Below are positions 1-64,000 of a stretch of 64,000 nt of DNA, piece after piece. Both the position numbers and the translations under genes were made by a program. Source of the stretch: Aporrectodea caliginosa (taxonomy: Eukaryota; Annelida; Clitellata; Crassiclitellata; Lumbricidae); assembly GCA_020284085.1 (NCBI GenBank), contig JACEVL010000109.1, positions 124,001 to 188,000 of the forward strand, in the 5' to 3' direction. The notes beneath the pieces are model-generated. The model did not search any database and was not told the DNA's origin. It saw nothing but the letters and a program-made list of their open reading frames with translations. Position 1 is the first letter of the stretch, and every line of letters begins with the position of its first letter.

Positions 1-949
1 CGCCAGTAGCCTAAACTTACGCACTGTATCCTTCAGGCTCCGATTCTATAAGCTTGCCATGGATTGTTATTAGATTCTTTTAACCACCTAATCACGCCGC
101 ATGTAATGTATGTACGTAATTTCTCATTTTGACATTCTAAATTATTCGCCATTGTATGTGTTTTAGCGTAGGTAGACTGCAAGTTGGATTGACGTAAGGA
201 ATTCTTGCTAAATAGAAGTGGGATTGATGAAAATAATTATTGCTTAAATAGAAGGGGGATTGATGAATAATAATTTGTCTATTACTACCTACTAAAATAA
301 ATTTTACTATAGCTTCAAACCTCATAACCATTTTCTTGCCCTATTAAAGTTGTTGAGAATTATTGAGAGCTGCTAAACTTTATTATATTTTAGACATTGG
401 TTATTGCTCAGAGTTTAAGACTTATGGTTAATTCAGAACTTTACATCCTTGACAGGATCTGAATCAGAGAAAATAGATCAGACATTTAAGCAAGTTGAAC
501 TCACATGATTGAGTTCAAATTCCCAAAGGTTCATTCTTATGAAATTGGTTACCTGTGATTTTTACATGATACCTAATTTAAACTTGGTTTAAAAAGTGCA
601 TACAACTCATTTGAACATTAGGGTGAAATAACTAATTCCGATAGTGGAATAATGACAATTTAAGTCTTTGTTTAATGTGTTTGTTGCCATCATCATAAAT
701 AATGGCTACTGTTATTTAAGTGGCTATTCTGAGCTGAATCTTTGTCCATTTCTAAAGTTGTTTCTATCTCAAACTTGGCTTATATGTATTGTATGTGATT
801 ATGCTGATTTCTAATTAATTCCACTAGTTAAACAAATAAATGGCATAAAAATAAAGCGATGTATTCTTTTAGGTTTGCACTGAGTGAAGTTAATATTTTG
901 TTACCAGGTAACTTCATGCTGATCAAGGCTATCAACCAGCAATTACAAA
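1..949. other. AT-rich stretch upstream of the zinc-finger exon
   Basis: I see no convincing gene here. The only structure is an imperfect tandem duplication of about 35 bp at roughly 207-270, around the shared words AATAGAAG and GGGATTGATGAA. An acceptor-like site ending at 907 and another ending at 939 lie just before the zinc-finger exon, so earlier exons of that gene may lie outside the window. Confidence 0.4.
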
Positions 950-1300
950 ATGAACCTTTCGCAGCCAGGTCAGAAATCACTTGGCTTTGAGAGACAAATG
1001 AAGAAAATCAAGGCAAGCCGCTCCAAAGAAAAGACAAACGAATGTAGAATATGTAAGAAAATGTTTAAGTACGCATCTGGCCTGAAGAGGCACATGATAG
1101 TCCACACTGGAGAGAAGCCTTACGTTTGCTTGCAGTGTCAGAAAGCATTTTCATTCTATTCTAGTCTGAAGACACATGCTAGAACCCATACTGTAGGTGA
1201 ACCATATCGATGTCAGCTATGCGATAAAGTGTTTAGACAACTTGCACATCTGAAGATCCACAAGAGGACCCATTTCAGCGAGAGACCTTGTAATTGCCAG
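950..1300 (+). CDS. Exon 1 (visible): C2H2 zinc-finger part of a zinc-finger/RD-repeat/anticodon-binding gene
   Basis: The exon encodes 117 residues with three classical C2H2 zinc fingers: C32-C35/H48-H52, C60-C63/H76-H80 and C88-C91/H104-H108. The first two are joined by a TGEKPY linker and the second and third by a TVGEPY linker. Such fingers normally bind DNA or RNA in the nucleus. The exon ends in phase 0 at a good donor (CCAG then GTATGT at 1301), which matches the phase-0 acceptor at 2374. The start is uncertain. ATG 950 is the first in-frame ATG after an in-frame stop at 920-922, but an acceptor ending at 939 could instead join a missing upstream exon. A basic segment rich in K and R precedes the fingers. 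The finger type is certain; whether the exon belongs to the downstream chain is inferred from phase and strand. Confidence 0.72.
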
Positions 1301-1522
1301 GTATGTTGCATGTAATTGCGTCCTCACTGTAGCAATCATTGATAACAGTGTTAAACCTATAATTATGTAAGTCCAAACTCGAAAGGATAATTCTGCAGGA
1401 AGATGCTTTGAAAATCATTCTATTTCATCACACTAGCAGTTTTCATCTGTTGGCAGTATAAGTAGCTAAGTCATGTTTAATCAACGCAACGGTGATACTA
1501 GAGGGTTTATGTGAGGCTATGG

Positions 1523-1876
1523 CAGAGGTGTCAAGAGCTGGCCCACGGCCATTTCTGGCCGGCCAATGATGTTTTTCTGGCCTACAGAGCCTTGAATTTT
1601 TTATATGGACTACACATATTTGAGAATAAAAGTTCCAATTTGTCATTTTTAAGGCTTAATGAGTTTTTATGTGATGTTTGTGACTGATACCAGATCAAAA
1701 TTAAGAATTTTAAAGCCTAATTTAACTGTTTGTTTGCTAAAAAATGCACCATTTAAGATTTAGTTTTGCCCCATAGATCCTTACCCCATTTTGCTCAGGT
1801 GCCTTTGGCACTCTGGCCCACCAGTTGCTTGAAACTATAGCCACTGGCCCACAATTAGAAATGGTTAGACACCCTG
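1523..1876. mobile_element. Non-autonomous hAT element (MITE) with 8-bp target duplication
   Basis: The ends are inverted (CAGAGGTGTC at the left, GACACCCTG at the right), as in Charlie-like hAT transposons. A perfect 8-bp target duplication GGCTATGG occupies 1515-1522 and 1877-1884. The interior of 354 bp has no coding capacity. It lies in the first visible intron of the zinc-finger/RD gene. Confidence 0.85.
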
Positions 1877-1939
1877 GGCTATGGATATCAAACTCTTGAT
1901 GGGTGTAAACATGAACACTTGGCTTCAGGTGTTATAGTG

Positions 1940-2302
1940 CAATGCTTCTCAAACTTTTCAGTGTCACGGACCGGCAGAAATTAATTTTCTGTGTCACGGA
2001 CCGGCAGGAATTTTTCCACTGCAGGAGGACCAGTGCCAAATTTATTAATTATTTCTCTGTTTCGTTTTTGATCACTTAAATTCATCAAAAATTTATTTCA
2101 ACGCATGTTTACCCAATTATGTGACTATACTGCCCTATAAATGCTATCCTAATAAGTCTTTTTGTTTTGACTTTTAAAAGTATAAAAGTCATTTCTTGAT
2201 TCCGAGACAATGTAGACCAGTTTCTTGACTCACTTTGCAAACCGTCAACTGAGGACTAGCGAACCGGCACCGGTCCGCGGACCACCACTTTGGGAAGCAC
2301 TG
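1940..2302. mobile_element. Second non-autonomous hAT element with 8-bp target duplication
   Basis: The terminal inverted repeats CAATGCTTCTCAAACT and the complement of TTTGGGAAGCACTG bound a 363-bp element. The perfect 8-bp duplication TTATAGTG is at 1932-1939 and 2303-2310. Inside, GTCACGGACCGGCAG is repeated near the left end, and the right end carries CCGGTCCGCGGACC. It lies only 55 bp after the previous MITE and 64 bp before the next exon. Confidence 0.87.
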
Positions 2303-2374
2303 TTATAGTGCACTTATTAAATTGGCTTTAATCGTGATGATGGCTTTGTTAAATGGTTGACTGTTGTGAATCAG

Positions 2375-2727
2375 GTATCATCAAAACATCTGAAACAACT
2401 GAAGGACACAATTGATATGTTGCTTGCTGCTATGCCAGAGTCTTCAACAGCCTCCGTTGTGGCTTCTGTTGGAACCGCAGCTGAAACGGTGCCAGACACA
2501 GGCAGCACACATGCTCTGCCTGGCACAAGTAATTCAATTATTCGACAACAGGAAACATCAGCTAGAAGTCGCCTAAAATTTACCAGTTTGGACATTCAGC
2601 CGTTGCCAAATGTAAACTTCAGAAAGCAGCAAGCAGTGAGAGATGGATCTTCAAAGGCCATTAGCAAGCACCAAAGAACAGAGAACAGACAACTGGGATC
2701 GAATGCTTTACGAAGACCATGTCCACC
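2375..2727 (+). CDS. Exon 2: serine/threonine-rich linker of the zinc-finger/RD gene
   Basis: The acceptor (GTGAATCAG, exon from 2375) opens in phase 0, as required by the donor at 1300. The exon encodes about 117 residues: a short predicted helix (VSSKHLKQLKDTIDMLL), then a low-complexity part rich in S, T, A and V, then a basic stretch. It ends after two bases of a codon at donor GTATGT (2728), which fits the next exon. I recognise no domain. Coding is supported by the open frame, the splice sites on both sides and the matching phases, not by homology. Confidence 0.65.
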
Positions 2728-2944
2728 GTATGTTATATTTCATCATGTTGATAAAGCAGTTTTTCTTAACTTTATGTACCCACTCAGCTACTGCATTTGT
2801 TCTATTTTGCATCATTATAAGACAATTCGATTATAAAATGTTATATGGTTGTAAATTTTGGAACGTAGATCCAAATTAATATTTGCTTTGTAACATGCCC
2901 AGTCTGTAATGCCATCTTGTCATGTTCTGGTGTGACTTGATAGT

Positions 2945-3300
2945 GGTTGGTAATGAGGACAGTACATGGTTCGAGCCTCCCTGTGGCAGTTACTGCATGG
3001 AGCCAGCTAGCCCAGTTAGCTACATTGGTAAGAGCATACATAGGCTGCGCGAGTGTGCGTCTCATGTGCCTCTGTGAAAGAGATCATGCGGATCGCAGTT
3101 CGCTTCCCGATGCTGTCCTGTTTCAGAGATTTAAATCTTGGGCTAGCATGGTCCTTGCACGTAGACCCTAAATGGCGTGGCGTCCATTCAAATGGTCGAG
3201 CAGTGGTGCAGCCTGTCACCCGATCAATAAATTGAAAAATGAGCAGGGTTGAGGCCATAATATGGTCGCTATAGAAAAATGCGAACATTTACATTTACAC
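2945..3300 (+). mobile_element. tRNA-derived SINE-like sequence
   Basis: The stretch holds pol III-type boxes: an A-box-like AGCTACATTGGTAAGAGCA near 3016 and a B-box-like GTTCGCTTCCCG near 3098, after an earlier partial head with GGTTCGAGCC near 2970. It ends with GGTCGCTATAGAAAAATGCG, also seen in the SINE-like copy ending near 35515. It lies in an intron of the zinc-finger/RD gene. Boundaries are approximate. Confidence 0.55.
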
Positions 3301-3839
3301 AGTGACGAAATTTGTGAACTTCTGAAGTATGTTTGTATGTGACAGGGCTCTCAATGGTCAAGTGCTGTAATGAGCTGTAATGTTTATACATGGTTATATC
3401 CAAATGAGCTAGCAGCTGACCTAATAACTTTAAATCTATTCAAATCAGAGCAGCAGTTGTTGAATAGTCTAAGGTAGGATAAAGTAATATGCATTGTTTG
3501 TATTTCATTTTGTGGTTTTAGATGTTGTCCAAAGCATAAATGACAATTATATCCAACAGTAGAATCTTTTTCTTTTTCAAATTATATAAACCAAATTTTA
3601 TCTTGTGATGTAGTTGTATTTTTAGCAGAATTTATTTGACGCTGTACTGCTGGAGGTTGAAAGCAGTCAATAAACATGAAGGAAAATAAACTCAAACAGA
3701 AATATTCCAAGAGTATTGGAAAGTTTTTCTATTCAAACACTAAAGAAATGATTCTAGGTTGCCAAGAGAATGATCATATATGAAGGGTCACATCTTTTGC
3801 CTTACTGGTTTCTTAGATGCTGTTCATATTTGTTTTCAG
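3301..3839. other. Intron remainder without recognisable features
   Basis: AT-rich intronic sequence between the SINE-like element and the next acceptor (TGTTTTCAG at 3831-3839). I see nothing else in it. Confidence 0.5.
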
Positions 3840-3972
3840 TGAACAGTACCGTGAAATTAAGAGAACAGCTGCCACTGATTATACCATCGCAGATAAGACA
3901 GCGTTCAGAAAGGACAACGTTCAGCCTCTGCTGAGACTTCCGGGTGATTCAGATCACTTTGGCTCTGACAAG
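3840..3972 (+). CDS. Exon 3: short linker exon of the zinc-finger/RD gene
   Basis: The acceptor TGTTTTCAG is followed by one base that completes the codon split at 2727, so phase is conserved. The exon encodes about 44 residues (EQYREIKRTAATDYT at the start, GDSDHFGSDK at the end) and stops at a phase-0 boundary before GTCCAT, a weak but legal donor. No known domain is visible. Phase compatibility on both sides is the main support. Confidence 0.6.
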
Positions 3973-4453
3973 GTCCATTCATTTTTCAGTGGAGTCATTT
4001 CATTTGTGGCTATATTTGTTTGAATATATTATTTGTGTTGTGTTTTTAGTCATACAATGTCAGATTATTTAACCAAGAGAGCTAAATTTTGGTTGAGAAA
4101 TGGAGAAGTAGGATGCCAGGATTGCCAGAGTTAAAATTGACATTTTTAGATTTGTGCTTCGTTTATACAGGATTTGCTCTGTGCCACAAAATATCATATA
4201 AAAGTACACAACATTTTTTAGAAATAAACTGGTAATAAGTTGTCATGCTCGGTTTTTATACCATTTGTCACTGCTTCTGATGTCTGGTCAATATCAATAT
4301 GTGATAGTAGTTTGGCAGTTGTCCTCAAAAACTGCATCATAGTTTCCTAAATATTAACATATTCTTATTCTATGAGTGCTTGGGAATGAGAATTCATATG
4401 ATTTGTCATATGATTACCTTTTCTATGTCTTAGTATCGATAGTTTATTTTCAG
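3973..4453. other. Intron without recognisable features
   Basis: A 481-bp AT-rich intron between exon 3 and the RD-repeat exon. I see no repeat or RNA gene in it. Confidence 0.5.
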
Positions 4454-5737
4454 CAGGTTGTCAGAAGAGGAGAATCAGGTGATGGGAGTTCGAAGCATCA
4501 CCATAACAAGATTGGAGACCTATGGGGCTGTACAACTTCTCAGTCGAAACGTCTAACAGAATACTTTCATGACCAAGAAATTTTCTCTGAACGTGCAGCA
4601 ATGAAGTCACCAAGAAGCGACTATAACAACAGAAAAGGAGATGGGATCAAACAGCCTGAGGAAAATGGATGTTCAAGAGAGTATCACAGACAAGTTCAGA
4701 AAAGTAGAGATAGAGAGAGAGAAACAGATAGGGACAAGGAAAGGTCAAGTGATAGGGATAGAGAAAGAGACTTAGACAGGTCCAGGGTCACGTCAAGGGA
4801 TAGAGAAAGAGACATGAATAGAGAGGGAGATGGAGACAGGTCTAGGGTCATGTCAAGGGATGGGGAAAGAGATGGGAACAGAGAGAGAGACGGAGACAGG
4901 TCCAGGGTCTCATCAAGGGATAGAGAAAGAGAAGGGAACACAGAGAGAGAGACGGAGACAGGTCCAGGGTCACATCAAGGGAAGGGATAGAGAGAGAGAA
5001 GGGAACAGAGAGATAGATGGAGACAGGTCCAAGGTCTCATCAAGGGATAGAGAAAGAGAAGCGAACACAGAGAGAGACGGAGACAGGTCCAGGGTCTCAT
5101 CAAGGGATAGAGAAAGAGATGGAAACAGAGAGAGAGATGGAGACAGGTCCAAGGTCTCATCAAGGGATAGAGAAAGAGAAGGGAACACAGAGAGAGACGG
5201 AGACAGGTCCAGGGTCTCATCAAGGGATAGAGAAAGAGATGGAAACAAAGAGAGAGATGGAGACAGGTCCAAGGTCGCGTCAAAGGATAGAGAAAGAGAT
5301 GGAAACAGAGAGAGAGACGGAGACAGGTCCAGGGTCACGTCAAGGGACGAAGAAAGTGACGGAGACAGGTCCAAGGTCATGTCAAGGGATGGAGAAAGAG
5401 ATGGCAACAGAGAGAGAGACCGGACCAGGTCCACAGATAGAGTTCGAGACAGGGATGGAGAAATAGAAGGAGAAAGACAATCAAAACCCATGACTAAATC
5501 AGTTTATACCCAAACTGTGAATGTAAATGATCAAGACAGAAAGGAGAGAACCAGTAAAGCCGTTCAAGAAGGGTATCGAGAAAGGTGTCTTGGGTCCACA
5601 AAATGCTCAGTGCAGTCACAAACTGTCGAGGACGAGATGGAGAAAGACGTAGTGTATGCACACACTGTGAAATTAGAACGTAATGTGGATGGTGCAGACA
5701 GTAGTTGCCCGATCAGTGACGGTTCTAGCAATACGAG
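4454..5737 (+). CDS. Exon 4: RD/RE-rich 20-residue repeat domain, frame disrupted inside the repeat
   Basis: The exon opens in phase 0 at a tandem CAGCAG acceptor. About 75 residues of mixed sequence lead into an array of 60-bp units, each encoding about 20 residues such as DRERDGNRERDGDRSRVSSR. After the repeat, frame continues through TKSVYTQTV, SVQSQTV and VVYAHTV and ends after two bases of a codon at donor GTATGT (5738). RD/RE-rich tracts of this kind are common in nuclear RNA-processing and coactivator proteins, including NCOA5. The frame changes inside the array: copies at 4914-4975 and 4976-5040 are 62 and 65 bp instead of 60, a net +7, so no single frame spans the exon. This may be natural slippage, an assembly error or removal by splicing. 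The flanking coding parts look real. Confidence 0.7.
4690..5440 (+). repeat. 60-bp coding minisatellite
   Basis: Head-to-tail units share the core GACAGGTCCARGGTC, TCAAGGGATAGAGAAAGAGA and CAGAGAGAGAYGGA. Most units are 60 bp; a few are shorter or longer. An alternation is visible: GTCTCATCAAGG units with CCAGGG and CCAAGG take turns from 5040 to 5280, suggesting that 120-bp dimers were duplicated. Confidence 0.85.
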
Positions 5738-6669
5738 GTATGTACAAATATTAATTTATTTCTTCAGCTGTATGATGTTTAAAATATGAAAATCCTTGTA
5801 ACGCAGCGTGCTAAATTTTATGCAACTACGTGGTAGAATTTTAGAAATATTTGTGTTATCTTTTGACGTTTGTACATTATGTCAATATTGCAGTTACTGG
5901 TAGACATATAGAAGTTTGCTAAAGTTGTAGTATTATTGCAAATAATTATTGCAAATCTTTGTAATCTGATGTGGCAATTTGCTTTCTCATGCATTGGACC
6001 ATACCACTTGGAACAATCTTTTAATATGCACTGTAACATATCTTATATATATTGAATTGAATTTATTTTGTAACCAAAAACATACAAAAGAAGGTTAACG
6101 ATAACACAATTACATTTGCAAAACATGTTGAGGTTACCACCTAGGAGACCCTTAGGGGTCCGAAGTGTGCCGCTAACAAGAGCCACCTATATATATTGCA
6201 TTTTATATTCTTTATACTTAAATATTACGGTGGTCCACATTTAAACACTTGTGAGTTTTAAAATGGGTCACATTTGCCATACAAGTTGAGTGCACGATCC
6301 ATTCTGCTACCATTCATGACTTACAACATTGTCAGGCCTATTCGTTATTTAGATTGCGCTTGTCGGTTTTATTTTTTGGCTCGTGTTGTAGGCCTACTAG
6401 ATTGCCATTTGGCAGTCTGTACACAGAGAGCTAAATGAGACAGAAAGACTTGTTAGATTCGAAACTCGAACCGAGTGAGAATCTAGTGTTCAGGATTCGG
6501 ACTGGGGCTCGCATCATTGTGTCTCTGACTCGAATTCGATGCATAACGGCTGTGTTAAAATGATGTGACCTTACCCATTAAATGTGCTTGACCTTCTCAA
6601 TGCTGCCCTGTAATCTAAGTAAGAGATTCTGTCCTACTGACAGTTTTTGTTGGGTTATGGTTGTTCCAG
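5738..6669. other. Intron between the RD exon and the anticodon-domain exons
   Basis: I searched this stretch for the synthetase segment that precedes the anticodon-binding domain (a catalytic-core end with HRA and WPxWLSP-type motifs) and found none. It holds a CR1-like 3' end (6045-6190) and otherwise unremarkable AT-rich sequence. Confidence 0.55.
6045..6190 (-). mobile_element. CR1-like LINE 3' terminal fragment
   Basis: Read on the minus strand this contains the same block as the other CR1-like 3' ends: GTTAGCGG, a short hairpin (GACCC-CTAA-GGGTC), then an AT-rich region ending in a TTCAAT tail. It matches the ends at 7643-7840, 16368-16500, 41150-41290 and (opposite strand) 34143-34262. 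Confidence 0.65.
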
Positions 6670-6742
6670 ACTGTTCTTACGTTCACAGAGACTGTACATG
6701 GTCATTCCAGTTTCCTCATCATATAACGACTATGCTCAGAAG
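6670..6742 (+). CDS. Exon 5: start of the threonyl-tRNA-synthetase-type anticodon-binding domain
   Basis: This 73-nt exon has an acceptor at TTGTTCCAG (6661-6669) after a T-rich tract and a donor GTCTGT after CAGAAG (6743). One leading base completes the codon split at 5737. The exon then reads LFLRSQRLYMVIPVSSSY followed by NDYAQK. This matches the first beta strand and helix of the threonyl-tRNA-synthetase anticodon-binding domain, where family members have a MVVPV...YAQKV pattern. An alternative acceptor (GTTCACAG, exon from 6689) keeps the same downstream frame in phase 0 but would not fit the donor at 5737. The usual G-P-T between PV and the helix is replaced by SSS. The identification depends on the continuation in the next two exons, which is strong. 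Confidence 0.72.
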
Positions 6743-7499
6743 GTCTGTCGACACATTCATTGTACAGGGATTTAATTTAACATTTCAGCCATCTTTCAGG
6801 TCTTCAATGGGTTGGTGTGCAGGTTTTTGCATGTGGCCCATGCCTGCAGGTGCTGAAGTTTCATTTGTGATGAGTCAATGTTATTAGAGCCAATGAAGAG
6901 ATAGGTATCATCGGCGTAATATTGATGATGATGATGATAGTTTTTGATTGCTCGAGTTCTCTATTGAATCACTAAAACTAAAAAATAGGTTACAGACATA
7001 TGGATATGTGCCCTTTAAACATGTATTATATCACTGTTGACTTTGTTGAGTTGTCAAAAAGACAAACTGAACATGTTTAGACCATAAAATATATAACTGT
7101 AATTTCATAAAGCCGTCCTTACAAAGTTCCTAAGTGCACACTGAAGCTGGGCAACCATTAAGAGCCATAAGCAAACTGGAAGAGGCTAGTTTTCAGTTTA
7201 GAATGAGAGATAGTCTCTCGGTAGGAGAGTTACGAACATGAGGACTTAGAGAGTTCCAGAAGGAGCAACTGAATGAACACCGGCCAAAAACAAGACGTGT
7301 ATCAGGAACAACATAACTGTCCAACAGATACTGATCAAAGAGAGGATCAGCCTTTAACAGAGTTGCAGGGTGTGACCATGGAAGATAAGTAAGATGGCAG
7401 ATGGTGGATTGTTTTGTGAATTTGTAAAACCCTGGTTATGTATATTAGATAGTACAAGTTGTAGATGGTAGCCATGTGTCTTTCTTTGGTCTGTTGCAG
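6743..7499. other. Intron with a LINE 3' relic and a small ATG microsatellite
   Basis: A (GAT)n run sits near 6923-6942. From about 7125 to 7375 the minus strand resembles the C-terminal coding end of CR1-like LINEs (VAPS, RNSP and related words seen again at 44090-44290). Nothing else is recognisable. Confidence 0.45.
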
Positions 7500-7614
7500 G
7501 TGAAAAGCGAGTTGGTTGCAGCCGGTTTTACATGTGAAGCTGATCTCAACTCTCGCGACACGATGAACATGAAGATCGTAAAGGCTCATCGGGCTCAGTT
7601 CAACTTCATCCTTG
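7500..7614 (+). CDS. Exon 6: middle of the anticodon-binding domain (threonyl-tRNA-synthetase type)
   Basis: The acceptor TTGCAG is followed by VKSELVAAGFTCEADLNSR, then DTMNMKIVKAHRAQFNFIL. The pattern V-x6-AGF-x-C/A-x-DL, then an L/MNxKI helix and the AQxNFIL strand is diagnostic of the anticodon-binding domain of threonyl-tRNA synthetases. Family members usually have QLAQYNFIL where this protein has HRAQFNFIL. The exon starts in phase 0 and ends after one base of a codon before donor GTAGGC. That split codon becomes Val with the next exon. In true synthetases this domain reads the anticodon loop of tRNA-Thr; an orphan domain could bind another RNA or a protein. Confidence 0.85.
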
Positions 7615-8004
7615 GTAGGCAGACTGGTTTATTGCTCTCTGATCAAATCAAATCAAATCAAATCAAATCAATTTATTGCAACCCAAAAACATAACAGAAA
7701 TATATATCTAATTGCAACTCAGAAAAAACATAACAACAATATATATCACATAACGACATAAAGAGAAAAAGAAACCAGGGTAGCAAAAGGGAAACCCAGA
7801 AGGGATATGATCCCGCTTAAGTAGGGTCCCCGTGCCTTTGTATTCTGTAACCTAAATTCATTATTGGCCTGTGAAAGAAAGAGAGATATAATGGTAAGGG
7901 CCTAATTAAATCAAATCATTGCATGAAAAGAAAAACTTAATTATAATCTTAACTAAGAACTTAACTAAATGCGGCTTTGTGCCATTCACGGTAATGTGAA
8001 GATG

Positions 8005-8357
8005 CTATGCAGATAAAAGAAGGTGTGTACGTAATCTTTTTTTAAAGATGAACAAATTATTAGACATGAGTATATAGGAAGGGATTGCATTCCATATCAG
8101 TGTCCCCTGAGACTTGATTGTATGGAGCCGAGCGTTGGAATGAACCTTAACAGAACGGAAAGTGGAGGCATTTCTAGTATAGTGGGAGTGTATATCATAA
8201 GCGTGGGGCAAGAAATCTTTGAATATCGGTGGGAGAAGTCCGTGCTCCAATCGAAAAAAGAACTCCCCAACTTGAAAATCCCTAATTTGGTCGATATTCA
8301 GTATTTTCAATTCTCTAAACAGTGGGGCAGTATGTGCCCATTTTCTAACACCAGCAA
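8005..8357 (-). pseudogene. LINE C-terminal domain, third frame segment
   Basis: This segment continues the reverse transcriptase of the LINE after a break near 8360. There one A appears to be missing from an A-run (CAAAAAGGG), which turns KRAVRLIAG into KGLFD and a stop. The C-terminal part includes FRLEHGLLPP and GTLIWNAIPSYI, the same terminal domain as in the second LINE (GPGVWSRIPLSI). Known CR1-clade elements end with such a domain. Confidence 0.75.
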
Positions 8358-9170
8358 TTAATCGAACAGCCCTTTTTGTATAATTACCAATCTTATCAAC
8401 CTAGAGGGATAGGTCATTGCCCAAATCAAATTACAATAGCTAAGATATGGATAGATGAGTGCATAATATAGATTTAACTTAACAGATTGAGGCAACAGAT
8501 AAGCAATACGACTCAAAATTCCAACATTCTTAGCAATCTTATTAGAAATCTCATTAATGTGCACTTTCCATGTCAGATGTTGATCGATATGTACCCCCAG
8601 GAATCTAGTTGATTCAACCTGTGTAAGAGGAGCATCTTTGATTGTTATACCCAAATTCTCACTAGGTGGTGTTTTTCTATGAGACTTGAATAAGATGTAA
8701 TTGGTTTTATCAAGATTCAATGAAAGTTTATTCGCCGCAAACCATTCATTTATTTTAGCAAGTTCCACATTCACAAGGCGCACCAGCTCCATCCAAGATC
8801 CATGGGAGTAAAAGACATTAGTATCATCCGCAAATAATATGAAGTACAAGGTAGGCGAAGTTTTAGCTAGGTCATTAATGTAAAGAAGGAATAGTAATGG
8901 CCCAAGGTTGGATCCTTGAGGGACACCATATTTAATCCAATTAAGTTCTGACCATACACCATTGCAGAGGACCCTTTGAGAACGTTTATCAAGATAACTT
9001 GCAAACCAGTTTAGTTGGGTACCTCTGATTCCATAGTATTCTAATTTCTTTAGTAGGATACCATGATCGACCGTATCAAAGGCCTTTGCTAAATCAAAGA
9101 AGACCCCCACCGAGTATTCGTTATTATCAATGGCCCTAGTAATCATATCTTGCATATTGACTAACGCCAT
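8358..9170 (-). pseudogene. LINE reverse transcriptase, second frame segment
   Basis: Carries the RT palm motifs: FFDLAKAFDTVDH, YGVPQGSNLGPLLFLLYIN and the catalytic FADDTN box. It follows from the upstream frame after a break at an A8 run near 9225-9233. The downstream end is a second break. Apart from these two A-run breaks the RT is intact, so the insertion is young or the breaks are sequencing errors. FADDTN with PQGSNLGP points to the CR1/L2 side of LINEs rather than RTE. Confidence 0.82.
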
Positions 9171-11332
9171 ATAAGTGGAGTGCCCCTGTTGAAATCCATG
9201 TTGGGAGGGGTATATAATGTTATAGTTTTTTTTACATAGCTGGAGAGTCTATTATACATAAGTTTTTCGTAGAATTTCGAGAAGTACGGAAGAACAGAAA
9301 TAGGCCTATAATTGGAGACATTGTCCTTTTCACCTTTCTTAAATATAGGTACTATTTTAGCAATTTTTATAGCTCCAGGGACTATTCCAGTACTTAAAGA
9401 GCAATTTATAATGTCAGCCAAAGGTTTGGCAATTCTAACTAAGTGAGGTGCGGCTAGAGAAGGATCTATATCATCAACCCCTTTACTGCGAGTTTTACTG
9501 AAATTCCTACCTATTTCTAAGATTTCCTCAGGGGTAGTTAATAAAATTCCCATTGAATTTTGCTGGGGAGACTTAAGATAATTATTAAAATTGCTGGGAG
9601 AAGGAGGTAGTTTATCAGCAAGCGACTGGGCAATATTAGTGAAAAAGTCATTAAGTCCATTGGCCATTGATTGCGCATCATTAACATTAGTCCCATTAAT
9701 TTTTAACTCCTCAATGAGCTCCTCCTCATTATTTAATTGCATCATGGAGCGAATGAGTTTCCATGTTTGCTTAAGATCACCATTAATTTTAGAAAATTCG
9801 GCCTCATAATAGCTCTTCTCAGCCTTGAGCCTAATCGACTTAAATTTATTTCTATATTCAATAAATTTCATTCTGTTCCCCTCATTTGGCGATTTAATGA
9901 ATTTCAAGTAAAGAGAATTCTTCTTCTTACAAGATTTTAGGATTCCGGGAGTCATCCATGGTTGTTTATAAACATATTTCCTAGATTTATTATGTTTAGT
10001 AATCAGCGGGAATGCCTTATCGTAAGCAAGTTTATAAATTTCCAGAAACATTTCATAAGCCATATTGGCATCCTGATTCTCACAAGCCCTCATAACAGGA
10101 TCCCAATTTATATCTGCAAGTAGCGAATCAAATTTAACAATATTTTCCTCATTAATTTTTCGAGTGGTCGTATAGTTGTAGAAATTTTTCTTAGAATTTT
10201 GTTGGGATGAGAATGAAGCAAATACTGGAAGATGATCGGACAAGTCAGAGATAATTATAGCTGCACTAACTAGCTTCGACCAGGCAGTAGAAAATATATT
10301 ATCAATCAAAGTGGACGTATAAGGAGTTATGCGAGTCGGCCTCGTGATGGATGGGAAAAGTTGATGTGAGGTCAAACAGTTGTGGAATTGGTTAGTTTCA
10401 TTATGATCATTAGTTTTCAGAAGATCGATATTGAAATCCCCCGTTATTATAAGCTCCTTTCCTCTCCCAGCAGGTCCTCGTAATAAATCCTCAAATTCTC
10501 TATTGAAATCTGACAAGTTCAGGCCAGGTGGCCTATATACTACTCCCACTGAATAAGTGGCATCTGTTAGATGAATCTTAATAAACAATTGCTCAAAAGT
10601 GTTATACACTTCCTGGTCTTTTAGCGGTGTATACTTAATACCTTTTTTAACAAACATTCCCACGCCACCACCCCGAGCATTCCCTCTTGATTTGCTTATA
10701 AAATTATAACCTGGTATATGAATGGAATCCTCAGCATTAGGCGGTAGCCAAGTCTCAGTGAGAGTGAGTATAGTAACAGGCAAATAATTCAGAATATTAC
10801 ATATTTCGTCTAATTTATAAAACACACTTCTACAATTTATGTGCAAAATTGAGAGATTGGACTCAACAGTTTCAATTTTGTCACGCCACGAGTGCAGAGT
10901 GGTATACGGACTATCCCATTTAACATTCAAGTAGTAATTTTGGTCAGGATCAGTTTCATTCTTATTAAGCAGTCTACGATTGTCGCACTCTTCAGGGAAT
11001 ACTCGTAGCTCAAGATTGTTATCGATTGATCCCAACAGGGATGGTTTAGAAACATCGTGTAGGCTATTACATACATTCACATTTTCTTCCTCCACATTCA
11101 GAGCAAGTACATTCGTACAGTTAATGCACTGCCAATGTCCGTAGTTCACTGTTATTTTAAACTCTTGGCTATAGCAATCCAAATGGTACACACCTTCACA
11201 ATTTGTACATACAATACACTCGATAGGTTCCATGATTATGTCATCACAAATACCGCATACAGATAGAGCGCCTTCAGCCATCAAAAGTGGGCCAGGGTAC
11301 GAAGGATAGAAGCCACCGCGTACAATCAACAA
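9161..11332 (-). CDS. LINE ORF: PHD finger + AP endonuclease + start of reverse transcriptase
   Basis: The 723-residue frame opens with a C4HC3 PHD-type finger (C26-C29, C42-C45, H50-C53, C69-C72). An apurinic-endonuclease-like domain follows (HINCRS, TETWLPP, GGGVGMFVKKG, GDFNID, SDHLPVF) over roughly residues 155-375, and then the RT finger region (IAKIVPIFKKGEK, NYRPISVLPYFSKFYEK). The last about 21 residues are out of frame after an A8 run, so the catalytic RT core lies in the next segment. The endonuclease nicks target DNA and the RT copies the element RNA there. PHD fingers are known from CR1 ORF1 proteins; here the finger is joined directly to the endonuclease. Confidence 0.85.
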   Translation of the reverse strand: MLIVRGGFYPSYPGPLLMAEGALSVCGICDDIIMEPIECIVCTNCEGVYHLDCYSQEFKITVNYGHWQCINCTNVLALNVEEENVNVCNSLHDVSKPSLLGSIDNNLELRVFPEECDNRRLLNKNETDPDQNYYLNVKWDSPYTTLHSWRDKIETVESNLSILHINCRSVFYKLDEICNILNYLPVTILTLTETWLPPNAEDSIHIPGYNFISKSRGNARGGGVGMFVKKGIKYTPLKDQEVYNTFEQLFIKIHLTDATYSVGVVYRPPGLNLSDFNREFEDLLRGPAGRGKELIITGDFNIDLLKTNDHNETNQFHNCLTSHQLFPSITRPTRITPYTSTLIDNIFSTAWSKLVSAAIIISDLSDHLPVFASFSSQQNSKKNFYNYTTTRKINEENIVKFDSLLADINWDPVMRACENQDANMAYEMFLEIYKLAYDKAFPLITKHNKSRKYVYKQPWMTPGILKSCKKKNSLYLKFIKSPNEGNRMKFIEYRNKFKSIRLKAEKSYYEAEFSKINGDLKQTWKLIRSMMQLNNEEELIEELKINGTNVNDAQSMANGLNDFFTNIAQSLADKLPPSPSNFNNYLKSPQQNSMGILLTTPEEILEIGRNFSKTRSKGVDDIDPSLAAPHLVRIAKPLADIINCSLSTGIVPGAIKIAKIVPIFKKGEKDNVSNYRPISVLPYFSKFYEKLMYNRLSSYVKKTITLYTPPNMDFNRGTPLIWR

Positions 11333-11594
11333 TACAGCTTAATACAAAAGAATTAGGTCAATTCTATGTAGCGAAGAACATTGTGCATTAATTCATTCTA
11401 GACATTATTCCCTTAATCATAAATTCTCGTTAATGTATCATTGATGATCATCGAGTTTCGTGCAGAGGAAAACTTATTAGGCTACTGATGCTTGGAGGCT
11501 GCTAGAAAAGCAGCTACATAAATGCAATGCATCACACTCTTCATCCTGTTCTCTGATTTCAAGTATTTCTGGTTCCAGATGGAATTTGCATTAG

Positions 11595-11770
11595 CAGCTC
11601 ATCTGCGTCCTTCACTCACTGGTCTCCTGGCAATTGGACCTTCACTTGGGATCTCCGGACAACTTCTGTGACACGATGCGGCGCTCATGAATAAGCTGGT
11701 GCCCTGTGCTCCGCTCTTAACTAGTGTTTTATAAATTTGTAGATATCGATTACAATCTGTGTCTGTATCT
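11595..11770 (+). repeat. Dispersed repeat family W, copy 1
   Basis: Contains GGACCTTCACTTGGGATCTC and GGCGCTCATGAATAAGCTGG, TGCCCTGTGCT, then a degraded AAATTTGTAGATATCGATTAC end. Other copies are at 27960-28100, 28192-28330, 33518-33570 and 61385-61497, all in the same orientation. The best copies end in (ATTACG)n. Confidence 0.6.
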
Positions 11771-12224
11771 TTTATGACCTTGGGTAACACTGTGATGTTG
11801 TGAGGTCAACCAAATTAAAATTGCTGTTCAGTTTTGTGAGGTAGCTATGTAGCAGCCTTAGCTGAGCAGAGCTCTTTTGTGAGTTCTTTAATGGCACCAT
11901 AAAATTTTATTATTATTGAATAGCAACTTGTATAGCACCGGTTTAGTTAGTGCACAAGGCATTAACATCAATGAGGTTAGTATCGAGCTAAGAGAGATAG
12001 CCTATGGTGAATAAGCATTTTGAAAAATATATTTAAGTATAGAGCAAAATGGTATGAGTTATCAAGCAGAGCATAACATATTTAATGAACTGTTTGTGAT
12101 AAAAAAAGCAGCATCAATGTTTTCTCGATGTTTATTTAGTTTCCAGTGCCCAGCAAAAAATGAAGCGTGACTGTTTAACCAATGGTTAAATTCAGCCAGC
12201 TCTCAGAACTGGCAACTTAGATTT

Positions 12225-12680
12225 GAGATCCGGCACCTAAACTATGAGATCTACCACCTGAACTATAAGATCCACCCCCTTAACTTTGAGATCCACGACC
12301 TAAACTATGAGATCTACCACCTAAACTATGAGATATACCACCTAAACTATGAGATCCACCACCTAAACTATGAGATGCACCACCTAAACTATGAGATCTA
12401 CCACCTAAACTATGAGAGATACCTACCTAAACTATGAGATATACCACCTAAACTATGAGATCCACCACCTAAACTATGAGATATACCACCTAAACTATGA
12501 GATCTACCACCTAAACTATGAGATCCACCACCTAAACTATGAGATATACCACCTAAACTATGAGATGCACCACCTAAACTATGAGAGATACCACCTAAAC
12601 TATAGAGATATACCACCTAAAGATCCACTACCTAAACTATTCACCACCTAAACAATGAGATCCACCACCTAAACAATGAG
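12225..12680. repeat. 21-bp minisatellite
   Basis: About 20 head-to-tail copies of CCACCTAAACTATGAGATMY plus one base, degenerating at both ends. Because the unit is a multiple of three and lacks stops, one frame on each strand stays open (a HLNYEIY-type heptapeptide on +, a SLGGISH-type on -). These are not genes. Confidence 0.9.
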
Positions 12681-12898
12681 AGAAGCCCCCAAAATAATGT
12701 TTTTTTCTCCAGTAATCGTCCCTATGTTTCATTATTATAGTTTATGTTTTCTGAATAGAGAATGGCAAGGATTGTTTATAGATTCGTCAGATAAGCATAG
12801 GTTTTCGATTTGCGAAGTGTAGCTGGAAGCGCGTAAATGAGTCAATGCTGCATTCAAAGGCGCAAAATAAATGAATATTTCTTGTCATTTTTCAACAG

Positions 12899-13044
12899 TT
12901 GTGGGTGAGAAAGAAGAGCGGAATGGAACGGTTAACGTTCGTACTCGTGACCAAAAGATTCTCGGCGAGCAGTCGATCGCTCATTTGAAGGAACAGTTCA
13001 AGTACTATACCGAATCAAAAGCCGCAGAGGCCAAGAGAAGCTAG
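12899..13044 (+). CDS. Exon 7 (terminal): end of the anticodon-binding domain and stop codon
   Basis: The acceptor TTTTTCAACAG is followed by two bases that complete a Val codon, then VGEKEERNGTVNVRTRDQK, then ILGEQSIAHLKEQFKYY and a stop (TAG, 13042-13044). VVGEKE...TVNVRTRD is the most conserved part of the threonyl-tRNA-synthetase C-terminus, so the domain is complete. The last about 20 residues (alanine/glutamate/lysine-rich, ending in AKRS) do not resemble the acidic-F ends of vertebrate threonyl-tRNA synthetases. No catalytic domain, editing domain or TGS domain is seen in the 12 kb upstream, so this is either an orphan domain of the zinc-finger/RD protein or the end of a synthetase whose earlier exons are outside the window. 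Confidence 0.87.
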
Positions 13045-13640
13045 ATGATTCAGTTCTTGTACATTGTGTTAAACCCAATGTTGAGTATTAAGTCACTATT
13101 AAGTGTTCATTTTCCATAAAAGTGCTGTTTAATGTTAAAAATTGCTCACGTGATGGAATGTTTCCAGTACTTCGTAGTAATTCTTCGCCAACTTCAGTTG
13201 TTGTGGTCTGCGTTAACCGATGTTGAGTGTTAAGTCTTAGGTGTTCATTTTCCATAAAAGTGCTGTTTAATGTAAAAATTGCTTTGTAACTGTTGCCTTT
13301 ACCAAGACCACTAATCACCCACCTGCATTTTGTTCAGGGTAGTGTTATGTCCAAATAGTCTAGACTCTTAAGATCTTTGCTTTATATACGAATTGAGTTC
13401 AATGCATATCTGAAATTAATAGCACATTCAGTAACCACAAACGTTTTGTTTATCAGTTAAGTATTTTCTGGTCCCTGTTGTATTTGTGATGCTTAGATGA
13501 ACAATAACAAACCTCATTAGACAATATAGTAGGGCCTATTATTAGCAACGAATATAGTGCCGGTGATTCATGCACAATGACTCAACCATTAACACACAGC
13601 GAAACTAAGCCGTGATGAGGCCAATATCTAGGTTAGACCA
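13045..13640 (+). other. Probable 3' UTR and downstream sequence with an internal duplication
   Basis: A segment of about 65 bp (ATGTTGAG...AAGTGTTCATTTTCCATAAA...TTTAATG) occurs at 13077-13146 and again at 13222-13284. The second copy lacks a few bases. No clear AATAAA signal is visible. The rest is unremarkable. Confidence 0.5.
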
Positions 13641-13644
13641 TTAA

Positions 13645-14584
13645 CCCTCGGGCTGCAAGGGGGGGTGGTTGCCACCCCCCCCTAGGTTTTTTCATCTCAA
13701 ACTTTTTCCGTATGGAATAAAAATTTGACCTTTTAGGTAGCTGTAGGGGGTTCATTTACACACGTTTTGAGGTAAAATGTGAGATGATATCTCACACCGT
13801 TCAAAAGTTATAGCCAATATACCCGAGGCACCAGGCACCAGATTTTTGACTATATCTTATCCGTCATTTAATATTAAGAGACATAAATTTTACCATTCTA
13901 TAGAGGGAATGTGGGGCTACATTTCTATGGTCACTGAGTTGACCTGAGACAACCGGAAGTGCTCAAAATAAATAATAATACGCGTAATATGTGTGAAAAA
14001 TGGCTGAATGGAAGGACTCCCCTTAGTTTTTGTCTGTAGCATATTCATTTGTCTTCCTGGAAGCGAAACAAAGATACCATTCTTTAGAGGGAATGTAGGG
14101 CTTCATTTGCATACCTACATCTTTGTCTTTTGAATACCGGAAGTGATCAAAATAAATAATAATACGCGTAATCTGTGTGAAAATGGCTGAATACAGCATT
14201 ACAACGTAAACCGATATATATGTGTAGATATATATGTATGGATGTACATTTATACTATATAAACATGTGTAGGGGTGATTTTGTGTATCTTTTATACATA
14301 GATTAGTTTCAAAACACACATAATCTTATATTTGTTTATCCAAAAAGTACAAAATGTACGCAATAATATAAAATATTGCTAATTAATGGGTTCCATTGTT
14401 AAAAGTGATGTAATTTCGAGGTGCATTCACATAATGTACAACTAAATATACCATTCTGTGCAGAAATGAATGCTGAATCCAATGCTATATTACAAGTTAT
14501 GATATGTGAAACCAAACACGAAATCCAGGGGTGGTAACCACCCCCTTGGTAGTCCGTGTTACAAAAAGCTTGGTAGCCCTAGGG
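13645..14584. mobile_element. piggyBac-like non-autonomous element flanked by TTAA
   Basis: TTAA duplications at 13641-13644 and 14585-14588 flank inverted ends CCCTCGGGCTGCAAGG and the complement of CTTGGTAGCCCTAGGG. GGTGGTTGCCACC and GGTGGTAACCACC palindromes lie inside the ends. The interior has no transposase. It carries a direct duplication of about 118 bp (13896-14012 and 14076-14194), each with CGGAAGTG, AATAAATAATAATACGCGTA and AATGGCTGAAT. Confidence 0.7.
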
Positions 14585-14588
14585 TTAA

Positions 14589-15170
14589 TTAACACAGAGA
14601 AATAGGCCCAAAGGAGCCTATGGTTACTGCACATTTTGAAAAGGCAAGTCTTATGTTGATAATGTAATGATGTATAAGCGACTGGGCAGAATGGACAGAT
14701 ATAGGGAGAGTTCCAGAATCTATGTTCAGAAACAAAGCTCGTTCACCAAAAACAGTTCTAGTTTTAGACATGACCAGAGAAAGATCAATACTTTGAATAA
14801 TAAGTCTAAGAAATATGGACTGATTTTAAGTATTGTGTGGGCCTGAGATCGATGTTTTATGAGCTGTGAGCCCCAATTTGAAAGTCCTCTGCTGAACAGG
14901 ATTATCGAAATAACAAAATATAGACCTACACATGAAACCTAACTAATAACTGTACCAGTATGACCATGTGGGTCCAATGAATGAATTAGGCCAATAAAGT
15001 TGGCTAAAATATCAAACCCTTCTAGGAAGGATGTGAGGAGCCCAACTAAACGACTACGATTTATGTGGGCGACAATTAGGTTTGTGGTCATGCTGGTTTG
15101 ATAAAACCCTGCCTGTATCGAATTAAAGGAGCCTACACGCCTACCTAAAGGCCGAACCTATCTTCTGAGG
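14589..15170. other. Unannotated stretch
   Basis: I see no gene or repeat family that I can name here. Confidence 0.4.
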
Positions 15171-15193
15171 TTTGCTGGACAAAGAGCTATCTT

Positions 15194-15345
<152 letters not shown>

Positions 15346-15679
15346 CTCGTTCTCAATCTCTCTGTAGGCGTATGTCATAGTTTGGAAGATGGGCAGGTGG
15401 ATGAACCGGGTCTGGCACAACACAGTACACACCGCCTAGATTTGACAAAGGTGTAGGCCACATTTCAGATTTAGCACCGGTTCTCTTGCCAATTCAACGA
15501 TTGTGAGAAATCAAACATCGTCATTCAATCGTAAGCCTATAATAAGCAACACATATAGGCCTACAACAGACAGGTGGCCAACCTGATCATACATAGTCCC
15601 AATCACAGGGCCGTATTTACTGTGGTGGAGGCCCCAGTGCACCGCTGTGGTGGAGGCCCCTTAACCAGCCGCAGGCCAG

Positions 15680-15874
15680 GTGCGGATGTTGCCTGAAACT
15701 GCTGAAAGTCGGCTGAAACTAATAAAGAACAGACTTCGCACATCAATGGGCAATGAGCGGTTGTCCCATCTGGCTCTAATGAGCATACAAGCTGACATTC
15801 TGCGTGAAATCAACTTTGAGGACCTGGTGACCGAATTTGCGAGGAAGAAAACACTCAAAGTTTCACTAATTTGA
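15680..15874 (+). pseudogene. hAT transposase C-terminal dimerisation relic
   Basis: About 60 residues read SRLKLIKNRLRTSM, NERLSHLALMSI, ADILREINFEDLVTEF. This is the typical C-terminal hAT dimerisation region (K-x-I/L-K-x-x-L-R-S/T-x-M then ERLxxLAxxSI). The catalytic part is missing, so this is a deletion derivative. Confidence 0.75.
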
Positions 15875-15957
15875 CATAAATTCACGCCCGAGACAAACTA
15901 CCTTCTAACCTATTAACTGTATTAACTGTTTCTTAGTTTTAACCATATTACAATTGT

Positions 15958-16366
15958 GGCCGTCCATAAAGTACGTCACGCTCCAGGGGAGGGGGTTTAA
16001 GAAAGTGTGACAGTTTGTGACAGGGGGAGGGGGTCAGGCCATGTGTGACGTCACACATTTATTTTTATATTTTATTTATAATTTATTTTTTATTTTTTTA
16101 GTAGAATTTCATAGCTTTAAAAATAATTTTCAAAAATTTTCTGAAACATTTTAATTAGTTTTATTTCAAAATAGCATGAAATGCATATCTCCTGAATGTG
16201 TTTTTCACGATTCCTCTCGCTAGGAGCGCTAGTAATAATGCTGTTGCGAAGCCTTGTTTATGTATTAGCCTTGCTTTCGGAAGTATTATTATTTCTATGT
16301 TGAAAGTGTGACGTACTTTAGGGGGGGTCCGAGTTTTGTGACAGTTTGTGACAGGGGGGAGGGGGG
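15958..16366. mobile_element. Inverted-repeat DNA element (unclassified MITE)
   Basis: GTCCATAAAGTACGTCACGC near the left end is mirrored by AGTGTGACGTACTTTA near 16305-16320. TGTGACAGTTTGTGACAGGG occurs at both ends in the same orientation (16007 and 16338). No coding frame. The right end may be cut by the adjacent LINE tail. Confidence 0.5.
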
Positions 16367-16367
16367 T

Positions 16368-18905
16368 AAAAATCAATCAATCTTTATTGAAACCATCAAT
16401 ACAGTTATGTACAGTAATAGACTTCACATATCGAGATGGCAACAAGGAAGGCCCTTAAGGGATTAAAGATCCCGCTAACAGGGACACCTATTTGCTAAGC
16501 CTTAAATTAACGTAGTGGCAGGACGGTTAACAGCCTGAATTTACAGGATAACATCAAATGCGTAATTATCAAACTTAAGTCGATTCATTAAGCATAAAGA
16601 AACAAACAAAAAAGTAAATCTTAACTAACAGAGTAACAGTACTTAAGCAATCATGTCTTTTATCAAGTAAGAACGTAACATTTTTTTAAACCATTGAAAA
16701 TTAGGCACCTGCTGAATAGAAAGAGGAATTCTACTCCAAACACCTGGGCCAGTAAATTTAATGGAGAATCTTCGTGAGTTAGAGTGGGCATGAATACCAC
16801 GATAAAGTTTAGAGCTTCTAGTAAAGTGATGATGTATGTCAGATCCTAGCTGAAAGTAACCTGAAAAGTTCGGAGGCAGAAGGTCGTGGGTAAATCGGTA
16901 CATAAAAACCCCTATCTGGAAGGTCCTTATTTGGTGGAACTTAAGTAATTTAAATTTTGGAAATAGTGGGCTTGTGTGAGCAAATAACGAAGCTCCAGCT
17001 ATTATGCGTACCCCACGCTTTTGTAGTGATACTAATTTATGTAGTCTGGATTCATAGGTAGATGCCCATACTAAATTACAATACGAAATGTATGGATATA
17101 CTAGGGAGTAATATAGCTTTGCTCGGATAGAGGAAGGGAGAATGTGGGAGGTACGGTAGAGTATGCCAATATTTTTTGCAACTTTTGCCGAGATATTTTT
17201 AATGTGATCACTCCACGTAAGGTGTTGATCAATGTATACACCAAGAAATTTGGAGGAGCTAACCTGTGATATGAGGGTCCCATTCATAGACAGTAGCAGT
17301 GAATCACTGGGGGGACAAATTTTTCTGTAGGAACGAAATAGAATAAAGTTAGTTTTCTCCAAGTTTAGGGAAAGTCTATTAGCAGAGAACCATTCAGCTA
17401 TAGAGATAAGTTCACTATTTATAGTCTGCACAAGAGTGTGATAGGATTTATGGGAATAAAAGACATTTGTGTCGTCAGCAAAGAGGATGAAGGAGAGAAT
17501 AGGCGATACATTGGGTAAGTCATTGATATATAAGAGGAAGAGTAGGGGCCCAAGATTAGATCCTTGTGGAACTCCGTATTTTACCATTCTAAAGCTTGAG
17601 AGAGCGCCATTACATGAGACACATTGGAGACGTTTATCAAGGTAGCTAGTAAACCAGGCTAGTTGGGTGCCTCTGATACCGTAATTAGCTAATTTTTGTA
17701 GCAAGATATCATGATTTACGGTATCAAAGGCCTTGGCTAAATCGAAGAATATTCCAATGGAGTACTCGTTATTTTCAAACGCATTTGATATTTTATCATA
17801 CATATTCATTAGAGGCATGAAAGTAGAGCGACCCGATTGAAAGCCGTATTGGTGGGAGAATATGATGTTAGATTTTTCTACAAAGTTGCTAAGCCTGTCA
17901 TACATAACTTTTTCGAAGTATTTGGCAAAGAAAGGAAGGATAGAAATAGGCCTATAGTTTGTAGGGTCATCCCTATCTCCCTTTTTGTATATAGGAACAA
18001 TTTTGGCAATTTTTATAGCATGAGGTACTACCCCAGTATTAAGGGAGCAATTAATAAGTTCAGCAAGCTGGGGAGCAATTAAAGGAATATAAGATATAGC
18101 AATATGAGGATCGATGTCATCAACACCACGACTATGACTGTCATGAATAGAGTGGCTCAAATTATTAATTTCTTCAGGTGAAGTCGGAATAAGGCCAAAG
18201 GAGTTAGGCATGGGGGGGTCAAGGTAATTGGTAAAGGAAAATCTAGAATTTGGAATTTGTTCAGCTAGAGTTTGGGCAATGCCGGAGAAGAGATTATTAA
18301 GAGTATTTGCCATCGTTTTGGGATCATCATTTTTAATTCCATTTATTTTAAGAGATTCAATTTTAACACTGTGTTCACCCATTTTTACGATAGTGCGAAT
18401 GAGGTTCCAAGTTTTCTTTAGATTATTACTATGCTTGCTAAATTCGACTGCATAATAATACTTTTCAGCTTTCATTCTGATTGTTTTGAATTTATTCCTG
18501 TAGGAAATAAATTTATTTTTATTGGCAAGGGTAGGAGCTTTTATATATTTTAAATGTAGTTGGGCTTTTCTCTTGCTAGATTTAAGGAGCCCACGTGTCA
18601 TCCAAGGGTGCTTGAACACAGGTTTCCCCTTGGTCCTGTTAGGCTTAATCGGGAATGCTTTATCGTAATTACGTTTGTATTCGACCATGAACACGTCATA
18701 GGCCTTGTTGACGTCCTTATTATAACAGGCTTCAAGCATTGGAGACCAATCGGCCTCAGAAAGATAATTACCAAAGTTTGCCCTTCCCTCTTCACTAATA
18801 ACCCGAGAGTCATCAATAAAGGAATTCTTACAACTACGCATCTCCAAATTAAAGCAGGATAGAACAGGCAAATGGTCAGTTTTAGATATTTTAATTGTGT
18901 CTGTG
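16368..18905 (-). mobile_element. 5'-truncated CR1-like LINE with an open RT frame
   Basis: Read right to left the element begins inside the end of the endonuclease (SKTDHLPV), runs through a complete RT and C-terminal domain, then a 3' UTR with the GCGGGATC...AATCCC block (16440-16500), and ends in a (TTGAT)/(TGAT) tail at 16368-16392. It is inserted in the hAT element 15606-19039. Confidence 0.88.
16643..18871 (-). CDS. LINE reverse transcriptase, uninterrupted 742-residue frame
   Basis: The frame covers a linker with KHPWMTRGLLKSSKRK, the RT fingers (IAKIVPIYKKGDR, NYRPISILPFFAKYFEK), the palm (FFDLAKAFDTVNH, YGVPQGSNLGPLLFLLYIN, FADDTN) and a C-terminal domain (GPGVWSRIPLSI). The endonuclease has been lost by 5' truncation, so the copy cannot be autonomous. 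No in-frame stop interrupts it, which implies recent insertion. It differs clearly in sequence from the LINE at 7643-11340, so at least two related CR1-like lineages are present. Confidence 0.87.
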   Translation of the reverse strand: MPVLSCFNLEMRSCKNSFIDDSRVISEEGRANFGNYLSEADWSPMLEACYNKDVNKAYDVFMVEYKRNYDKAFPIKPNRTKGKPVFKHPWMTRGLLKSSKRKAQLHLKYIKAPTLANKNKFISYRNKFKTIRMKAEKYYYAVEFSKHSNNLKKTWNLIRTIVKMGEHSVKIESLKINGIKNDDPKTMANTLNNLFSGIAQTLAEQIPNSRFSFTNYLDPPMPNSFGLIPTSPEEINNLSHSIHDSHSRGVDDIDPHIAISYIPLIAPQLAELINCSLNTGVVPHAIKIAKIVPIYKKGDRDDPTNYRPISILPFFAKYFEKVMYDRLSNFVEKSNIIFSHQYGFQSGRSTFMPLMNMYDKISNAFENNEYSIGIFFDLAKAFDTVNHDILLQKLANYGIRGTQLAWFTSYLDKRLQCVSCNGALSSFRMVKYGVPQGSNLGPLLFLLYINDLPNVSPILSFILFADDTNVFYSHKSYHTLVQTINSELISIAEWFSANRLSLNLEKTNFILFRSYRKICPPSDSLLLSMNGTLISQVSSSKFLGVYIDQHLTWSDHIKNISAKVAKNIGILYRTSHILPSSIRAKLYYSLVYPYISYCNLVWASTYESRLHKLVSLQKRGVRIIAGASLFAHTSPLFPKFKLLKFHQIRTFQIGVFMYRFTHDLLPPNFSGYFQLGSDIHHHFTRSSKLYRGIHAHSNSRRFSIKFTGPGVWSRIPLSIQQVPNFQWFKKMLRSYLIKDMIA

Positions 18906-19042
18906 CGCGCTGTGCACTATTGAAATATTTCATAATTATGAAACACAAGGAAAAAATGCTTAAATTTGTGGTGGAGGCCCCTATGTGGTGGAGGCCCCTG
19001 TGCACTGGCACATAGTGCACATGCCTAAATCCAGGCCTGACA

Positions 19043-19200
19043 GTGACCGTACACTGTCGGTGGGAAGATGAGACGGCGAGAGAAAGGACTGGCCACCCGC
19101 CCTTATATGCCGAGGCTAAGAAAATGAAGTCGCTAACGCTTCATACCCATGGCTGCCTCAGGGCTGGCTTAAGAGGCTGCTCTTCTTCTTCTCTTCTATT
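19043..19200 (+). repeat. Dispersed repeat family Y, copy 1
   Basis: Shares GGGAAGATGAGACGGCGAG, GAAAGGACTGGCCACCCGC and AAATGAAGTCGCTAACGCTTC, then CCATGGCTGCCTCAGGGCT with copies at 21212-21265 (+), 24975-25090 (-) and 52305-52485 (-). I do not recognise the family. Confidence 0.6.
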
Positions 19201-20190
19201 TTCTTATTCTAGCATGAAACCACAACAACAGAAACTATCTCAAGGTCCGACAGACTTGGATCTAGCTAGGCTATTATGGCCATTGATGCATTTTTCTGCC
19301 TTTCAGCCGATAATTCTTCAACAAGGTCAAGGAGTTCATAAGTGCTATTGCTAGAAGTTAAATGACATATTAAGTTAGGCCCTACTTTATTTTACATGCT
19401 TCGATTATTACTGGGGGCGATAGATGAATGGTAACATCACTGGCGTGAAGAGCAGAACATTAAGTAGGAAGCGGGTTCGGTATACTCGCTAGTGTTGCTA
19501 CCCTTCCAATGGTCGACTCAGCCTGTCATTTTTGAAAGTTGTCGTTGGTAAAATGAGGAGCAGCAGGACGTGATGGGCGCCTTGCATGGCTGTCATACAG
19601 TTAAATTCGACTCCTGTAATAACTTGTAGTCAATGTTCATTCAGTTTGAATTAATTAAAGAAGTATAATTATAATATTATTATTACTATTGGACGGCGCA
19701 ATTGAAGGAGCACATACATACCTACCTACCTACTTACTTACTTACTAATAAATAAACTTCTCATTACGAATTCGTCATTTTGTATTGCAGGCTGCCTGTT
19801 CTGTTAGTAGTTAAGATTTATGTCTTCTGTCATTTGCGTTCTTGTGAATTGTTTCAATTGCATAACAGTTACTGTAAACTGTACCGGTTGCGATGTGTCA
19901 ACCGGATTGTTTCAATAAAGGAAGAATTATTTTGCGTTCTCATGGTAGGCCCAGAGCTATCTATTTAGAACTAAATATATAGATATCGATGGTAGATATC
20001 GATGGGTTTTCTGACGTTTTCGTAAGCGATGACGCCATCTTTGGGCCTTCTGTTTTACGTCATCTTTCGATAGACGTTGTCATGGGGACGTGCAACATTT
20101 CTCAATCGTTCGTGAAAGAACTTCGAAGACGGTCAAAGCCAAAAATTTTAATAAATTTTATTAAAAATCTTTGGTCTACGCTCTAAAATC
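19201..20190. other. Unannotated stretch
   Basis: No gene seen. ATCGATGGTAGATATCGATGG near 19985 is a short tandem repeat, and (TACC)/(TACT)n lies near 19720-19745. Confidence 0.4.
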
Positions 20191-20195
20191 TTTGA

Positions 20196-20291
20196 ATCAA
20201 CAAGAATTTCAAGACGGTCGACGTTTTACATCTTCGAAAGAGCAAGAAATCTTCTAATGAACAAGAATTTCAAGTCGGTCGACGTTTTAAG
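20196..20291. repeat. Short tandem duplication
   Basis: AACAAGAATTTCAAG, then GGTCGACGTTTTA occurs at about 20198-20228 and again at 20259-20289, 61 bp apart, with CTTCGAAAGAGCAAG between. Confidence 0.7.
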
Positions 20292-20466
20292 CAATCGCAG
20301 ACAGCAAGAAAACAGCACAACGAACAGACTGTATGCGACCACACATGCGAAGATTCGAGTAAGAAATTTCTTTTTTTGCATTAATTAAGAAATAGATTAT
20401 TCGTCGCTTCACTAAGTTGTTCGATGGTTCATTAATCAGCAAAACTAATGGGCAAATGACACCAGA

Positions 20467-20569
20467 ACACGGTCCTGGGAAACCCGGGCCATGTTCTCCA
20501 TAGGTTTCTCCCTCCAAAAAAGCCGTTGGCCTATTCCCTTCGACCCGGGTCACATGACCGTGTTTTACC
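20467..20569. repeat. Imperfect inverted repeat of about 100 bp
   Basis: AACACGGTCCTGGGAAACCCGGG at the left is mirrored by CCCGGGTCACATGACCGTGTT at the right with few mismatches. It may be a tiny MITE. No target duplication was recognised. Confidence 0.45.
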
Positions 20570-21340
20570 TTTAGCACAGAATAGATAAAGCGTAGATTGT
20601 ACAGATTAACCAAGTGTTGTTATTGGTGGCAAAGGTGTAACAACTAATAAGGCAATTGGTAAATGTGAACAGCAGTTTCGAAATCTGTTCACTGAACGGC
20701 GATATTCAAGTTAAACGTGAATCGTGTTCAACTCAAGGCACGTGTTTTCTGTCTCTATAGTTTTTTCCAGGTGTTACGCTTCTGTGTTGTAACAGATTTC
20801 CATGCATGTGATTTGTTCACTGAGACGTTATAGTTACAGTGTTTCTCATCTTACTTTAATTTTAGACCTACTCACACTTCACCTTCAAATTTTCTGTCGC
20901 CTTCGACATTCTGCCGAAACTTCGTCAGTGGTGGGTGATCTGTAATCTACGAACCCCGTCCGATAAGCAGTCAGTTCGTGTATTGCATGCAACGTCTGGG
21001 AGTTTCCATTCATCTTTTGGCTCAGGACACGCAGAGGAAGGTAGGATATATGATCGTGTAATCAGCAAAGAAATGGCATACCTGACTGAGACTTCGATGG
21101 AGACTGTTTTTTGCTCTTCTGGCGTAGGGTTAGAATACACCTCTCTGAGGGCTGTTCTTAATAGATATGTCTAATATATATTAGTTACTTCCTCAGCTAT
21201 AATAAATTTACTGACCGTAAATTGTCAGTGGGAAGATCAGACGGCGAGAGAAAGGAGTGACCACCGGAATTCGTATGCCCGCGAACATTGTCTCAGTGGC
21301 GGACAGTCGGCTTTTCATTTAGCTTGTGATGTCGTTTTTA
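20570..21340. other. Mostly unannotated; contains a partial family Y copy
   Basis: The only recognisable part is 21212-21265, a fragment of family Y (CAGTGGGAAGATCAGACGGC then GAGAGAAAGGAGTG). Confidence 0.45.
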
Positions 21341-21344
21341 ATAA

Positions 21345-21440
21345 GGCTTGGCGTTGTAATTGTAAATGTGACTGAACATTTATATAGCGCCGCTAACAGA
21401 GCGAAACATGAGGGACGCTCTTTGCGCTAGCCTATGTGAT
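21345..21440 (-). mobile_element. LINE 3' end with ATTTATATAGCGCC signature
   Basis: TGTAATTGTAAATGTGACTG (tail) is followed by AACATTTATATAGCGCCGC, the reverse complement of the GGCGCTATATAAAT end found in many LINE fragments of this window. Confidence 0.55.
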
Positions 21441-21939
21441 GAAAGATGTCATTAAGACCTACACTTTTACATCTGTTAAATAGCAGAACAATGCACAGTA
21501 AAGTAGAAGGTTCACCAGTGGCAATCCGATGCGCACAAGTGGAATCAACCAACGGATTCTCATCAACAATACACTAGATTACACTATGTGTCGCATAATA
21601 TAGCGCCTTTTGAGTCTGCTACCTCACATGACTATTTAGCTCGTCTAATTGTTTAAGTCCGTTTAAAGATAATTTGAAAGTGTTTGCTGAAGAGGATTAA
21701 ATGCAACAGCACGTACAAACAGCGGAAGAGTGTTTCAAGAGGAAGATCCGAGACATGAGATGACAGTCAGCTCGAGTTGATAGACGGAAGCGTTGCACCT
21801 GCGTGGCATCACGAGCAGCTGAGCGCAACGATCGCTGACCTGCTTGACCTTACATATAATTATGTAGGCTATGTCAGGGCGTGCCGAGAAAGCCTTAATA
21901 GTGCACTAGTGCATCTATTGTATGTAGCTTAACCCATTT

Positions 21940-22135
21940 TATAATTGTAATTGTAATCGAACATTTATATAGCGCCGCTCAAAAATCAGCAGCGCTCTCG
22001 ACCTGCGTCAGTGCCTGCATCAGGAAACAAGAAAGTCTTAAGACGTCTACGGAACTGGGAAGGAGAGAGGGCTAGTAACTCAAGGCGAAGAGACTGAGGA
22101 AGAGACAAGCTGTAATAAATATCGCTAGGTGACGG
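21940..22135 (-). mobile_element. LINE 3' end with C-terminal coding relic
   Basis: On the minus strand the words SQFRRRLKTFLF precede a GGCGCTATATAAATG signature and a (TTACAA)n-type tail. FRxxLKTFLF is the usual C-terminus of CR1/L2-like RT proteins. Confidence 0.62.
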
Positions 22136-22339
22136 TAACGTAAAGTGTCCATTTATATTGCATGAATATTAAAAAATCAATCAACGTCCTTGCGACAAAA
22201 GGAAACCAAACAAGGCTCCATCGCAGAGGAATCTTGTACTTTATTCTTTTCTGTAATGATACTGCAATCTGTCATAACGTGTAATAATATTAATCTTCGT
22301 GGGTTTCCTGTGTTTCTTTAGGTACCGGTGAGGCGACGG

Positions 22340-22460
22340 AGGCGAGCTGGGATGGGTGTGACGAGATTGAGGCGAGAAGGGATGGGTGTGACGAGATTGA
22401 GGCGAGAAGGGATGGGTGTGACGAGATTGAGGCGAGATTGTGATGGGTGTGGTGGGTGCC
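22340..22460. repeat. 30-bp minisatellite
   Basis: Three to four copies of GATGGGTGTGACGAGATTGA plus GGCGAGAAGG. Confidence 0.85.
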
Positions 22461-22512
22461 CTAGGCTCTGTCGTGTGTTTTGTTATGTATTAGGGGTGTA
22501 TTTGTTGTAGTC

Positions 22513-22605
22513 CTGGCGGGCCGCTGGCGTGGTGTTAAAACCCGTAAGCTCATTATGGCAGGAGGGGCCACTGGCGTGGCATTAAACCCCGCAAGCCCCG
22601 TATTA
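22513..22605. repeat. Two-copy tandem repeat of about 47 bp
   Basis: GGCCGCTGGCGTGG then TTAAAACCCGTAAGC is repeated as GGCCACTGGCGTGG then TTAAACCCCGCAAGC. Confidence 0.75.
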
Positions 22606-22655
22606 TTACTTTTGAATTTGTTTTTTTATTTTCTTAATTTTGTATTGTCTTGTCG

Positions 22656-22806
22656 ATGAGCCTAGGGATGAGAATGAGGATGAGAGGGAAGAGGGTAGGA
22701 GAAGAAAGAAGGGGCAGAGGGATGAGAATGAGGATGAGAGGGACTGGGTTAGAAGGAAGAAGGGGCAGAGGAATGAGATTGAGGATGAGAGGGACTAGGT
22801 TAGGAA
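22656..22806. repeat. Purine-rich minisatellite
   Basis: About three units of GATGAGAATGAGGATGAGAG followed by GGACTGGGTTAGAAGGAAGA-type sequence and AAGGGGCAGAG. Confidence 0.75.
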
Positions 22807-23051
22807 AAAGAAGAGGCAGAGGTTGAATCAAGGCAGGGCAACTACAGTAGAGTCCGAAAGAAATTCTACTTAAAGACGATAAAGATCACCCGAAGGTACA
22901 GTATATCGGAAGTTTAATGTATGCAAGAGCTGATGAGGTCAAATGCTAATTATTTTATTATTCTAGTCTAGTAGGTATACACTGATATGGACTTTGAGAT
23001 GGACTCATACGAAATGCTCTGTCTCTCTGTCTCTGTGTGTGTATGTCTGTC

Positions 23052-23084
<33 letters not shown>

Positions 23085-23905
23085 TTTCTCTCTCTCTCAA
23101 ATTGCCTCTAAATTAAAGTATTGACGTCTAGCACGCTAATCTAATATTATTCATTCATTCATTTATTCTATGTCTCCCTGTCTGACTCTATCACTGTATC
23201 TCCCAGTCTCTGTCTTCTGTGTCTCTGTCTCGATCTTTCTCTCGACATAATATACATGTAAGGCTGAGACACGTGTAACCGTGGTCACTGGTCCATTTTG
23301 CAAGGCTATACGAGACGGTCTTTCGGTTTGTCGGCAGTCCATTTAATACTGTTCGGTAGAGGAGTGAGGGAGAGGGAGAAACAGGAATGAAGAGAGGATT
23401 TCTCCAGAAGGCACATGCTTTGTCACATTAGGGCGCAAATGTTCTGCGCGTAGTAGGTTAGTTTGTAACAAAGAGGAATGTGTCATTCGACTAACTTATA
23501 AACTTTTTGCAGAGTTCTGCAACGAAAAGAAGATGACGAATATCAGACAAGTGCAATCATCCAATCGAGATGTGACGCAAACGAAAACAGACGATATTCT
23601 GCTGAGTAATTCTTGAACTAGAGGACTTTTGAGATGGCTTCGGGAACGATCATCCTGAATGGAATTTTCGAAATTTAACTTCGATTATCAAAACAATTCG
23701 ACTACATGGTGCAGGCTATCTACGAATCAACGTTCTTTGTCTAAAAATATCAACCAATATTCGAATTGCTGTGTTGTTCGTTGTAAAATTACAGTCGCTT
23801 TCCTAAATTTCACAGGTTGATATCAGCCGTTATATATCCAGCAGAAAGAGCGGTACCTTCTTGGCTGCACTCCATCCTCCTTGTCTGATCTATGTCGACC
23901 TGTCT
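22807..23905. other. Unannotated stretch with CTGT/CTCT microsatellites
   Basis: Microsatellites at about 23018-23098 and 23175-23240; otherwise no feature that I can name. Confidence 0.45.
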
Positions 23906-23912
23906 CCAGTGT

Positions 23913-24785
23913 TGTATAAATTACATTGCAAATGTAATTCAATTATAATTGCAATTACATGCTTGTAAATGTAATTGAATTACAATTATTACAATTACTT
24001 GATTGTGAAAGTAATTGAATTATAATTACATTTTGACTGTAATTCAATGACCAATTACTGTTCAATTGTTCCTTTAAAATTGGCAAATGATTTATAATTT
24101 TTTCCCATAATTTTTAATGTAGGCCTACTCTATTTTTAAACTAAAACAGTCAATGTGCCTAAGGCCTGTAAATTGTAATCAATACATTAAATTGTATTAT
24201 AAGTTTGTCAAGTATCCAAAATACGATTTACAATTATGACCGATTAAAACAAGTTAGGGTTTATTTGAAATTAGGAGTAAAAGTTTTTCATAATGATAGT
24301 CTGTTAGAGAACTTAGTTGATTGCGCATTTGTCCAGCTGTGCTAAAGAGACGCTCAACCAGAGCTGATGATGGAAGCTCTGTTATCTGTAGGCAGCCGCA
24401 GTAAGCTAGCTGAGAATGAGTGCATGACTGCTTGGATAGTCTGATAATAATGGTCAGCCCTTGCCCTTGGGGTGTATCAAAGTGTGCTGTAAGATTGTAA
24501 CAGCGGTGTAAGGATAGAATAATGTTGACAATTATGCTGACATGCAATTATAGCGCAGAGCAGTTTATTCAATTAAACGGGTGGCCCGGGTCAACCCGGC
24601 AGGCTGGCATCGTTGCTGACTTTATGAAAGTAATTCGTAATTTACACTTCATTCAATTACAAATTACATGCAATATTGTAATTGAAATACAATTACAATT
24701 ACTGGACTTGAAATGTAATGTTATTCAATTACAACTACAATTACGGAACTTGTAATTCAACTACGTAATTCAATTAGCCCACATG
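23913..24785 (-). mobile_element. hAT element with AATTACAATTA-rich ends
   Basis: About 140 bp at each end is built of TGTAATTGAATTACAATTAC-like words in inverted arrangement. Between them lies a minus-strand hAT C-terminal relic. The outermost left end reads CAGTGTTGTATAAATTACA. I could not confirm a target duplication. Confidence 0.6.
24254..24547 (-). pseudogene. hAT transposase C-terminal dimerisation relic
   Basis: The frame reads LPSSALVERLFSTAGQMRNQ, LSSLTDYHYEKLLLLISNK. S-x-x-ERLFS-x-AG followed by R-x-x-L...EKLLLL is the hAT dimerisation signature. The upstream catalytic part is absent. Confidence 0.78.
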
Positions 24786-24974
24786 TTACGCCAATCATTT
24801 CACAGTAACCTGCCTTGGCCGTGGAGGCCGAAATACCATTTCGGAGTCTTGGCCTATCCCCTTATGTATACCGAATTTGGGGATATAGCCTACCCGCCAT
24901 GACCCCGTCGCCGTTACCAAAAATGTGTGCCCGCTCACAGTGAATCATATTATGACGAACTGTCAATTGAAACT

Positions 24975-25090
24975 AACGTACCAGAGTGGTAGCCATGGAC
25001 ATGAAGTGTTAGCAACTAAATTTTCTTAGCCTCGGCAGTCCTCTCCTTCGCCGTCTGCTCTTCCCACAGACCTCCGTGGGAGTATACCTT
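24975..25090 (-). repeat. Dispersed repeat family Y, copy 3
   Basis: Reverse complement of the 19043-19200 repeat: CATGAAGTGTTAGCAACT, CTTAGCCTCGGC, CAGTCCTCTCCTTCGCCGTC, TCTTCCCACAGAC. Confidence 0.6.
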
Positions 25091-25688
25091 TTCGATTGGT
25101 AAATGGCCGAGTTCAAGTGAAGTAGCGCTGCAATTGATGGTAAACCGATAATATAGCCCAAGCTTAACCATTAGACAGTTTTCCCCTGGTCAGTTGAATA
25201 AGAATAGCGACATTTTGTTATTGACTAATAAACTAAATAATTTTTTATTATTTTAAGTAAGTCTACGTTATATATATATAGGCCTATATTATATATATAT
25301 AGGCTATTGTGTGTATATGTGTGTGTGTGTGTGTGTATAGGTTAGGCTAAGTAGGCCTACTGTGTGTAATTATTTGGACCAAAGTCGTGCATGTGTGGCT
25401 CCAATCATTTTACTACCATGGCAGTTATATCGCTAACTGATATCAACCAACCAGCCAGAATGCAGTCACCCAATCAGTAGGCCTAGTCTAAATCAGTCAG
25501 TTATCTAACTAGTAAGTCAGCCAACCAGTGAGTCAATCACCCAACCAGTCAGACAGTCAATGAAGACTTACAAGTGCATGTTTATAAGAAAAGTGTATTG
25601 CGTTGTAGATATTGATTGTTGCCTCATCATAAGGCTGTGGCACACCGCACACGTGGGCTACATCCTACATGTGTACATGCCTCATGCG
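25091..25688. other. Unannotated stretch
   Basis: Contains TATA/GT microsatellites (25270-25340) and an imperfect AGTCAGCCAACCAG-type repeat near 25490-25560. No gene seen. Confidence 0.45.
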
Positions 25689-25696
25689 GTTATAGA

Positions 25697-27589
25697 CAGT
25701 GGCGGTTTTACCGGGGGGGCTAGGGGGCTGTAGCCCCCCTAGATGGAAAGTTAGCCCCCTAGTTTTTCTCAGCCCCCTATGCACACTTTAGCCCCCCTAG
25801 TTTAACGTTTACTTAATTAGCCATACATTGCCTACAATGCCTGTGCTTAATTCTCAATGGATCAACAGATTTTGAGTAAACTCCTTTGTGGATAATGTTG
25901 ATCTGTAAATCTTGGAACCTGTTGCATATCACAATCACATTCACATATCACAGACTCCTGCACTGCTGCTTCAATCAGAGTGCTCCGATGATCGGATCCA
26001 TCATCCAAGCACATGTCTATCTATTATACTAATTGCTGCCCTGTTACTACAGAAGGGCTGGGGTGTTCAAGAAGAGACTGAAGAACAGATTACAGCCTGG
26101 GCAGCCGAGATTAGGCCAGCCGCAAGCACTCAATGACCCTGCACGCTGGGGTGACATCAGCTTTAGGAGCAGGGATAGCAGCAGGGCAACAGCAACACCA
26201 AGAGGGGGATAGACAGACAGTGGCAGGCAGAATTACAGCCTCTGCGTACTATAATAGTGTAAACTGTAGGTGTGTGTGACTATTTTGTGTATACAGAGTA
26301 GTGTGTGCTAGAATACGTTTCGGCACGCACATAGGTCTACACAAATTAATGGATAAATTCATTGTAAGAAGTAAAAAAAAGAAAAGCTGATGAGCTACAC
26401 GATGAACTTTCTACGGCATTGATAACGCTATGACAGGTATGTAAAATGAGTACACATGGGATGGAATCATTCATGGGGAACTTGCCCCAGTTTGGCAGCA
26501 ATATATTTACCCGCAAAAACTGAGGACGGGGATAGATTTTCTAACCTGCAAATGGAATTGAGGTGCATGCTTTGCAGTGAGGGATACAGCCTTCTCTCCA
26601 CAATACATTCAATTTTAATTCTAACAGTCAAATTGGTGCATTTTTGGACAATTATGAGATACAACGAATATCCATGCCGTCTTCAGCTGTCGACGGGAAT
26701 CCGTTGGTTGGTTCATCGTGTGTGCGTGGGCCCGCCACTGGTAACTCTTTCAGCTTACCGTGCATTGTTTTGCTAACTGATGCAATATATATTCGTCGTA
26801 ATGCCATTTTAGCATCATAATATTATAGGCTAACCTCTGAGTAGATATCCTGAAGCGGCGATATATAGCCTAAGACGTGATTTTAAGACAGACTGGATTA
26901 GGCCCTACACGAAATATGTTTAACAATTTCTGATGACTCTGCCCTGTGCTTTTCCTGATTTAATCACATTTACCAGGCTAACATTAACAATTCCTGTATC
27001 TCCAGCCAGTTCCGAAAGAAGCTTTTCAACCCTGAAGAGATTCAAAACTTATCTCAGCTCAAACGTGTCAAAGTAGAGATTGAATCACGTGCCTTTGCTG
27101 CTTTGCATGCTTAGTATTGAGAAGGAACATAAGTCTTGCACTTAATTAGTCTTTCACTTCTTCAAGATACCGGTAGGCTACATCAGCAGTTGTTGATAAA
27201 TTTGCAGCCATAAAAAATGGGCATCTTAATTTGTTGCTGAAAACTTAAAATATCTTGGTATAATCTTGCTAAAACTTTGCAAAGAGGTAGAAGATGTTGC
27301 ATGAACAATAAAAAGGATCATGTCGATACAAAATGTACTACACAGATGAAGTTTTTTTCCATCAGCTTTTTTTTTCATACGGACATAATCATATTTAATA
27401 GATTATTCTGTTTATCAGAACGTCAGCAGACAATAGGCCTATTAGTTTTCATTTCAGTAGGTTGCTGAAACGGGTAACCGGGGTCAGCACGCTCAGCAGT
27501 TACTGTAAGCCTATGAACACGTACATTAATGAGAAGGGGCTAAAGCACTTTGTAGCCCCCCCAGTCCAAAAACTCTAGAACCGCCACTG
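25697..27589 (+). mobile_element. hAT element with perfect 8-bp target duplication
   Basis: The inverted ends CAGTGGCGGTTTTA and the complement of TAGAACCGCCACTG carry GGGGGGCTA/TAGCCCCCC next to them. The duplication GTTATAGA is at 25689-25696 and 27590-27597. A degraded transposase C-terminus lies at about 26985-27120. A LINE-like 3' fragment shared with 57620-57840 lies inside at about 26665-26880. Confidence 0.85.
26985..27120 (+). pseudogene. hAT transposase C-terminal relic
   Basis: Readable words are IPVSPASSERSFSTLKRF and KTYLSSNVSK, followed by frame breaks. SERSFSTLxRxKTYLRS is the ZMYM/KIAA-type hAT signature. The rest of the transposase is deleted or unreadable. Confidence 0.72.
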
Positions 27590-27959
27590 GTTATAGAAGC
27601 AGACTATAATGGATATAAAGCATAAAGCCATTTGAGAACCACGTCAACTCTACTGGTCTACCCGGTACCTAAAACGTTCTTCACTAGTTCTTTTTGTTTT
27701 ATTAACACACAAACATTTCCACCCTAAACAGTCCACCCATTCTCACTGAGCATTCGTCGAATCTTTTACATCGGATTTGCACAAAGCCCGGCGATGTTGT
27801 TTCCTGCTGGTTCAGTGTCGTCTATGGCTGGTGCACCAGAACAGTCCTCGAACGGCGCTACAAAAGTGACAAAAGATGCGACAAACATTGCAGTTAGGAT
27901 GCATACACAGCTTACACCTATTTAGCAAGCATAAATAAACGGGAATAAATCTATGTATG

Positions 27960-28100
27960 TGACTCGATCGGACCTCCTTAATTCGGACTGCCCTTTGGTC
28001 AACCCCTCTGACTCGACGCAGCGCTCGTGAATGAGGTGCCCTACGCTTGGCTTTCGAGTGGCGCTTTAGAAGTTTGGAGATTACGATTACGATTAACAGT
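27960..28100 (+). repeat. Dispersed repeat family W, copy 2
   Basis: CAGCGCTCGTGAATGAGGTG, CTTGGCTTTCGAGTGGCGC, TTTAGAAGTTTGGAGATTAC, then GATTACGATTA tail. Confidence 0.65.
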
Positions 28101-28191
28101 GCATATGAAAACCTCACAAAGTAGGAAAATTGATTTGCGAGAAACTCGCTAAGAAGTTAAGTAGGCCTATATAGGGTCTATTTATATTATG

Positions 28192-28330
28192 GACCTTCAC
28201 TTGGTATCTCTGAACAACCCTTCTGCCAAGACGCAGCTCTTGTGAATGAGCTGTTTGTGCTGTGATTAGCTTTAACGCAGGCCTACTGCTTGAGTAATTT
28301 CGAGATTAGGCCTACGATTACGATCGAGTA
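28192..28330 (+). repeat. Dispersed repeat family W, copy 3
   Basis: GGACCTTCACTTGGTATCTC, CAGCTCTTGTGAATGAGCTG, then a GATTAGGCCTACGATTACGA tail interrupted by TAGGCCTA. Confidence 0.6.
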
Positions 28331-29112
28331 GGCATAAATGGGTCAAACAAGTTCTTCGTATATTAGGCCTATGTACATTGTACATTCCTCATACATAACC
28401 TAGTTGTGTAATCTGCAATGGTTAATGCGAAAGCTATGTTATATTATGTAGGACATTTGAAGCTCATATGACAACATAATTCTCATCTGGACTTCGCATG
28501 TCCAGCATAATTATGGAAATAAGTGGGCCAATAGATGTGGGGCATGTCCAATTTATGATGCTGTTGGAGTGCTCATTATAACAGGTACAATAGCTAGTTT
28601 TCGATCTGCATATGTTTCCAATTCTAAAGGCAGTTTCTTGAGAATTAATTTTGCCGATCTTCGCTATACTGTGTAATCGGATAAAAGATAAAATGTGTGA
28701 AACACGGCCTAGGCCTAGACCTACATGTCGTCGGGTATTAGGTGTGTTTCACTGACAAAACGTGCTCAGTTGACATCGTCGAGTGAGTTGACTTGTCTGG
28801 AGTGCAGTGTTATTTCTATTAAACTGTAACTGAAATAGCAAAATAACTGAATAACAGTGGCAGTGGTTCTAACACAGACTACAGTGGTTCTAACACAGAC
28901 TAAAGTGGTTCTAACACAGACTAAACGTCTTCTGAACCACTTAAAACCCTTGTTATGTTATGTTATGTTAACACTGCTGGAATGTGCAGTGTGTAGTTAA
29001 TAGTTATAGTTTCGAGAGATTAGTTCAACAACACCTGCAGGATTTCATTCTAATACCTGACATTTTACTTACCAGTTCATATATATAGTTTGACGGTTTG
29101 AGGAAGAGTGTG
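28331..29112. other. Unannotated stretch with a 21-bp triplication
   Basis: At 28861-28923 CAGTGGTTCTAACACAGACTA is present three times in a row, followed by a (TTATG)n run near 28955. No gene seen. Confidence 0.55.
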
Positions 29113-29120
29113 CAGTTGAC

Positions 29121-29264
29121 CAGTGGCGTAGATCATGGGGGAGGGGACAGAGGGACTGTCGCCCCCAAAGTTTTGACTTCGGCCCTCCTGTCCCCCCAAA
29201 ATGTAAAATTCCGGCCCACAACAAATTCTGTCCCCCCAAAGTTATGTACAGATTTTCGCCTCTG
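29121..29264. mobile_element. 144-bp hAT MITE with perfect 8-bp target duplication
   Basis: The ends CAGTGGCGTAGATC and the complement CAGAGGCGAAAATC are inverted. The duplication CAGTTGAC is at 29113-29120 and 29265-29272. CCCCCCAAA words inside are characteristic of the CAGTGGCG group. Confidence 0.82.
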
Positions 29265-29272
29265 CAGTTGAC

Positions 29273-31065
29273 ATTTCTGAGTATTTTAGGCACTGTTTTA
29301 AAACGATCATCGATTTGTGTTTGTTGGTCATATTGCAAGTTCTTCTGCAGAGTTTCGCTGTCTAAGTAGTTTTATTTCCAATTTGACAATGATGACCCGC
29401 AGTAAGAGCTCAAAGTTTCCACGTACCCGTGGTGACCTAATTTGAAGTCGCGTGCATCGATGATTATGAAACGATCTTCGTGTGACTATTCGTCTTAACC
29501 AGTTCTTATAATATATTTCATTGATGGCAGCCTCAAGGGTGCATAAACGCGACCAAAATTACTAAACTGATAACATTCGCCTCACCTTAGGCACAGCAAA
29601 TTGAGTCGGGTCATACTTGTGGTAAAACTTGAACTCGCAATTTTTCAATAGCAGTCAATCATTGTGAACAGACCTATGGCTACCTACGTTTTTAAAACCT
29701 TGCAACTCGTTTGCTATTTGTTATAAAGACATGCGGTTTTCACCTATTCAATCAGCAATTCCAGCGCATTTCAGTTCAATACTAAATCCAGTTTCAGACT
29801 TTGTGAGGTTTTCTCAACAATGCAACATAGCTTATAACATAGAACTTTGATATTTCACATGCGTACGTATTATGGCCAGTGGACTTTATAGGCAATGCGC
29901 TAACATTAAAAACATTATAACCTCATGTTTTATAGGCATATATATATATATGTTGTATACATAATATGTATATATATAACGGTATTCACGCTTGGGTCAA
30001 AGGTCTAAATATGAGGCAATCTATAAAAGGACAATAACTAGGCATTTACCATTCAGCACACGCGCTCAGATACATTTATTTATACGTCGTTGTTCTTGTT
30101 AATTTAGCAGCGAGATAAACTACACAGGATATATTTATACGACCACGTAATTTACTACAGAGATGGTAGGCCTATATAGCCTACCCATGCATAATAAAAC
30201 ACGAAATATACGCAAATCCATACAATCGTACCCATATTATACATGGCTAATATACTACGACTATTATTATATATGTATCGTATATATATATGCGTCTGTC
30301 GTATGTTTTATATACATAAATATAATCGTTGCGTAGGTCGCCATGTGTGGCTTATGTATATTTAGCCATTAATTTGGCGAATCGCCATTCGAGTCACGCA
30401 CGCGTCCGCGCGGACTGCGGCGTTATTGCGTGAATATGTTTATAAATAGTTGCTTGGAGCAGAGACAAGACGTCGGCTGTAATTCAGCGCAACACTTGTA
30501 TGGAATATCGAGATAATAATGTGACATACGCGCCTCTATTATTTAGGCTTAATAACATTTATATATACGAGCATATATATAGCCTATACTTAGGCCTTAA
30601 TGACAGAGGCGTATATATACACATACATGTGAAGGGGGAGCTCCTGTAAATCCCATACACGCCTAAGCACAACATCCGCCGATGAAGCATGCACGCGAAA
30701 TATTCCGCGTATATATCCGACTTCCAGACAAAGGGAAATGGCCGTGTGTGCTCATCATGTATGGATGCACTTTTCCAGCCAGTGATGAAGGGAAGGAAAG
30801 TGAGAAAGGTTCTATGAACGAATGGCTGCGTGACGAAAGAACACGAGAGCATTAATCAAAGTGTGTCCGGTGGTAACGTGAATACGGTCATATGCAAATA
30901 TGAGCAGATGATGGTAGTAGATTTCGTTTATTAAGATAGGCTACTAAGTTGACATACCGCAACTTGTGTACATGTGATAATGAAAGCAATGAAATTAAAA
31001 CTATCAGTTTATGCCTATAGTTAGAATGAGAGTAAGATCTAGACAGCCCGAATGGTCCGATAGAG
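29273..31065. other. Unannotated AT-rich stretch
   Basis: TATA microsatellites at about 29938-29982, 30265-30300 and 30555-30580. I see no gene. Confidence 0.45.
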
Positions 31066-31129
31066 ATGAGAGATTGTGAAGCAACCGAGAATTATTTTGT
31101 GGAATTCAGGAATGAGATCGTTTCAGCGA

Positions 31130-31262
31130 CGAGGTGTAGTGTGGTATCGCGCCTTCTCAGTGGTTGGCCTCTCTCTCTGGAACGGGCTTCCTTTGGTGCT
31201 GGCCGCGCTGAGTTTCTTGTAAGGCGCTATATAAATGGCCATATACATACATACATACATAC
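31130..31262 (+). mobile_element. LINE 3' end (C-terminal relic, GGCGCTATATAAAT, ATAC tail)
   Basis: CGCGCCTTCTCAGTGGTTGG encodes RAFSVVG, followed by LSLWNGLP, the LINE C-terminal motif. AAGGCGCTATATAAATGG and a (CATA)n tail follow. Confidence 0.68.
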
Positions 31263-31264
31263 TC

Positions 31265-31395
31265 CCCAGGGTCCAATCTGACTCTTTTTATGCTCACATC
31301 AAAACTGTCCTTTTCAGTTTTCCTGGGATTGGGAGCTCTTCCGAGTAGTAGTCTTGAAAAAGCGCTATATAAATATTCGTCATGAATGAATACGG
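31265..31395 (+). mobile_element. LINE 3' end, second fragment
   Basis: Encodes YAHIKTVLFSF in the LINE C-terminal position, then AAAGCGCTATATAAATATTC and an AATGAAT tail. It sits directly after the previous fragment, in the same orientation. Confidence 0.6.
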
Positions 31396-31784
31396 AACTC
31401 TTGCATGGATATAGGCCGGTATACGAGGCAGCAAGAGACAACAGAATATGCAGGCAGATGCGTGGTCTATTATAAACACAGAATGAGTGACGACTCAGCG
31501 ACTCTGTCAATATGAATGAATGGAACCTGTGCAAGGAAAGCTTTATCAACGTTAAACAAAGATAACCATTGGCAAACGCATTGTGCGATGGGATATACAG
31601 CGAGAAATACGGAAACGGATTCACACTCTTAATCAAGAGATGGAAAACAAATAGAGGAAATCACCAACGATTCCTTGACATCCTTAAGAAATAAATGACT
31701 CCATACCCATAGGCCTACCTCTTGTTTTATTTACTTTTTCAATTAAAGCATTTGTCACTCACCCGAAATTAACAAACCTGAGGC

Positions 31785-31883
31785 GCGTGAGTGAGTGAGT
31801 GAGTGAGTGTGTGTGTGTGTGTGTGTCTGAAAGTGAGTTATTGAGTGAGCAAATGAATGAAGTGACTGCGTGAATGTGTACGT

Positions 31884-31977
<94 letters not shown>

Positions 31978-32385
31978 GTAAGAGAGTGAGTGAGAGAGAA
32001 GAGAGAGATGGAAAGCGAGGGAGAATGAGTGATTGACTGACTGACTAAAATGACTGAGTTACTTAATATGTAAGCATGCGTGAAAGAAAGTGTGAAAGAG
32101 AGAGCGAGTGAATAAGTGATTGATTGAGTGAGTGAATGCGCAAGTAAGTGAGGCAGTGGGAGAGTGAGTCAGTGACTGACTGATTGAGTAAGTGAGCGAG
32201 TGAGTGAGTGATTGATTGACCAACTGACTGAGTAACTGAGTGACTGAGTGTTTAAGTGTGCGTGAAAGAGAGTACATGTAAGTGCGTGTGTGTGAGAGAG
32301 AGAAAGTGATTGATTGATCGATTGAGTGAGTGAGTGAGTGAGTGAGTGAGTGAGTGAGTGAGTGAGTGAGTGATTGAGTCAATGA
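31785..32385. repeat. Compound (GTGA)n/(GT)n/(GA)n low-complexity region
   Basis: Includes a (GT) run near 31880-31908, about 65 bp of (GA)n at 31908-31974 and long GAGT tetranucleotide tracts near 32320-32372. Minus-strand frames here (THSL repeats) are by-products. Confidence 0.92.
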
Positions 32386-32519
32386 ATGACAGCTACAATC
32401 TTTAGACTGAAGACGGAGGCATACAGACATATTTAACTGATTGCCTTTTCGAATGATTGACAGGCAGACAGACTGCTTATTATTGAACGAATCTGAGTTT
32501 GTAGCCCACGTGATGCAGT

Positions 32520-32680
32520 GTAATGTAAAAAAAGTTATATAGCGCCATCATTCACCTCCCAGAAACGCTGCTTCCTTGGCTAACTGGCGGCTATTGTGGA
32601 CTTGAATTGATATAGCGCCAGTGTATAAGCTGGTCTCACTGACGCGGCTTTTGTGTGGCGGTGAGAAATTTCGAAGAATT
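32520..32680 (-). mobile_element. Two adjacent LINE-like 3' ends with ATATAGCGCC signature
   Basis: TTATATAGCGCCATCATTCA near 32536 and TGATATAGCGCCAGTGTATA near 32609. The second is followed by AGCTGGTCTCACTGACGCGG and CTTTTGTGTGGCGG, which is repeated in the other orientation at 63505-63570 and partly at 43226-43260. Confidence 0.55.
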
Positions 32681-32959
32681 ACTGATCTAAACAAGCGCGA
32701 CTTTAGGTAACTTAGAAATGTGTTTTGAGCGGAAGCAATTGAAACAGTGCGTAATGTTTAACACTTAAACGACGAACGTTTACTAAAAGTGGCTGGGAAA
32801 CCAATGCAGCTTGTCGTTGAAGTGTTAAAAGAAGGTTGTTCAACAATCCGCAGTATACAATCATATGCACTTGATAACCATGCATTCTGAAATGCTTCCT
32901 TGCCCGGATGCTATATACAGATAAACAATGTTTTCAATAAATCAGTCTATTTAAGTTCT

Positions 32960-33165
32960 TAATTTTCCCTCTATGACTAGCCCTAACTCTTCCTCCCCTA
33001 GGTTCCCCTGATATAAAATAACTTCTCTCTTTCAATTCTTTGCTTGTATATATAAATTTGTTTGTTTTTGTTTCAACGTATTAATCTTGCCATGTACTGT
33101 AACAGTCCTGTGCGTTTGCTAGTGCTTCTCAATAAAGAATATTCTTACTTCTTACTTACTTACTG
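32960..33165 (+). repeat. Dispersed repeat family U, copy 1 (LINE-like 3' end)
   Basis: CTCTATGACTAGCCCTAACT, CTCCCCTAGGTTCCCCTGAT, CTTGCCATGTACTGTA, GTGCGTTTGCTAGTGCTT, then CAATAAAGAATATTCTTACT and a (CTTA)n tail. The copy at 54160-54345 is nearly the same in the opposite orientation. Confidence 0.7.
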
Positions 33166-33517
33166 TTTGATCTTGGTCTTCTGCCGTTAGTTCGGGAGCG
33201 CTTCTGATGAGTCTCTCTTGTGAAGAGGCGCTATATAAGTCTGCGATTACAAGTGTTTCTTACGTAAGTGCATTCTTTGATTTTTGTGAGCGCTGTAGAT
33301 ATCTCGACGTTACGAATACGACAACTGTACAGTTGATTTTGGACAACGACTTTGCTTAAAAGGCGACCATAGACTGATGCCTTTGAGCATTATCACTGTG
33401 TAGTCTGCCTCTATATCTCTGTCTGTATGCATGTCAGTCTGCCTGTCTGCCTTTCTGTTGTATCGCACATTATGTAGGCTATCCAACTTGCACGTTTTTA
33501 TATGAAACCTGGACATC

Positions 33518-33570
33518 GTCAGCGCTCGTGAATAAGCTGGTGCCCTGCGCTTGGCTTTCGAGTAGACCTA
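33518..33570 (+). repeat. Dispersed repeat family W, copy 4 (partial)
   Basis: CAGCGCTCGTGAATAAGCTG, GTGCCCTGCGCTTGGCTTTC, then the match stops at about 33570. Confidence 0.6.
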
Positions 33571-33885
33571 TTCGTACCTATGGCCTGCATGCAACGAAAA
33601 GGCTCTATGACCAGTGCTTCTTGGGGTCATTCGCAGCCGGTATCGTAGGCCTACTCTATCATCGACATCAACACACGCCTACGTGTATACAATTTCAGGC
33701 ATCAAGTGCTCGTGTTTATTATAGCTAGGATCCTCTGCATGGACTCGGTGTAATTATAGCAACAGTATAGGCTTATGTTGAACATTCGGTAACAGAAAAC
33801 GCGAGTATCATTGAAGCGTTCATTTTTCTTTGGTATTAATATTATTTATTATTTGGATTACAGCCATGGATGATATGTTCAGCTG

Positions 33886-34012
33886 CCATTCATTCGTTCG
33901 TTCGTTCATTCATTCATTCATTCATTCATTCCTTCATTCATTCATTCATTCATTCATTCATTCATTCATTCATTCGTTCATTCATTCGTTCGTTCGTTCG
34001 TTCATTCATGTT
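33886..34012 (+). repeat. (ATTC)n/(GTTC)n microsatellite
   Basis: About 30 tetranucleotide units, mostly CATT with CGTT variants. Confidence 0.95.
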
Positions 34013-34142
34013 GCTCTTCGCTCACTTGCTCACTCACTCAGTTCAACTGACTTAAATTAATAATGGTACATGTACTATACTTATAATGAATGTTCTGTAC
34101 TAGATAACCTCTGTTAACCATCTAGCAACAGACTGCGTATAT

Positions 34143-34262
34143 AGGTGGCCCTATCCAGCGAGACCCTGGTCCCTTCTGGGTTCCCTTTTGTGACCAACAG
34201 ATCTTTGTTCTTTGTACAGCGAAATGTTACTTTGTCAATGTTTGGAACAATAAATTGATGGT
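34143..34262 (+). mobile_element. CR1-like LINE 3' end in + orientation
   Basis: GGTGGCCCTATCCAGCGAGA, CCCTGGTCCCTTCTGGGTTC, TTTTGTGACCAACAG, then AATAAATTGATGGTTATGAT. Block by block this matches the 3' ends of the minus-strand CR1-like copies. Confidence 0.68.
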
Positions 34263-35337
34263 TATGATTATGGTTAAGTTGTCGGAGATGTAAACTGTTG
34301 CCTATATTGCGTAATAATTCACTGTAGGAGAGTAAATCGCACGGAAGATGGTTTCGTTTTTAGAAAACACATGCATGGAGATGTAGGCATAATAAGTTAT
34401 TTGCGAAGTACGATAATTATTATTAAGCATTCTGTGTTTGATGGGTTGAAGCAACAGCGATATTTACGTCCTACACGTCAATATATTGGAGATGAAATAC
34501 AAAGTTCACATCTGTGAACAACTGAAAGGAAGAGTGTTTCCGTCGGATTGGGAGATGATTAGCAATAAAGGATAAGGAGATAATGAGTCTGCTAATAATT
34601 GGCAAAATGTAGGGAACGAGCAGACGAGAACCAAACAGCAGAAAATACGAACTCCTGTTATATAACCTCCTGTTATAGCCTACTGTAAAAGGCACAAAGC
34701 ATCAACCGATAACGCACAGAACCTTGACGAACACCATTGGTGAGAGGATGATGGCGAAGGAAGTGGCCGGTGGTATTTAAAGGAGCTAGAGCAATAGGGA
34801 TTGAATGGCATAATCAAGTATATAGGCCTACCACAGAATCAGACATTCCGTAAACTTAAGATGTCGTGATGCACTTTGAAAGGGTTTTTAAATTGTATTT
34901 TTGCATTTAACGGTTTGTAAAGCGACTCTCAGAGTGCACAGCAATCAAAGGCAGTTTGGTTTATTGTGGCAATTCATTAAGAAGCCGTCGATAATACGTC
35001 TAACAAAGACGTGTAGGAAATTTGCTGAATAACTATTACTGCAAGAAGTTTACTGTGCTTTGAGGTGAGGACGATTTCAGTGGATACCGTAAATCACTGT
35101 CTCCGCAAACACGGATTGGTTTTGGTGTGCCATCGGTTGATGCCTTGTGCAATAGACACCGTTGTAATAGAAGCTACTAACTTATTATTACAATAATAAG
35201 CTATATTTCGAGTTAGCATCGCATATCTCTCCAATGATAAGCACGATGCGGTGCTGTGATAATGATGTGTTAATCTGTTACTGGTTCCGTGGCTCGGTCC
35301 ATCTAGTTGCCATTCAGATCAAGCAGCTTGGAGAGTA
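34263..35337. other. Unannotated stretch
   Basis: No gene or known repeat recognised. Confidence 0.4.
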
Positions 35338-35515
35338 CTTATGGGTAACCGATTGGTTTGTGACGCAGAGTACGGGTTCGATCCTCCTCTGAGACGGTCA
35401 CTGTGCAGGGACCATGAGAAAGTTATTCGCTCACAATTGCTCAGCGTATCAGACTATCAGACTAAGATTTACTTACCTTAAGCGCTATAGAAAAACGTGT
35501 ACATTTACATAGGGC
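35338..35515 (+). mobile_element. tRNA-derived SINE
   Basis: GTAACCGATTGGTTTGTGAC, GAGTACGGGTTCGATCCTCC (B box), GTGCAGGGACCATGAGAAAG, then AGCGCTATAGAAAAACGTG. The body after the B box matches the SINEs at 44338 and 58306. Confidence 0.7.
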
Positions 35516-36953
35516 CTACATGAATACATATCGCCATTTCTAAGAAACCCGCAAGGATGCTGAAACAACGTAAAACACCCGACTGTCTAACAGATCTTAA
35601 AATATACTAAGAGTGCCTTTAGATTATGAAAAGTACCGTTCACCTGTTCTTCTGCTGCACGAAAGTGGCAAATCGTTTTTGAGCCCGATAACCCTTGAGG
35701 GGAAGCCTGCTTTGTTGAATGTTGTCGTCCATTTAGCCTACACATCAGCCATCAGAGGACTGCGTTTGAAACAGGCCTGTCAGACTAATAGCTTACCATA
35801 TCTATAGCGTATTAATATAGGCGGCTTTAGAAAAAACTGTCAACAGTACTATCAATTTAGTTTCTGAGATTTATTACATATTCTCGCAAAACTGTCAAGC
35901 AATTACCATATGCAAGGAAAATTTAACTATATAATAACAATTTAATTTCTGTTAGGCTAATATCTACATTATTTTTACTTTAATTCATTAAAGTTAGAAT
36001 AAAGTTAAGTTACTGTTGAATTTTAGCATAGGACTTTTAAATCTGCAATACATGCACTATACTTATTTAACTATAGGCCTATTAATTTGTTTAATTCATG
36101 TGCAAGGTAGGCCCTACCTGTGTCTAAATTTGTTTTTTCAATGTTGGCTTTCAGATTGTAAATGTTTGTGTGCAATGTATATATCTTTAATGTCGGCAAC
36201 ATAGTCTTTTTCTATACTTACACGTAACGTAAATTTCTGCGCAATTGTTCTGGAAAACATCTGACAACATTGTGAAAGGGACACGTATATGCCCGAAGCA
36301 GTGAAACTGAAGATCGTAAAGCGAGTAGGCCTATAATTGCCATTTTCGACAACAGATGATTTTATTATTACGTTCACGGGGTTAATCAGTCCAAATTGCT
36401 AACACATAGACTAAACCCTATATATACTAAACTGAGAAACAATTCGCTCAAAAAGTCGTTCTACATGGCTAAAGTTTTATCTGACATAGCTGAACACCAC
36501 TTGCAGTATCACCGTTTAAAACGTCGGATAGATCCAATGACTCGAGTTCAACTCATGTGCTCAATATCCGTTTGACTCTTGCGGTCTTTTTGAATCATCC
36601 GCTCAAAATTTCCGCTCGACTTCCCTGAACACTTTCCCAGCTGTCATTCTAGACTGGATATAGTTTGAGCAGCGGCAGGTGCTCGTGCAATATAGGCCTA
36701 CTGGAATGTACTGTAAGTCTGTAACAACACATTTACGTAGCGCCTTTCAAACCCCCTAAAAGCGTTGCTTGCACGGCTAACTAGCTAATCTAAACAGGTG
36801 TGCTTTAATCTAAACAGAAAATATGTTGAGCCGAATCGAATGGATCAGGACACATAAACGTAAAAGAAGATTGTTCCAAGAGCTGAGAGAAGCCCGATGA
36901 GCTCACACCGATGTGCGGAAGCGAGGAGCCTGTAAATCTTCGCAGGTAGCAGA
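35516..36953. other. Unannotated stretch
   Basis: AT-rich, no gene seen. A LINE-like end with ACGTAGCGCCTTTCAAACC lies near 36733-36785 (-). Confidence 0.4.
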
Positions 36954-36961
36954 GCGTATAC

Positions 36962-37313
36962 CAGAGGTGCAAAAACCAATTGTTTTTCCAAATTAAAAGT
37001 TGTTTGTTTGTTTTTTGTTTTCTAAATGAAAAGTTTTTGTTTTGCTTTTTAAAGATTTTCTTATTTCGGATCATAAACTCATAAAAATGGCACGAATACC
37101 GTCCAAATTAATCAGATGAATTTAAATGAAATGAACGTATTGTAACGAAATTAACAAAGTCGAAAAAGCAATTGCCAAGAGAGTTGAAGAGACGTCATTT
37201 TTGGCATTTATAATTTATAAATTTATATATTCAAAAAACAAATTTTGTGGGTTAAAAAAATTTGGTATTTAAAAAAAGCAAAAGACAAATAACCAAAATC
37301 TTTTGCAGCTCTG
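36962..37313. mobile_element. hAT-type MITE just downstream of the zinc-finger gene
   Basis: The ends CAGAGGTGCAAAA and the complement of TTTTGCAGCTCTG are inverted. Flanks GCGTATAC (36954-36961) and GCGTATGT (37314-37321) agree at six of eight positions, consistent with an aged target duplication. It lies about 50 bp beyond the stop codon of the minus-strand gene, so probably in its 3' UTR. Confidence 0.7.
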
Positions 37314-37363
37314 GCGTATGTATAGGCCTACTGATCAGCGAATACCAGACCGACTCGTTACTG

Positions 37364-38854
37364 TTATTCGACGTCGTTGAACATGGCTGCGTGGACGATG
37401 TCATCGATCAGATCTGTTTCGGCGAAGCTCTCGTCCTTGTCGCTGATGCCGAGTGAATTGGGAGCGAACGCATTCACGAACCGCAAGACGATCCTTCTGA
37501 ATTCCTGGAGTTTCTGGAAATGCGGACAGATGGCGCCCTCAAACGACCCCGCTTCCCTTTCCCTCTGTCCAGGAAGAATGCGGCGCAGTCGACGTTCCAG
37601 AGGAAGCGATGTATCGGAGGAGGATGAGGAGGAGGAGGCTGAGACGCTGTTGGAGTTATCGTCGGAATCCGGATAGGGAAACGATGTCCCGGTCGTTTGT
37701 CCAACGGAGGTATCCGTCGAGTCCTTGACGTCGTCGATGGAAGGACTCCTTCGAGCGATCGACAGATCAGTTGGAACCTCATCGTCGTCTCTCATCGTCA
37801 CTTCCGGTTGTTGCCTCATCATCACGTTCCTCTTTCTCGTCACAATCTTCTTCCGGTTCACGATCTTGAACCGACGAGATATCGTGATGGTGATGCGGTT
37901 TCTTCAGATAGGAGTCGTGTTCTGTTGTTTCTTCGTTTGGTTCCCTTCTGTTGGTCTCGGAATTGGTCTCGTCAATATGTTCTGTGGTTGGAAGACTCTG
38001 GTGGAGACTCTGCTGGAGGTAAGGGATTCTTCCGCCGTCGTCGTCCACGTCCACGGCATTTGAGTTGTCTGGAGATACACCAACGTCGACGCTTGGAGAG
38101 GTTGGTGTTGGCGGGTCCTCGTGGTAGATGTTCTGTCTTTTCGTGACTGTCAGATCTTCTGGAAACGACTGAGGAGGAGACGCTCTTTCGCAGAACAGTT
38201 CGAAGTCATCGTCCTTGACATTGACCAGGGAATCGTTTGCAAATCGCGGCTGACCATCGCCACCAGACATCGAACCAGATTGACGGACTACACTGGACAG
38301 ATGGTGGTCGTCGTATTCCTCGTTCTGATATGCAGGTTTCTTATCGTTAGACAGAAGCTGCGTCAAGTTGGTCTGGAAGACAGGAAGGTCGGTCGACAAG
38401 TTCAGTGAACGGTGATTGAAGAACGGGAGCCCGGGTCCAGTTGACAGAAACAGTTGGTCGTTAGTTGCCCTCTGTGGAACGAGGGCGAAGTAACTGCCGC
38501 CGTTTGGCCACTCCCTTCGCATCTTCGACCGAGTTGGAAGGCTCCAGTTGGCCATCGGTGGATTCGGCATGTAGGTGGAGAAACGTTCTCGCTGGTAAGT
38601 GAAGGCCTGGATGGAGTTGGCGTCCGGTCCTGCTCCAGCGAGGACGGAGCCGAGACATGGGACGTCCTTGTTTGGCAGGGACAGGTAGATGTCGTGCTTG
38701 AAGTCGAGTGACTTTCGACCGCGCGTGCTGTCGCTTCTCTTGTCCAGGTTGTAGAAGCGCAAGTTGCCGGCGTGTCTGCTGCGAATGTGGGATTTGAGCA
38801 GGTGCCCTTGAGTGTAGCGCTGGCCACAGGCTCCGCAGTGGTATGGACGCTCCC
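37364..38854 (-). CDS. C2H2 zinc-finger gene, terminal exon (finger 3, acidic region, PTDLS motif); one frame change
   Basis: The acceptor CCGTTTCAG (minus) completes a Gly codon, giving HTG-ERPYHC across the junction. The exon has one C2H2 finger (CGACGQRYTQGHLLKSHIRSRH), then about 330 residues of low-complexity, increasingly acidic sequence (PEDLTV; EEDCDEKEERDDE). The first frame ends at 37779 (CGA CGA TGA). A second frame, open from above 37861, carries EVPTDLSIARR and runs to TAA at 37364-37366. The two parts join with a +1 shift. PTDLS fits the PxDLS docking motif for CtBP co-repressors. Likely a nuclear DNA-binding repressor. The frame change could be an assembly error, a mutation or recoding. 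Confidence 0.75.
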
Positions 38855-39714
38855 CTGAAACGGAAATCAACCATAAATAGTTATATACAGTGACGATGAC
38901 TTTATTGGAATGAATAGATAAGTTTTATGACGTTATAATTATCGTAATATCTTATATTATTATGTTGTATTGCATAGTGTTGTGTGGTATTGTACATGTA
39001 TGCGTTTCTGTGGCATAATATGAGATGATGTAAATTGTTAAATGATTTGTGTTGTATGTGATATCATAATTATATGATATGATGTGATGATATATTATAT
39101 TGTTTTGTATTGCATTGTACAGTATTGAATTTACGATACTTCATATTATATTATATTTATTGTATTATGTGACAACGGAAAATAATTAATTAAGAAAGGG
39201 AATAAAACAGAACAGCTAAGCAACATGCGCATAAAACATACAAAACGACAGGCATAGATAGAGAGACAAACAGGCATATATAGACAAACGCAGACCATGT
39301 CAGACATAGCCAAAATAATAGACACAAAGATATACGCGATGAGACAATAATAACGACAGATATGCAAGAACAGGAGAAACAGACAGACAAGAAGATAGAA
39401 AGACAGACACAGACAGAAATTGTCATTATAATCAGCAACTTCCATAACGCCAGTGTCCAGTGCACAAAGCATCAAGCAATTGAGCACTATAGTCAAACCG
39501 CATGCAGTAGGGAGCGACAGATACTGACAGACAGAGAAACAGACAAACAGGCAGAGAAAGACACAGAGAAAAACTAGAGGTACATGAAGAGACAAAAATG
39601 AGTAAATTAGAAACGAAGAGGTATAGAACGATGCGCGTGATAATAAATCTACTATTTAGATTGAAGTTGAACGAATATCAATCAAAGACTATTATTGTGA
39701 TCCTGCTGACTGAC
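38855..39714 (-). other. Intron of the zinc-finger gene
   Basis: The 860-bp intron contains TATATT-rich sequence (38880-39180) and a GACA/CAGA-rich low-complexity tract (about 39240-39590). No other feature. Confidence 0.65.
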
Positions 39715-40782
39715 CCGTGTGTGTTCTGCGGTGAACGGACAGATTGCTCTGATGTTTCGTTTCGTATTTGCAGTCCTCGCACTTGAAGACCTTGGCCGGC
39801 AGCCAGTGCTCCCTTTCCATGTGTCTCTGCAGGTAGACCTTCCTCTTGAACACCTTCTGACACTCGGCGCACACCTCGACGGGTCCAACTGCTGTCTCTT
39901 CCTCAGCCACCGATGCCAGCTCAGCCTCAGGACCAAGGCGGTCGTTCAACCGTGACCTGACACCCACTGAACCGTTTCCACCAATCCTGCGCATCTGGGA
40001 ACCGTCAAGAAGTCGTCGAGGATCGGTAAAACCATTTCGGCAAGCGGTGTTGGAAGAGCTGTCATCTGTCTGCCACAAACAAAGGGAATTCCCGGGTTTC
40101 AAGACGGAGAAACCTCGCAGCGAAGGATGTTGGAACAACTGCGGCAGAAGCGTTCTACCACCGAAGCCGCTTGCCCGGTCGTCCAAGGTCTCAGGAACTT
40201 CATTGGCTCTTAGGGGACTCGTGGACAGCAGTGCAGCTGTCGCAGCCGCAGTCTGGTATTCTGGAATGTTCAGGTTGAGACAAGCGCTTCCAACGATTGG
40301 TTGTCCAAGCAGAGCCAGACGGGACAGATCGGAACACGCCTGCGAACGTGCGTTGAACTGTTTTTCGAAGGAAGTCTGGGCGACGCTGGGATTCGCCACA
40401 AGTTCCTCCTTCGGAAAGACATCTCGATAGGTTCGAGGCGTTGGCGAGGTTCAGCAGACCAGGCGATGGTGTAGTCGTCACAAGTCTAAGCCGAGGAACA
40501 TCCGTATCTTCTCTTTGTCTCGCAGCAGAGCACAAAAGATCCGTTCCATCGCAGTTGTCCGATTTGCCCTCGAGCGATATCAGTTCTCGATATTCAAGAC
40601 CGAGTTTTCTGGGCGTCACCTGCAGTTTCTGACGCTTCACTGGAATCCGGAATGCCATCGGGTCCGGCTGCTCAGTCGTGCAGGAGACGTCAATAACTTC
40701 TTCAAATGTTCTCTTTAGTGTCAAGGAGAAAGCCATTCCGTTATTATAGTCCGATTCAAAGTCTCTCCTGATACGTTTCCGT
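39715..40782 (-). CDS. C2H2 zinc-finger gene, upstream exon (fingers 1-2); one frame change
   Basis: On the minus strand an acceptor (GGTTTTCAG) precedes 40782; the first internal ATG is at 40736 (MAFSLTLKRTFEE). The first frame gives a basic/hydrophilic N-terminus to about LVTTTPSPGLLN. Near 40450 the sensible frame shifts by +1 to TSPTPRTYRDVFPKEELVAN and then runs into two C2H2 fingers (CAECQKVFKRKVYLQRHMEREH and CEDCKYETKHQSNLSVHRRTH). The exon ends one base into a Gly codon before GTCAGT, matching the next exon. No orthologue is recognised from memory. More 5' exons probably exist. The frame change has no homopolymer nearby. Confidence 0.74.
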
Positions 40783-41149
40783 CTGAAAACCAATGAATTT
40801 ATAAACAATTATGACGCTTTGTTAGATATAGTTTTTAAATTAACAGAAATGAATTACCGTAATTATTATTAATTGGACATTAGGTCATAGCTATGAAGCA
40901 ATTAGAACAGTCGGCGAGGAGAGGTCTACCAGTGGATGTTGCTTTATGGTATCTTCGCAGCAAGGGCAACCAACTCTAGTCCGCAGTATCTGTACTCCGA
41001 TGTAAACACGGTGATCTATGTCATGCTAATTTAACAATTTGACCATAGTTAACGGGACTGCTCTTTTCGCCTTCTAATAAATTAATACTCCTGTATCCAA
41101 ACGCACAGCATGGTACTCTGCCATAGAAGACAACCACACACAATATATA
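40783..41149. other. Upstream of the visible zinc-finger exons
   Basis: Probably intronic. I see no further exon. Confidence 0.4.
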
Positions 41150-41290
41150 AAATCATATCAAACTTTTTTTATTGAAGCCGTATCAAGTCACAGAACATTC
41201 CAACAGGAAATATCAAGATTGGCCACAGGAGGAATCCCAAAAGGGATCAAGATCCCGCTAACTAGGGACACCTAGAATAACCTTGCGCTA
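41150..41290 (-). mobile_element. CR1-like LINE 3' terminal fragment
   Basis: Minus strand: AGGTGTCCCTAGTTAGCGGG, ATCTTGATCCCTTTTGGGAT, CCTGTGGCCAATCTTG, then CAATAAAAAAAGTTTGATAT. Only the 3' end is present. Confidence 0.72.
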
Positions 41291-42051
41291 TCACTAAGCT
41301 TGTAATATGCGTGCGTGCCTATACGATCTCAATCTGGAGTTATCTAAAAGGGCTACATAAAAGCTAATCGCAGAACGTCAGCTTACCCACTAGCGTTGCG
41401 TCACGTCAGAAGAGTTGTCCAAAGAGACCAAGTGAGGCACAGACCTATGTGCACCCAATATCAGGCAGCATCACGCTAGCCACACATAGACCTATATATA
41501 TATATGATATATCATGTGAAGTCATATAAACATAGGTCTATGTATGTGTGTGTGCATGCATATGGTTGGCCTATATATGATGCAATTATACACGCCAACA
41601 GAATGCATGCTGTATATGTTTATGTGGCTTTAATCGACCTGCACCTAAGCCATAAATAGTAACAGACATCGCGTTAACGCAGGCGCATCTATATCCTCCA
41701 CCCATCCATGTTTACCTGCATATATTTACCTGCTCCACCAGTACACATTATTCACAATAGATATACTACGCATAGTTATACGTACACAGAATACACGTGT
41801 GTGCATGCATGCAAAAATATATAGTATATATATAGCACACACACACAAACACACACATACATATATATATATATATGCATACCACGGCATGACTATATAT
41901 ATATTATATGTATGTATATAAGTATCTGCACTTTAGTGTAAGGGCAGACCTATGTCGATTCAGTATATTTGTGGATAGACGGACGGTAGAGACGATCAGC
42001 GAGAGCGTGGGATCAGTTACGCAAACACAATTACATGGCATTTGCAAGTAC

Positions 42052-42086
<35 letters not shown>

Positions 42087-42570
42087 CACATTACACATAT
42101 ATATATATATATTATATATATATACAATTATATGCTATTTATATGTGATATCGAAATTATGTGCCATAAAATGTCATTATATTTATATAGGTATTTATAG
42201 TCTTACCCCGTAGAACATAAATAAAAAGCCTATTTACCACTAACATATATATATCATATATATTCGTATATATGGATATATGTACTTAAGTAAACATTCA
42301 TGGTTTCTGTATGTGTGTGTGTATACACAACAATGAATTCGGTGCTGAGTTAGTGATCGGTCGGCCATAATACATTAGACCGTGTTATTTGTGAGAGGCT
42401 AATTCATGAGCACGCGCCTGCAGTGTGTGTTATATCAGCGAAGAGGCGTATCTCTCATACAAAGGCCCATAAGTGCATCTTATAGAGGCAGGGAGGCACA
42501 CTGCACGACACACGCCTCTCCTAACGAAGCCAACATGCATACATATGTACGTGCCAACCTATAGCCAGTT
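41291..42570. other. TA/CA-rich stretch without genes
   Basis: TATATA and ACACAC runs at 41495-41515, 41815-41880, 42050-42125 and 42245-42285. Frames here are repeat by-products. Confidence 0.6.
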
Positions 42571-42579
42571 ACAGATTCA

Positions 42580-42830
42580 TCCGCCCATTCGTTCATCCAT
42601 CCATTCATCCATCCGTCGATTCATTCATTCATCCAGCCGTCCGTCCATCTGTCCGTCCGTTCGTCCGTCCATCTAAACATCCATCTTTCCGTCCATCCAT
42701 TCGTCCGTCATTCCGTCCGTTCGTCCATCCATCCAACCATCCATCTATCCGTCTATCCATCCTTCCGTCCGTCCGTCCATCCGTCCGTCCGTCCGTCCGT
42801 CCGTCCGTCCATCCATTGGTCCATCCGTCA
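42580..42830 (+). repeat. (CCGT)/(CCAT)n tetranucleotide array
   Basis: About 60 units of the CCRT, TTCR and CCAT type, with an almost pure (CCGT)n core at about 42768-42810. Confidence 0.92.
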
Positions 42831-42856
42831 GAATCCCGCTCACCCAGAGATTTTTC

Positions 42857-42960
42857 AACTGTGTTGCTTATTGTATTGTATTGTATTTGAACACTTGTTA
42901 TAGCGCCCCTTCCAGATTCCTATTCAGAGGCGCTCAATGCTTATACATTCAGGTTAGCTG
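42857..42960 (-). mobile_element. LINE 3' end with (TTGTA)n tail
   Basis: ATTGTATTGTATTGTATTTG then AACACTTGTTATAGCGCCCC and TCAGAGGCGCTCAATG. Confidence 0.55.
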
Positions 42961-43225
42961 CATGAGACCTATTCTTCTGCTCAAATGAAACTTCTGTAGC
43001 TCTGCAATGAGGCAGATATATTACTGCTAAAGAATATCTTATCGGGGAAACTTAAATCCTGGATGATACATCCATATCTAGCTGCTTGGGCAGCGCCATC
43101 CTCGGAAAAAGACGGAATGAACAACTCCACGAAAAGGGAAATGCCTTTTTGCTGCTTATGGAATGCAGTCGGCATCAACCGAAGGCCGAAAAACTCCGAC
43201 GAACTAACGTTTTTATAGACAGGTA

Positions 43226-43530
43226 TTTAAACAATTTCCCAGCGCCACACAAAAGCCGTGTATTGTACTGAATAGTATTAAATTTTGATCATTTGTAAAG
43301 CGCTTCTCACAGCATAGGCCCTTCAGGAGCGCTCCCATGCAGTGCGAGGTACTCCGAGAGAAGAGGAAGGTTCAGGATTAGAGAAAGAGGTATATAGAGA
43401 TGCCACCAGGTAGGATGGTAGAGCGTAGAGAAGGAAGAAGTCCATTCCACAGAGAGGGGCCTACGTAGGCAAAGGACCTGGACTGAGCCATTGTGAATCT
43501 GTGATTCTAACATGGGGGACGAAGAGGTCA
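43226..43530 (-). mobile_element. LINE 3' end with C-terminal relic
   Basis: The minus strand reads AQSRSFAYVGPSLWNG, LLPSLRSTILPGG, the LINE C-terminal motif, then an AGCGCTTTACAAATG end near 43275-43300. A short piece at 43226-43260 (CCCAGCGCCACACAAAAGCC) is the repeat seen also near 32640 and 63510. Confidence 0.65.
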
Positions 43531-43759
43531 AGACGGTTAGATGGAGATTGGCTTTACCCGGTTCTCCATCAAATCAAATCCGCTACAGCCAGGACAGTTT
43601 TTCTGTGTAGGCATCGGAGTAGAAGACATTGACCATCTATATCTATCAATCTGTCATCACTCAGCTCTGAATGAAAGAAATCTTGATATCGACGACAGGA
43701 GTACTTTGCAACACATGGGGCCTACTTATACAATAGTGGCCGCCGACCCATGGAGGCCT

Positions 43760-44035
43760 TAATACACCCCTTCGCTCTGCATGCGGTCCGCGGGGACCTG
43801 ATTGTCCCCTTTGCACGCACTTTTATAATGCAACATCGGGCCTTCTCGGTCGTGGGACCAAGTGTCTGGAATGGGCTTCATGTATAGAGCTCCGTCTCCT
43901 ACCTATAGGAACTCTTCACCTGCATTTTATACCTCTCTGAAAGCTATTATTTTCAGCCGTGGTTGGGTCGGAAGCGCCCCAGAGTAGATATCTTGTAGGG
44001 GCGCTATATCAAGTTTCTTTGGCTTGATTGATTGA
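43760..44035 (+). mobile_element. LINE 3' end, C-terminal relic and GGCGCTATAT signature
   Basis: The + strand encodes RGDLIVPFARTFIMQHRAFS, VVGPSVWNGLH and later a degenerate C-terminus; GGGGCGCTATATCAAGTTTC precedes a (TTGA)n tail. Confidence 0.72.
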
Positions 44036-44040
44036 TTGAG

Positions 44041-44071
<31 letters not shown>

Positions 44072-44295
44072 AATACAGTACAACTCTAATTTGATAATGT
44101 CCTCCTTACAGATTCTCAAAAGCGCACACTGAAGGGGAGGCATAAGAACAGCAAACAGACTGGAGGGGTTAAGTAGAACAGCGAAAGACAGTCTCGTTAG
44201 GAGAGTTGCGAACACGAGAGATAAGAGAGTTCCAGACGGAGGAACCAGCAACTGTGAATGGCAGGCGTGCTGTCGTGTCATACTCATGCCAGACT
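44030..44295 (-). mobile_element. Opposing LINE 3' end, tail-to-tail with the previous one
   Basis: The tail (TTGATTGA...AATACAATACAG) at 44030-44083 passes into minus-strand sequence encoding VAGSSVWNSLISRVRNSPNE. The two LINEs point at each other and share the (TTGA)n region. Confidence 0.6.
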
Positions 44296-44337
44296 TTATC
44301 CTAGACGCAATCATCATTATTATCCTTATACATCTAT

Positions 44338-44475
44338 GGTGTGGCACGGTGGCCGACTGGTTCGAGCGGTTGTCCCGTAACGCGGAGAGTACGGGTTCGA
44401 TACTCGTTCGGGGTGGTTACACTATGTATGGACTGTGAGCAAGTCCTTCGCGCACAATTATTGCATGCAATATAA
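44338..44475 (+). mobile_element. tRNA-derived SINE
   Basis: GGTGGCCGACTGGTTCGAGC (A box region), GAGTACGGGTTCGATACTCG (B box), GTGAGCAAGTCCTTCGCGCA body. The head could fold as a tRNA, but the body shared with other SINEs shows that it is not a functional tRNA gene. Confidence 0.75.
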
Positions 44476-45404
44476 TTGCATCTGCGTCGCCGAGGCATGC
44501 ATATGCACTTCTGAGCTTTGGGCCACCGTTGGAAGAAGGGTGATATCAAATTAATGCAGTTGTATGGTACTTACCAAATAGGAAGCTGTCTTTCCTGCCG
44601 TAAGTCTAAACATCTGACGAAAGCTTGCAATAGTTGTTCCGACCACTTCCCTCCGAGTCCCGTATTACCAAATACATCCAGCGAGCCTGGAAACGTTGCC
44701 GGAATTGGTCGAGTATCCTTCGTCCGGTAAATATTATATAGGCCTACGTGCAGAAGAAGAACAGACAAGAGACTATTTATGAAGCCTCGGCGCGTATGTA
44801 TTTAGGTCCGTGTAAAAACAACAGACACACACACGTGAATACATGCGGGCCAGAACATCAAACGCCTGCGCGCAAACGTGTGCGCTGCAGTATAGGATCG
44901 TCATTTATATACATGGAGAGCTAAGTCCGATATCGTGAATGTCGGCTCAACTACACGACATCCGCACGCAACGCATGCATGGAGTGAGCCACTGAATGGA
45001 TGTCCAGGATTTCACCTTTATGCCCACATCCATCGAACTCTGTCTCAGCAGCCGTATACGTCCGCACGCGCGCGCATCCACACCCACATGTATACACGAC
45101 TCGATGCACTCATGAGCTCAGTAACTCACGAAGAGAAACAGTTACTATGTTGTTATATATATACAGACGGAACTCTAGTATGTATCGGTTCATCGGTCCT
45201 ATGTAGAATCAAGTGACAGGTCTATACTCTAAGTATGGTAAGATAATCGTCGATGATATTATGTCGATGTATGTTCGTCAGAAGGGTTCCGCCCATGCAT
45301 AGACAGAGCTGCATACAGCGGTCGTATTATAGTCTCCGTCTATTTGTATGCATACATACATCAGACTTAATAATGCATACAACAATGCAGGCGTGAATCC
45401 CAAA
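44476..45404. other. Unannotated stretch
   Basis: No gene recognised. Confidence 0.4.
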
Positions 45405-45435
45405 TCTCTCTATCTGTCTGTCTCTGTCTTTTCTG

Positions 45436-45466
<31 letters not shown>

Positions 45467-45665
45467 GTCTGTCACTTCTTTCTGTCTGTCTGTCTGTCTC
45501 TGTCTCTCTCTCTCTCTGTCTCTCTGTCTCTATGTCTGTCTGTCTGTCTGTCTGTCTGACTCTCCTCTCTCTCTCTCTCTCTGTCTTCTGTCTCCTCCCT
45601 CCTTACCTCCCTCCCTCCCTCTGTCTCTGTCTGTCTATCTGTCTCTCTCCATTTATCTCTTTCTT

Positions 45666-45704
<39 letters not shown>

Positions 45705-45840
45705 TTCCACAGACACACACTCACAAACGCACTCACAATTATGTAACATAATGAATTGCAGAGGTGTACATTGCTCTCTCTTTCTCTCCCTCTCCGTATC
45801 TCTCCGTCTGTCTCTGTCTCTCTCTCCCTGTCTATCTTCG
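45405..45840 (+). repeat. (CTGT)n/(CT)n/(CCTCC)n pyrimidine microsatellite cluster
   Basis: About 430 bp, interrupted only near 45715-45775. Frames on both strands are by-products. Confidence 0.94.
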
Positions 45841-46358
45841 CCTAATTCTCTCTGTGAAATAAATACGTGTTTGCATCTATTGAAACAGATAATGGTAGAA
45901 GGGACCATTTATAATGTTTACACGCCGACATAATAGACGAAGACATAAAGGACGAACGACTCATACGACGACGACGACGATAAGCCCCGATACATATAGG
46001 CCCCCGATATATATTTATGAGATTCACATGCAATAATTAATATAGGAACGCCCAGAGTACATCGATGATAAATATACACGGGCGTTGTGCGTTGCCTGTC
46101 TGTTTATCTGTAGACCCCTTTAATACTTGGATATAATGGCCTATTCTGCATGAGAAGCGCCTGCTTTCATTTGCATAATATCGTATTAGAGAATAATCCA
46201 TCATAGTCCACACATACATATATATACACATATATATACATATCTAAGCATACATATATATATATATATTCATGTATATATATATACACATATGTAATAA
46301 CCATATATATAAATATACCTACATAGTACATATATATACAGTTGTTTGGCTTTGTACG

Positions 46359-46398
<40 letters not shown>

Positions 46399-47233
46399 AT
46401 TTCTAACGATATATAGTGTATAAATACCATCCGCGACTCATCGCGTACTCACTGTGTGAATGGGCGCCGAGCTCAACTACGGAGGCATAAATGGGCCAAG
46501 ATATCGATGCACCGCAATCTATGTATATACATATATGTATATGTATATATGTATACTGTATATAGATTACTGCCTCCGCATTATATATATATATATATGT
46601 ATATACAGTATACTCATGTCAAATAGATCGACATTAATAAATATATACACGAAGAGACGCCATATCAGTAAGAGAGAGACCTAATGTACGGATGAATAAA
46701 TGGGCCCATACGCGGATGAACAATGTAATTATGTATACATGTACAGTATATATACACATTATGTATGTACAGAGTTTGTGTATACAACGAGGTTTAAAAT
46801 GCAGATGAAAAGCGTGTCCACATTTACACATATATGCATATATATAAATGTGTGTGCATAAACTAAATTATTTGACAATTATAATTATGTAAATATTATA
46901 TTTATATGTACATATATTAGAGACAGTGGTGGCGAATAAGGAACTGCAGTCTCTTGCATGGTATATACATACATATATACACGTTGTCTGCGTAACATTA
47001 ATGTTAGATGGTAAGTGGTGGTAAGTTTCCATGTGTCCATGGTATCTCTGCAGATCATCTTAGAAATGCATGGAAGACTGATACATGACTATATAATAAT
47101 ATTATTATGGAGTACTGATGTCGAACAAAATTGTCTGACAACTTCAGACATATGTTCATATATATATAGATATATATATATATTTCAGTATATATATATG
47201 TGCTGTTGTATATTTATATGTTGATATATACGT
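45841..47233. other. TA-rich stretch without genes
   Basis: Dense TATATA and ATGTATAT words, with (TA)n near 46363-46397, and several short palindromes. No coding sequence seen. Confidence 0.6.
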
Positions 47234-47300
47234 ATCCTAATTGTAATTGCAAATTTATACAGCGCCACTTGAAAGACAGACTGATCAGAATCGCATGTGT
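47234..47300 (-). mobile_element. LINE 3' end (short)
   Basis: AATTGTAATTGCAAATTTAT then ACAGCGCCACTTGAAAG: tail plus GCGC signature in reverse orientation. Confidence 0.5.
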
Positions 47301-47338
47301 TGATATATGTTGATACCGAACACAAATATAAATATATA

Positions 47339-47340
47339 TG

Positions 47341-47409
<69 letters not shown>
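47339..47409. repeat. (TA)n dinucleotide array, about 35 units
   Basis: Uninterrupted TA from about 47341 to 47408. Confidence 0.97.
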
Positions 47410-47412
<3 letters not shown>

Positions 47413-47684
47413 CTACATATGTTGACATATACATACCTTGTTATATATACATATATATGTGTTGATTTATATATATTTATATATCAACATATATATGTAT
47501 ATAAATATATCTATATATACATGCGTGTGTGTAGATATATTTGGATTGAACGGCGCGGGACATGACGCGTGTGGTCGTCTGCTTGTCATCCGATAACGAC
47601 TCGCTTTCTATTCGCGCATCTCTTCGGATCCGTCTGCCTCCTCAGCAACCGTCTCTGCGCTGGACGATGCCACCGTCACCAACT

Positions 47685-47685
<1 letters not shown>

Positions 47686-47739
<54 letters not shown>
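47686..47739 (+). repeat. (CAG)18 trinucleotide repeat
   Basis: Eighteen pure CAG units followed by CAA. It lies in a frame open from 47562 or 47569. The flanks do not look like a known protein, so I do not call a gene. Confidence 0.95.
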
Positions 47740-47743
<4 letters not shown>

Positions 47744-47814
47744 TGAAGCATCCTATACCGATCGCCGGACGATTGCTAATAACTGCCAACAATGTTCCAA
47801 TTACCATACCCTCT

Positions 47815-48375
47815 CCTCGTGCTTCTCTCTCCTATCCTCCACCTTCTCTTCCTCCTCCTCGTCTATCCCATCCTCCTCCTTCTCCTTTACCTTTTCCTTT
47901 CCACCTCTTCTTCCGCACCTCCCAGCGATTACATACCCTCTGTTTCTTGTCCCCAATTTCTATCTTTCATCATTACTTTCTTTCGTCACATATATCTCCA
48001 TTTCTCCTCCCTTTCCACCTCTATTAAATTTTGTTCCTCAGCTTCATTGTCCCCACAAACTTCTTCTTCTCCTCCTTCTCTTCCTCATTCTCATTCTTCT
48101 CCCCTTCTTATTCCTTGTTCTTCTTCTCCCCTTCTTCTCCTCTTTCCCTGCCTCAATCTGATTTTCTCCTACGCCTTCTCCCTCTTTTCCTCCTCATTTT
48201 CTTTCTCCATATCTTAGGTCTATTCCTAAATATTCCTCCTCCTCCTCCTCCTTCATCTCCTGTCCCTCTTCGTTCTCCTCCTCCTCTTTCTTCTCATCCT
48301 TCTCCCTTTCCATTCCTTTACTTTCTCCTCCTCTTGCCCATCTCCTCCTCCGGCCCTTCCTCCTCCTTCATTGTT
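47815..48375 (+). repeat. 560-bp polypyrimidine-rich tract
   Basis: Strongly C+T-rich: CTTCTCTTCCTCCTCCTCG, TCCTCCTCCTCCTCCTTCAT and similar. Several minus/plus frames stay open only because of composition. Confidence 0.9.
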
Positions 48376-48460
48376 ACAGATACTACTCGTGCGTGCAAAC
48401 TTCTGCAGTTGTAATATGAGCTCTTACGCATGGTAATTTAAATCACGCATATACCTACGT

Positions 48461-49300
<840 letters not shown>

Positions 49301-49305
49301 CTACT

Positions 49306-49420
49306 TCTGCTGCTGCTACTGCTACTGCTACTGCTACTGCTACTGCTACTGCTACTACTACTACTACTACTACTCTTGCTTCTACTACTACTGCTGCAAC
49401 TGATACTACTGATAGCACTT
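49306..49420 (+). repeat. (CTGCTA)n/(CTA)n trinucleotide array
   Basis: TGCTACTGCTACTGCTACTG passes into (CTA)n with variants. Confidence 0.92.
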
Positions 49421-49770
49421 ATAGTAATTATAATAATGATAATGTTTATTATAATTATAATAATAACACCATGGCAATATTACCAATACTAACAATGACG
49501 ACAAAGGTAACATTAATAATAATATCCACGAATTAGCTGGGGAAATATTTGATTTTATATTATGATAAGAAGCAAATGTAAAATCAATGCAACCGAAACT
49601 AATGGAAGAAAAAATCTTAACTTTTAAAACTGTTCATCCACCGTAGGCCGCCTTTTGTTTTAATTGACTGATCTTTTGTATACTGATCAGAATACAATTT
49701 TTGTTTTTGATGGGTGAGCCATTGGATGGTGTTTCAGCAAACGCGAGCTCGTTTGAAGTAGGCCTATACC

Positions 49771-50027
49771 TAGTGCTTTTTTTCTAGAAAAAAAGGTCCG
49801 GAACTCAACAAATTCAGAACAATCATAGGGGCATATTTTATGCTAGTATTTCTGCTTAATATATTTCAGTATCAATAAACACTGAAAGCACTTACATTAA
49901 ATTAAAGTATCTAAATAATTTTATATAATTTTTTATTAAAATTTTTAATTAACTAAATTATTTTTTAATGGCTGAAAAAAGGTACCGGAACGCCGTTTCG
50001 GACCGCTCCGGCTGAAAAAAAGCACTG
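49771..50027. mobile_element. 257-bp hAT MITE with perfect 8-bp target duplication
   Basis: The ends TAGTGCTTTTTTTCTAG and the complement CAGTGCTTTTTTTCAGC flank GGTCCGGAAC/GGTACCGGAAC words. The duplication CCTATACC is at 49763-49770 and 50028-50035. Confidence 0.85.
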
Positions 50028-50035
50028 CCTATACC

Positions 50036-50674
50036 TAATAACAATTGGAATTTACTAATAGGGCCCATTCCAGACAATTATGCCCTTTAAATAATGTTGA
50101 AGTTCCTAAAGGATCCTTTTACCTCAGGGCACCAAAATTACAATTTAATTAGCCGTAATAGTTATTCGACTCTTTCATCCAGTTTCATGGCTACTCGTTA
50201 GCTGAGCATCGGTTCAAAACTATCGAGCTTCGAAAAAGTATTAAGAACTCCTTCCTCCGGTCCCAGCTGCGGTGGTTTATGAAGCTTGCAGCGGTCGCAA
50301 GATATTAGAAACACCTGAGAAAATCTGAACTGCTAATTTCTACAGTTATTAAAAATTAATAAGGTCAACCAGTTTATGTCAGATGGTGTATTTATTATAG
50401 AAAAATCTCCGCATCTTAAGTCTAAACTGAATTGGAAGTTCACACCTGCATGCGCAAGAAATGTGTTATCGTAATAGTTCGGGATTCGTGCTCCGTGGAT
50501 TGCAAACTACACCAGTTGATGTAAAGCCGACTTATAATTCAATACAGTTCAGACTTGCTATTCAAGAAGCCGAAAGTGTCCACTTTTAAAAGTTAAAGGT
50601 CCATATACTCATCTAATTCAACATGCATAACCATAGGGTGCTTCCATTTTCGGATTTCGACCTGTCTCCTTTAC
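50036..50674. other. Unannotated stretch
   Basis: No gene or known repeat recognised. Confidence 0.4.
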
Positions 50675-50770
50675 AATTCATTCATTCAATGAGAAAATTT
50701 GTAAACGCCCCGTCAAGATTTCTACTCAGAGGCGCTCCCGACCCAACACCGACGTAAAACGATAGACGTT
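50675..50770 (-). mobile_element. LINE 3' end (short)
   Basis: TTCATTCATTCAATG tail, then AAATTTGTAAACGCCCCGTC and CAGAGGCGCTCCCGACCC, as at 62130-62170. Confidence 0.5.
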
Positions 50771-52300
50771 GATTAAATAGACGGTGGTTAAATTGGTCAT
50801 CCAGAGGTGGCAAATCTTCCAAGTTTTTCTGGTTAATCTATAACGGGTATACTCGCTATTCGCTATTCAGATAAAGAAAAAGAATGCTTGAAAATGATGC
50901 ATACAATCGATTATTGCAACCAAAGATATATTTAGGTGACGGATCTCTTTTTTATTGAAAGATATCATAGTTCAGGAGGCGTATCTCAAATCAGAGGTGA
51001 CGGGTCTAAGATCCGGCTGAATTTAACCATGCAATGGACTTCAGGCTATTATAAAATTTATCAGAAAGGTCCCTAGATAGGAGTATGGCTGTTAACAATA
51101 CTTTGAAAAAGTATTGGCAATATATACCAATACCAATGCCCTTTCTGAAAACTATTGCAATACAAATACCTATATTTTATACCAATACTTTTTGATTCAC
51201 ACAAAATACGTGGTGATATATATATATATAAATTAGTATTGTATCATGCCAAAGCAACAACCTTCGAAACGTACATGACCTCATTTAATACGCCAGAGGG
51301 TTGACCTGTTCTTCTATAACCTCCTTGGGTTGACTTGACCCCGAATAGACATCCAACGATTTTGTTTAGCAACGATCATCGATATATGTTTGACTTATTG
51401 GATTTCTAGTTTTCTATCTGACTTTTCTAATGGACTGTTTGACTGCGGTTTCACTTGAAGTGACCACCGATTAGTGCCTTATGCATCCTTATAACGGCGC
51501 TATAGAAATCATTGAAGTTGATATTATAGGTCTATCACTTCGATACTCACAATTTCTGACGTCTCTGGCGATGTCGGACTCCGATAATTACTATCGTTCT
51601 TTAGGAATACAATTGTTCTGGTTCTTGTCCTATTTATAAATCTCGCTATATATATATATATATAGGCCCCTATATATATATATGTATATATATATATATA
51701 GGCCCCTATATATGTATATGTATATGTTTATATATCCATATATATATATATATATATATATTAATGTATGTGTGATTAAGTTGCATAGTGCGCCTATTAG
51801 AAGACAACATCAACGTGAAGACTAATTAACACATAGGCCGTATACGCTGTAATTACAGAGGTCTGTAATAACAGAGACGAATAGAATGTATACGCATACG
51901 AACATAGCAACGTAAGCTTCAACAATAACCTTCATGCATTATAAATGATCTCGAACAATGTAGGCCTTTATATAGGCCTCTGTTCACATGACCGCCCACA
52001 TAGAATCCTAACGCGCCCAAACATTGATTGATTCCACGCCTGTATACGTCAAAGAATAACTCGATTGTCGCCTCTCAAATAATATACGAAATTTATATGC
52101 TCGCTATATAAATCCAACTGTCATTTATATGGCGCACGATCGGATAGGCGCCATATGCAATCAATTGGACTGAAAATGAGCCACGGCTTCTGTTGAAGTG
52201 ATAATTATTAATCAGTAATTAAATGACCTCTATATAACCTCTATTAAATGACCTGGGTGTAATCCATATAACATGGCGCAACAAAATGAAGCTGTAATCA
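50771..52300. other. Unannotated stretch
   Basis: Repeated AGTATTGGTATTG-like words in both orientations at 51090-51200, a GGCGCTATAGAAATC LINE-like end near 51494, and TATATA/AGGCCCCTATATA runs at 51648-51760. No gene. Confidence 0.5.
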
Positions 52301-52304
52301 GATC

Positions 52305-52485
52305 AATTTCCAGAAGACCAGTCCAATAAGAAGAAGAGCAGTCCCTTAAGCTAGCCCTGAGGCAGCCATGGGTATGAAGTGTTAGCGACTTCATTTTCTT
52401 AGCCTTGGCATATGAGAGCGGGTAGCCAGTCCTCTCCTTCGCCGTTTCATCTTCCCACAGACAGTGTGCGGTAAATGTACTCATC
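52305..52485 (-). repeat. Dispersed repeat family Y, longest copy
   Basis: Reverse complement of the 19043 repeat, including AGCCATGGGTATGAAGTGTT, CATTTTCTTAGCCTTGGC and GCCAGTCCTCTCCTTCGCCG. Confidence 0.65.
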
Positions 52486-52909
52486 GTAACTGACAGGTGC
52501 AAGGGCGTATACTCTCTAACCAAAGCAGATGACTGGGCCAGCATTTAGTGACGTGAATCTGCAATACAGCCTCTATAGGCGCCTAACAATACTATACTTC
52601 TCCTGACTATAGCCTAAAAAATTTGTGTAGGCCGTATACAGTTGATGCGGTTCCTACAGGGAGGCGTCTAAGTAGGTGAGCTACCTTTACCTTTTAATCG
52701 CCAGTGTGTGGGCTTCAGCCACAGGAACAAACGCCTCCATATGAAATAAAACTGTCCATTGTTCATTGTTCAAAGCTCTAAACATTTGCTAACATTTTTA
52801 GTGCAGTTCTAAACAGTTAAACTTGAACTGCACATCTTTTGTTTATATTTCATGATTTCGTGAATATGTCGTTCGAACTGTCTCTCTCCCTGGGAGGGAG
52901 GGAAGGCAG

Positions 52910-52988
<79 letters not shown>
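52910..52988 (+). repeat. (CT)n dinucleotide array, about 39 units
   Basis: Pure CT from about 52911 to 52988, then (CTGT)n. Confidence 0.97.
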
Positions 52989-52990
<2 letters not shown>

Positions 52991-53600
52991 ACCTTCTGTC
53001 TGTCTGTGTGTCATTTTACCTGTCTGTTTGTTAAAGAATAATTTTCAGACCGACCACGGGTGAGAATACAGGTGATGTCTGCTTTACATGCACACTTGAT
53101 AATTCCCACGGTATACGCCTATACATAACAGACAGACAGGCACAGAACTATAATAGACCTAAACGCATGTGTGTGTGTACCAAGGCCTACAGGTATACAG
53201 TCTTACATTATGTATATATGCCTATAGGTATAGGCCCACATACATATGTAAGCATGTCTATCCGCTTTCAATTGGAGGCATTAATTTCATCGACAGTCTT
53301 CTCTTTGTTTTGTCTCGACGCCATTAATAACCAGTACGTGCGTCAGTATGAAAGCGTACATGAATTATAACATGCGTTCTCTATTCATTATACCTAAAGC
53401 CTAAATGGCCTATATATATATATATATGTAATTTATATATATATATATATATGTATAGTCCATGTATGACTTATGTATTATATATATATAAGTATTACGT
53501 AGGCTATGCTTGTTTAATACAAATAGTCTACAAATTCTGAAGGAACGATGCCATGCTAATAAAATTCGCGAAACTTAACGACTCTTTAGACAGTTACTAC
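52989..53600. other. Unannotated stretch
   Basis: TATATA palindromes near 53410-53455. No gene. Confidence 0.4.
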
Positions 53601-53720
53601 AATACAATACAGTATTCGTTTATTGACTAATCAAGGTTGACACAAACGCAACGTTGTTACATTATGAGGCTGTAAATGAAGAGCTTAGGACTGTAGCGTT
53701 TTATTTACTTCTGCGGTGGT
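53601..53720 (-). mobile_element. LINE 3' end with (AATAC)n tail
   Basis: ACAATACAATACAGTATTCG then TTTATTGACTAATCAAGG: on the minus strand this is TCAATAAACG...TGTATTG, a polyadenylation-like word followed by a simple tail. Confidence 0.5.
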
Positions 53721-54159
53721 CTTCAATGGACTTTTTCTGCAGGCTATGCATATGCACTGTAAAAAATTTCCTTCATTGTACGGGTAAGCCCTAAATGAAA
53801 TGCTGCCAAAACAGTGGCGTAGTAGGGGGAACGTGTTCGGACACTTTGTAGGCCACTTTCTCACACTATGCAAAATTCTTGCAAGATGGCACTTTTTGCT
53901 TACTTCAATATACAGGCGTTCCCCCACTTCATTTTTTAGGACTACACTACTGTGCCAAAACCTGCAAGGGTTGATTTGCTTTTGTCCAGGAATTTTTGTG
54001 GGTTGGGAGGGTTCAATCCCAATTCATATTTCAACCCATCGAGTTAGTTCCCAAATACCTTGTTGGTTGAGTTAAACCCCAGCATAGCTTTCAGTGCTAA
54101 GGAACGAGTACACGTACTGACGTACACACACACACACCCACTACCAGTTAGCACGTAAG
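53721..54159. other. Unannotated stretch with one hAT-like end
   Basis: CAGTGGCGTAGTAGGGGG near 53812 resembles the CAGTGGCG hAT end. I could not find a partner end with a matching duplication. Confidence 0.4.
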
Positions 54160-54345
54160 TAAGTAAGTAAGTAAGAATATTCTTTATTGACAAGCACTAG
54201 CAAACGCACAGCACTGTACATGGCAAGATTAGTGTACATTCAAACAAAAAACAACAAATTATATATACAAGCAAAGAATTGAATGGGAGAAGTTATTTCA
54301 TATCAGGGGAACCTAGGGGAGGAAGAGTTAGGGCTAGTCATAGAG
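54160..54345 (-). repeat. Dispersed repeat family U, copy 2
   Basis: (AAGT)n then AAGAATATTCTTTATTGACA, AGCACTAGCAAACGCACAGC, TGTACATGGCAAGATTAGTG and GGGGAACCTAGGGGAGGAAG. Reverse orientation relative to 32960-33165. Confidence 0.7.
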
Positions 54346-54675
54346 GACCGGTTTTAGGGACATAAAAACTCCGCCACTACCCTACCTGTGGTAGTGCTAG
54401 TCCCTGGCCTGGATAAAGGACGAGGTTGGCGGCGCTAATCGCTAATCGTCTTTGTTATGATACAGTTCCGTTAAGCAGCAAATAAACTAGGCTTATAGTT
54501 GGGTACAGTTGATTCTTTTAGTTTAGGTAGCCTACTGTAAAGCGAACATCTAGTATAATCTTGTGACTATATATAAAAGCCCCGTTATCCCAAATGCCTG
54601 GTCCATCAATTGATATTCTTTTCAGCGTTAACTTCAAATTTGTAAACCACTGCTCTGAAGCTATGTGCAATTGTG

Positions 54676-54889
54676 CATGGGTGTCCGCAGGAATATTTTT
54701 AAAAGTTTCAATGTTTTTATATGTTTTAAAATTTTCAGGTTATCTTGACTAGTGTGAATGAAAAATAAAACTGTGGGGAAATCATAGCCATTCATTGTAA
54801 AAAAAACTAGGATGATAAGTAAATTTTTAACTATGTGCAAAAATCCAGGGGGACAAATGCTCCCACCCTACGGACGCTCATGGCTATGC
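54676..54889. mobile_element. Inverted-repeat MITE-like element
   Basis: The left end CATGGGTGTCCGCAGGA and the right end complement CATGAGCGTCCGTAGGG are inverted. GCTATGTGCA precedes and GCTATGCGCA follows, a possible degenerate duplication separated by a few bases. No coding frame. Confidence 0.55.
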
Positions 54890-55505
54890 GCAGGGTACCT
54901 GTTTGTTAACGAACGTGTTCACAAGTGAAATCGCAGTCTAGAAAATTCATCATTTATTGAAGAACCTGGTTTGATAACCTACCGTAAGTATGTGTAATAT
55001 ACGATATTAGGGTGCCTTGTGTCTGGTAAAAACATACAGGAGCGTGACCTCGTGTAGATAAATCTCTCTAACAATGGGTTGATAACTTCTTCGACTACCA
55101 AGATGGCGGACACACCGGAAGTCCTATATCATTCAATGGCGCGGCCAATTCTTCCGGTCCTATCGACGCAGTGTACGCGCTACACCACCACAGACCGGAC
55201 GTCCGGTCTAGGCATATCGCCTGCAGAAGGCTGATATTTTCGTCCTAATTACATCAGAGATAGTGTTCATACTGACAGTTATTGCCTGGTACATTATCTA
55301 CATCTATCGTTACAGAACGGATGGCCTTTTATAGAAAATACATGAGCTAAATTTATTGTAATTCTGCGCGTCGACGCTATTGTTTGGGCATCTGTCAAGT
55401 CACGGAATTAATGTAGGAAATATCACATTGATTGTGGCTGAATAACGCTAATGACGATGAAATTGTTAGGCCACTCTGGCCTCAAATTATCGTTGAAATT
55501 CTGTC
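54890..55505. other. Unannotated stretch
   Basis: No gene recognised. Confidence 0.4.
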
Positions 55506-55511
55506 CGCATT

Positions 55512-55730
55512 TTATTGTATTGTATTCAAACATTTATCAAGGGCCTCTAGTAGGGTGAACTGTTCAGAGGCGCTTCCAGTGCACAAGGCCACGAGCGAAG
55601 AAATAGGTTTTAACAGCATAACTAGAAGAGGAACAGACCTACAAGAAATTACGTCACTGAAAAATCCAGCAGAAGCGCGATTACGATTAGCGTACAGAAA
55701 ACTAAAGCATTGGTCACGCAAAGAAAACAA
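55512..55730 (-). mobile_element. LINE 3' end with (TTGTA)n tail
   Basis: TTGTATTGTATTCAAACATT, then AGAGGCGCTTCCAGTGCACA. The signature is degraded. Confidence 0.5.
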
Positions 55731-56193
55731 AAAGACGACGATGTCCGATCTTATAGAAAAATATTTACTAGTTTATTTTAAAGTTTTCTAATTACTTTTA
55801 ATTATCCATTATCATTCCTGTTAGCATTTCTGCGTTTTTGTCAGATTGTTTTTATCGTTAAAACGAATATATAAGAGATAATATACAGTTTAAACGCGCG
55901 CTGGGCGGCAGTGGGCTCACCGTCGTTTCCTCTGTGGTCGGTCGGTCGAACGGACGGACGGTCAGATGGACGGTCAGATGGACGGACGGACGGGCTAATG
56001 GTCGGTTAGGAAGAGCGGTCGGGTCCGTCTTTCTGGAACAATCTGCCACCGAACACACGATCACTAGCATCTTTAACAGTTTAGGGCACGCTTTCTGTTC
56101 GTTTTAAGACACATTTTTTGGGTGATTTCGCTCTGTATCGGAGCGCCATTGTGAGTTACTTAGAGGGCGCTGTTTACATGTGCTCTGATACGT

Positions 56194-56368
56194 TTACATA
56201 CATACATGCATGCATACATGCATACATACATGCATACATACATACATACATACGAACATACATACATACATACATACATACATGCATACATACATACATA
56301 CATACATACATGCACACATACATACATACATACATACATGCAACATACATACATACATACAACATACA

Positions 56369-56429
<61 letters not shown>

Positions 56430-56633
56430 CATACATACATACATACATACATACATACATACATACATACATACATACATGCATGCATGCATACATACAT
56501 ACATACATACATACATACATACATACATACATGCATGCATACATACATACATACATACATACATACATACATACATACATACATACATACATTCATACAT
56601 ACATACATACATACATACATACATACATACGTA

Positions 56634-56664
<31 letters not shown>

Positions 56665-56722
56665 CATACATACATACATACATACATACATACATACATA
56701 CATACATACATACATACATACA

Positions 56723-56753
<31 letters not shown>

Positions 56754-56836
56754 GCATACATACATACATACATACATACATACATACATACATACATACA
56801 TACATACATACATGCATACATACATGCATACATAGG
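56194..56836 (+). repeat. (ACAT)n tetranucleotide array, about 640 bp
   Basis: About 160 CATA units with scattered CATG variants and two ATTAC interruptions (56398 and 56634). All open frames here (YIHT on +, MYVC on -) are by-products. Confidence 0.98.
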
Positions 56837-56859
56837 CCTACGTAAGATATGGCCGCCTA

Positions 56860-57170
56860 TATATCAGCATACAAGCAGAACCTGCTAAATATGTAGATCA
56901 ATTTGTCTATCTCGGAGACTTAATAACCAATGATATATTACACGATATTGATATTGCTACCGACATTGAAAATATTAATATTAAGTTTTTAATTAATGAA
57001 CAAGAAAGTTGGTCGCACCTCACAGGCATGTGTAAAATATGACACAAATATGGAGAAGCCTGGAAATAACAAAGAAAATGAAAGAATAAGAGACAATTAT
57101 ATGCAAGCCAACTCGCTATATTTGGACTAGAGCACTAGACTATGAGAAAGCAAGACAAGAAATTAATCCT
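56860..57170 (+). pseudogene. RTE-like LINE reverse transcriptase fragment
   Basis: Encodes PAKYVDQFVYLGDLITND, then a degraded helix region and EAWK-like words. V-x-x-F-x-YLG-x-x-I-x-x-D is typical of RTE/BovB-type RT palms. It starts immediately after the (ACAT)n array. Confidence 0.62.
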
Positions 57171-57424
57171 TAATAAAAATGAGATGGGTTTACAAAAACT
57201 TCCTGGGATCTTAGCTTTATTTCTTAATTAGTAGCTTCGATCGAGCCGACATAAGGCTTCAACCTATGGCGCACAAAATCCAAGCTGTAAACAAGACTTC
57301 GAGAAGTTTAAACTGATGGATTAGGTCTATAAAAGAATGAAGAATGTTGAATCTTTAGTTTAATCCAATGACTTTAACGACCAAGACATCAATCAATCAT
57401 ATTTTGCTATAAGCTTATAAATTT

Positions 57425-57480
57425 GTAGATACAATACAATACAATACAATACAATACAGTACAATCAATCGATGGTCAAT
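57425..57480. repeat. (AATAC)n pentanucleotide run
   Basis: Six to seven units of ACAATACAATACAATACAAT, probably a LINE tail. Confidence 0.8.
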
Positions 57481-57619
57481 TCTAGGGAAATCGCAATTCA
57501 TTGGAGCAGCCAGGATGACATCCGACATATCAGAGATTTGGTCTCTTTATTCACAACATATGGAACAATGTTCTTCCATTTTCTTTGTTATTTTCACAAA
57601 GAGACTTGGCTCATAGACT

Positions 57620-57845
57620 CTGAACATCCATGCCATCTTCAGCTGTCGAGGGGAATCCGTTGCTTGGTTCCACGTGTGTGCATGGGCCCGTCACTGACGA
57701 CTTCTAGCTTACAGTGCATTGTTTTGCTAAATGATGTAATATTTTCGTTCGTACTGACACTTAACATCATAATAGGCTAGCGCAGCGAGCGCCTCCGAGT
57801 AGGAAGAGGCGCTATGTAAATTCTCAGAATGAATGAATGAAAATC
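57620..57845 (+). mobile_element. LINE 3' end shared with the fragment inside the 25.7-kb hAT
   Basis: CCATGCCATCTTCAGCTGTC, GGGAATCCGTTGCTTGGTTC, GTGCATTGTTTTGCTAAATG and then GAGGCGCTATGTAAATTC with an AATG tail. It matches 26665-26880 for about 200 bp. Confidence 0.65.
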
Positions 57846-58305
57846 GGAGAAACTTGTTTTGCTCAAACTCACAAATATTGTGTTCATATTCTACCCTTTT
57901 CAATTTTCTTTCTGCGCCGCCTTTACGAGCCAAGAAAAGCACAGTCATTTGTTTCAAGAACATCAGCCTACATCACGTGTGGTATCCCCGAAGACCGTAG
58001 TCAACGAGTCTTCATATTGACCGCAGTTCTCTCATTATTCCATCTCTTGTGAATAAAGAGACCAGTGCATAAGAAACGATAATACGCCATTTTGTCTCTT
58101 CGCAACATTTACACGCAAATAAATCTCTGTCATTGCAGGTCAAAGTTGTCGTCGGTAAAGATGTGTGCAGAATAAGGGGAGTTTGCTCTGCTTATAACTG
58201 ATGCCGATCCTTTCGCAAGAGCTATATAGTCTTAAATATAATTAGGTATATTTTCGTTTTAAACGCAAAGAATTTGTCCCAATGGTAGCATGAAGCAGTT
58301 GTGTA
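57846..58305. other. Unannotated stretch
   Basis: No gene recognised. Confidence 0.4.
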
Positions 58306-58500
58306 GCATGGTAGCCGATTGGTTAGAGCGGTTGACCTGTAACGCAGAGAGAACGGGTTCGAATCTCGCCCGAGGCAGTTACTGTGCAGGGACCTTGAGC
58401 AAGTCCTTCACGTAAAACTGCTCATTGCCATTGATGAAACACTGCTGTCGTTGAAATGTTTGTTAATTAATTAAACGTAATGAACTCAGACTGCGTGCCT
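58306..58500 (+). mobile_element. tRNA-derived SINE, best-preserved copy
   Basis: ATGGTAGCCGATTGGTTAGA (A box), AACGGGTTCGAATCTCGCCC (B box), GCAGTTACTGTGCAGGGACC, TTGAGCAAGTCCTTCACG. The head resembles a tRNA; the rest matches copies at 35338 and 44338. Confidence 0.78.
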
Positions 58501-58669
58501 GCCTTATCTGAGTTAACATCAGGCTGTCACATGAGGGATCATACCGTCATGGACACGGGGACGATGGAGTGAGTGGGTGGGTTTGGTTGGTGGTAGTATC
58601 TGGTGCAGGACGTGGCCCGCGTCCATCAGGACGGCCCCAAAGAGGCGAGTGTGGGCGTTGTCGCAGAGT

Positions 58670-59400
58670 AGCCTATGTTTGCCAGTAGAAGATGTGACCT
58701 GATGATCAACGCAGAGAAAACTAGAACAATATATGGTTGTTGAAAACAGCCAAGAGAAACCAATAATTATCAACATCCAATTAAAGAGAAGCTAATGATC
58801 AGGTATCTTTGCGGGATAATAACTGCAGATTGCAGCAGTGGAGAAAACATAAAACGAAAAATTGAACGAACGTCGCAAGCATTTGAAATATGAACAGGAT
58901 ATGGAGAAGCAGAGTAATAAGAGAGAAAACCAGAAGACCAAGACAAAGAATATACGAGACGATTATATACAACCATTTTCCTTTACGGATCAGAATGCTG
59001 GACAATGCGAAAACAAGACGAGAATTCACACAACAGAAATGGGTTGGCTATGGAGAATTGCAGGGTTTTTAAAACGAGAGAAACTTTAAAACATAGGATT
59101 AGGTGCCCAAATAGCTCTGCTAGACAACGTTGTTCAACGAAGTCTTCGATGGTGTGGACAAGTGGACAGAATGTCAGTTGACGGCATTCCTTACAATGCA
59201 CAACGTGCAAGACTCGGATGAAAAACAAAAGCAGAGTAAGAATGAGCTGATTAGGTGATATAAATGATGACATAACAAGACTTGAGAGGACCTGCAATGG
59301 ACTTGACAAATGACCGAGGACAATGAAGACCACAAGTCATGTTCGTACCTATCGTCTCCAAGTGGCTGGCGTCAAGAACTGATGACGACGATGATGTTAA
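58670..59400 (+). pseudogene. RTE-like LINE C-terminal relic
   Basis: Readable pieces in order are MINAEKTRTIYG, GIITADCSSGENIKRKIERT, FLYGSECWTMRK, NVVQRSLRWCGQVDRM, IPYNAQRARLG and SSPSGWRQELMTTMM. These are the usual RTE/BovB C-terminal landmarks (LYGSExWT, LRWxGHVxRM). Frame shifts and stops break it. The last codons run directly into the (ATGT)n array. Confidence 0.72.
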
Positions 59401-59404
59401 TAAT

Positions 59405-59546
59405 TATACATGCATGTATGCTTGCATGTATGTATGTATGTATGTATGTATGTATGTATGTAGGCATGCTTGCGTATGTATGTATGTAGGCATGCTTGCA
59501 TGTATGTATGTATGTATGTATGTATGTATGCATGCATGCATGCGTA

Positions 59547-59577
<31 letters not shown>

Positions 59578-59775
59578 TGTATGTATGTATGTATGTATGT
59601 ATGTATGTATGTATGTATGTATGTATGTATGTATGTATGTATGTATTTATGTATGTATGCATGCATGCCTATATGCATGTATGTAGGCCTATTTATCGAA
59701 TAACAAGGATGCATGTATGTATGCATGCATGTATGTATGTATGTATGTTTGCATGTATGTGTGTATGTATGTATA
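59405..59775 (+). repeat. (ATGT)n tetranucleotide array
   Basis: About 280 bp of TGTA units to 59685, a 25-bp interruption with TAGGCCTA, then another 65 bp. It has the opposite strand sense to the (ACAT)n array at 56194. Confidence 0.97.
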
Positions 59776-60734
59776 TACGTTGGTCCTATGCATCTATGTT
59801 TGCAAGTACGTGTGTATAAACGTCAGATGGCACTTTTTAAGTACCCTAAAAAAACGATGAATGCCAGACATAGTCCCAGACTTTAGCATGCCTTCACCCA
59901 CCACTCTCTTCAAATCCTAGATCCGCCTCCGACATACATCGGGCTCTGCCTTTGAGGCACAATATACACCTGCTGTTTTTGAGGGTTCATTATGCAGACG
60001 TCAATGCATGCCTCCGAGTCATTATACCAAGATACCGATCAGTATGTTATAAGGCTTAGGCCAATAGGCCTATATGACACATTTCCTATAGGCCACGCAA
60101 CGGGCCTACAAATACTATATTGAATGGCGCTTATGTGCCTGTAATCTACAACATAATATGTTATTATGGTATAATAGAGCCATATAATATCACGATCTAT
60201 TATGTTTAAATGCTACTTGCTATATATAAGACTTAATTTGGCTTTCATTTATAACTCTAATGCAGATCACACTACATATAGGCCCTACATATAAGTATAT
60301 ATATATGCATGTATATATATACATATAGATATAAATATAAATTATATATACATCTGAACGCACATGGAGATATAAGGCCTATTTCTACGGGCTATAATTA
60401 AAGCTTGTGAGCTTGTGATAAATAGCCTGTAAACAGGGATATAGTAACATAAGCGTCTGTACGCATGCAAGAGCCTTCAGTGCTGCGCTGTATAGATAAA
60501 AACCATTGATTGGCGTAGTATAGTATCCAGAAGATATATTGATTTCTCGGAATTACAGCTCGTGACAAAATTGATTATGATATTGATGATGACAAGTATA
60601 CATGATGGGTCGAAAATTCGGCTTTGATGGAGTTTGCCTTAGCCGTACGCACATCGACGGACACGCGACGATATCACGCCAACCGTACATGTATATTTGT
60701 ACGTATATATATATAATATATGCAATATACATAT

Positions 60735-60767
<33 letters not shown>

Positions 60768-61384
60768 CAACATCACACATGTATACGTATAAAACGCATG
60801 CATTGAGAGTACGACACGCTTTCATATATCTAATATATTTAGTAAATACTTATATATATATACATATGTATATATATGCATATATATATATATGCATATA
60901 TATATGTGGACTGCGAACTATACACGCATTAGGCTGTTTCTAAATGCATGATGTTGTTATCGGGCAGCCGTATGTACATCCGAAATGGAGCGTAGACCAT
61001 ACATAAAGTAATTATGATGTATTGGCCAATATTCAGTCAATATACGAATGAGAATGAACACACAGGTCTATTCAGTCATCGTACACGTCGCGTAGAAGAG
61101 TATACATGCTCTCTATGCATGCACTATAAACCCGACAGACATCTTGTGTAACATTGTGTATACACTGTTGAGAGATGGCCACTCTGTGTTGTCAGACTAA
61201 GTTGGTTAGCTGCTGTACGCTGTCATAAGAAAAAGATTATTAGCGTTGCCCTCCTCCTTTTCTCAGGTTTGGGACTGGCCACCCGCAAACGTGTCCGTCT
61301 AAATTAGAGCCCCGTGCATGTGTAGGCCCATGTATGAGTCTACACCTCGATGTGAAACTGCATTCGACAGCATTACAGTGTGAA
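59776..61384. other. Unannotated TA-rich stretch
   Basis: TATATA runs at 60295-60345, 60705-60770 and 60850-60910. No gene. Confidence 0.5.
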
Positions 61385-61497
61385 ACAAGGTCCACCATTG
61401 CGCTCATGAACAAGCGGGTGCCCCGCGCTTGGCTTTCGAGTGAAGCTTTAGAAGTTTGGAGCTAACAATTACGATTACGATTACAATTATGATTACT
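61385..61497 (+). repeat. Dispersed repeat family W, best copy
   Basis: CATTGCGCTCATGAACAAGC, GGTGCCCCGCGCTTGGCTTT, CGAGTGAAGCTTTAGAAGTT, then ACGATTACGATTACAATTAT tail. Confidence 0.7.
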
Positions 61498-61699
61498 ACC
61501 GTTTTCAGATAGTGGTGCCAGTCCGAAGCCTAGATAAAGGAGGGTGGCGACGCTGACCACCATCGCTATGACATGGCGTCGTTATCAGAAACTAAACACA
61601 TGAAAAACTCTTCAGAAGATATACAACGTAGATTCAAAGCGTCCATTGCATATTATATGCATAAAGAAAGTCAGATGAACTGCATGACCTTTTTGAAAC

Positions 61700-62455
61700 A
61701 AGAGATATGCGGCGTATATTAAGGCTAGCACTGAAAGCGCCTCTGAGTAGATACCTTGAAGGGAAGCTATATAAATGTTCAATAAAAATTTTTTATTAAG
61801 GTGTTTGAATGGTATTCGGTTCAAACCCATCACTAACATGTGTTCGTTTGCGATTTCACTGAGGCGACCTGATCGCTTACTGTCTTGTGCAGTATTGTAA
61901 AGGCGCTATAGAAGTCTTTAGATTAGATTTGTTTGTATGTCACCAAACATACCCCAATTACCGCGCCCCACATTACATTAAGTTGTTTGAATGGTTTTCG
62001 GTGCAAACCCATCACAAACATGTGTTCGTTTGCGATTTCACAGCCCATGGATTGTAATTTAATTGTAATTACAATTGTAATTGTAATTGATTGTATTTCT
62101 AATTGTAATAGTAATTGTAACTGTAATTGAACATTTGTATAGCGCCACTCAGAGATTCAGAGGCGCTCCCGACCCAGGGCTCTAACAAATAAGATAAGGC
62201 GCGAAACAGAGGAAGAGAAAGGCTGAGGAGCTCAAGACGCAATTCAGGAAGATGGTTCTACAAGTAGAGGGGCCGACATAAGCAAAGCTTCTGGATTGAG
62301 CAGTTGCACCACGCATGCGAGGGACAACCAGAAGCCCTCTGGCGGCAGAGCGCAGAGCAGAGCGACCAGAGCGATCTATGTCTTGTGCAGTATTGTAAAG
62401 GCGCTATAGAAGTCTTTAAGATTAGATTTGTTTTTATGTCTCCAGGTAGCAATTA
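61700..62455. repeat. Interleaved duplications with LINE 3' ends
   Basis: TTTGAATGGTATTCGGTTCA...CATGTGTTCGTTTGCGATTT occurs near 61803-61858 and 61985-62040. TCTTGTGCAGTATTGTAAAG and GCGCTATAGAAGTCTTTA occur near 61882-61920 and 62380-62420. A minus-strand LINE 3' end (AATTGTAATT tail, GTATAGCGCCACTCAGAG, then C-terminal words SRSFAYVGP on the minus strand) lies at 62045-62370. Confidence 0.65.
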
Positions 62456-63145
62456 CTCCTAAATTAATTATTTCCTTCCTATCTTTTGCGGCTGAATTTC
62501 ACCGCCCATGCATGGAGCAATTATTTCTCTTACAATGAAATTGTTAGACTATTTTTGAAGCTTTAGTACCGCTTTCGAGATTTAATAAAGACGTAGGCCT
62601 ATGGTCTTAATTTGTGATGCCTTAGCAGTGCCTAATGCTCTACTATTATGAAGTTTCAGTAAATGGTACACATAAAAGATCACAACAATCCCTAAATTGA
62701 TATAATAGTCTACATCAAACTAAAATAATAAAGTATTAATAGAAGTAGCAGCAGCAGTAGAAATAACAACAAAAACAACAATAACAATAATAATATCTAA
62801 TAATAATGGTAATCTCAAAGCATGAAATCTTTATAAGTTGGTCGAAACAAATAACAGAATTAAGCTGAGATAATGGAAATGTATTGCAGAGACACTTCGT
62901 GGCAAATGCTCTTGCAGAGAAGCAGCAGAGATAGACTAAGAACAGCGCTTGACGTGCAGAAGACAGAGTCAACGAATATATCACAAAGACCTAATTATAA
63001 TCCGATAATTATGCTACAAAGAAAGTAGACGATGAAGACTTAAATCGTGGATATTTTCGTCGCTGGATTTCTGATGTCCCTCTAGAGTCTATAGGTGAAG
63101 AACACCGAAGAAGAAACTGAAAAGTGGCGCCTTAATCTAGTGTAA
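62456..63145. other. Unannotated stretch
   Basis: (AGC)/(AAC) trinucleotide words at 62740-62805. No gene. Confidence 0.4.
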
Positions 63146-63149
63146 GATA

Positions 63150-63490
63150 ATGCAATGTATGTAATGCAATGTAGGCAATGCAATGCAATAATGCAATGCA
63201 ACGCAATGCAATGTAATGTAATGTAATGTAATGTAATGTGATGTGATGTGATGTGATGTGATGTGATGTGATGTATGTGATGTGATGTAATGGAATGGAA
63301 TGGAATGTTAATGTAATGTAATGTGAATGTAGTGTAATGGAATGGAATGGAATGGAATGGAATGGAATGGAATGGAATGTGATGTAATGTAATGTGATGT
63401 AGTGCGATGTAATGTGATGTGATCTAATGTAATGTAATGTTACGCAATGTGATGTAATGTGATGCCATGTAGTGTAGTGTAGTGTAATGA
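63150..63490 (+). repeat. Pentanucleotide satellite (ATGTA/ATGTG/ATGGA)n
   Basis: About 65 pentamers in blocks: GCAAT, GTAAT, GTGAT, GGAAT, then mixed. Block-wise homogeneity suggests successive local expansions. Confidence 0.95.
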
Positions 63491-63499
63491 GAATCTCCG

Positions 63500-63572
63500 A
63501 AATGTCTCAGCGCCACACAAAAGCCACATAAGGGAGACCAGCTGTTAATCGGCGCTATATAAAATCAAGTTC
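63500..63572 (+). mobile_element. LINE-like 3' end
   Basis: TCTCAGCGCCACACAAAAGC, CACATAAGGGAGACCAGCTG, TTAATCGGCGCTATATAAAA: reverse complement of the block at 32605-32675. Confidence 0.58.
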
Positions 63573-64000
63573 GAGCCAGATTGTTTGGTCCGTTTCGGTG
63601 CCAGGTCAGAATCCGGGGGGGTGTACGATGAACTTGCTGGACTCTTAAAACTCTTAAGAGATCAGGTTTCATATTGTGGTCAGGATTTGAGATATTTCAA
63701 GAGTTTCACTCCAGTAGGTCGTCTAGCAAATTCGCTCGTAAAATGTGTACTTCGACCACACATTAAGATGAGAGGATCAGACGGCAAGAGCATGCAAGCA
63801 CTGGCCTCTCATATTAATATGTTTATAGTCTGTATGTTTATTATTTCTGGCATCCATTCTGATCTTCTGCTCATCGTGCCCAAGTGTTAACCATTCACTT
63901 AAACCCCTCCCAGTAACTTACTGTAGACTTATATAATAATTACATAGACAACACATCAATTGTACATATATATATATATTTATATATATATATATATATA
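63573..64000. other. Unannotated end of the window
   Basis: A 101-residue frame at 63585-63890 has no recognisable domain and I do not call it a gene. The window ends in (TA)n. Confidence 0.4.

Follow-up and report, generated by a model that had tools for sequence, protein, structure and literature searches.

A zinc-finger locus with a threonyl-tRNA synthetase tail in the annelid Aporrectodea caliginosa: a probable chimera of three parents

Could a domain of an aminoacyl-tRNA synthetase be captured as the tail of a putative nuclear protein, and could such a capture still be read from the DNA? Domains orphaned from synthetases, like the one in NCOA5, are old, and consequently the steps of their capture are no longer visible. 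The question is raised here by a locus of Aporrectodea caliginosa in a window of 64,000 nucleotides (contig JACEVL010000109.1, positions 124,001 to 188,000, forward strand; window positions are used below), for which a preliminary description had proposed a single NCOA5-like protein made of C2H2 fingers, an RD/RE repeat and an orphan anticodon-binding (AC) domain of threonyl-tRNA synthetase (ThrRS). In our reading, the locus is probably a lineage-specific chimeric gene with three parents, built by DNA duplications (Table 1).

Table 1. Features of the locus in window positions, with counterparts in the same genome.
Feature	Position	Strand	Description
Segment 1	567..1306	+	Zinc-finger-family DNA, about 380 bp 5' of start codon plus exon 1
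Exon 1	950..1300	+	Start codon, three complete C2H2 fingers, start of a fourth cut off (by eye)
Junction, zinc-finger-family DNA/C91-type DNA	1307..1328	+	Best zinc-finger blocks end at 1306; C91 similarity from 1329
Segment 2	1329..6027	+	Copy of unnamed RS/RD-rich gene (gene X); sister C91:420986-426443
Exon 2	2375..2727	+	353 nt; ORF and splice sites; C91 identity 53% over about 100 aa
Exon 3	3840..3972	+	Weak donor; C91 identity 57% over exon 3 residues 11-44
Exon 4 (RD/RE exon)	4454..5737	+	Start 4454 or 4457; 60-bp repeat array from 4760
High-copy interspersed repeat	6051..6188	+	Between segments 2 and 3; identity 80-95%
Segment 3	6249..13044	+	TARS1 3' end copy: part of intron before third-last exon, last three exons and introns
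Exon 5	6670..6742	+	AC domain start; TARS1 counterpart C1046:139592-139664
Exon 6	7500..7614	+	AC domain middle; TARS1 counterpart C1046:139964-140078
Non-LTR retrotransposon ORFs (endonuclease, reverse transcriptase)	8358..11338	-	In intron 6; Pfam PF03372 and PF00078
21-bp tandem repeat	12234..12681	+	In intron 6; allele-like contig C3671 ends within
Exon 7	12899..13044	+	AC domain end and stop codon TAG; TARS1 counterpart C1046:140832-140980

The seven exons and the splice sites proposed earlier hold, with GT..AG in 6 of 6 introns. Scored with a matrix built from the 17 introns of the model of TARS1, the genome's own cytosolic ThrRS gene, the acceptors of all six introns each fall in the best 2.2% of the AG sites in 1-14000, and the donors at 1300 (CAG/GTATGT), 5737 and 6742 score well, that at 5737 ranking in the top 0.3% of GT sites. 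The donors of exons 2, 3 and 6 (2727, 3972 and 7614) are weak, since 7.5%, 8.6% and 13.3% of GT sites, respectively, score as well or better; note that the 7614 donor matches its TARS1 homologue letter for letter, and that this homologue is itself among the 17 introns of the matrix. For exon 4, a second AG (exon start at 4457) outscores that of 4454. The predicted protein ends directly after the AC domain, its reading frame closing at 13044, and no AATAAA occurs from the stop codon to 13716.

The three segments are kin to three different loci or families of the same genome. Segment 1 aligns by blastn to the zinc-finger loci L034/L035 on C513 (78.7% over 567-789, 73.6% over 718-929 and 71.5% over 947-1306), and exon 1, in which the Pfam search gave three zf-C2H2 stretches with intact fingers, is a member of a large zinc-finger family; zinc-finger proteins dominate the matches of the protein search with region 20-372. 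The first join lies at 1307-1328, and one weaker zinc-finger-family block (L037) reaches 1315. Segment 2 is matched on C91 by colinear blastn blocks of 64-84% identity, where the sister gene has neither fingers nor a ThrRS part. For exons 2 and 4N compared with C91, dN/dS is 0.58 (0.38-0.85) and the length difference is in frame. This copy surfaced in the DNA search only: C91 is not in the list from the own-genome search with exons 1-4, and exons 2-4 have no match better than E 0.38 among 214 proteins. A tblastn search of the window for the exon predicted to follow in gene X gave no match better than E 3.4. The next exon of the C91 gene has nothing in Pfam, and its PDB search gives an engineered repeat-like protein (E 0.0009) and otherwise weaker, chance-level rows; its likeness by eye to an NCOA5-type AC domain was set aside, the local alignment being no better than shuffles (p 0.13).

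Segment 3 derives from TARS1, which stands separately at C1046:129065-140980 with 18 modelled exons and no internal stop, the start codon not being modelled; the copy has since been enlarged by repeats. Exons 5-7 share their borders and phases (2/0/1) with the last three TARS1 exons, and the introns flanking them still align to C1046 at 71-78%; therefore, the tail was copied as DNA and not as RNA. As the preliminary description had it, these exons encode a whole AC domain (PF03129, E 2.3e-19), which matches ThrRS chains in the PDB (E 1e-22) and the thrS profile (3.3e-16, below that profile's whole-protein cut-off), and the locus thus ends 3' in an orphan ThrRS domain. A search of the window found no TGS, editing or catalytic exon. 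Transcripts joining these exons to catalytic ones outside the window had been named as the outcome that would overturn this picture, and no such exon was found elsewhere on contig C108: of the 21 whole-genome matches to P0001, 18 are at C1046 and the remaining three are AC exons. The separate ThrRS gene called for elsewhere in the genome is TARS1 itself, and in a phylogeny of 32 rows the AC domain of the window groups with it and with P0001 (97/87). With weak support (97/72), this tree predicts that the locus also exists in the relative from which P0001 comes. It should be noted that a genome search with PF03129 gave four loci, read as GlyRS-like, ProRS-like (two) and HisRS-like, and missed TARS1, presumably because introns split its domain.

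The second join lies at 6027-6249. The high-copy repeat within it accounts for at least 36 of 41 matches in the own-genome DNA search (40 of 160 candidates scored), and no retrotransposon 3' end emerged at this join when it was compared with the remainder of the window. As in exon shuffling, the segments trace to different loci and the joins are phase-compatible. We suggest that a zinc-finger exon, together with DNA upstream of it, joined the 5' side of the gene X copy, and that the last three TARS1 exons, with their introns, entered its fourth intron on the 3' side. The intron brought in from TARS1 and the one that received it are both of phase 2, so that the AC exons could be read as new terminal exons. 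Transcription would then start at the 5' end and take in exon 7, and the product would be a nuclear DNA-binding finger protein, with the TARS1-derived tail as an accessory RNA- or protein-binding domain. No such chimera occurs among the best 120 of 478 or the best 120 of 654 matches in the database protein searches, and all of these listed matches carry the catalytic domain PF00587; nor did the literature that was searched yield a report recognised as a zinc-finger/ThrRS AC chimera.

Then, does one reading frame run from the fingers to the tail? All splice phases had been said to agree; however, exon 4 is entered and left in different frames. Among ten repeat spacings in this exon of 1284 nt, seven are of 60 bp, one of 42, one of 62 (from 4899) and one of 65 (from 4961), and the last two, with a net excess of 7, shift the frame by +1, which places the disruption between about 4930 and 4990. 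Frame A meets a stop at 4988-4990 and frame B continues open to the AC domain. Consequently, owing to two repeat units longer than 60 bp, the literal seven-exon mRNA ends after 457 codons. The counterpart of exon 4 in the C91 sister gene (425550-426034) is open in one frame, and the RD exon there has a length of 2 modulo 3. An isoform of exons 1-2-5-6-7, in which exons 3-4 are skipped, would bypass the break and encode 345 aa in frame. The break in this assembly may be a real allele, recent decay or an assembly error.

The AC copy is identical to its own TARS1 at 71 of 110 residues, with dS 0.71, dN 0.22 and a ratio of 0.31 (bootstrap 0.16-0.55). It has no stop and a single 3-bp indel, and the proportion of gap openings to mismatches is 1 to 82 in the exons against 9 to 71 in the introns (Fisher p 0.008). 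From the open frame, the single indel and the dN/dS ratio, the copy was probably under constraint for part of its history. When neutral simulation was matched to the observed synonymous count (110 changes, assuming a clock), none of 400 runs had so small a number of non-synonymous changes. With shorter assumed branches such runs made up 12% (90 changes) or 72% (75 changes), so that neutrality is not rejected there; the probability that no stop arises was 0.07-0.2 over all settings and 0.1-0.2 for the shorter branches. On the other side, the window has a branch of 0.7 in the AC tree (TARS1: 0.02), and it is changed at 13 positions where at least 90% of 117 ThrRS rows agree and the own TARS1 has kept the residue, so that much of this history may have been relaxed or neutral. 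According to PMC6430810, Arg663, Glu680 and Arg689 of human ThrRS contact the anticodon(-like) loop. Each of these residues is present in 117 of 117 ThrRS rows, and their counterparts in the window, placed by spacing, are Val51, Glu68 and Arg77. Two of the three are kept, and the loss of one, a conserved arginine, argues against normal reading of tRNA-Thr.

How far, then, does the chimera still work? It is possible, if on balance doubtful, that it is real and decaying: the fusion would once have been coding, and the RD frameshift would have left a pseudogene or a 457-aa finger/RD protein lacking the AC domain. The shift with its stop, the fast AC branch with its altered positions, and the lack of a chimera among the listed database matches would all fit, but frame B stays open past the shift, as do all three AC exons, and a small assembly error in the 60-bp array would look alike. 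The contig C3671 bears on the same point with its downstream flank and an allele-like copy of exon 7; in this exon 2 of 146 positions differ, one amino acid is changed and the frame is open, but the exon is not significantly more conserved than its flanks (p 0.079). It is rather unlikely that the TARS1 copy is a fragment that is not fused and merely happens to lie 3' of a finger/RD gene that ends elsewhere, with AC exons that are silent or have their own promoter. A phase match at one join is expected by chance in 1 of 3 cases, and the weak donor of exon 3 and the missing next exon of gene X point in this direction. However, the donor at 5737 is strong, the stretch 5737-6577 has no AATAAA or ATTAAA, and an AC frame and splice sites kept at dS 0.7 would be unexpected with no upstream exon or start.

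That the assembler joined three unrelated pieces is very improbable. One join does hold a repeat, other repeats lie in the introns and the RD array is irregular; yet most blocks differ from their relatives by about 20-30% and are therefore not misplaced reads of those loci, the contig has 967,500 bases, and C3671 independently carries exon 7 and its downstream flank, though neither join. Very improbable, too, is the NCOA5-like coregulator of the preliminary description, which rested on the analogy in sequence of an RD tract ahead of an AC-fold domain. This tract is present, but in a literal reading starting at exon 1 it and the AC domain fall in different frames. The kinship itself was rejected, since the AC domain is of TARS1 type, the NCOA5 domain 1v95, though in the library, is unlisted at E up to 10, and the genome has an NCOA5-like gene of its own at C125, where the AC exon (35%, E 1.6e-7) is followed in the right order by a further exon (44%; E 0.35 when taken by itself). 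The AC domain of the window resembles the C125 AC exon in one-against-one BLASTP (28.8% over residues 8-76, E 1.9e-5), as expected for two members of the AC fold. An LxxLL receptor box and a C-terminal part are features of NCOA5; no LxxLL occurs in the two stretches checked, outside which the middle RD array lies, and the protein here stops right after the AC domain. Within the preferred reading of a three-parent chimera, it is a tentative suggestion that the gene works, as a nuclear finger protein whose ThrRS AC domain serves as an RNA-sensing or protein-docking tail that length changes of the RD array or skipping of exons 3-4 may switch on and off.

Compared with known systems, the tail is like the C-terminal domain of TARS1 in extending whole from the PFWLSPRQ counterpart to the C-terminus and in retaining the counterparts of Glu680 and Arg689. 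Unlike TARS1, the locus has no TGS, editing or catalytic part, has Val for Arg663, and reads LFLRSQRL for PFWLSPRQ and EAKRS for the C-terminal DAEEKF. Chimeric genes of the jingwei type arise by exon shuffling or partial gene duplication, and like them the locus would be a new gene put together from parts of older ones, with introns that match in phase; here, however, three pieces have recognisable relatives in their own genome, and the captured tail is a synthetase AC domain. POLG2 and GCN2 also contain AC folds without synthetase function, which are ancient and widespread, whereas the present chimera is seen in one genome only. With NCOA5 the likeness, an RD-rich tract followed by an AC-fold domain (structure 1v95) without a synthetase, remains an analogy, since the window has a TARS1-type domain, zinc fingers in front and no NCOA5 C-terminal part. 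If expressed, the locus would add to NCOA5 another RD-plus-AC architecture, of independent origin, and would reveal what an AC domain keeps and loses once free of tRNA charging; and because donor and receiver both have relatives in a single genome, where introns and phases are also legible, the passage from synthetase tail to putative nuclear-protein domain is open to direct test.

The candidate gene is probably a chimera of three parents. The window covers bases 124001-188000 of contig C108 (967,500 bases) in the genome assembly searched here (1.1 Gb, 4544 contigs). All six introns proposed in the preliminary description are bounded by GT and AG at the positions given there. Exon 1 encodes C2H2 fingers, three of them complete, and the anticodon-binding (AC) domain spans exons 5-7, covering 87 of ~94 profile positions. 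With a splice-site matrix built on 17 introns of the genome's own model of TARS1, the cytosolic threonyl-tRNA synthetase (ThrRS) gene, the donors at 1300, 5737 and 6742, as well as the acceptors, obtain good scores; weak donors are those at 2727, 3972 and 7614.

Coordinates of the candidate gene and of other features (plain numbers are window positions)
Feature	Coordinates	Strand	Content
Candidate gene, exons 1-7	950-1300, 2375-2727, 3840-3972, 4454-5737, 6670-6742, 7500-7614, 12899-13044	+	C2H2 fingers, RD repeat (exon 4), AC domain
Non-LTR retrotransposon	8358-11338	-	Endonuclease and reverse transcriptase ORFs; start of the first ORF cysteine-rich and PHD-like by eye
Non-LTR retrotransposon	16643-18916	-	Reverse transcriptase ORF
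ORF	37782-38924	-	No C2H2 by Pfam; one finger-like stretch by eye
ORF	39695-40450	-	Two C2H2 stretches by Pfam
NCOA5-like AC exons (L054-L057)	C125:2758611-2762506; C361:355443-355640; C369:1302741-1302944

As for the tail, when the full-length ThrRS protein of a relative (P0001) was compared with the whole genome, 18 of the 21 matches were located at C1046:129068-140977, two correspond to window exons 6 and 7, and the remaining one falls on the short contig C3671, which carries exon 7 in an allele-like copy. The C1046 locus is the separate ThrRS gene for which a search had been advised; its model comprises 18 exons and 702 residues (673 identical to P0001) with no internal stop, the start codon being in an exon outside the model. 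The borders and phases (2, 0, 1) of window exons 5-7 are those of the last three TARS1 exons. Moreover, the similarity begins near 6249, within a TARS1 intron, and intron sequence is matched over 125 bp at 78% ahead of exon 5, 135 bp at 71% within intron 5, 79 bp at 75% ahead of exon 7 and three further, shorter blocks; 3' of the window stop codon, nothing convincing was found (best E 0.056). Since the flanking TARS1 introns are still alignable, the tail arose by DNA copying of the TARS1 3' end. The TARS1-derived intron also holds a repeat at 6321-6541 (91% to C278:106988-107210), and intron 6 contains a tandem repeat with the 21-bp unit CACCTAAACTATGAGATCTAC at 12234-12681.

For the head, at least 336 matches to the finger exon's family were found in the genome. 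Among the nine family loci compared, the similarity to the C513 loci L034 and L035 covers window 567-1306, DNA 5' of exon 1 included, and L037 shows one weaker block extending to 1315. The similarity to C91, which carries a sister of the middle segment, begins at 1329. Based on the end of the family similarity at 1306 and this beginning, the first join is confined to ~22 bp adjoining the exon 1 donor, and it falls in the apparent first codons of a fourth finger. The C2H2 family is very large in this genome, with several loci on contig C513; the sequence SRSKEKT.EC..CKK opens the window exon as well as L034 and L035, and the minus-strand segment 37782-40450 is probably another finger gene.

In the middle, C91:420986-426443 is colinear with window 1329-6027 at 64-84% identity per block, including exons 2, 3 and 4 and the introns. 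Exons 2 and 4N look coding, given a dN/dS of 0.58 (0.38-0.85) between C91 and the window and an in-frame length difference; the RD exon of the C91 gene is short. The surrounding 40 kb, whose last part consists of N, yielded neither a zinc-finger nor an AC exon at E up to 0.1. By our reading, the C91 gene has a different first exon and possibly a next exon at C91:427959, whose product resembles nothing recognised and for which no counterpart was found in the window. Most longer blocks are ~71-79% identical to all three sources, with the exception of one 447-bp C91 block (64%), and these similar raw identities suggest that the three pieces may have been joined at about the same time. In the AC tree, the copying of the tail falls after the divergence from P0002 and P0003, two other proteins of the tree; it also precedes the divergence from P0001, an order that is weakly supported (97/72).

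The continuous frame proposed for the seven exons does not hold, because no single frame stays open through exon 4. In the RD array ten repeat spacings were measured: seven of 60 bp and one of 42 bp, sizes that preserve the frame, together with 62 bp from 4899 and 65 bp from 4961, so that a net 7 bp displaces the frame by one. Frame A has a stop codon at 4988-4990, and the AC domain is reached via frame B; taken literally, the seven-exon mRNA would terminate after 457 codons. Nine exon combinations were tried; three, namely 1-2-5-6-7 (345 aa), 1-2-3-6-7 and 1-6-7, can be read through to the final stop, and among these only 1-2-5-6-7 keeps the entire AC domain. The C91 counterpart of exon 4 is a single open frame with a length of 2 modulo 3, so the window shift is either derived or an error. 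When exons 1-4 and 5420-6745 were compared with the genome, no second copy of the RD region was seen, the sole near-identical match among those listed being the window itself.

The AC copy is identical to its own TARS1 at 71 of 110 positions, with zero stops and a single 3-bp indel. The pairwise dN/dS is 0.31 (dN 0.22, dS 0.71, bootstrap range 0.16-0.55), which takes in the constrained TARS1 branch too; if the two branches had equal numbers of synonymous changes and almost every amino-acid change were window-side, as the tree suggests, we estimate that the ratio would be ~0.6 on the window branch. The branch length is 0.7 for the window copy versus 0.02 for TARS1 copies. Gap openings relative to mismatches are 1/82 in exons versus 9/71 in aligned introns (Fisher p 0.008). 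Among 117 ThrRS rows (120 listed, three without the domain-cutting motif dropped), 50 columns are conserved in at least 90%, and the window deviates at 15; its own TARS1 also deviates at two of these, one at the alignment edge, leaving 13 window-specific. Exon 7 on C3671 differs from the window by one amino-acid and one silent change, not significantly fewer than in the flanks (p 0.079). The stretch 13645-14586 (~0.94 kb) is a presence/absence insertion, missing from C3671, whose flanks match at 91-95%. A neutral simulation of the AC copy is of limited decisiveness, which slightly lowers the confidence in the three-parent reading.

To judge from its sequence, the window copy probably retains the AC fold. 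If expressed, the product would most likely be a finger protein of the nucleus in which a flexible RD tract is combined with a TARS1-derived tail, the latter as an accessory RNA- or protein-binding part. No chimeric protein was present among the matches listed (best 120 of 478 and best 120 of 654, with candidate protein lengths of ~444-1412 and 254-806 residues). PMC6430810 names Arg663, Glu680 and Arg689 as ThrRS residues binding an anticodon-like loop; by spacing (17 and 9 residues) plus conservation, the window has Val at the Arg663 counterpart and retains those of Glu680 and Arg689.

The kinship with NCOA5 suggested in the preliminary description is not borne out: the NCOA5 AC-domain structure 1v95 is not listed for the window AC domain at E up to 10, and an NCOA5-like gene is located at C125; by these tests the window gene is not its orthologue. 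The C125 AC exon is 35% identical (E 1.6e-7) and is followed in order, ~3.6 kb downstream, by a further exon at 44% (E 0.35 alone). C125 looks like the NCOA5 gene, and further NCOA5-like copies may lie on C361 (E 0.003) and C369 (E 0.012).
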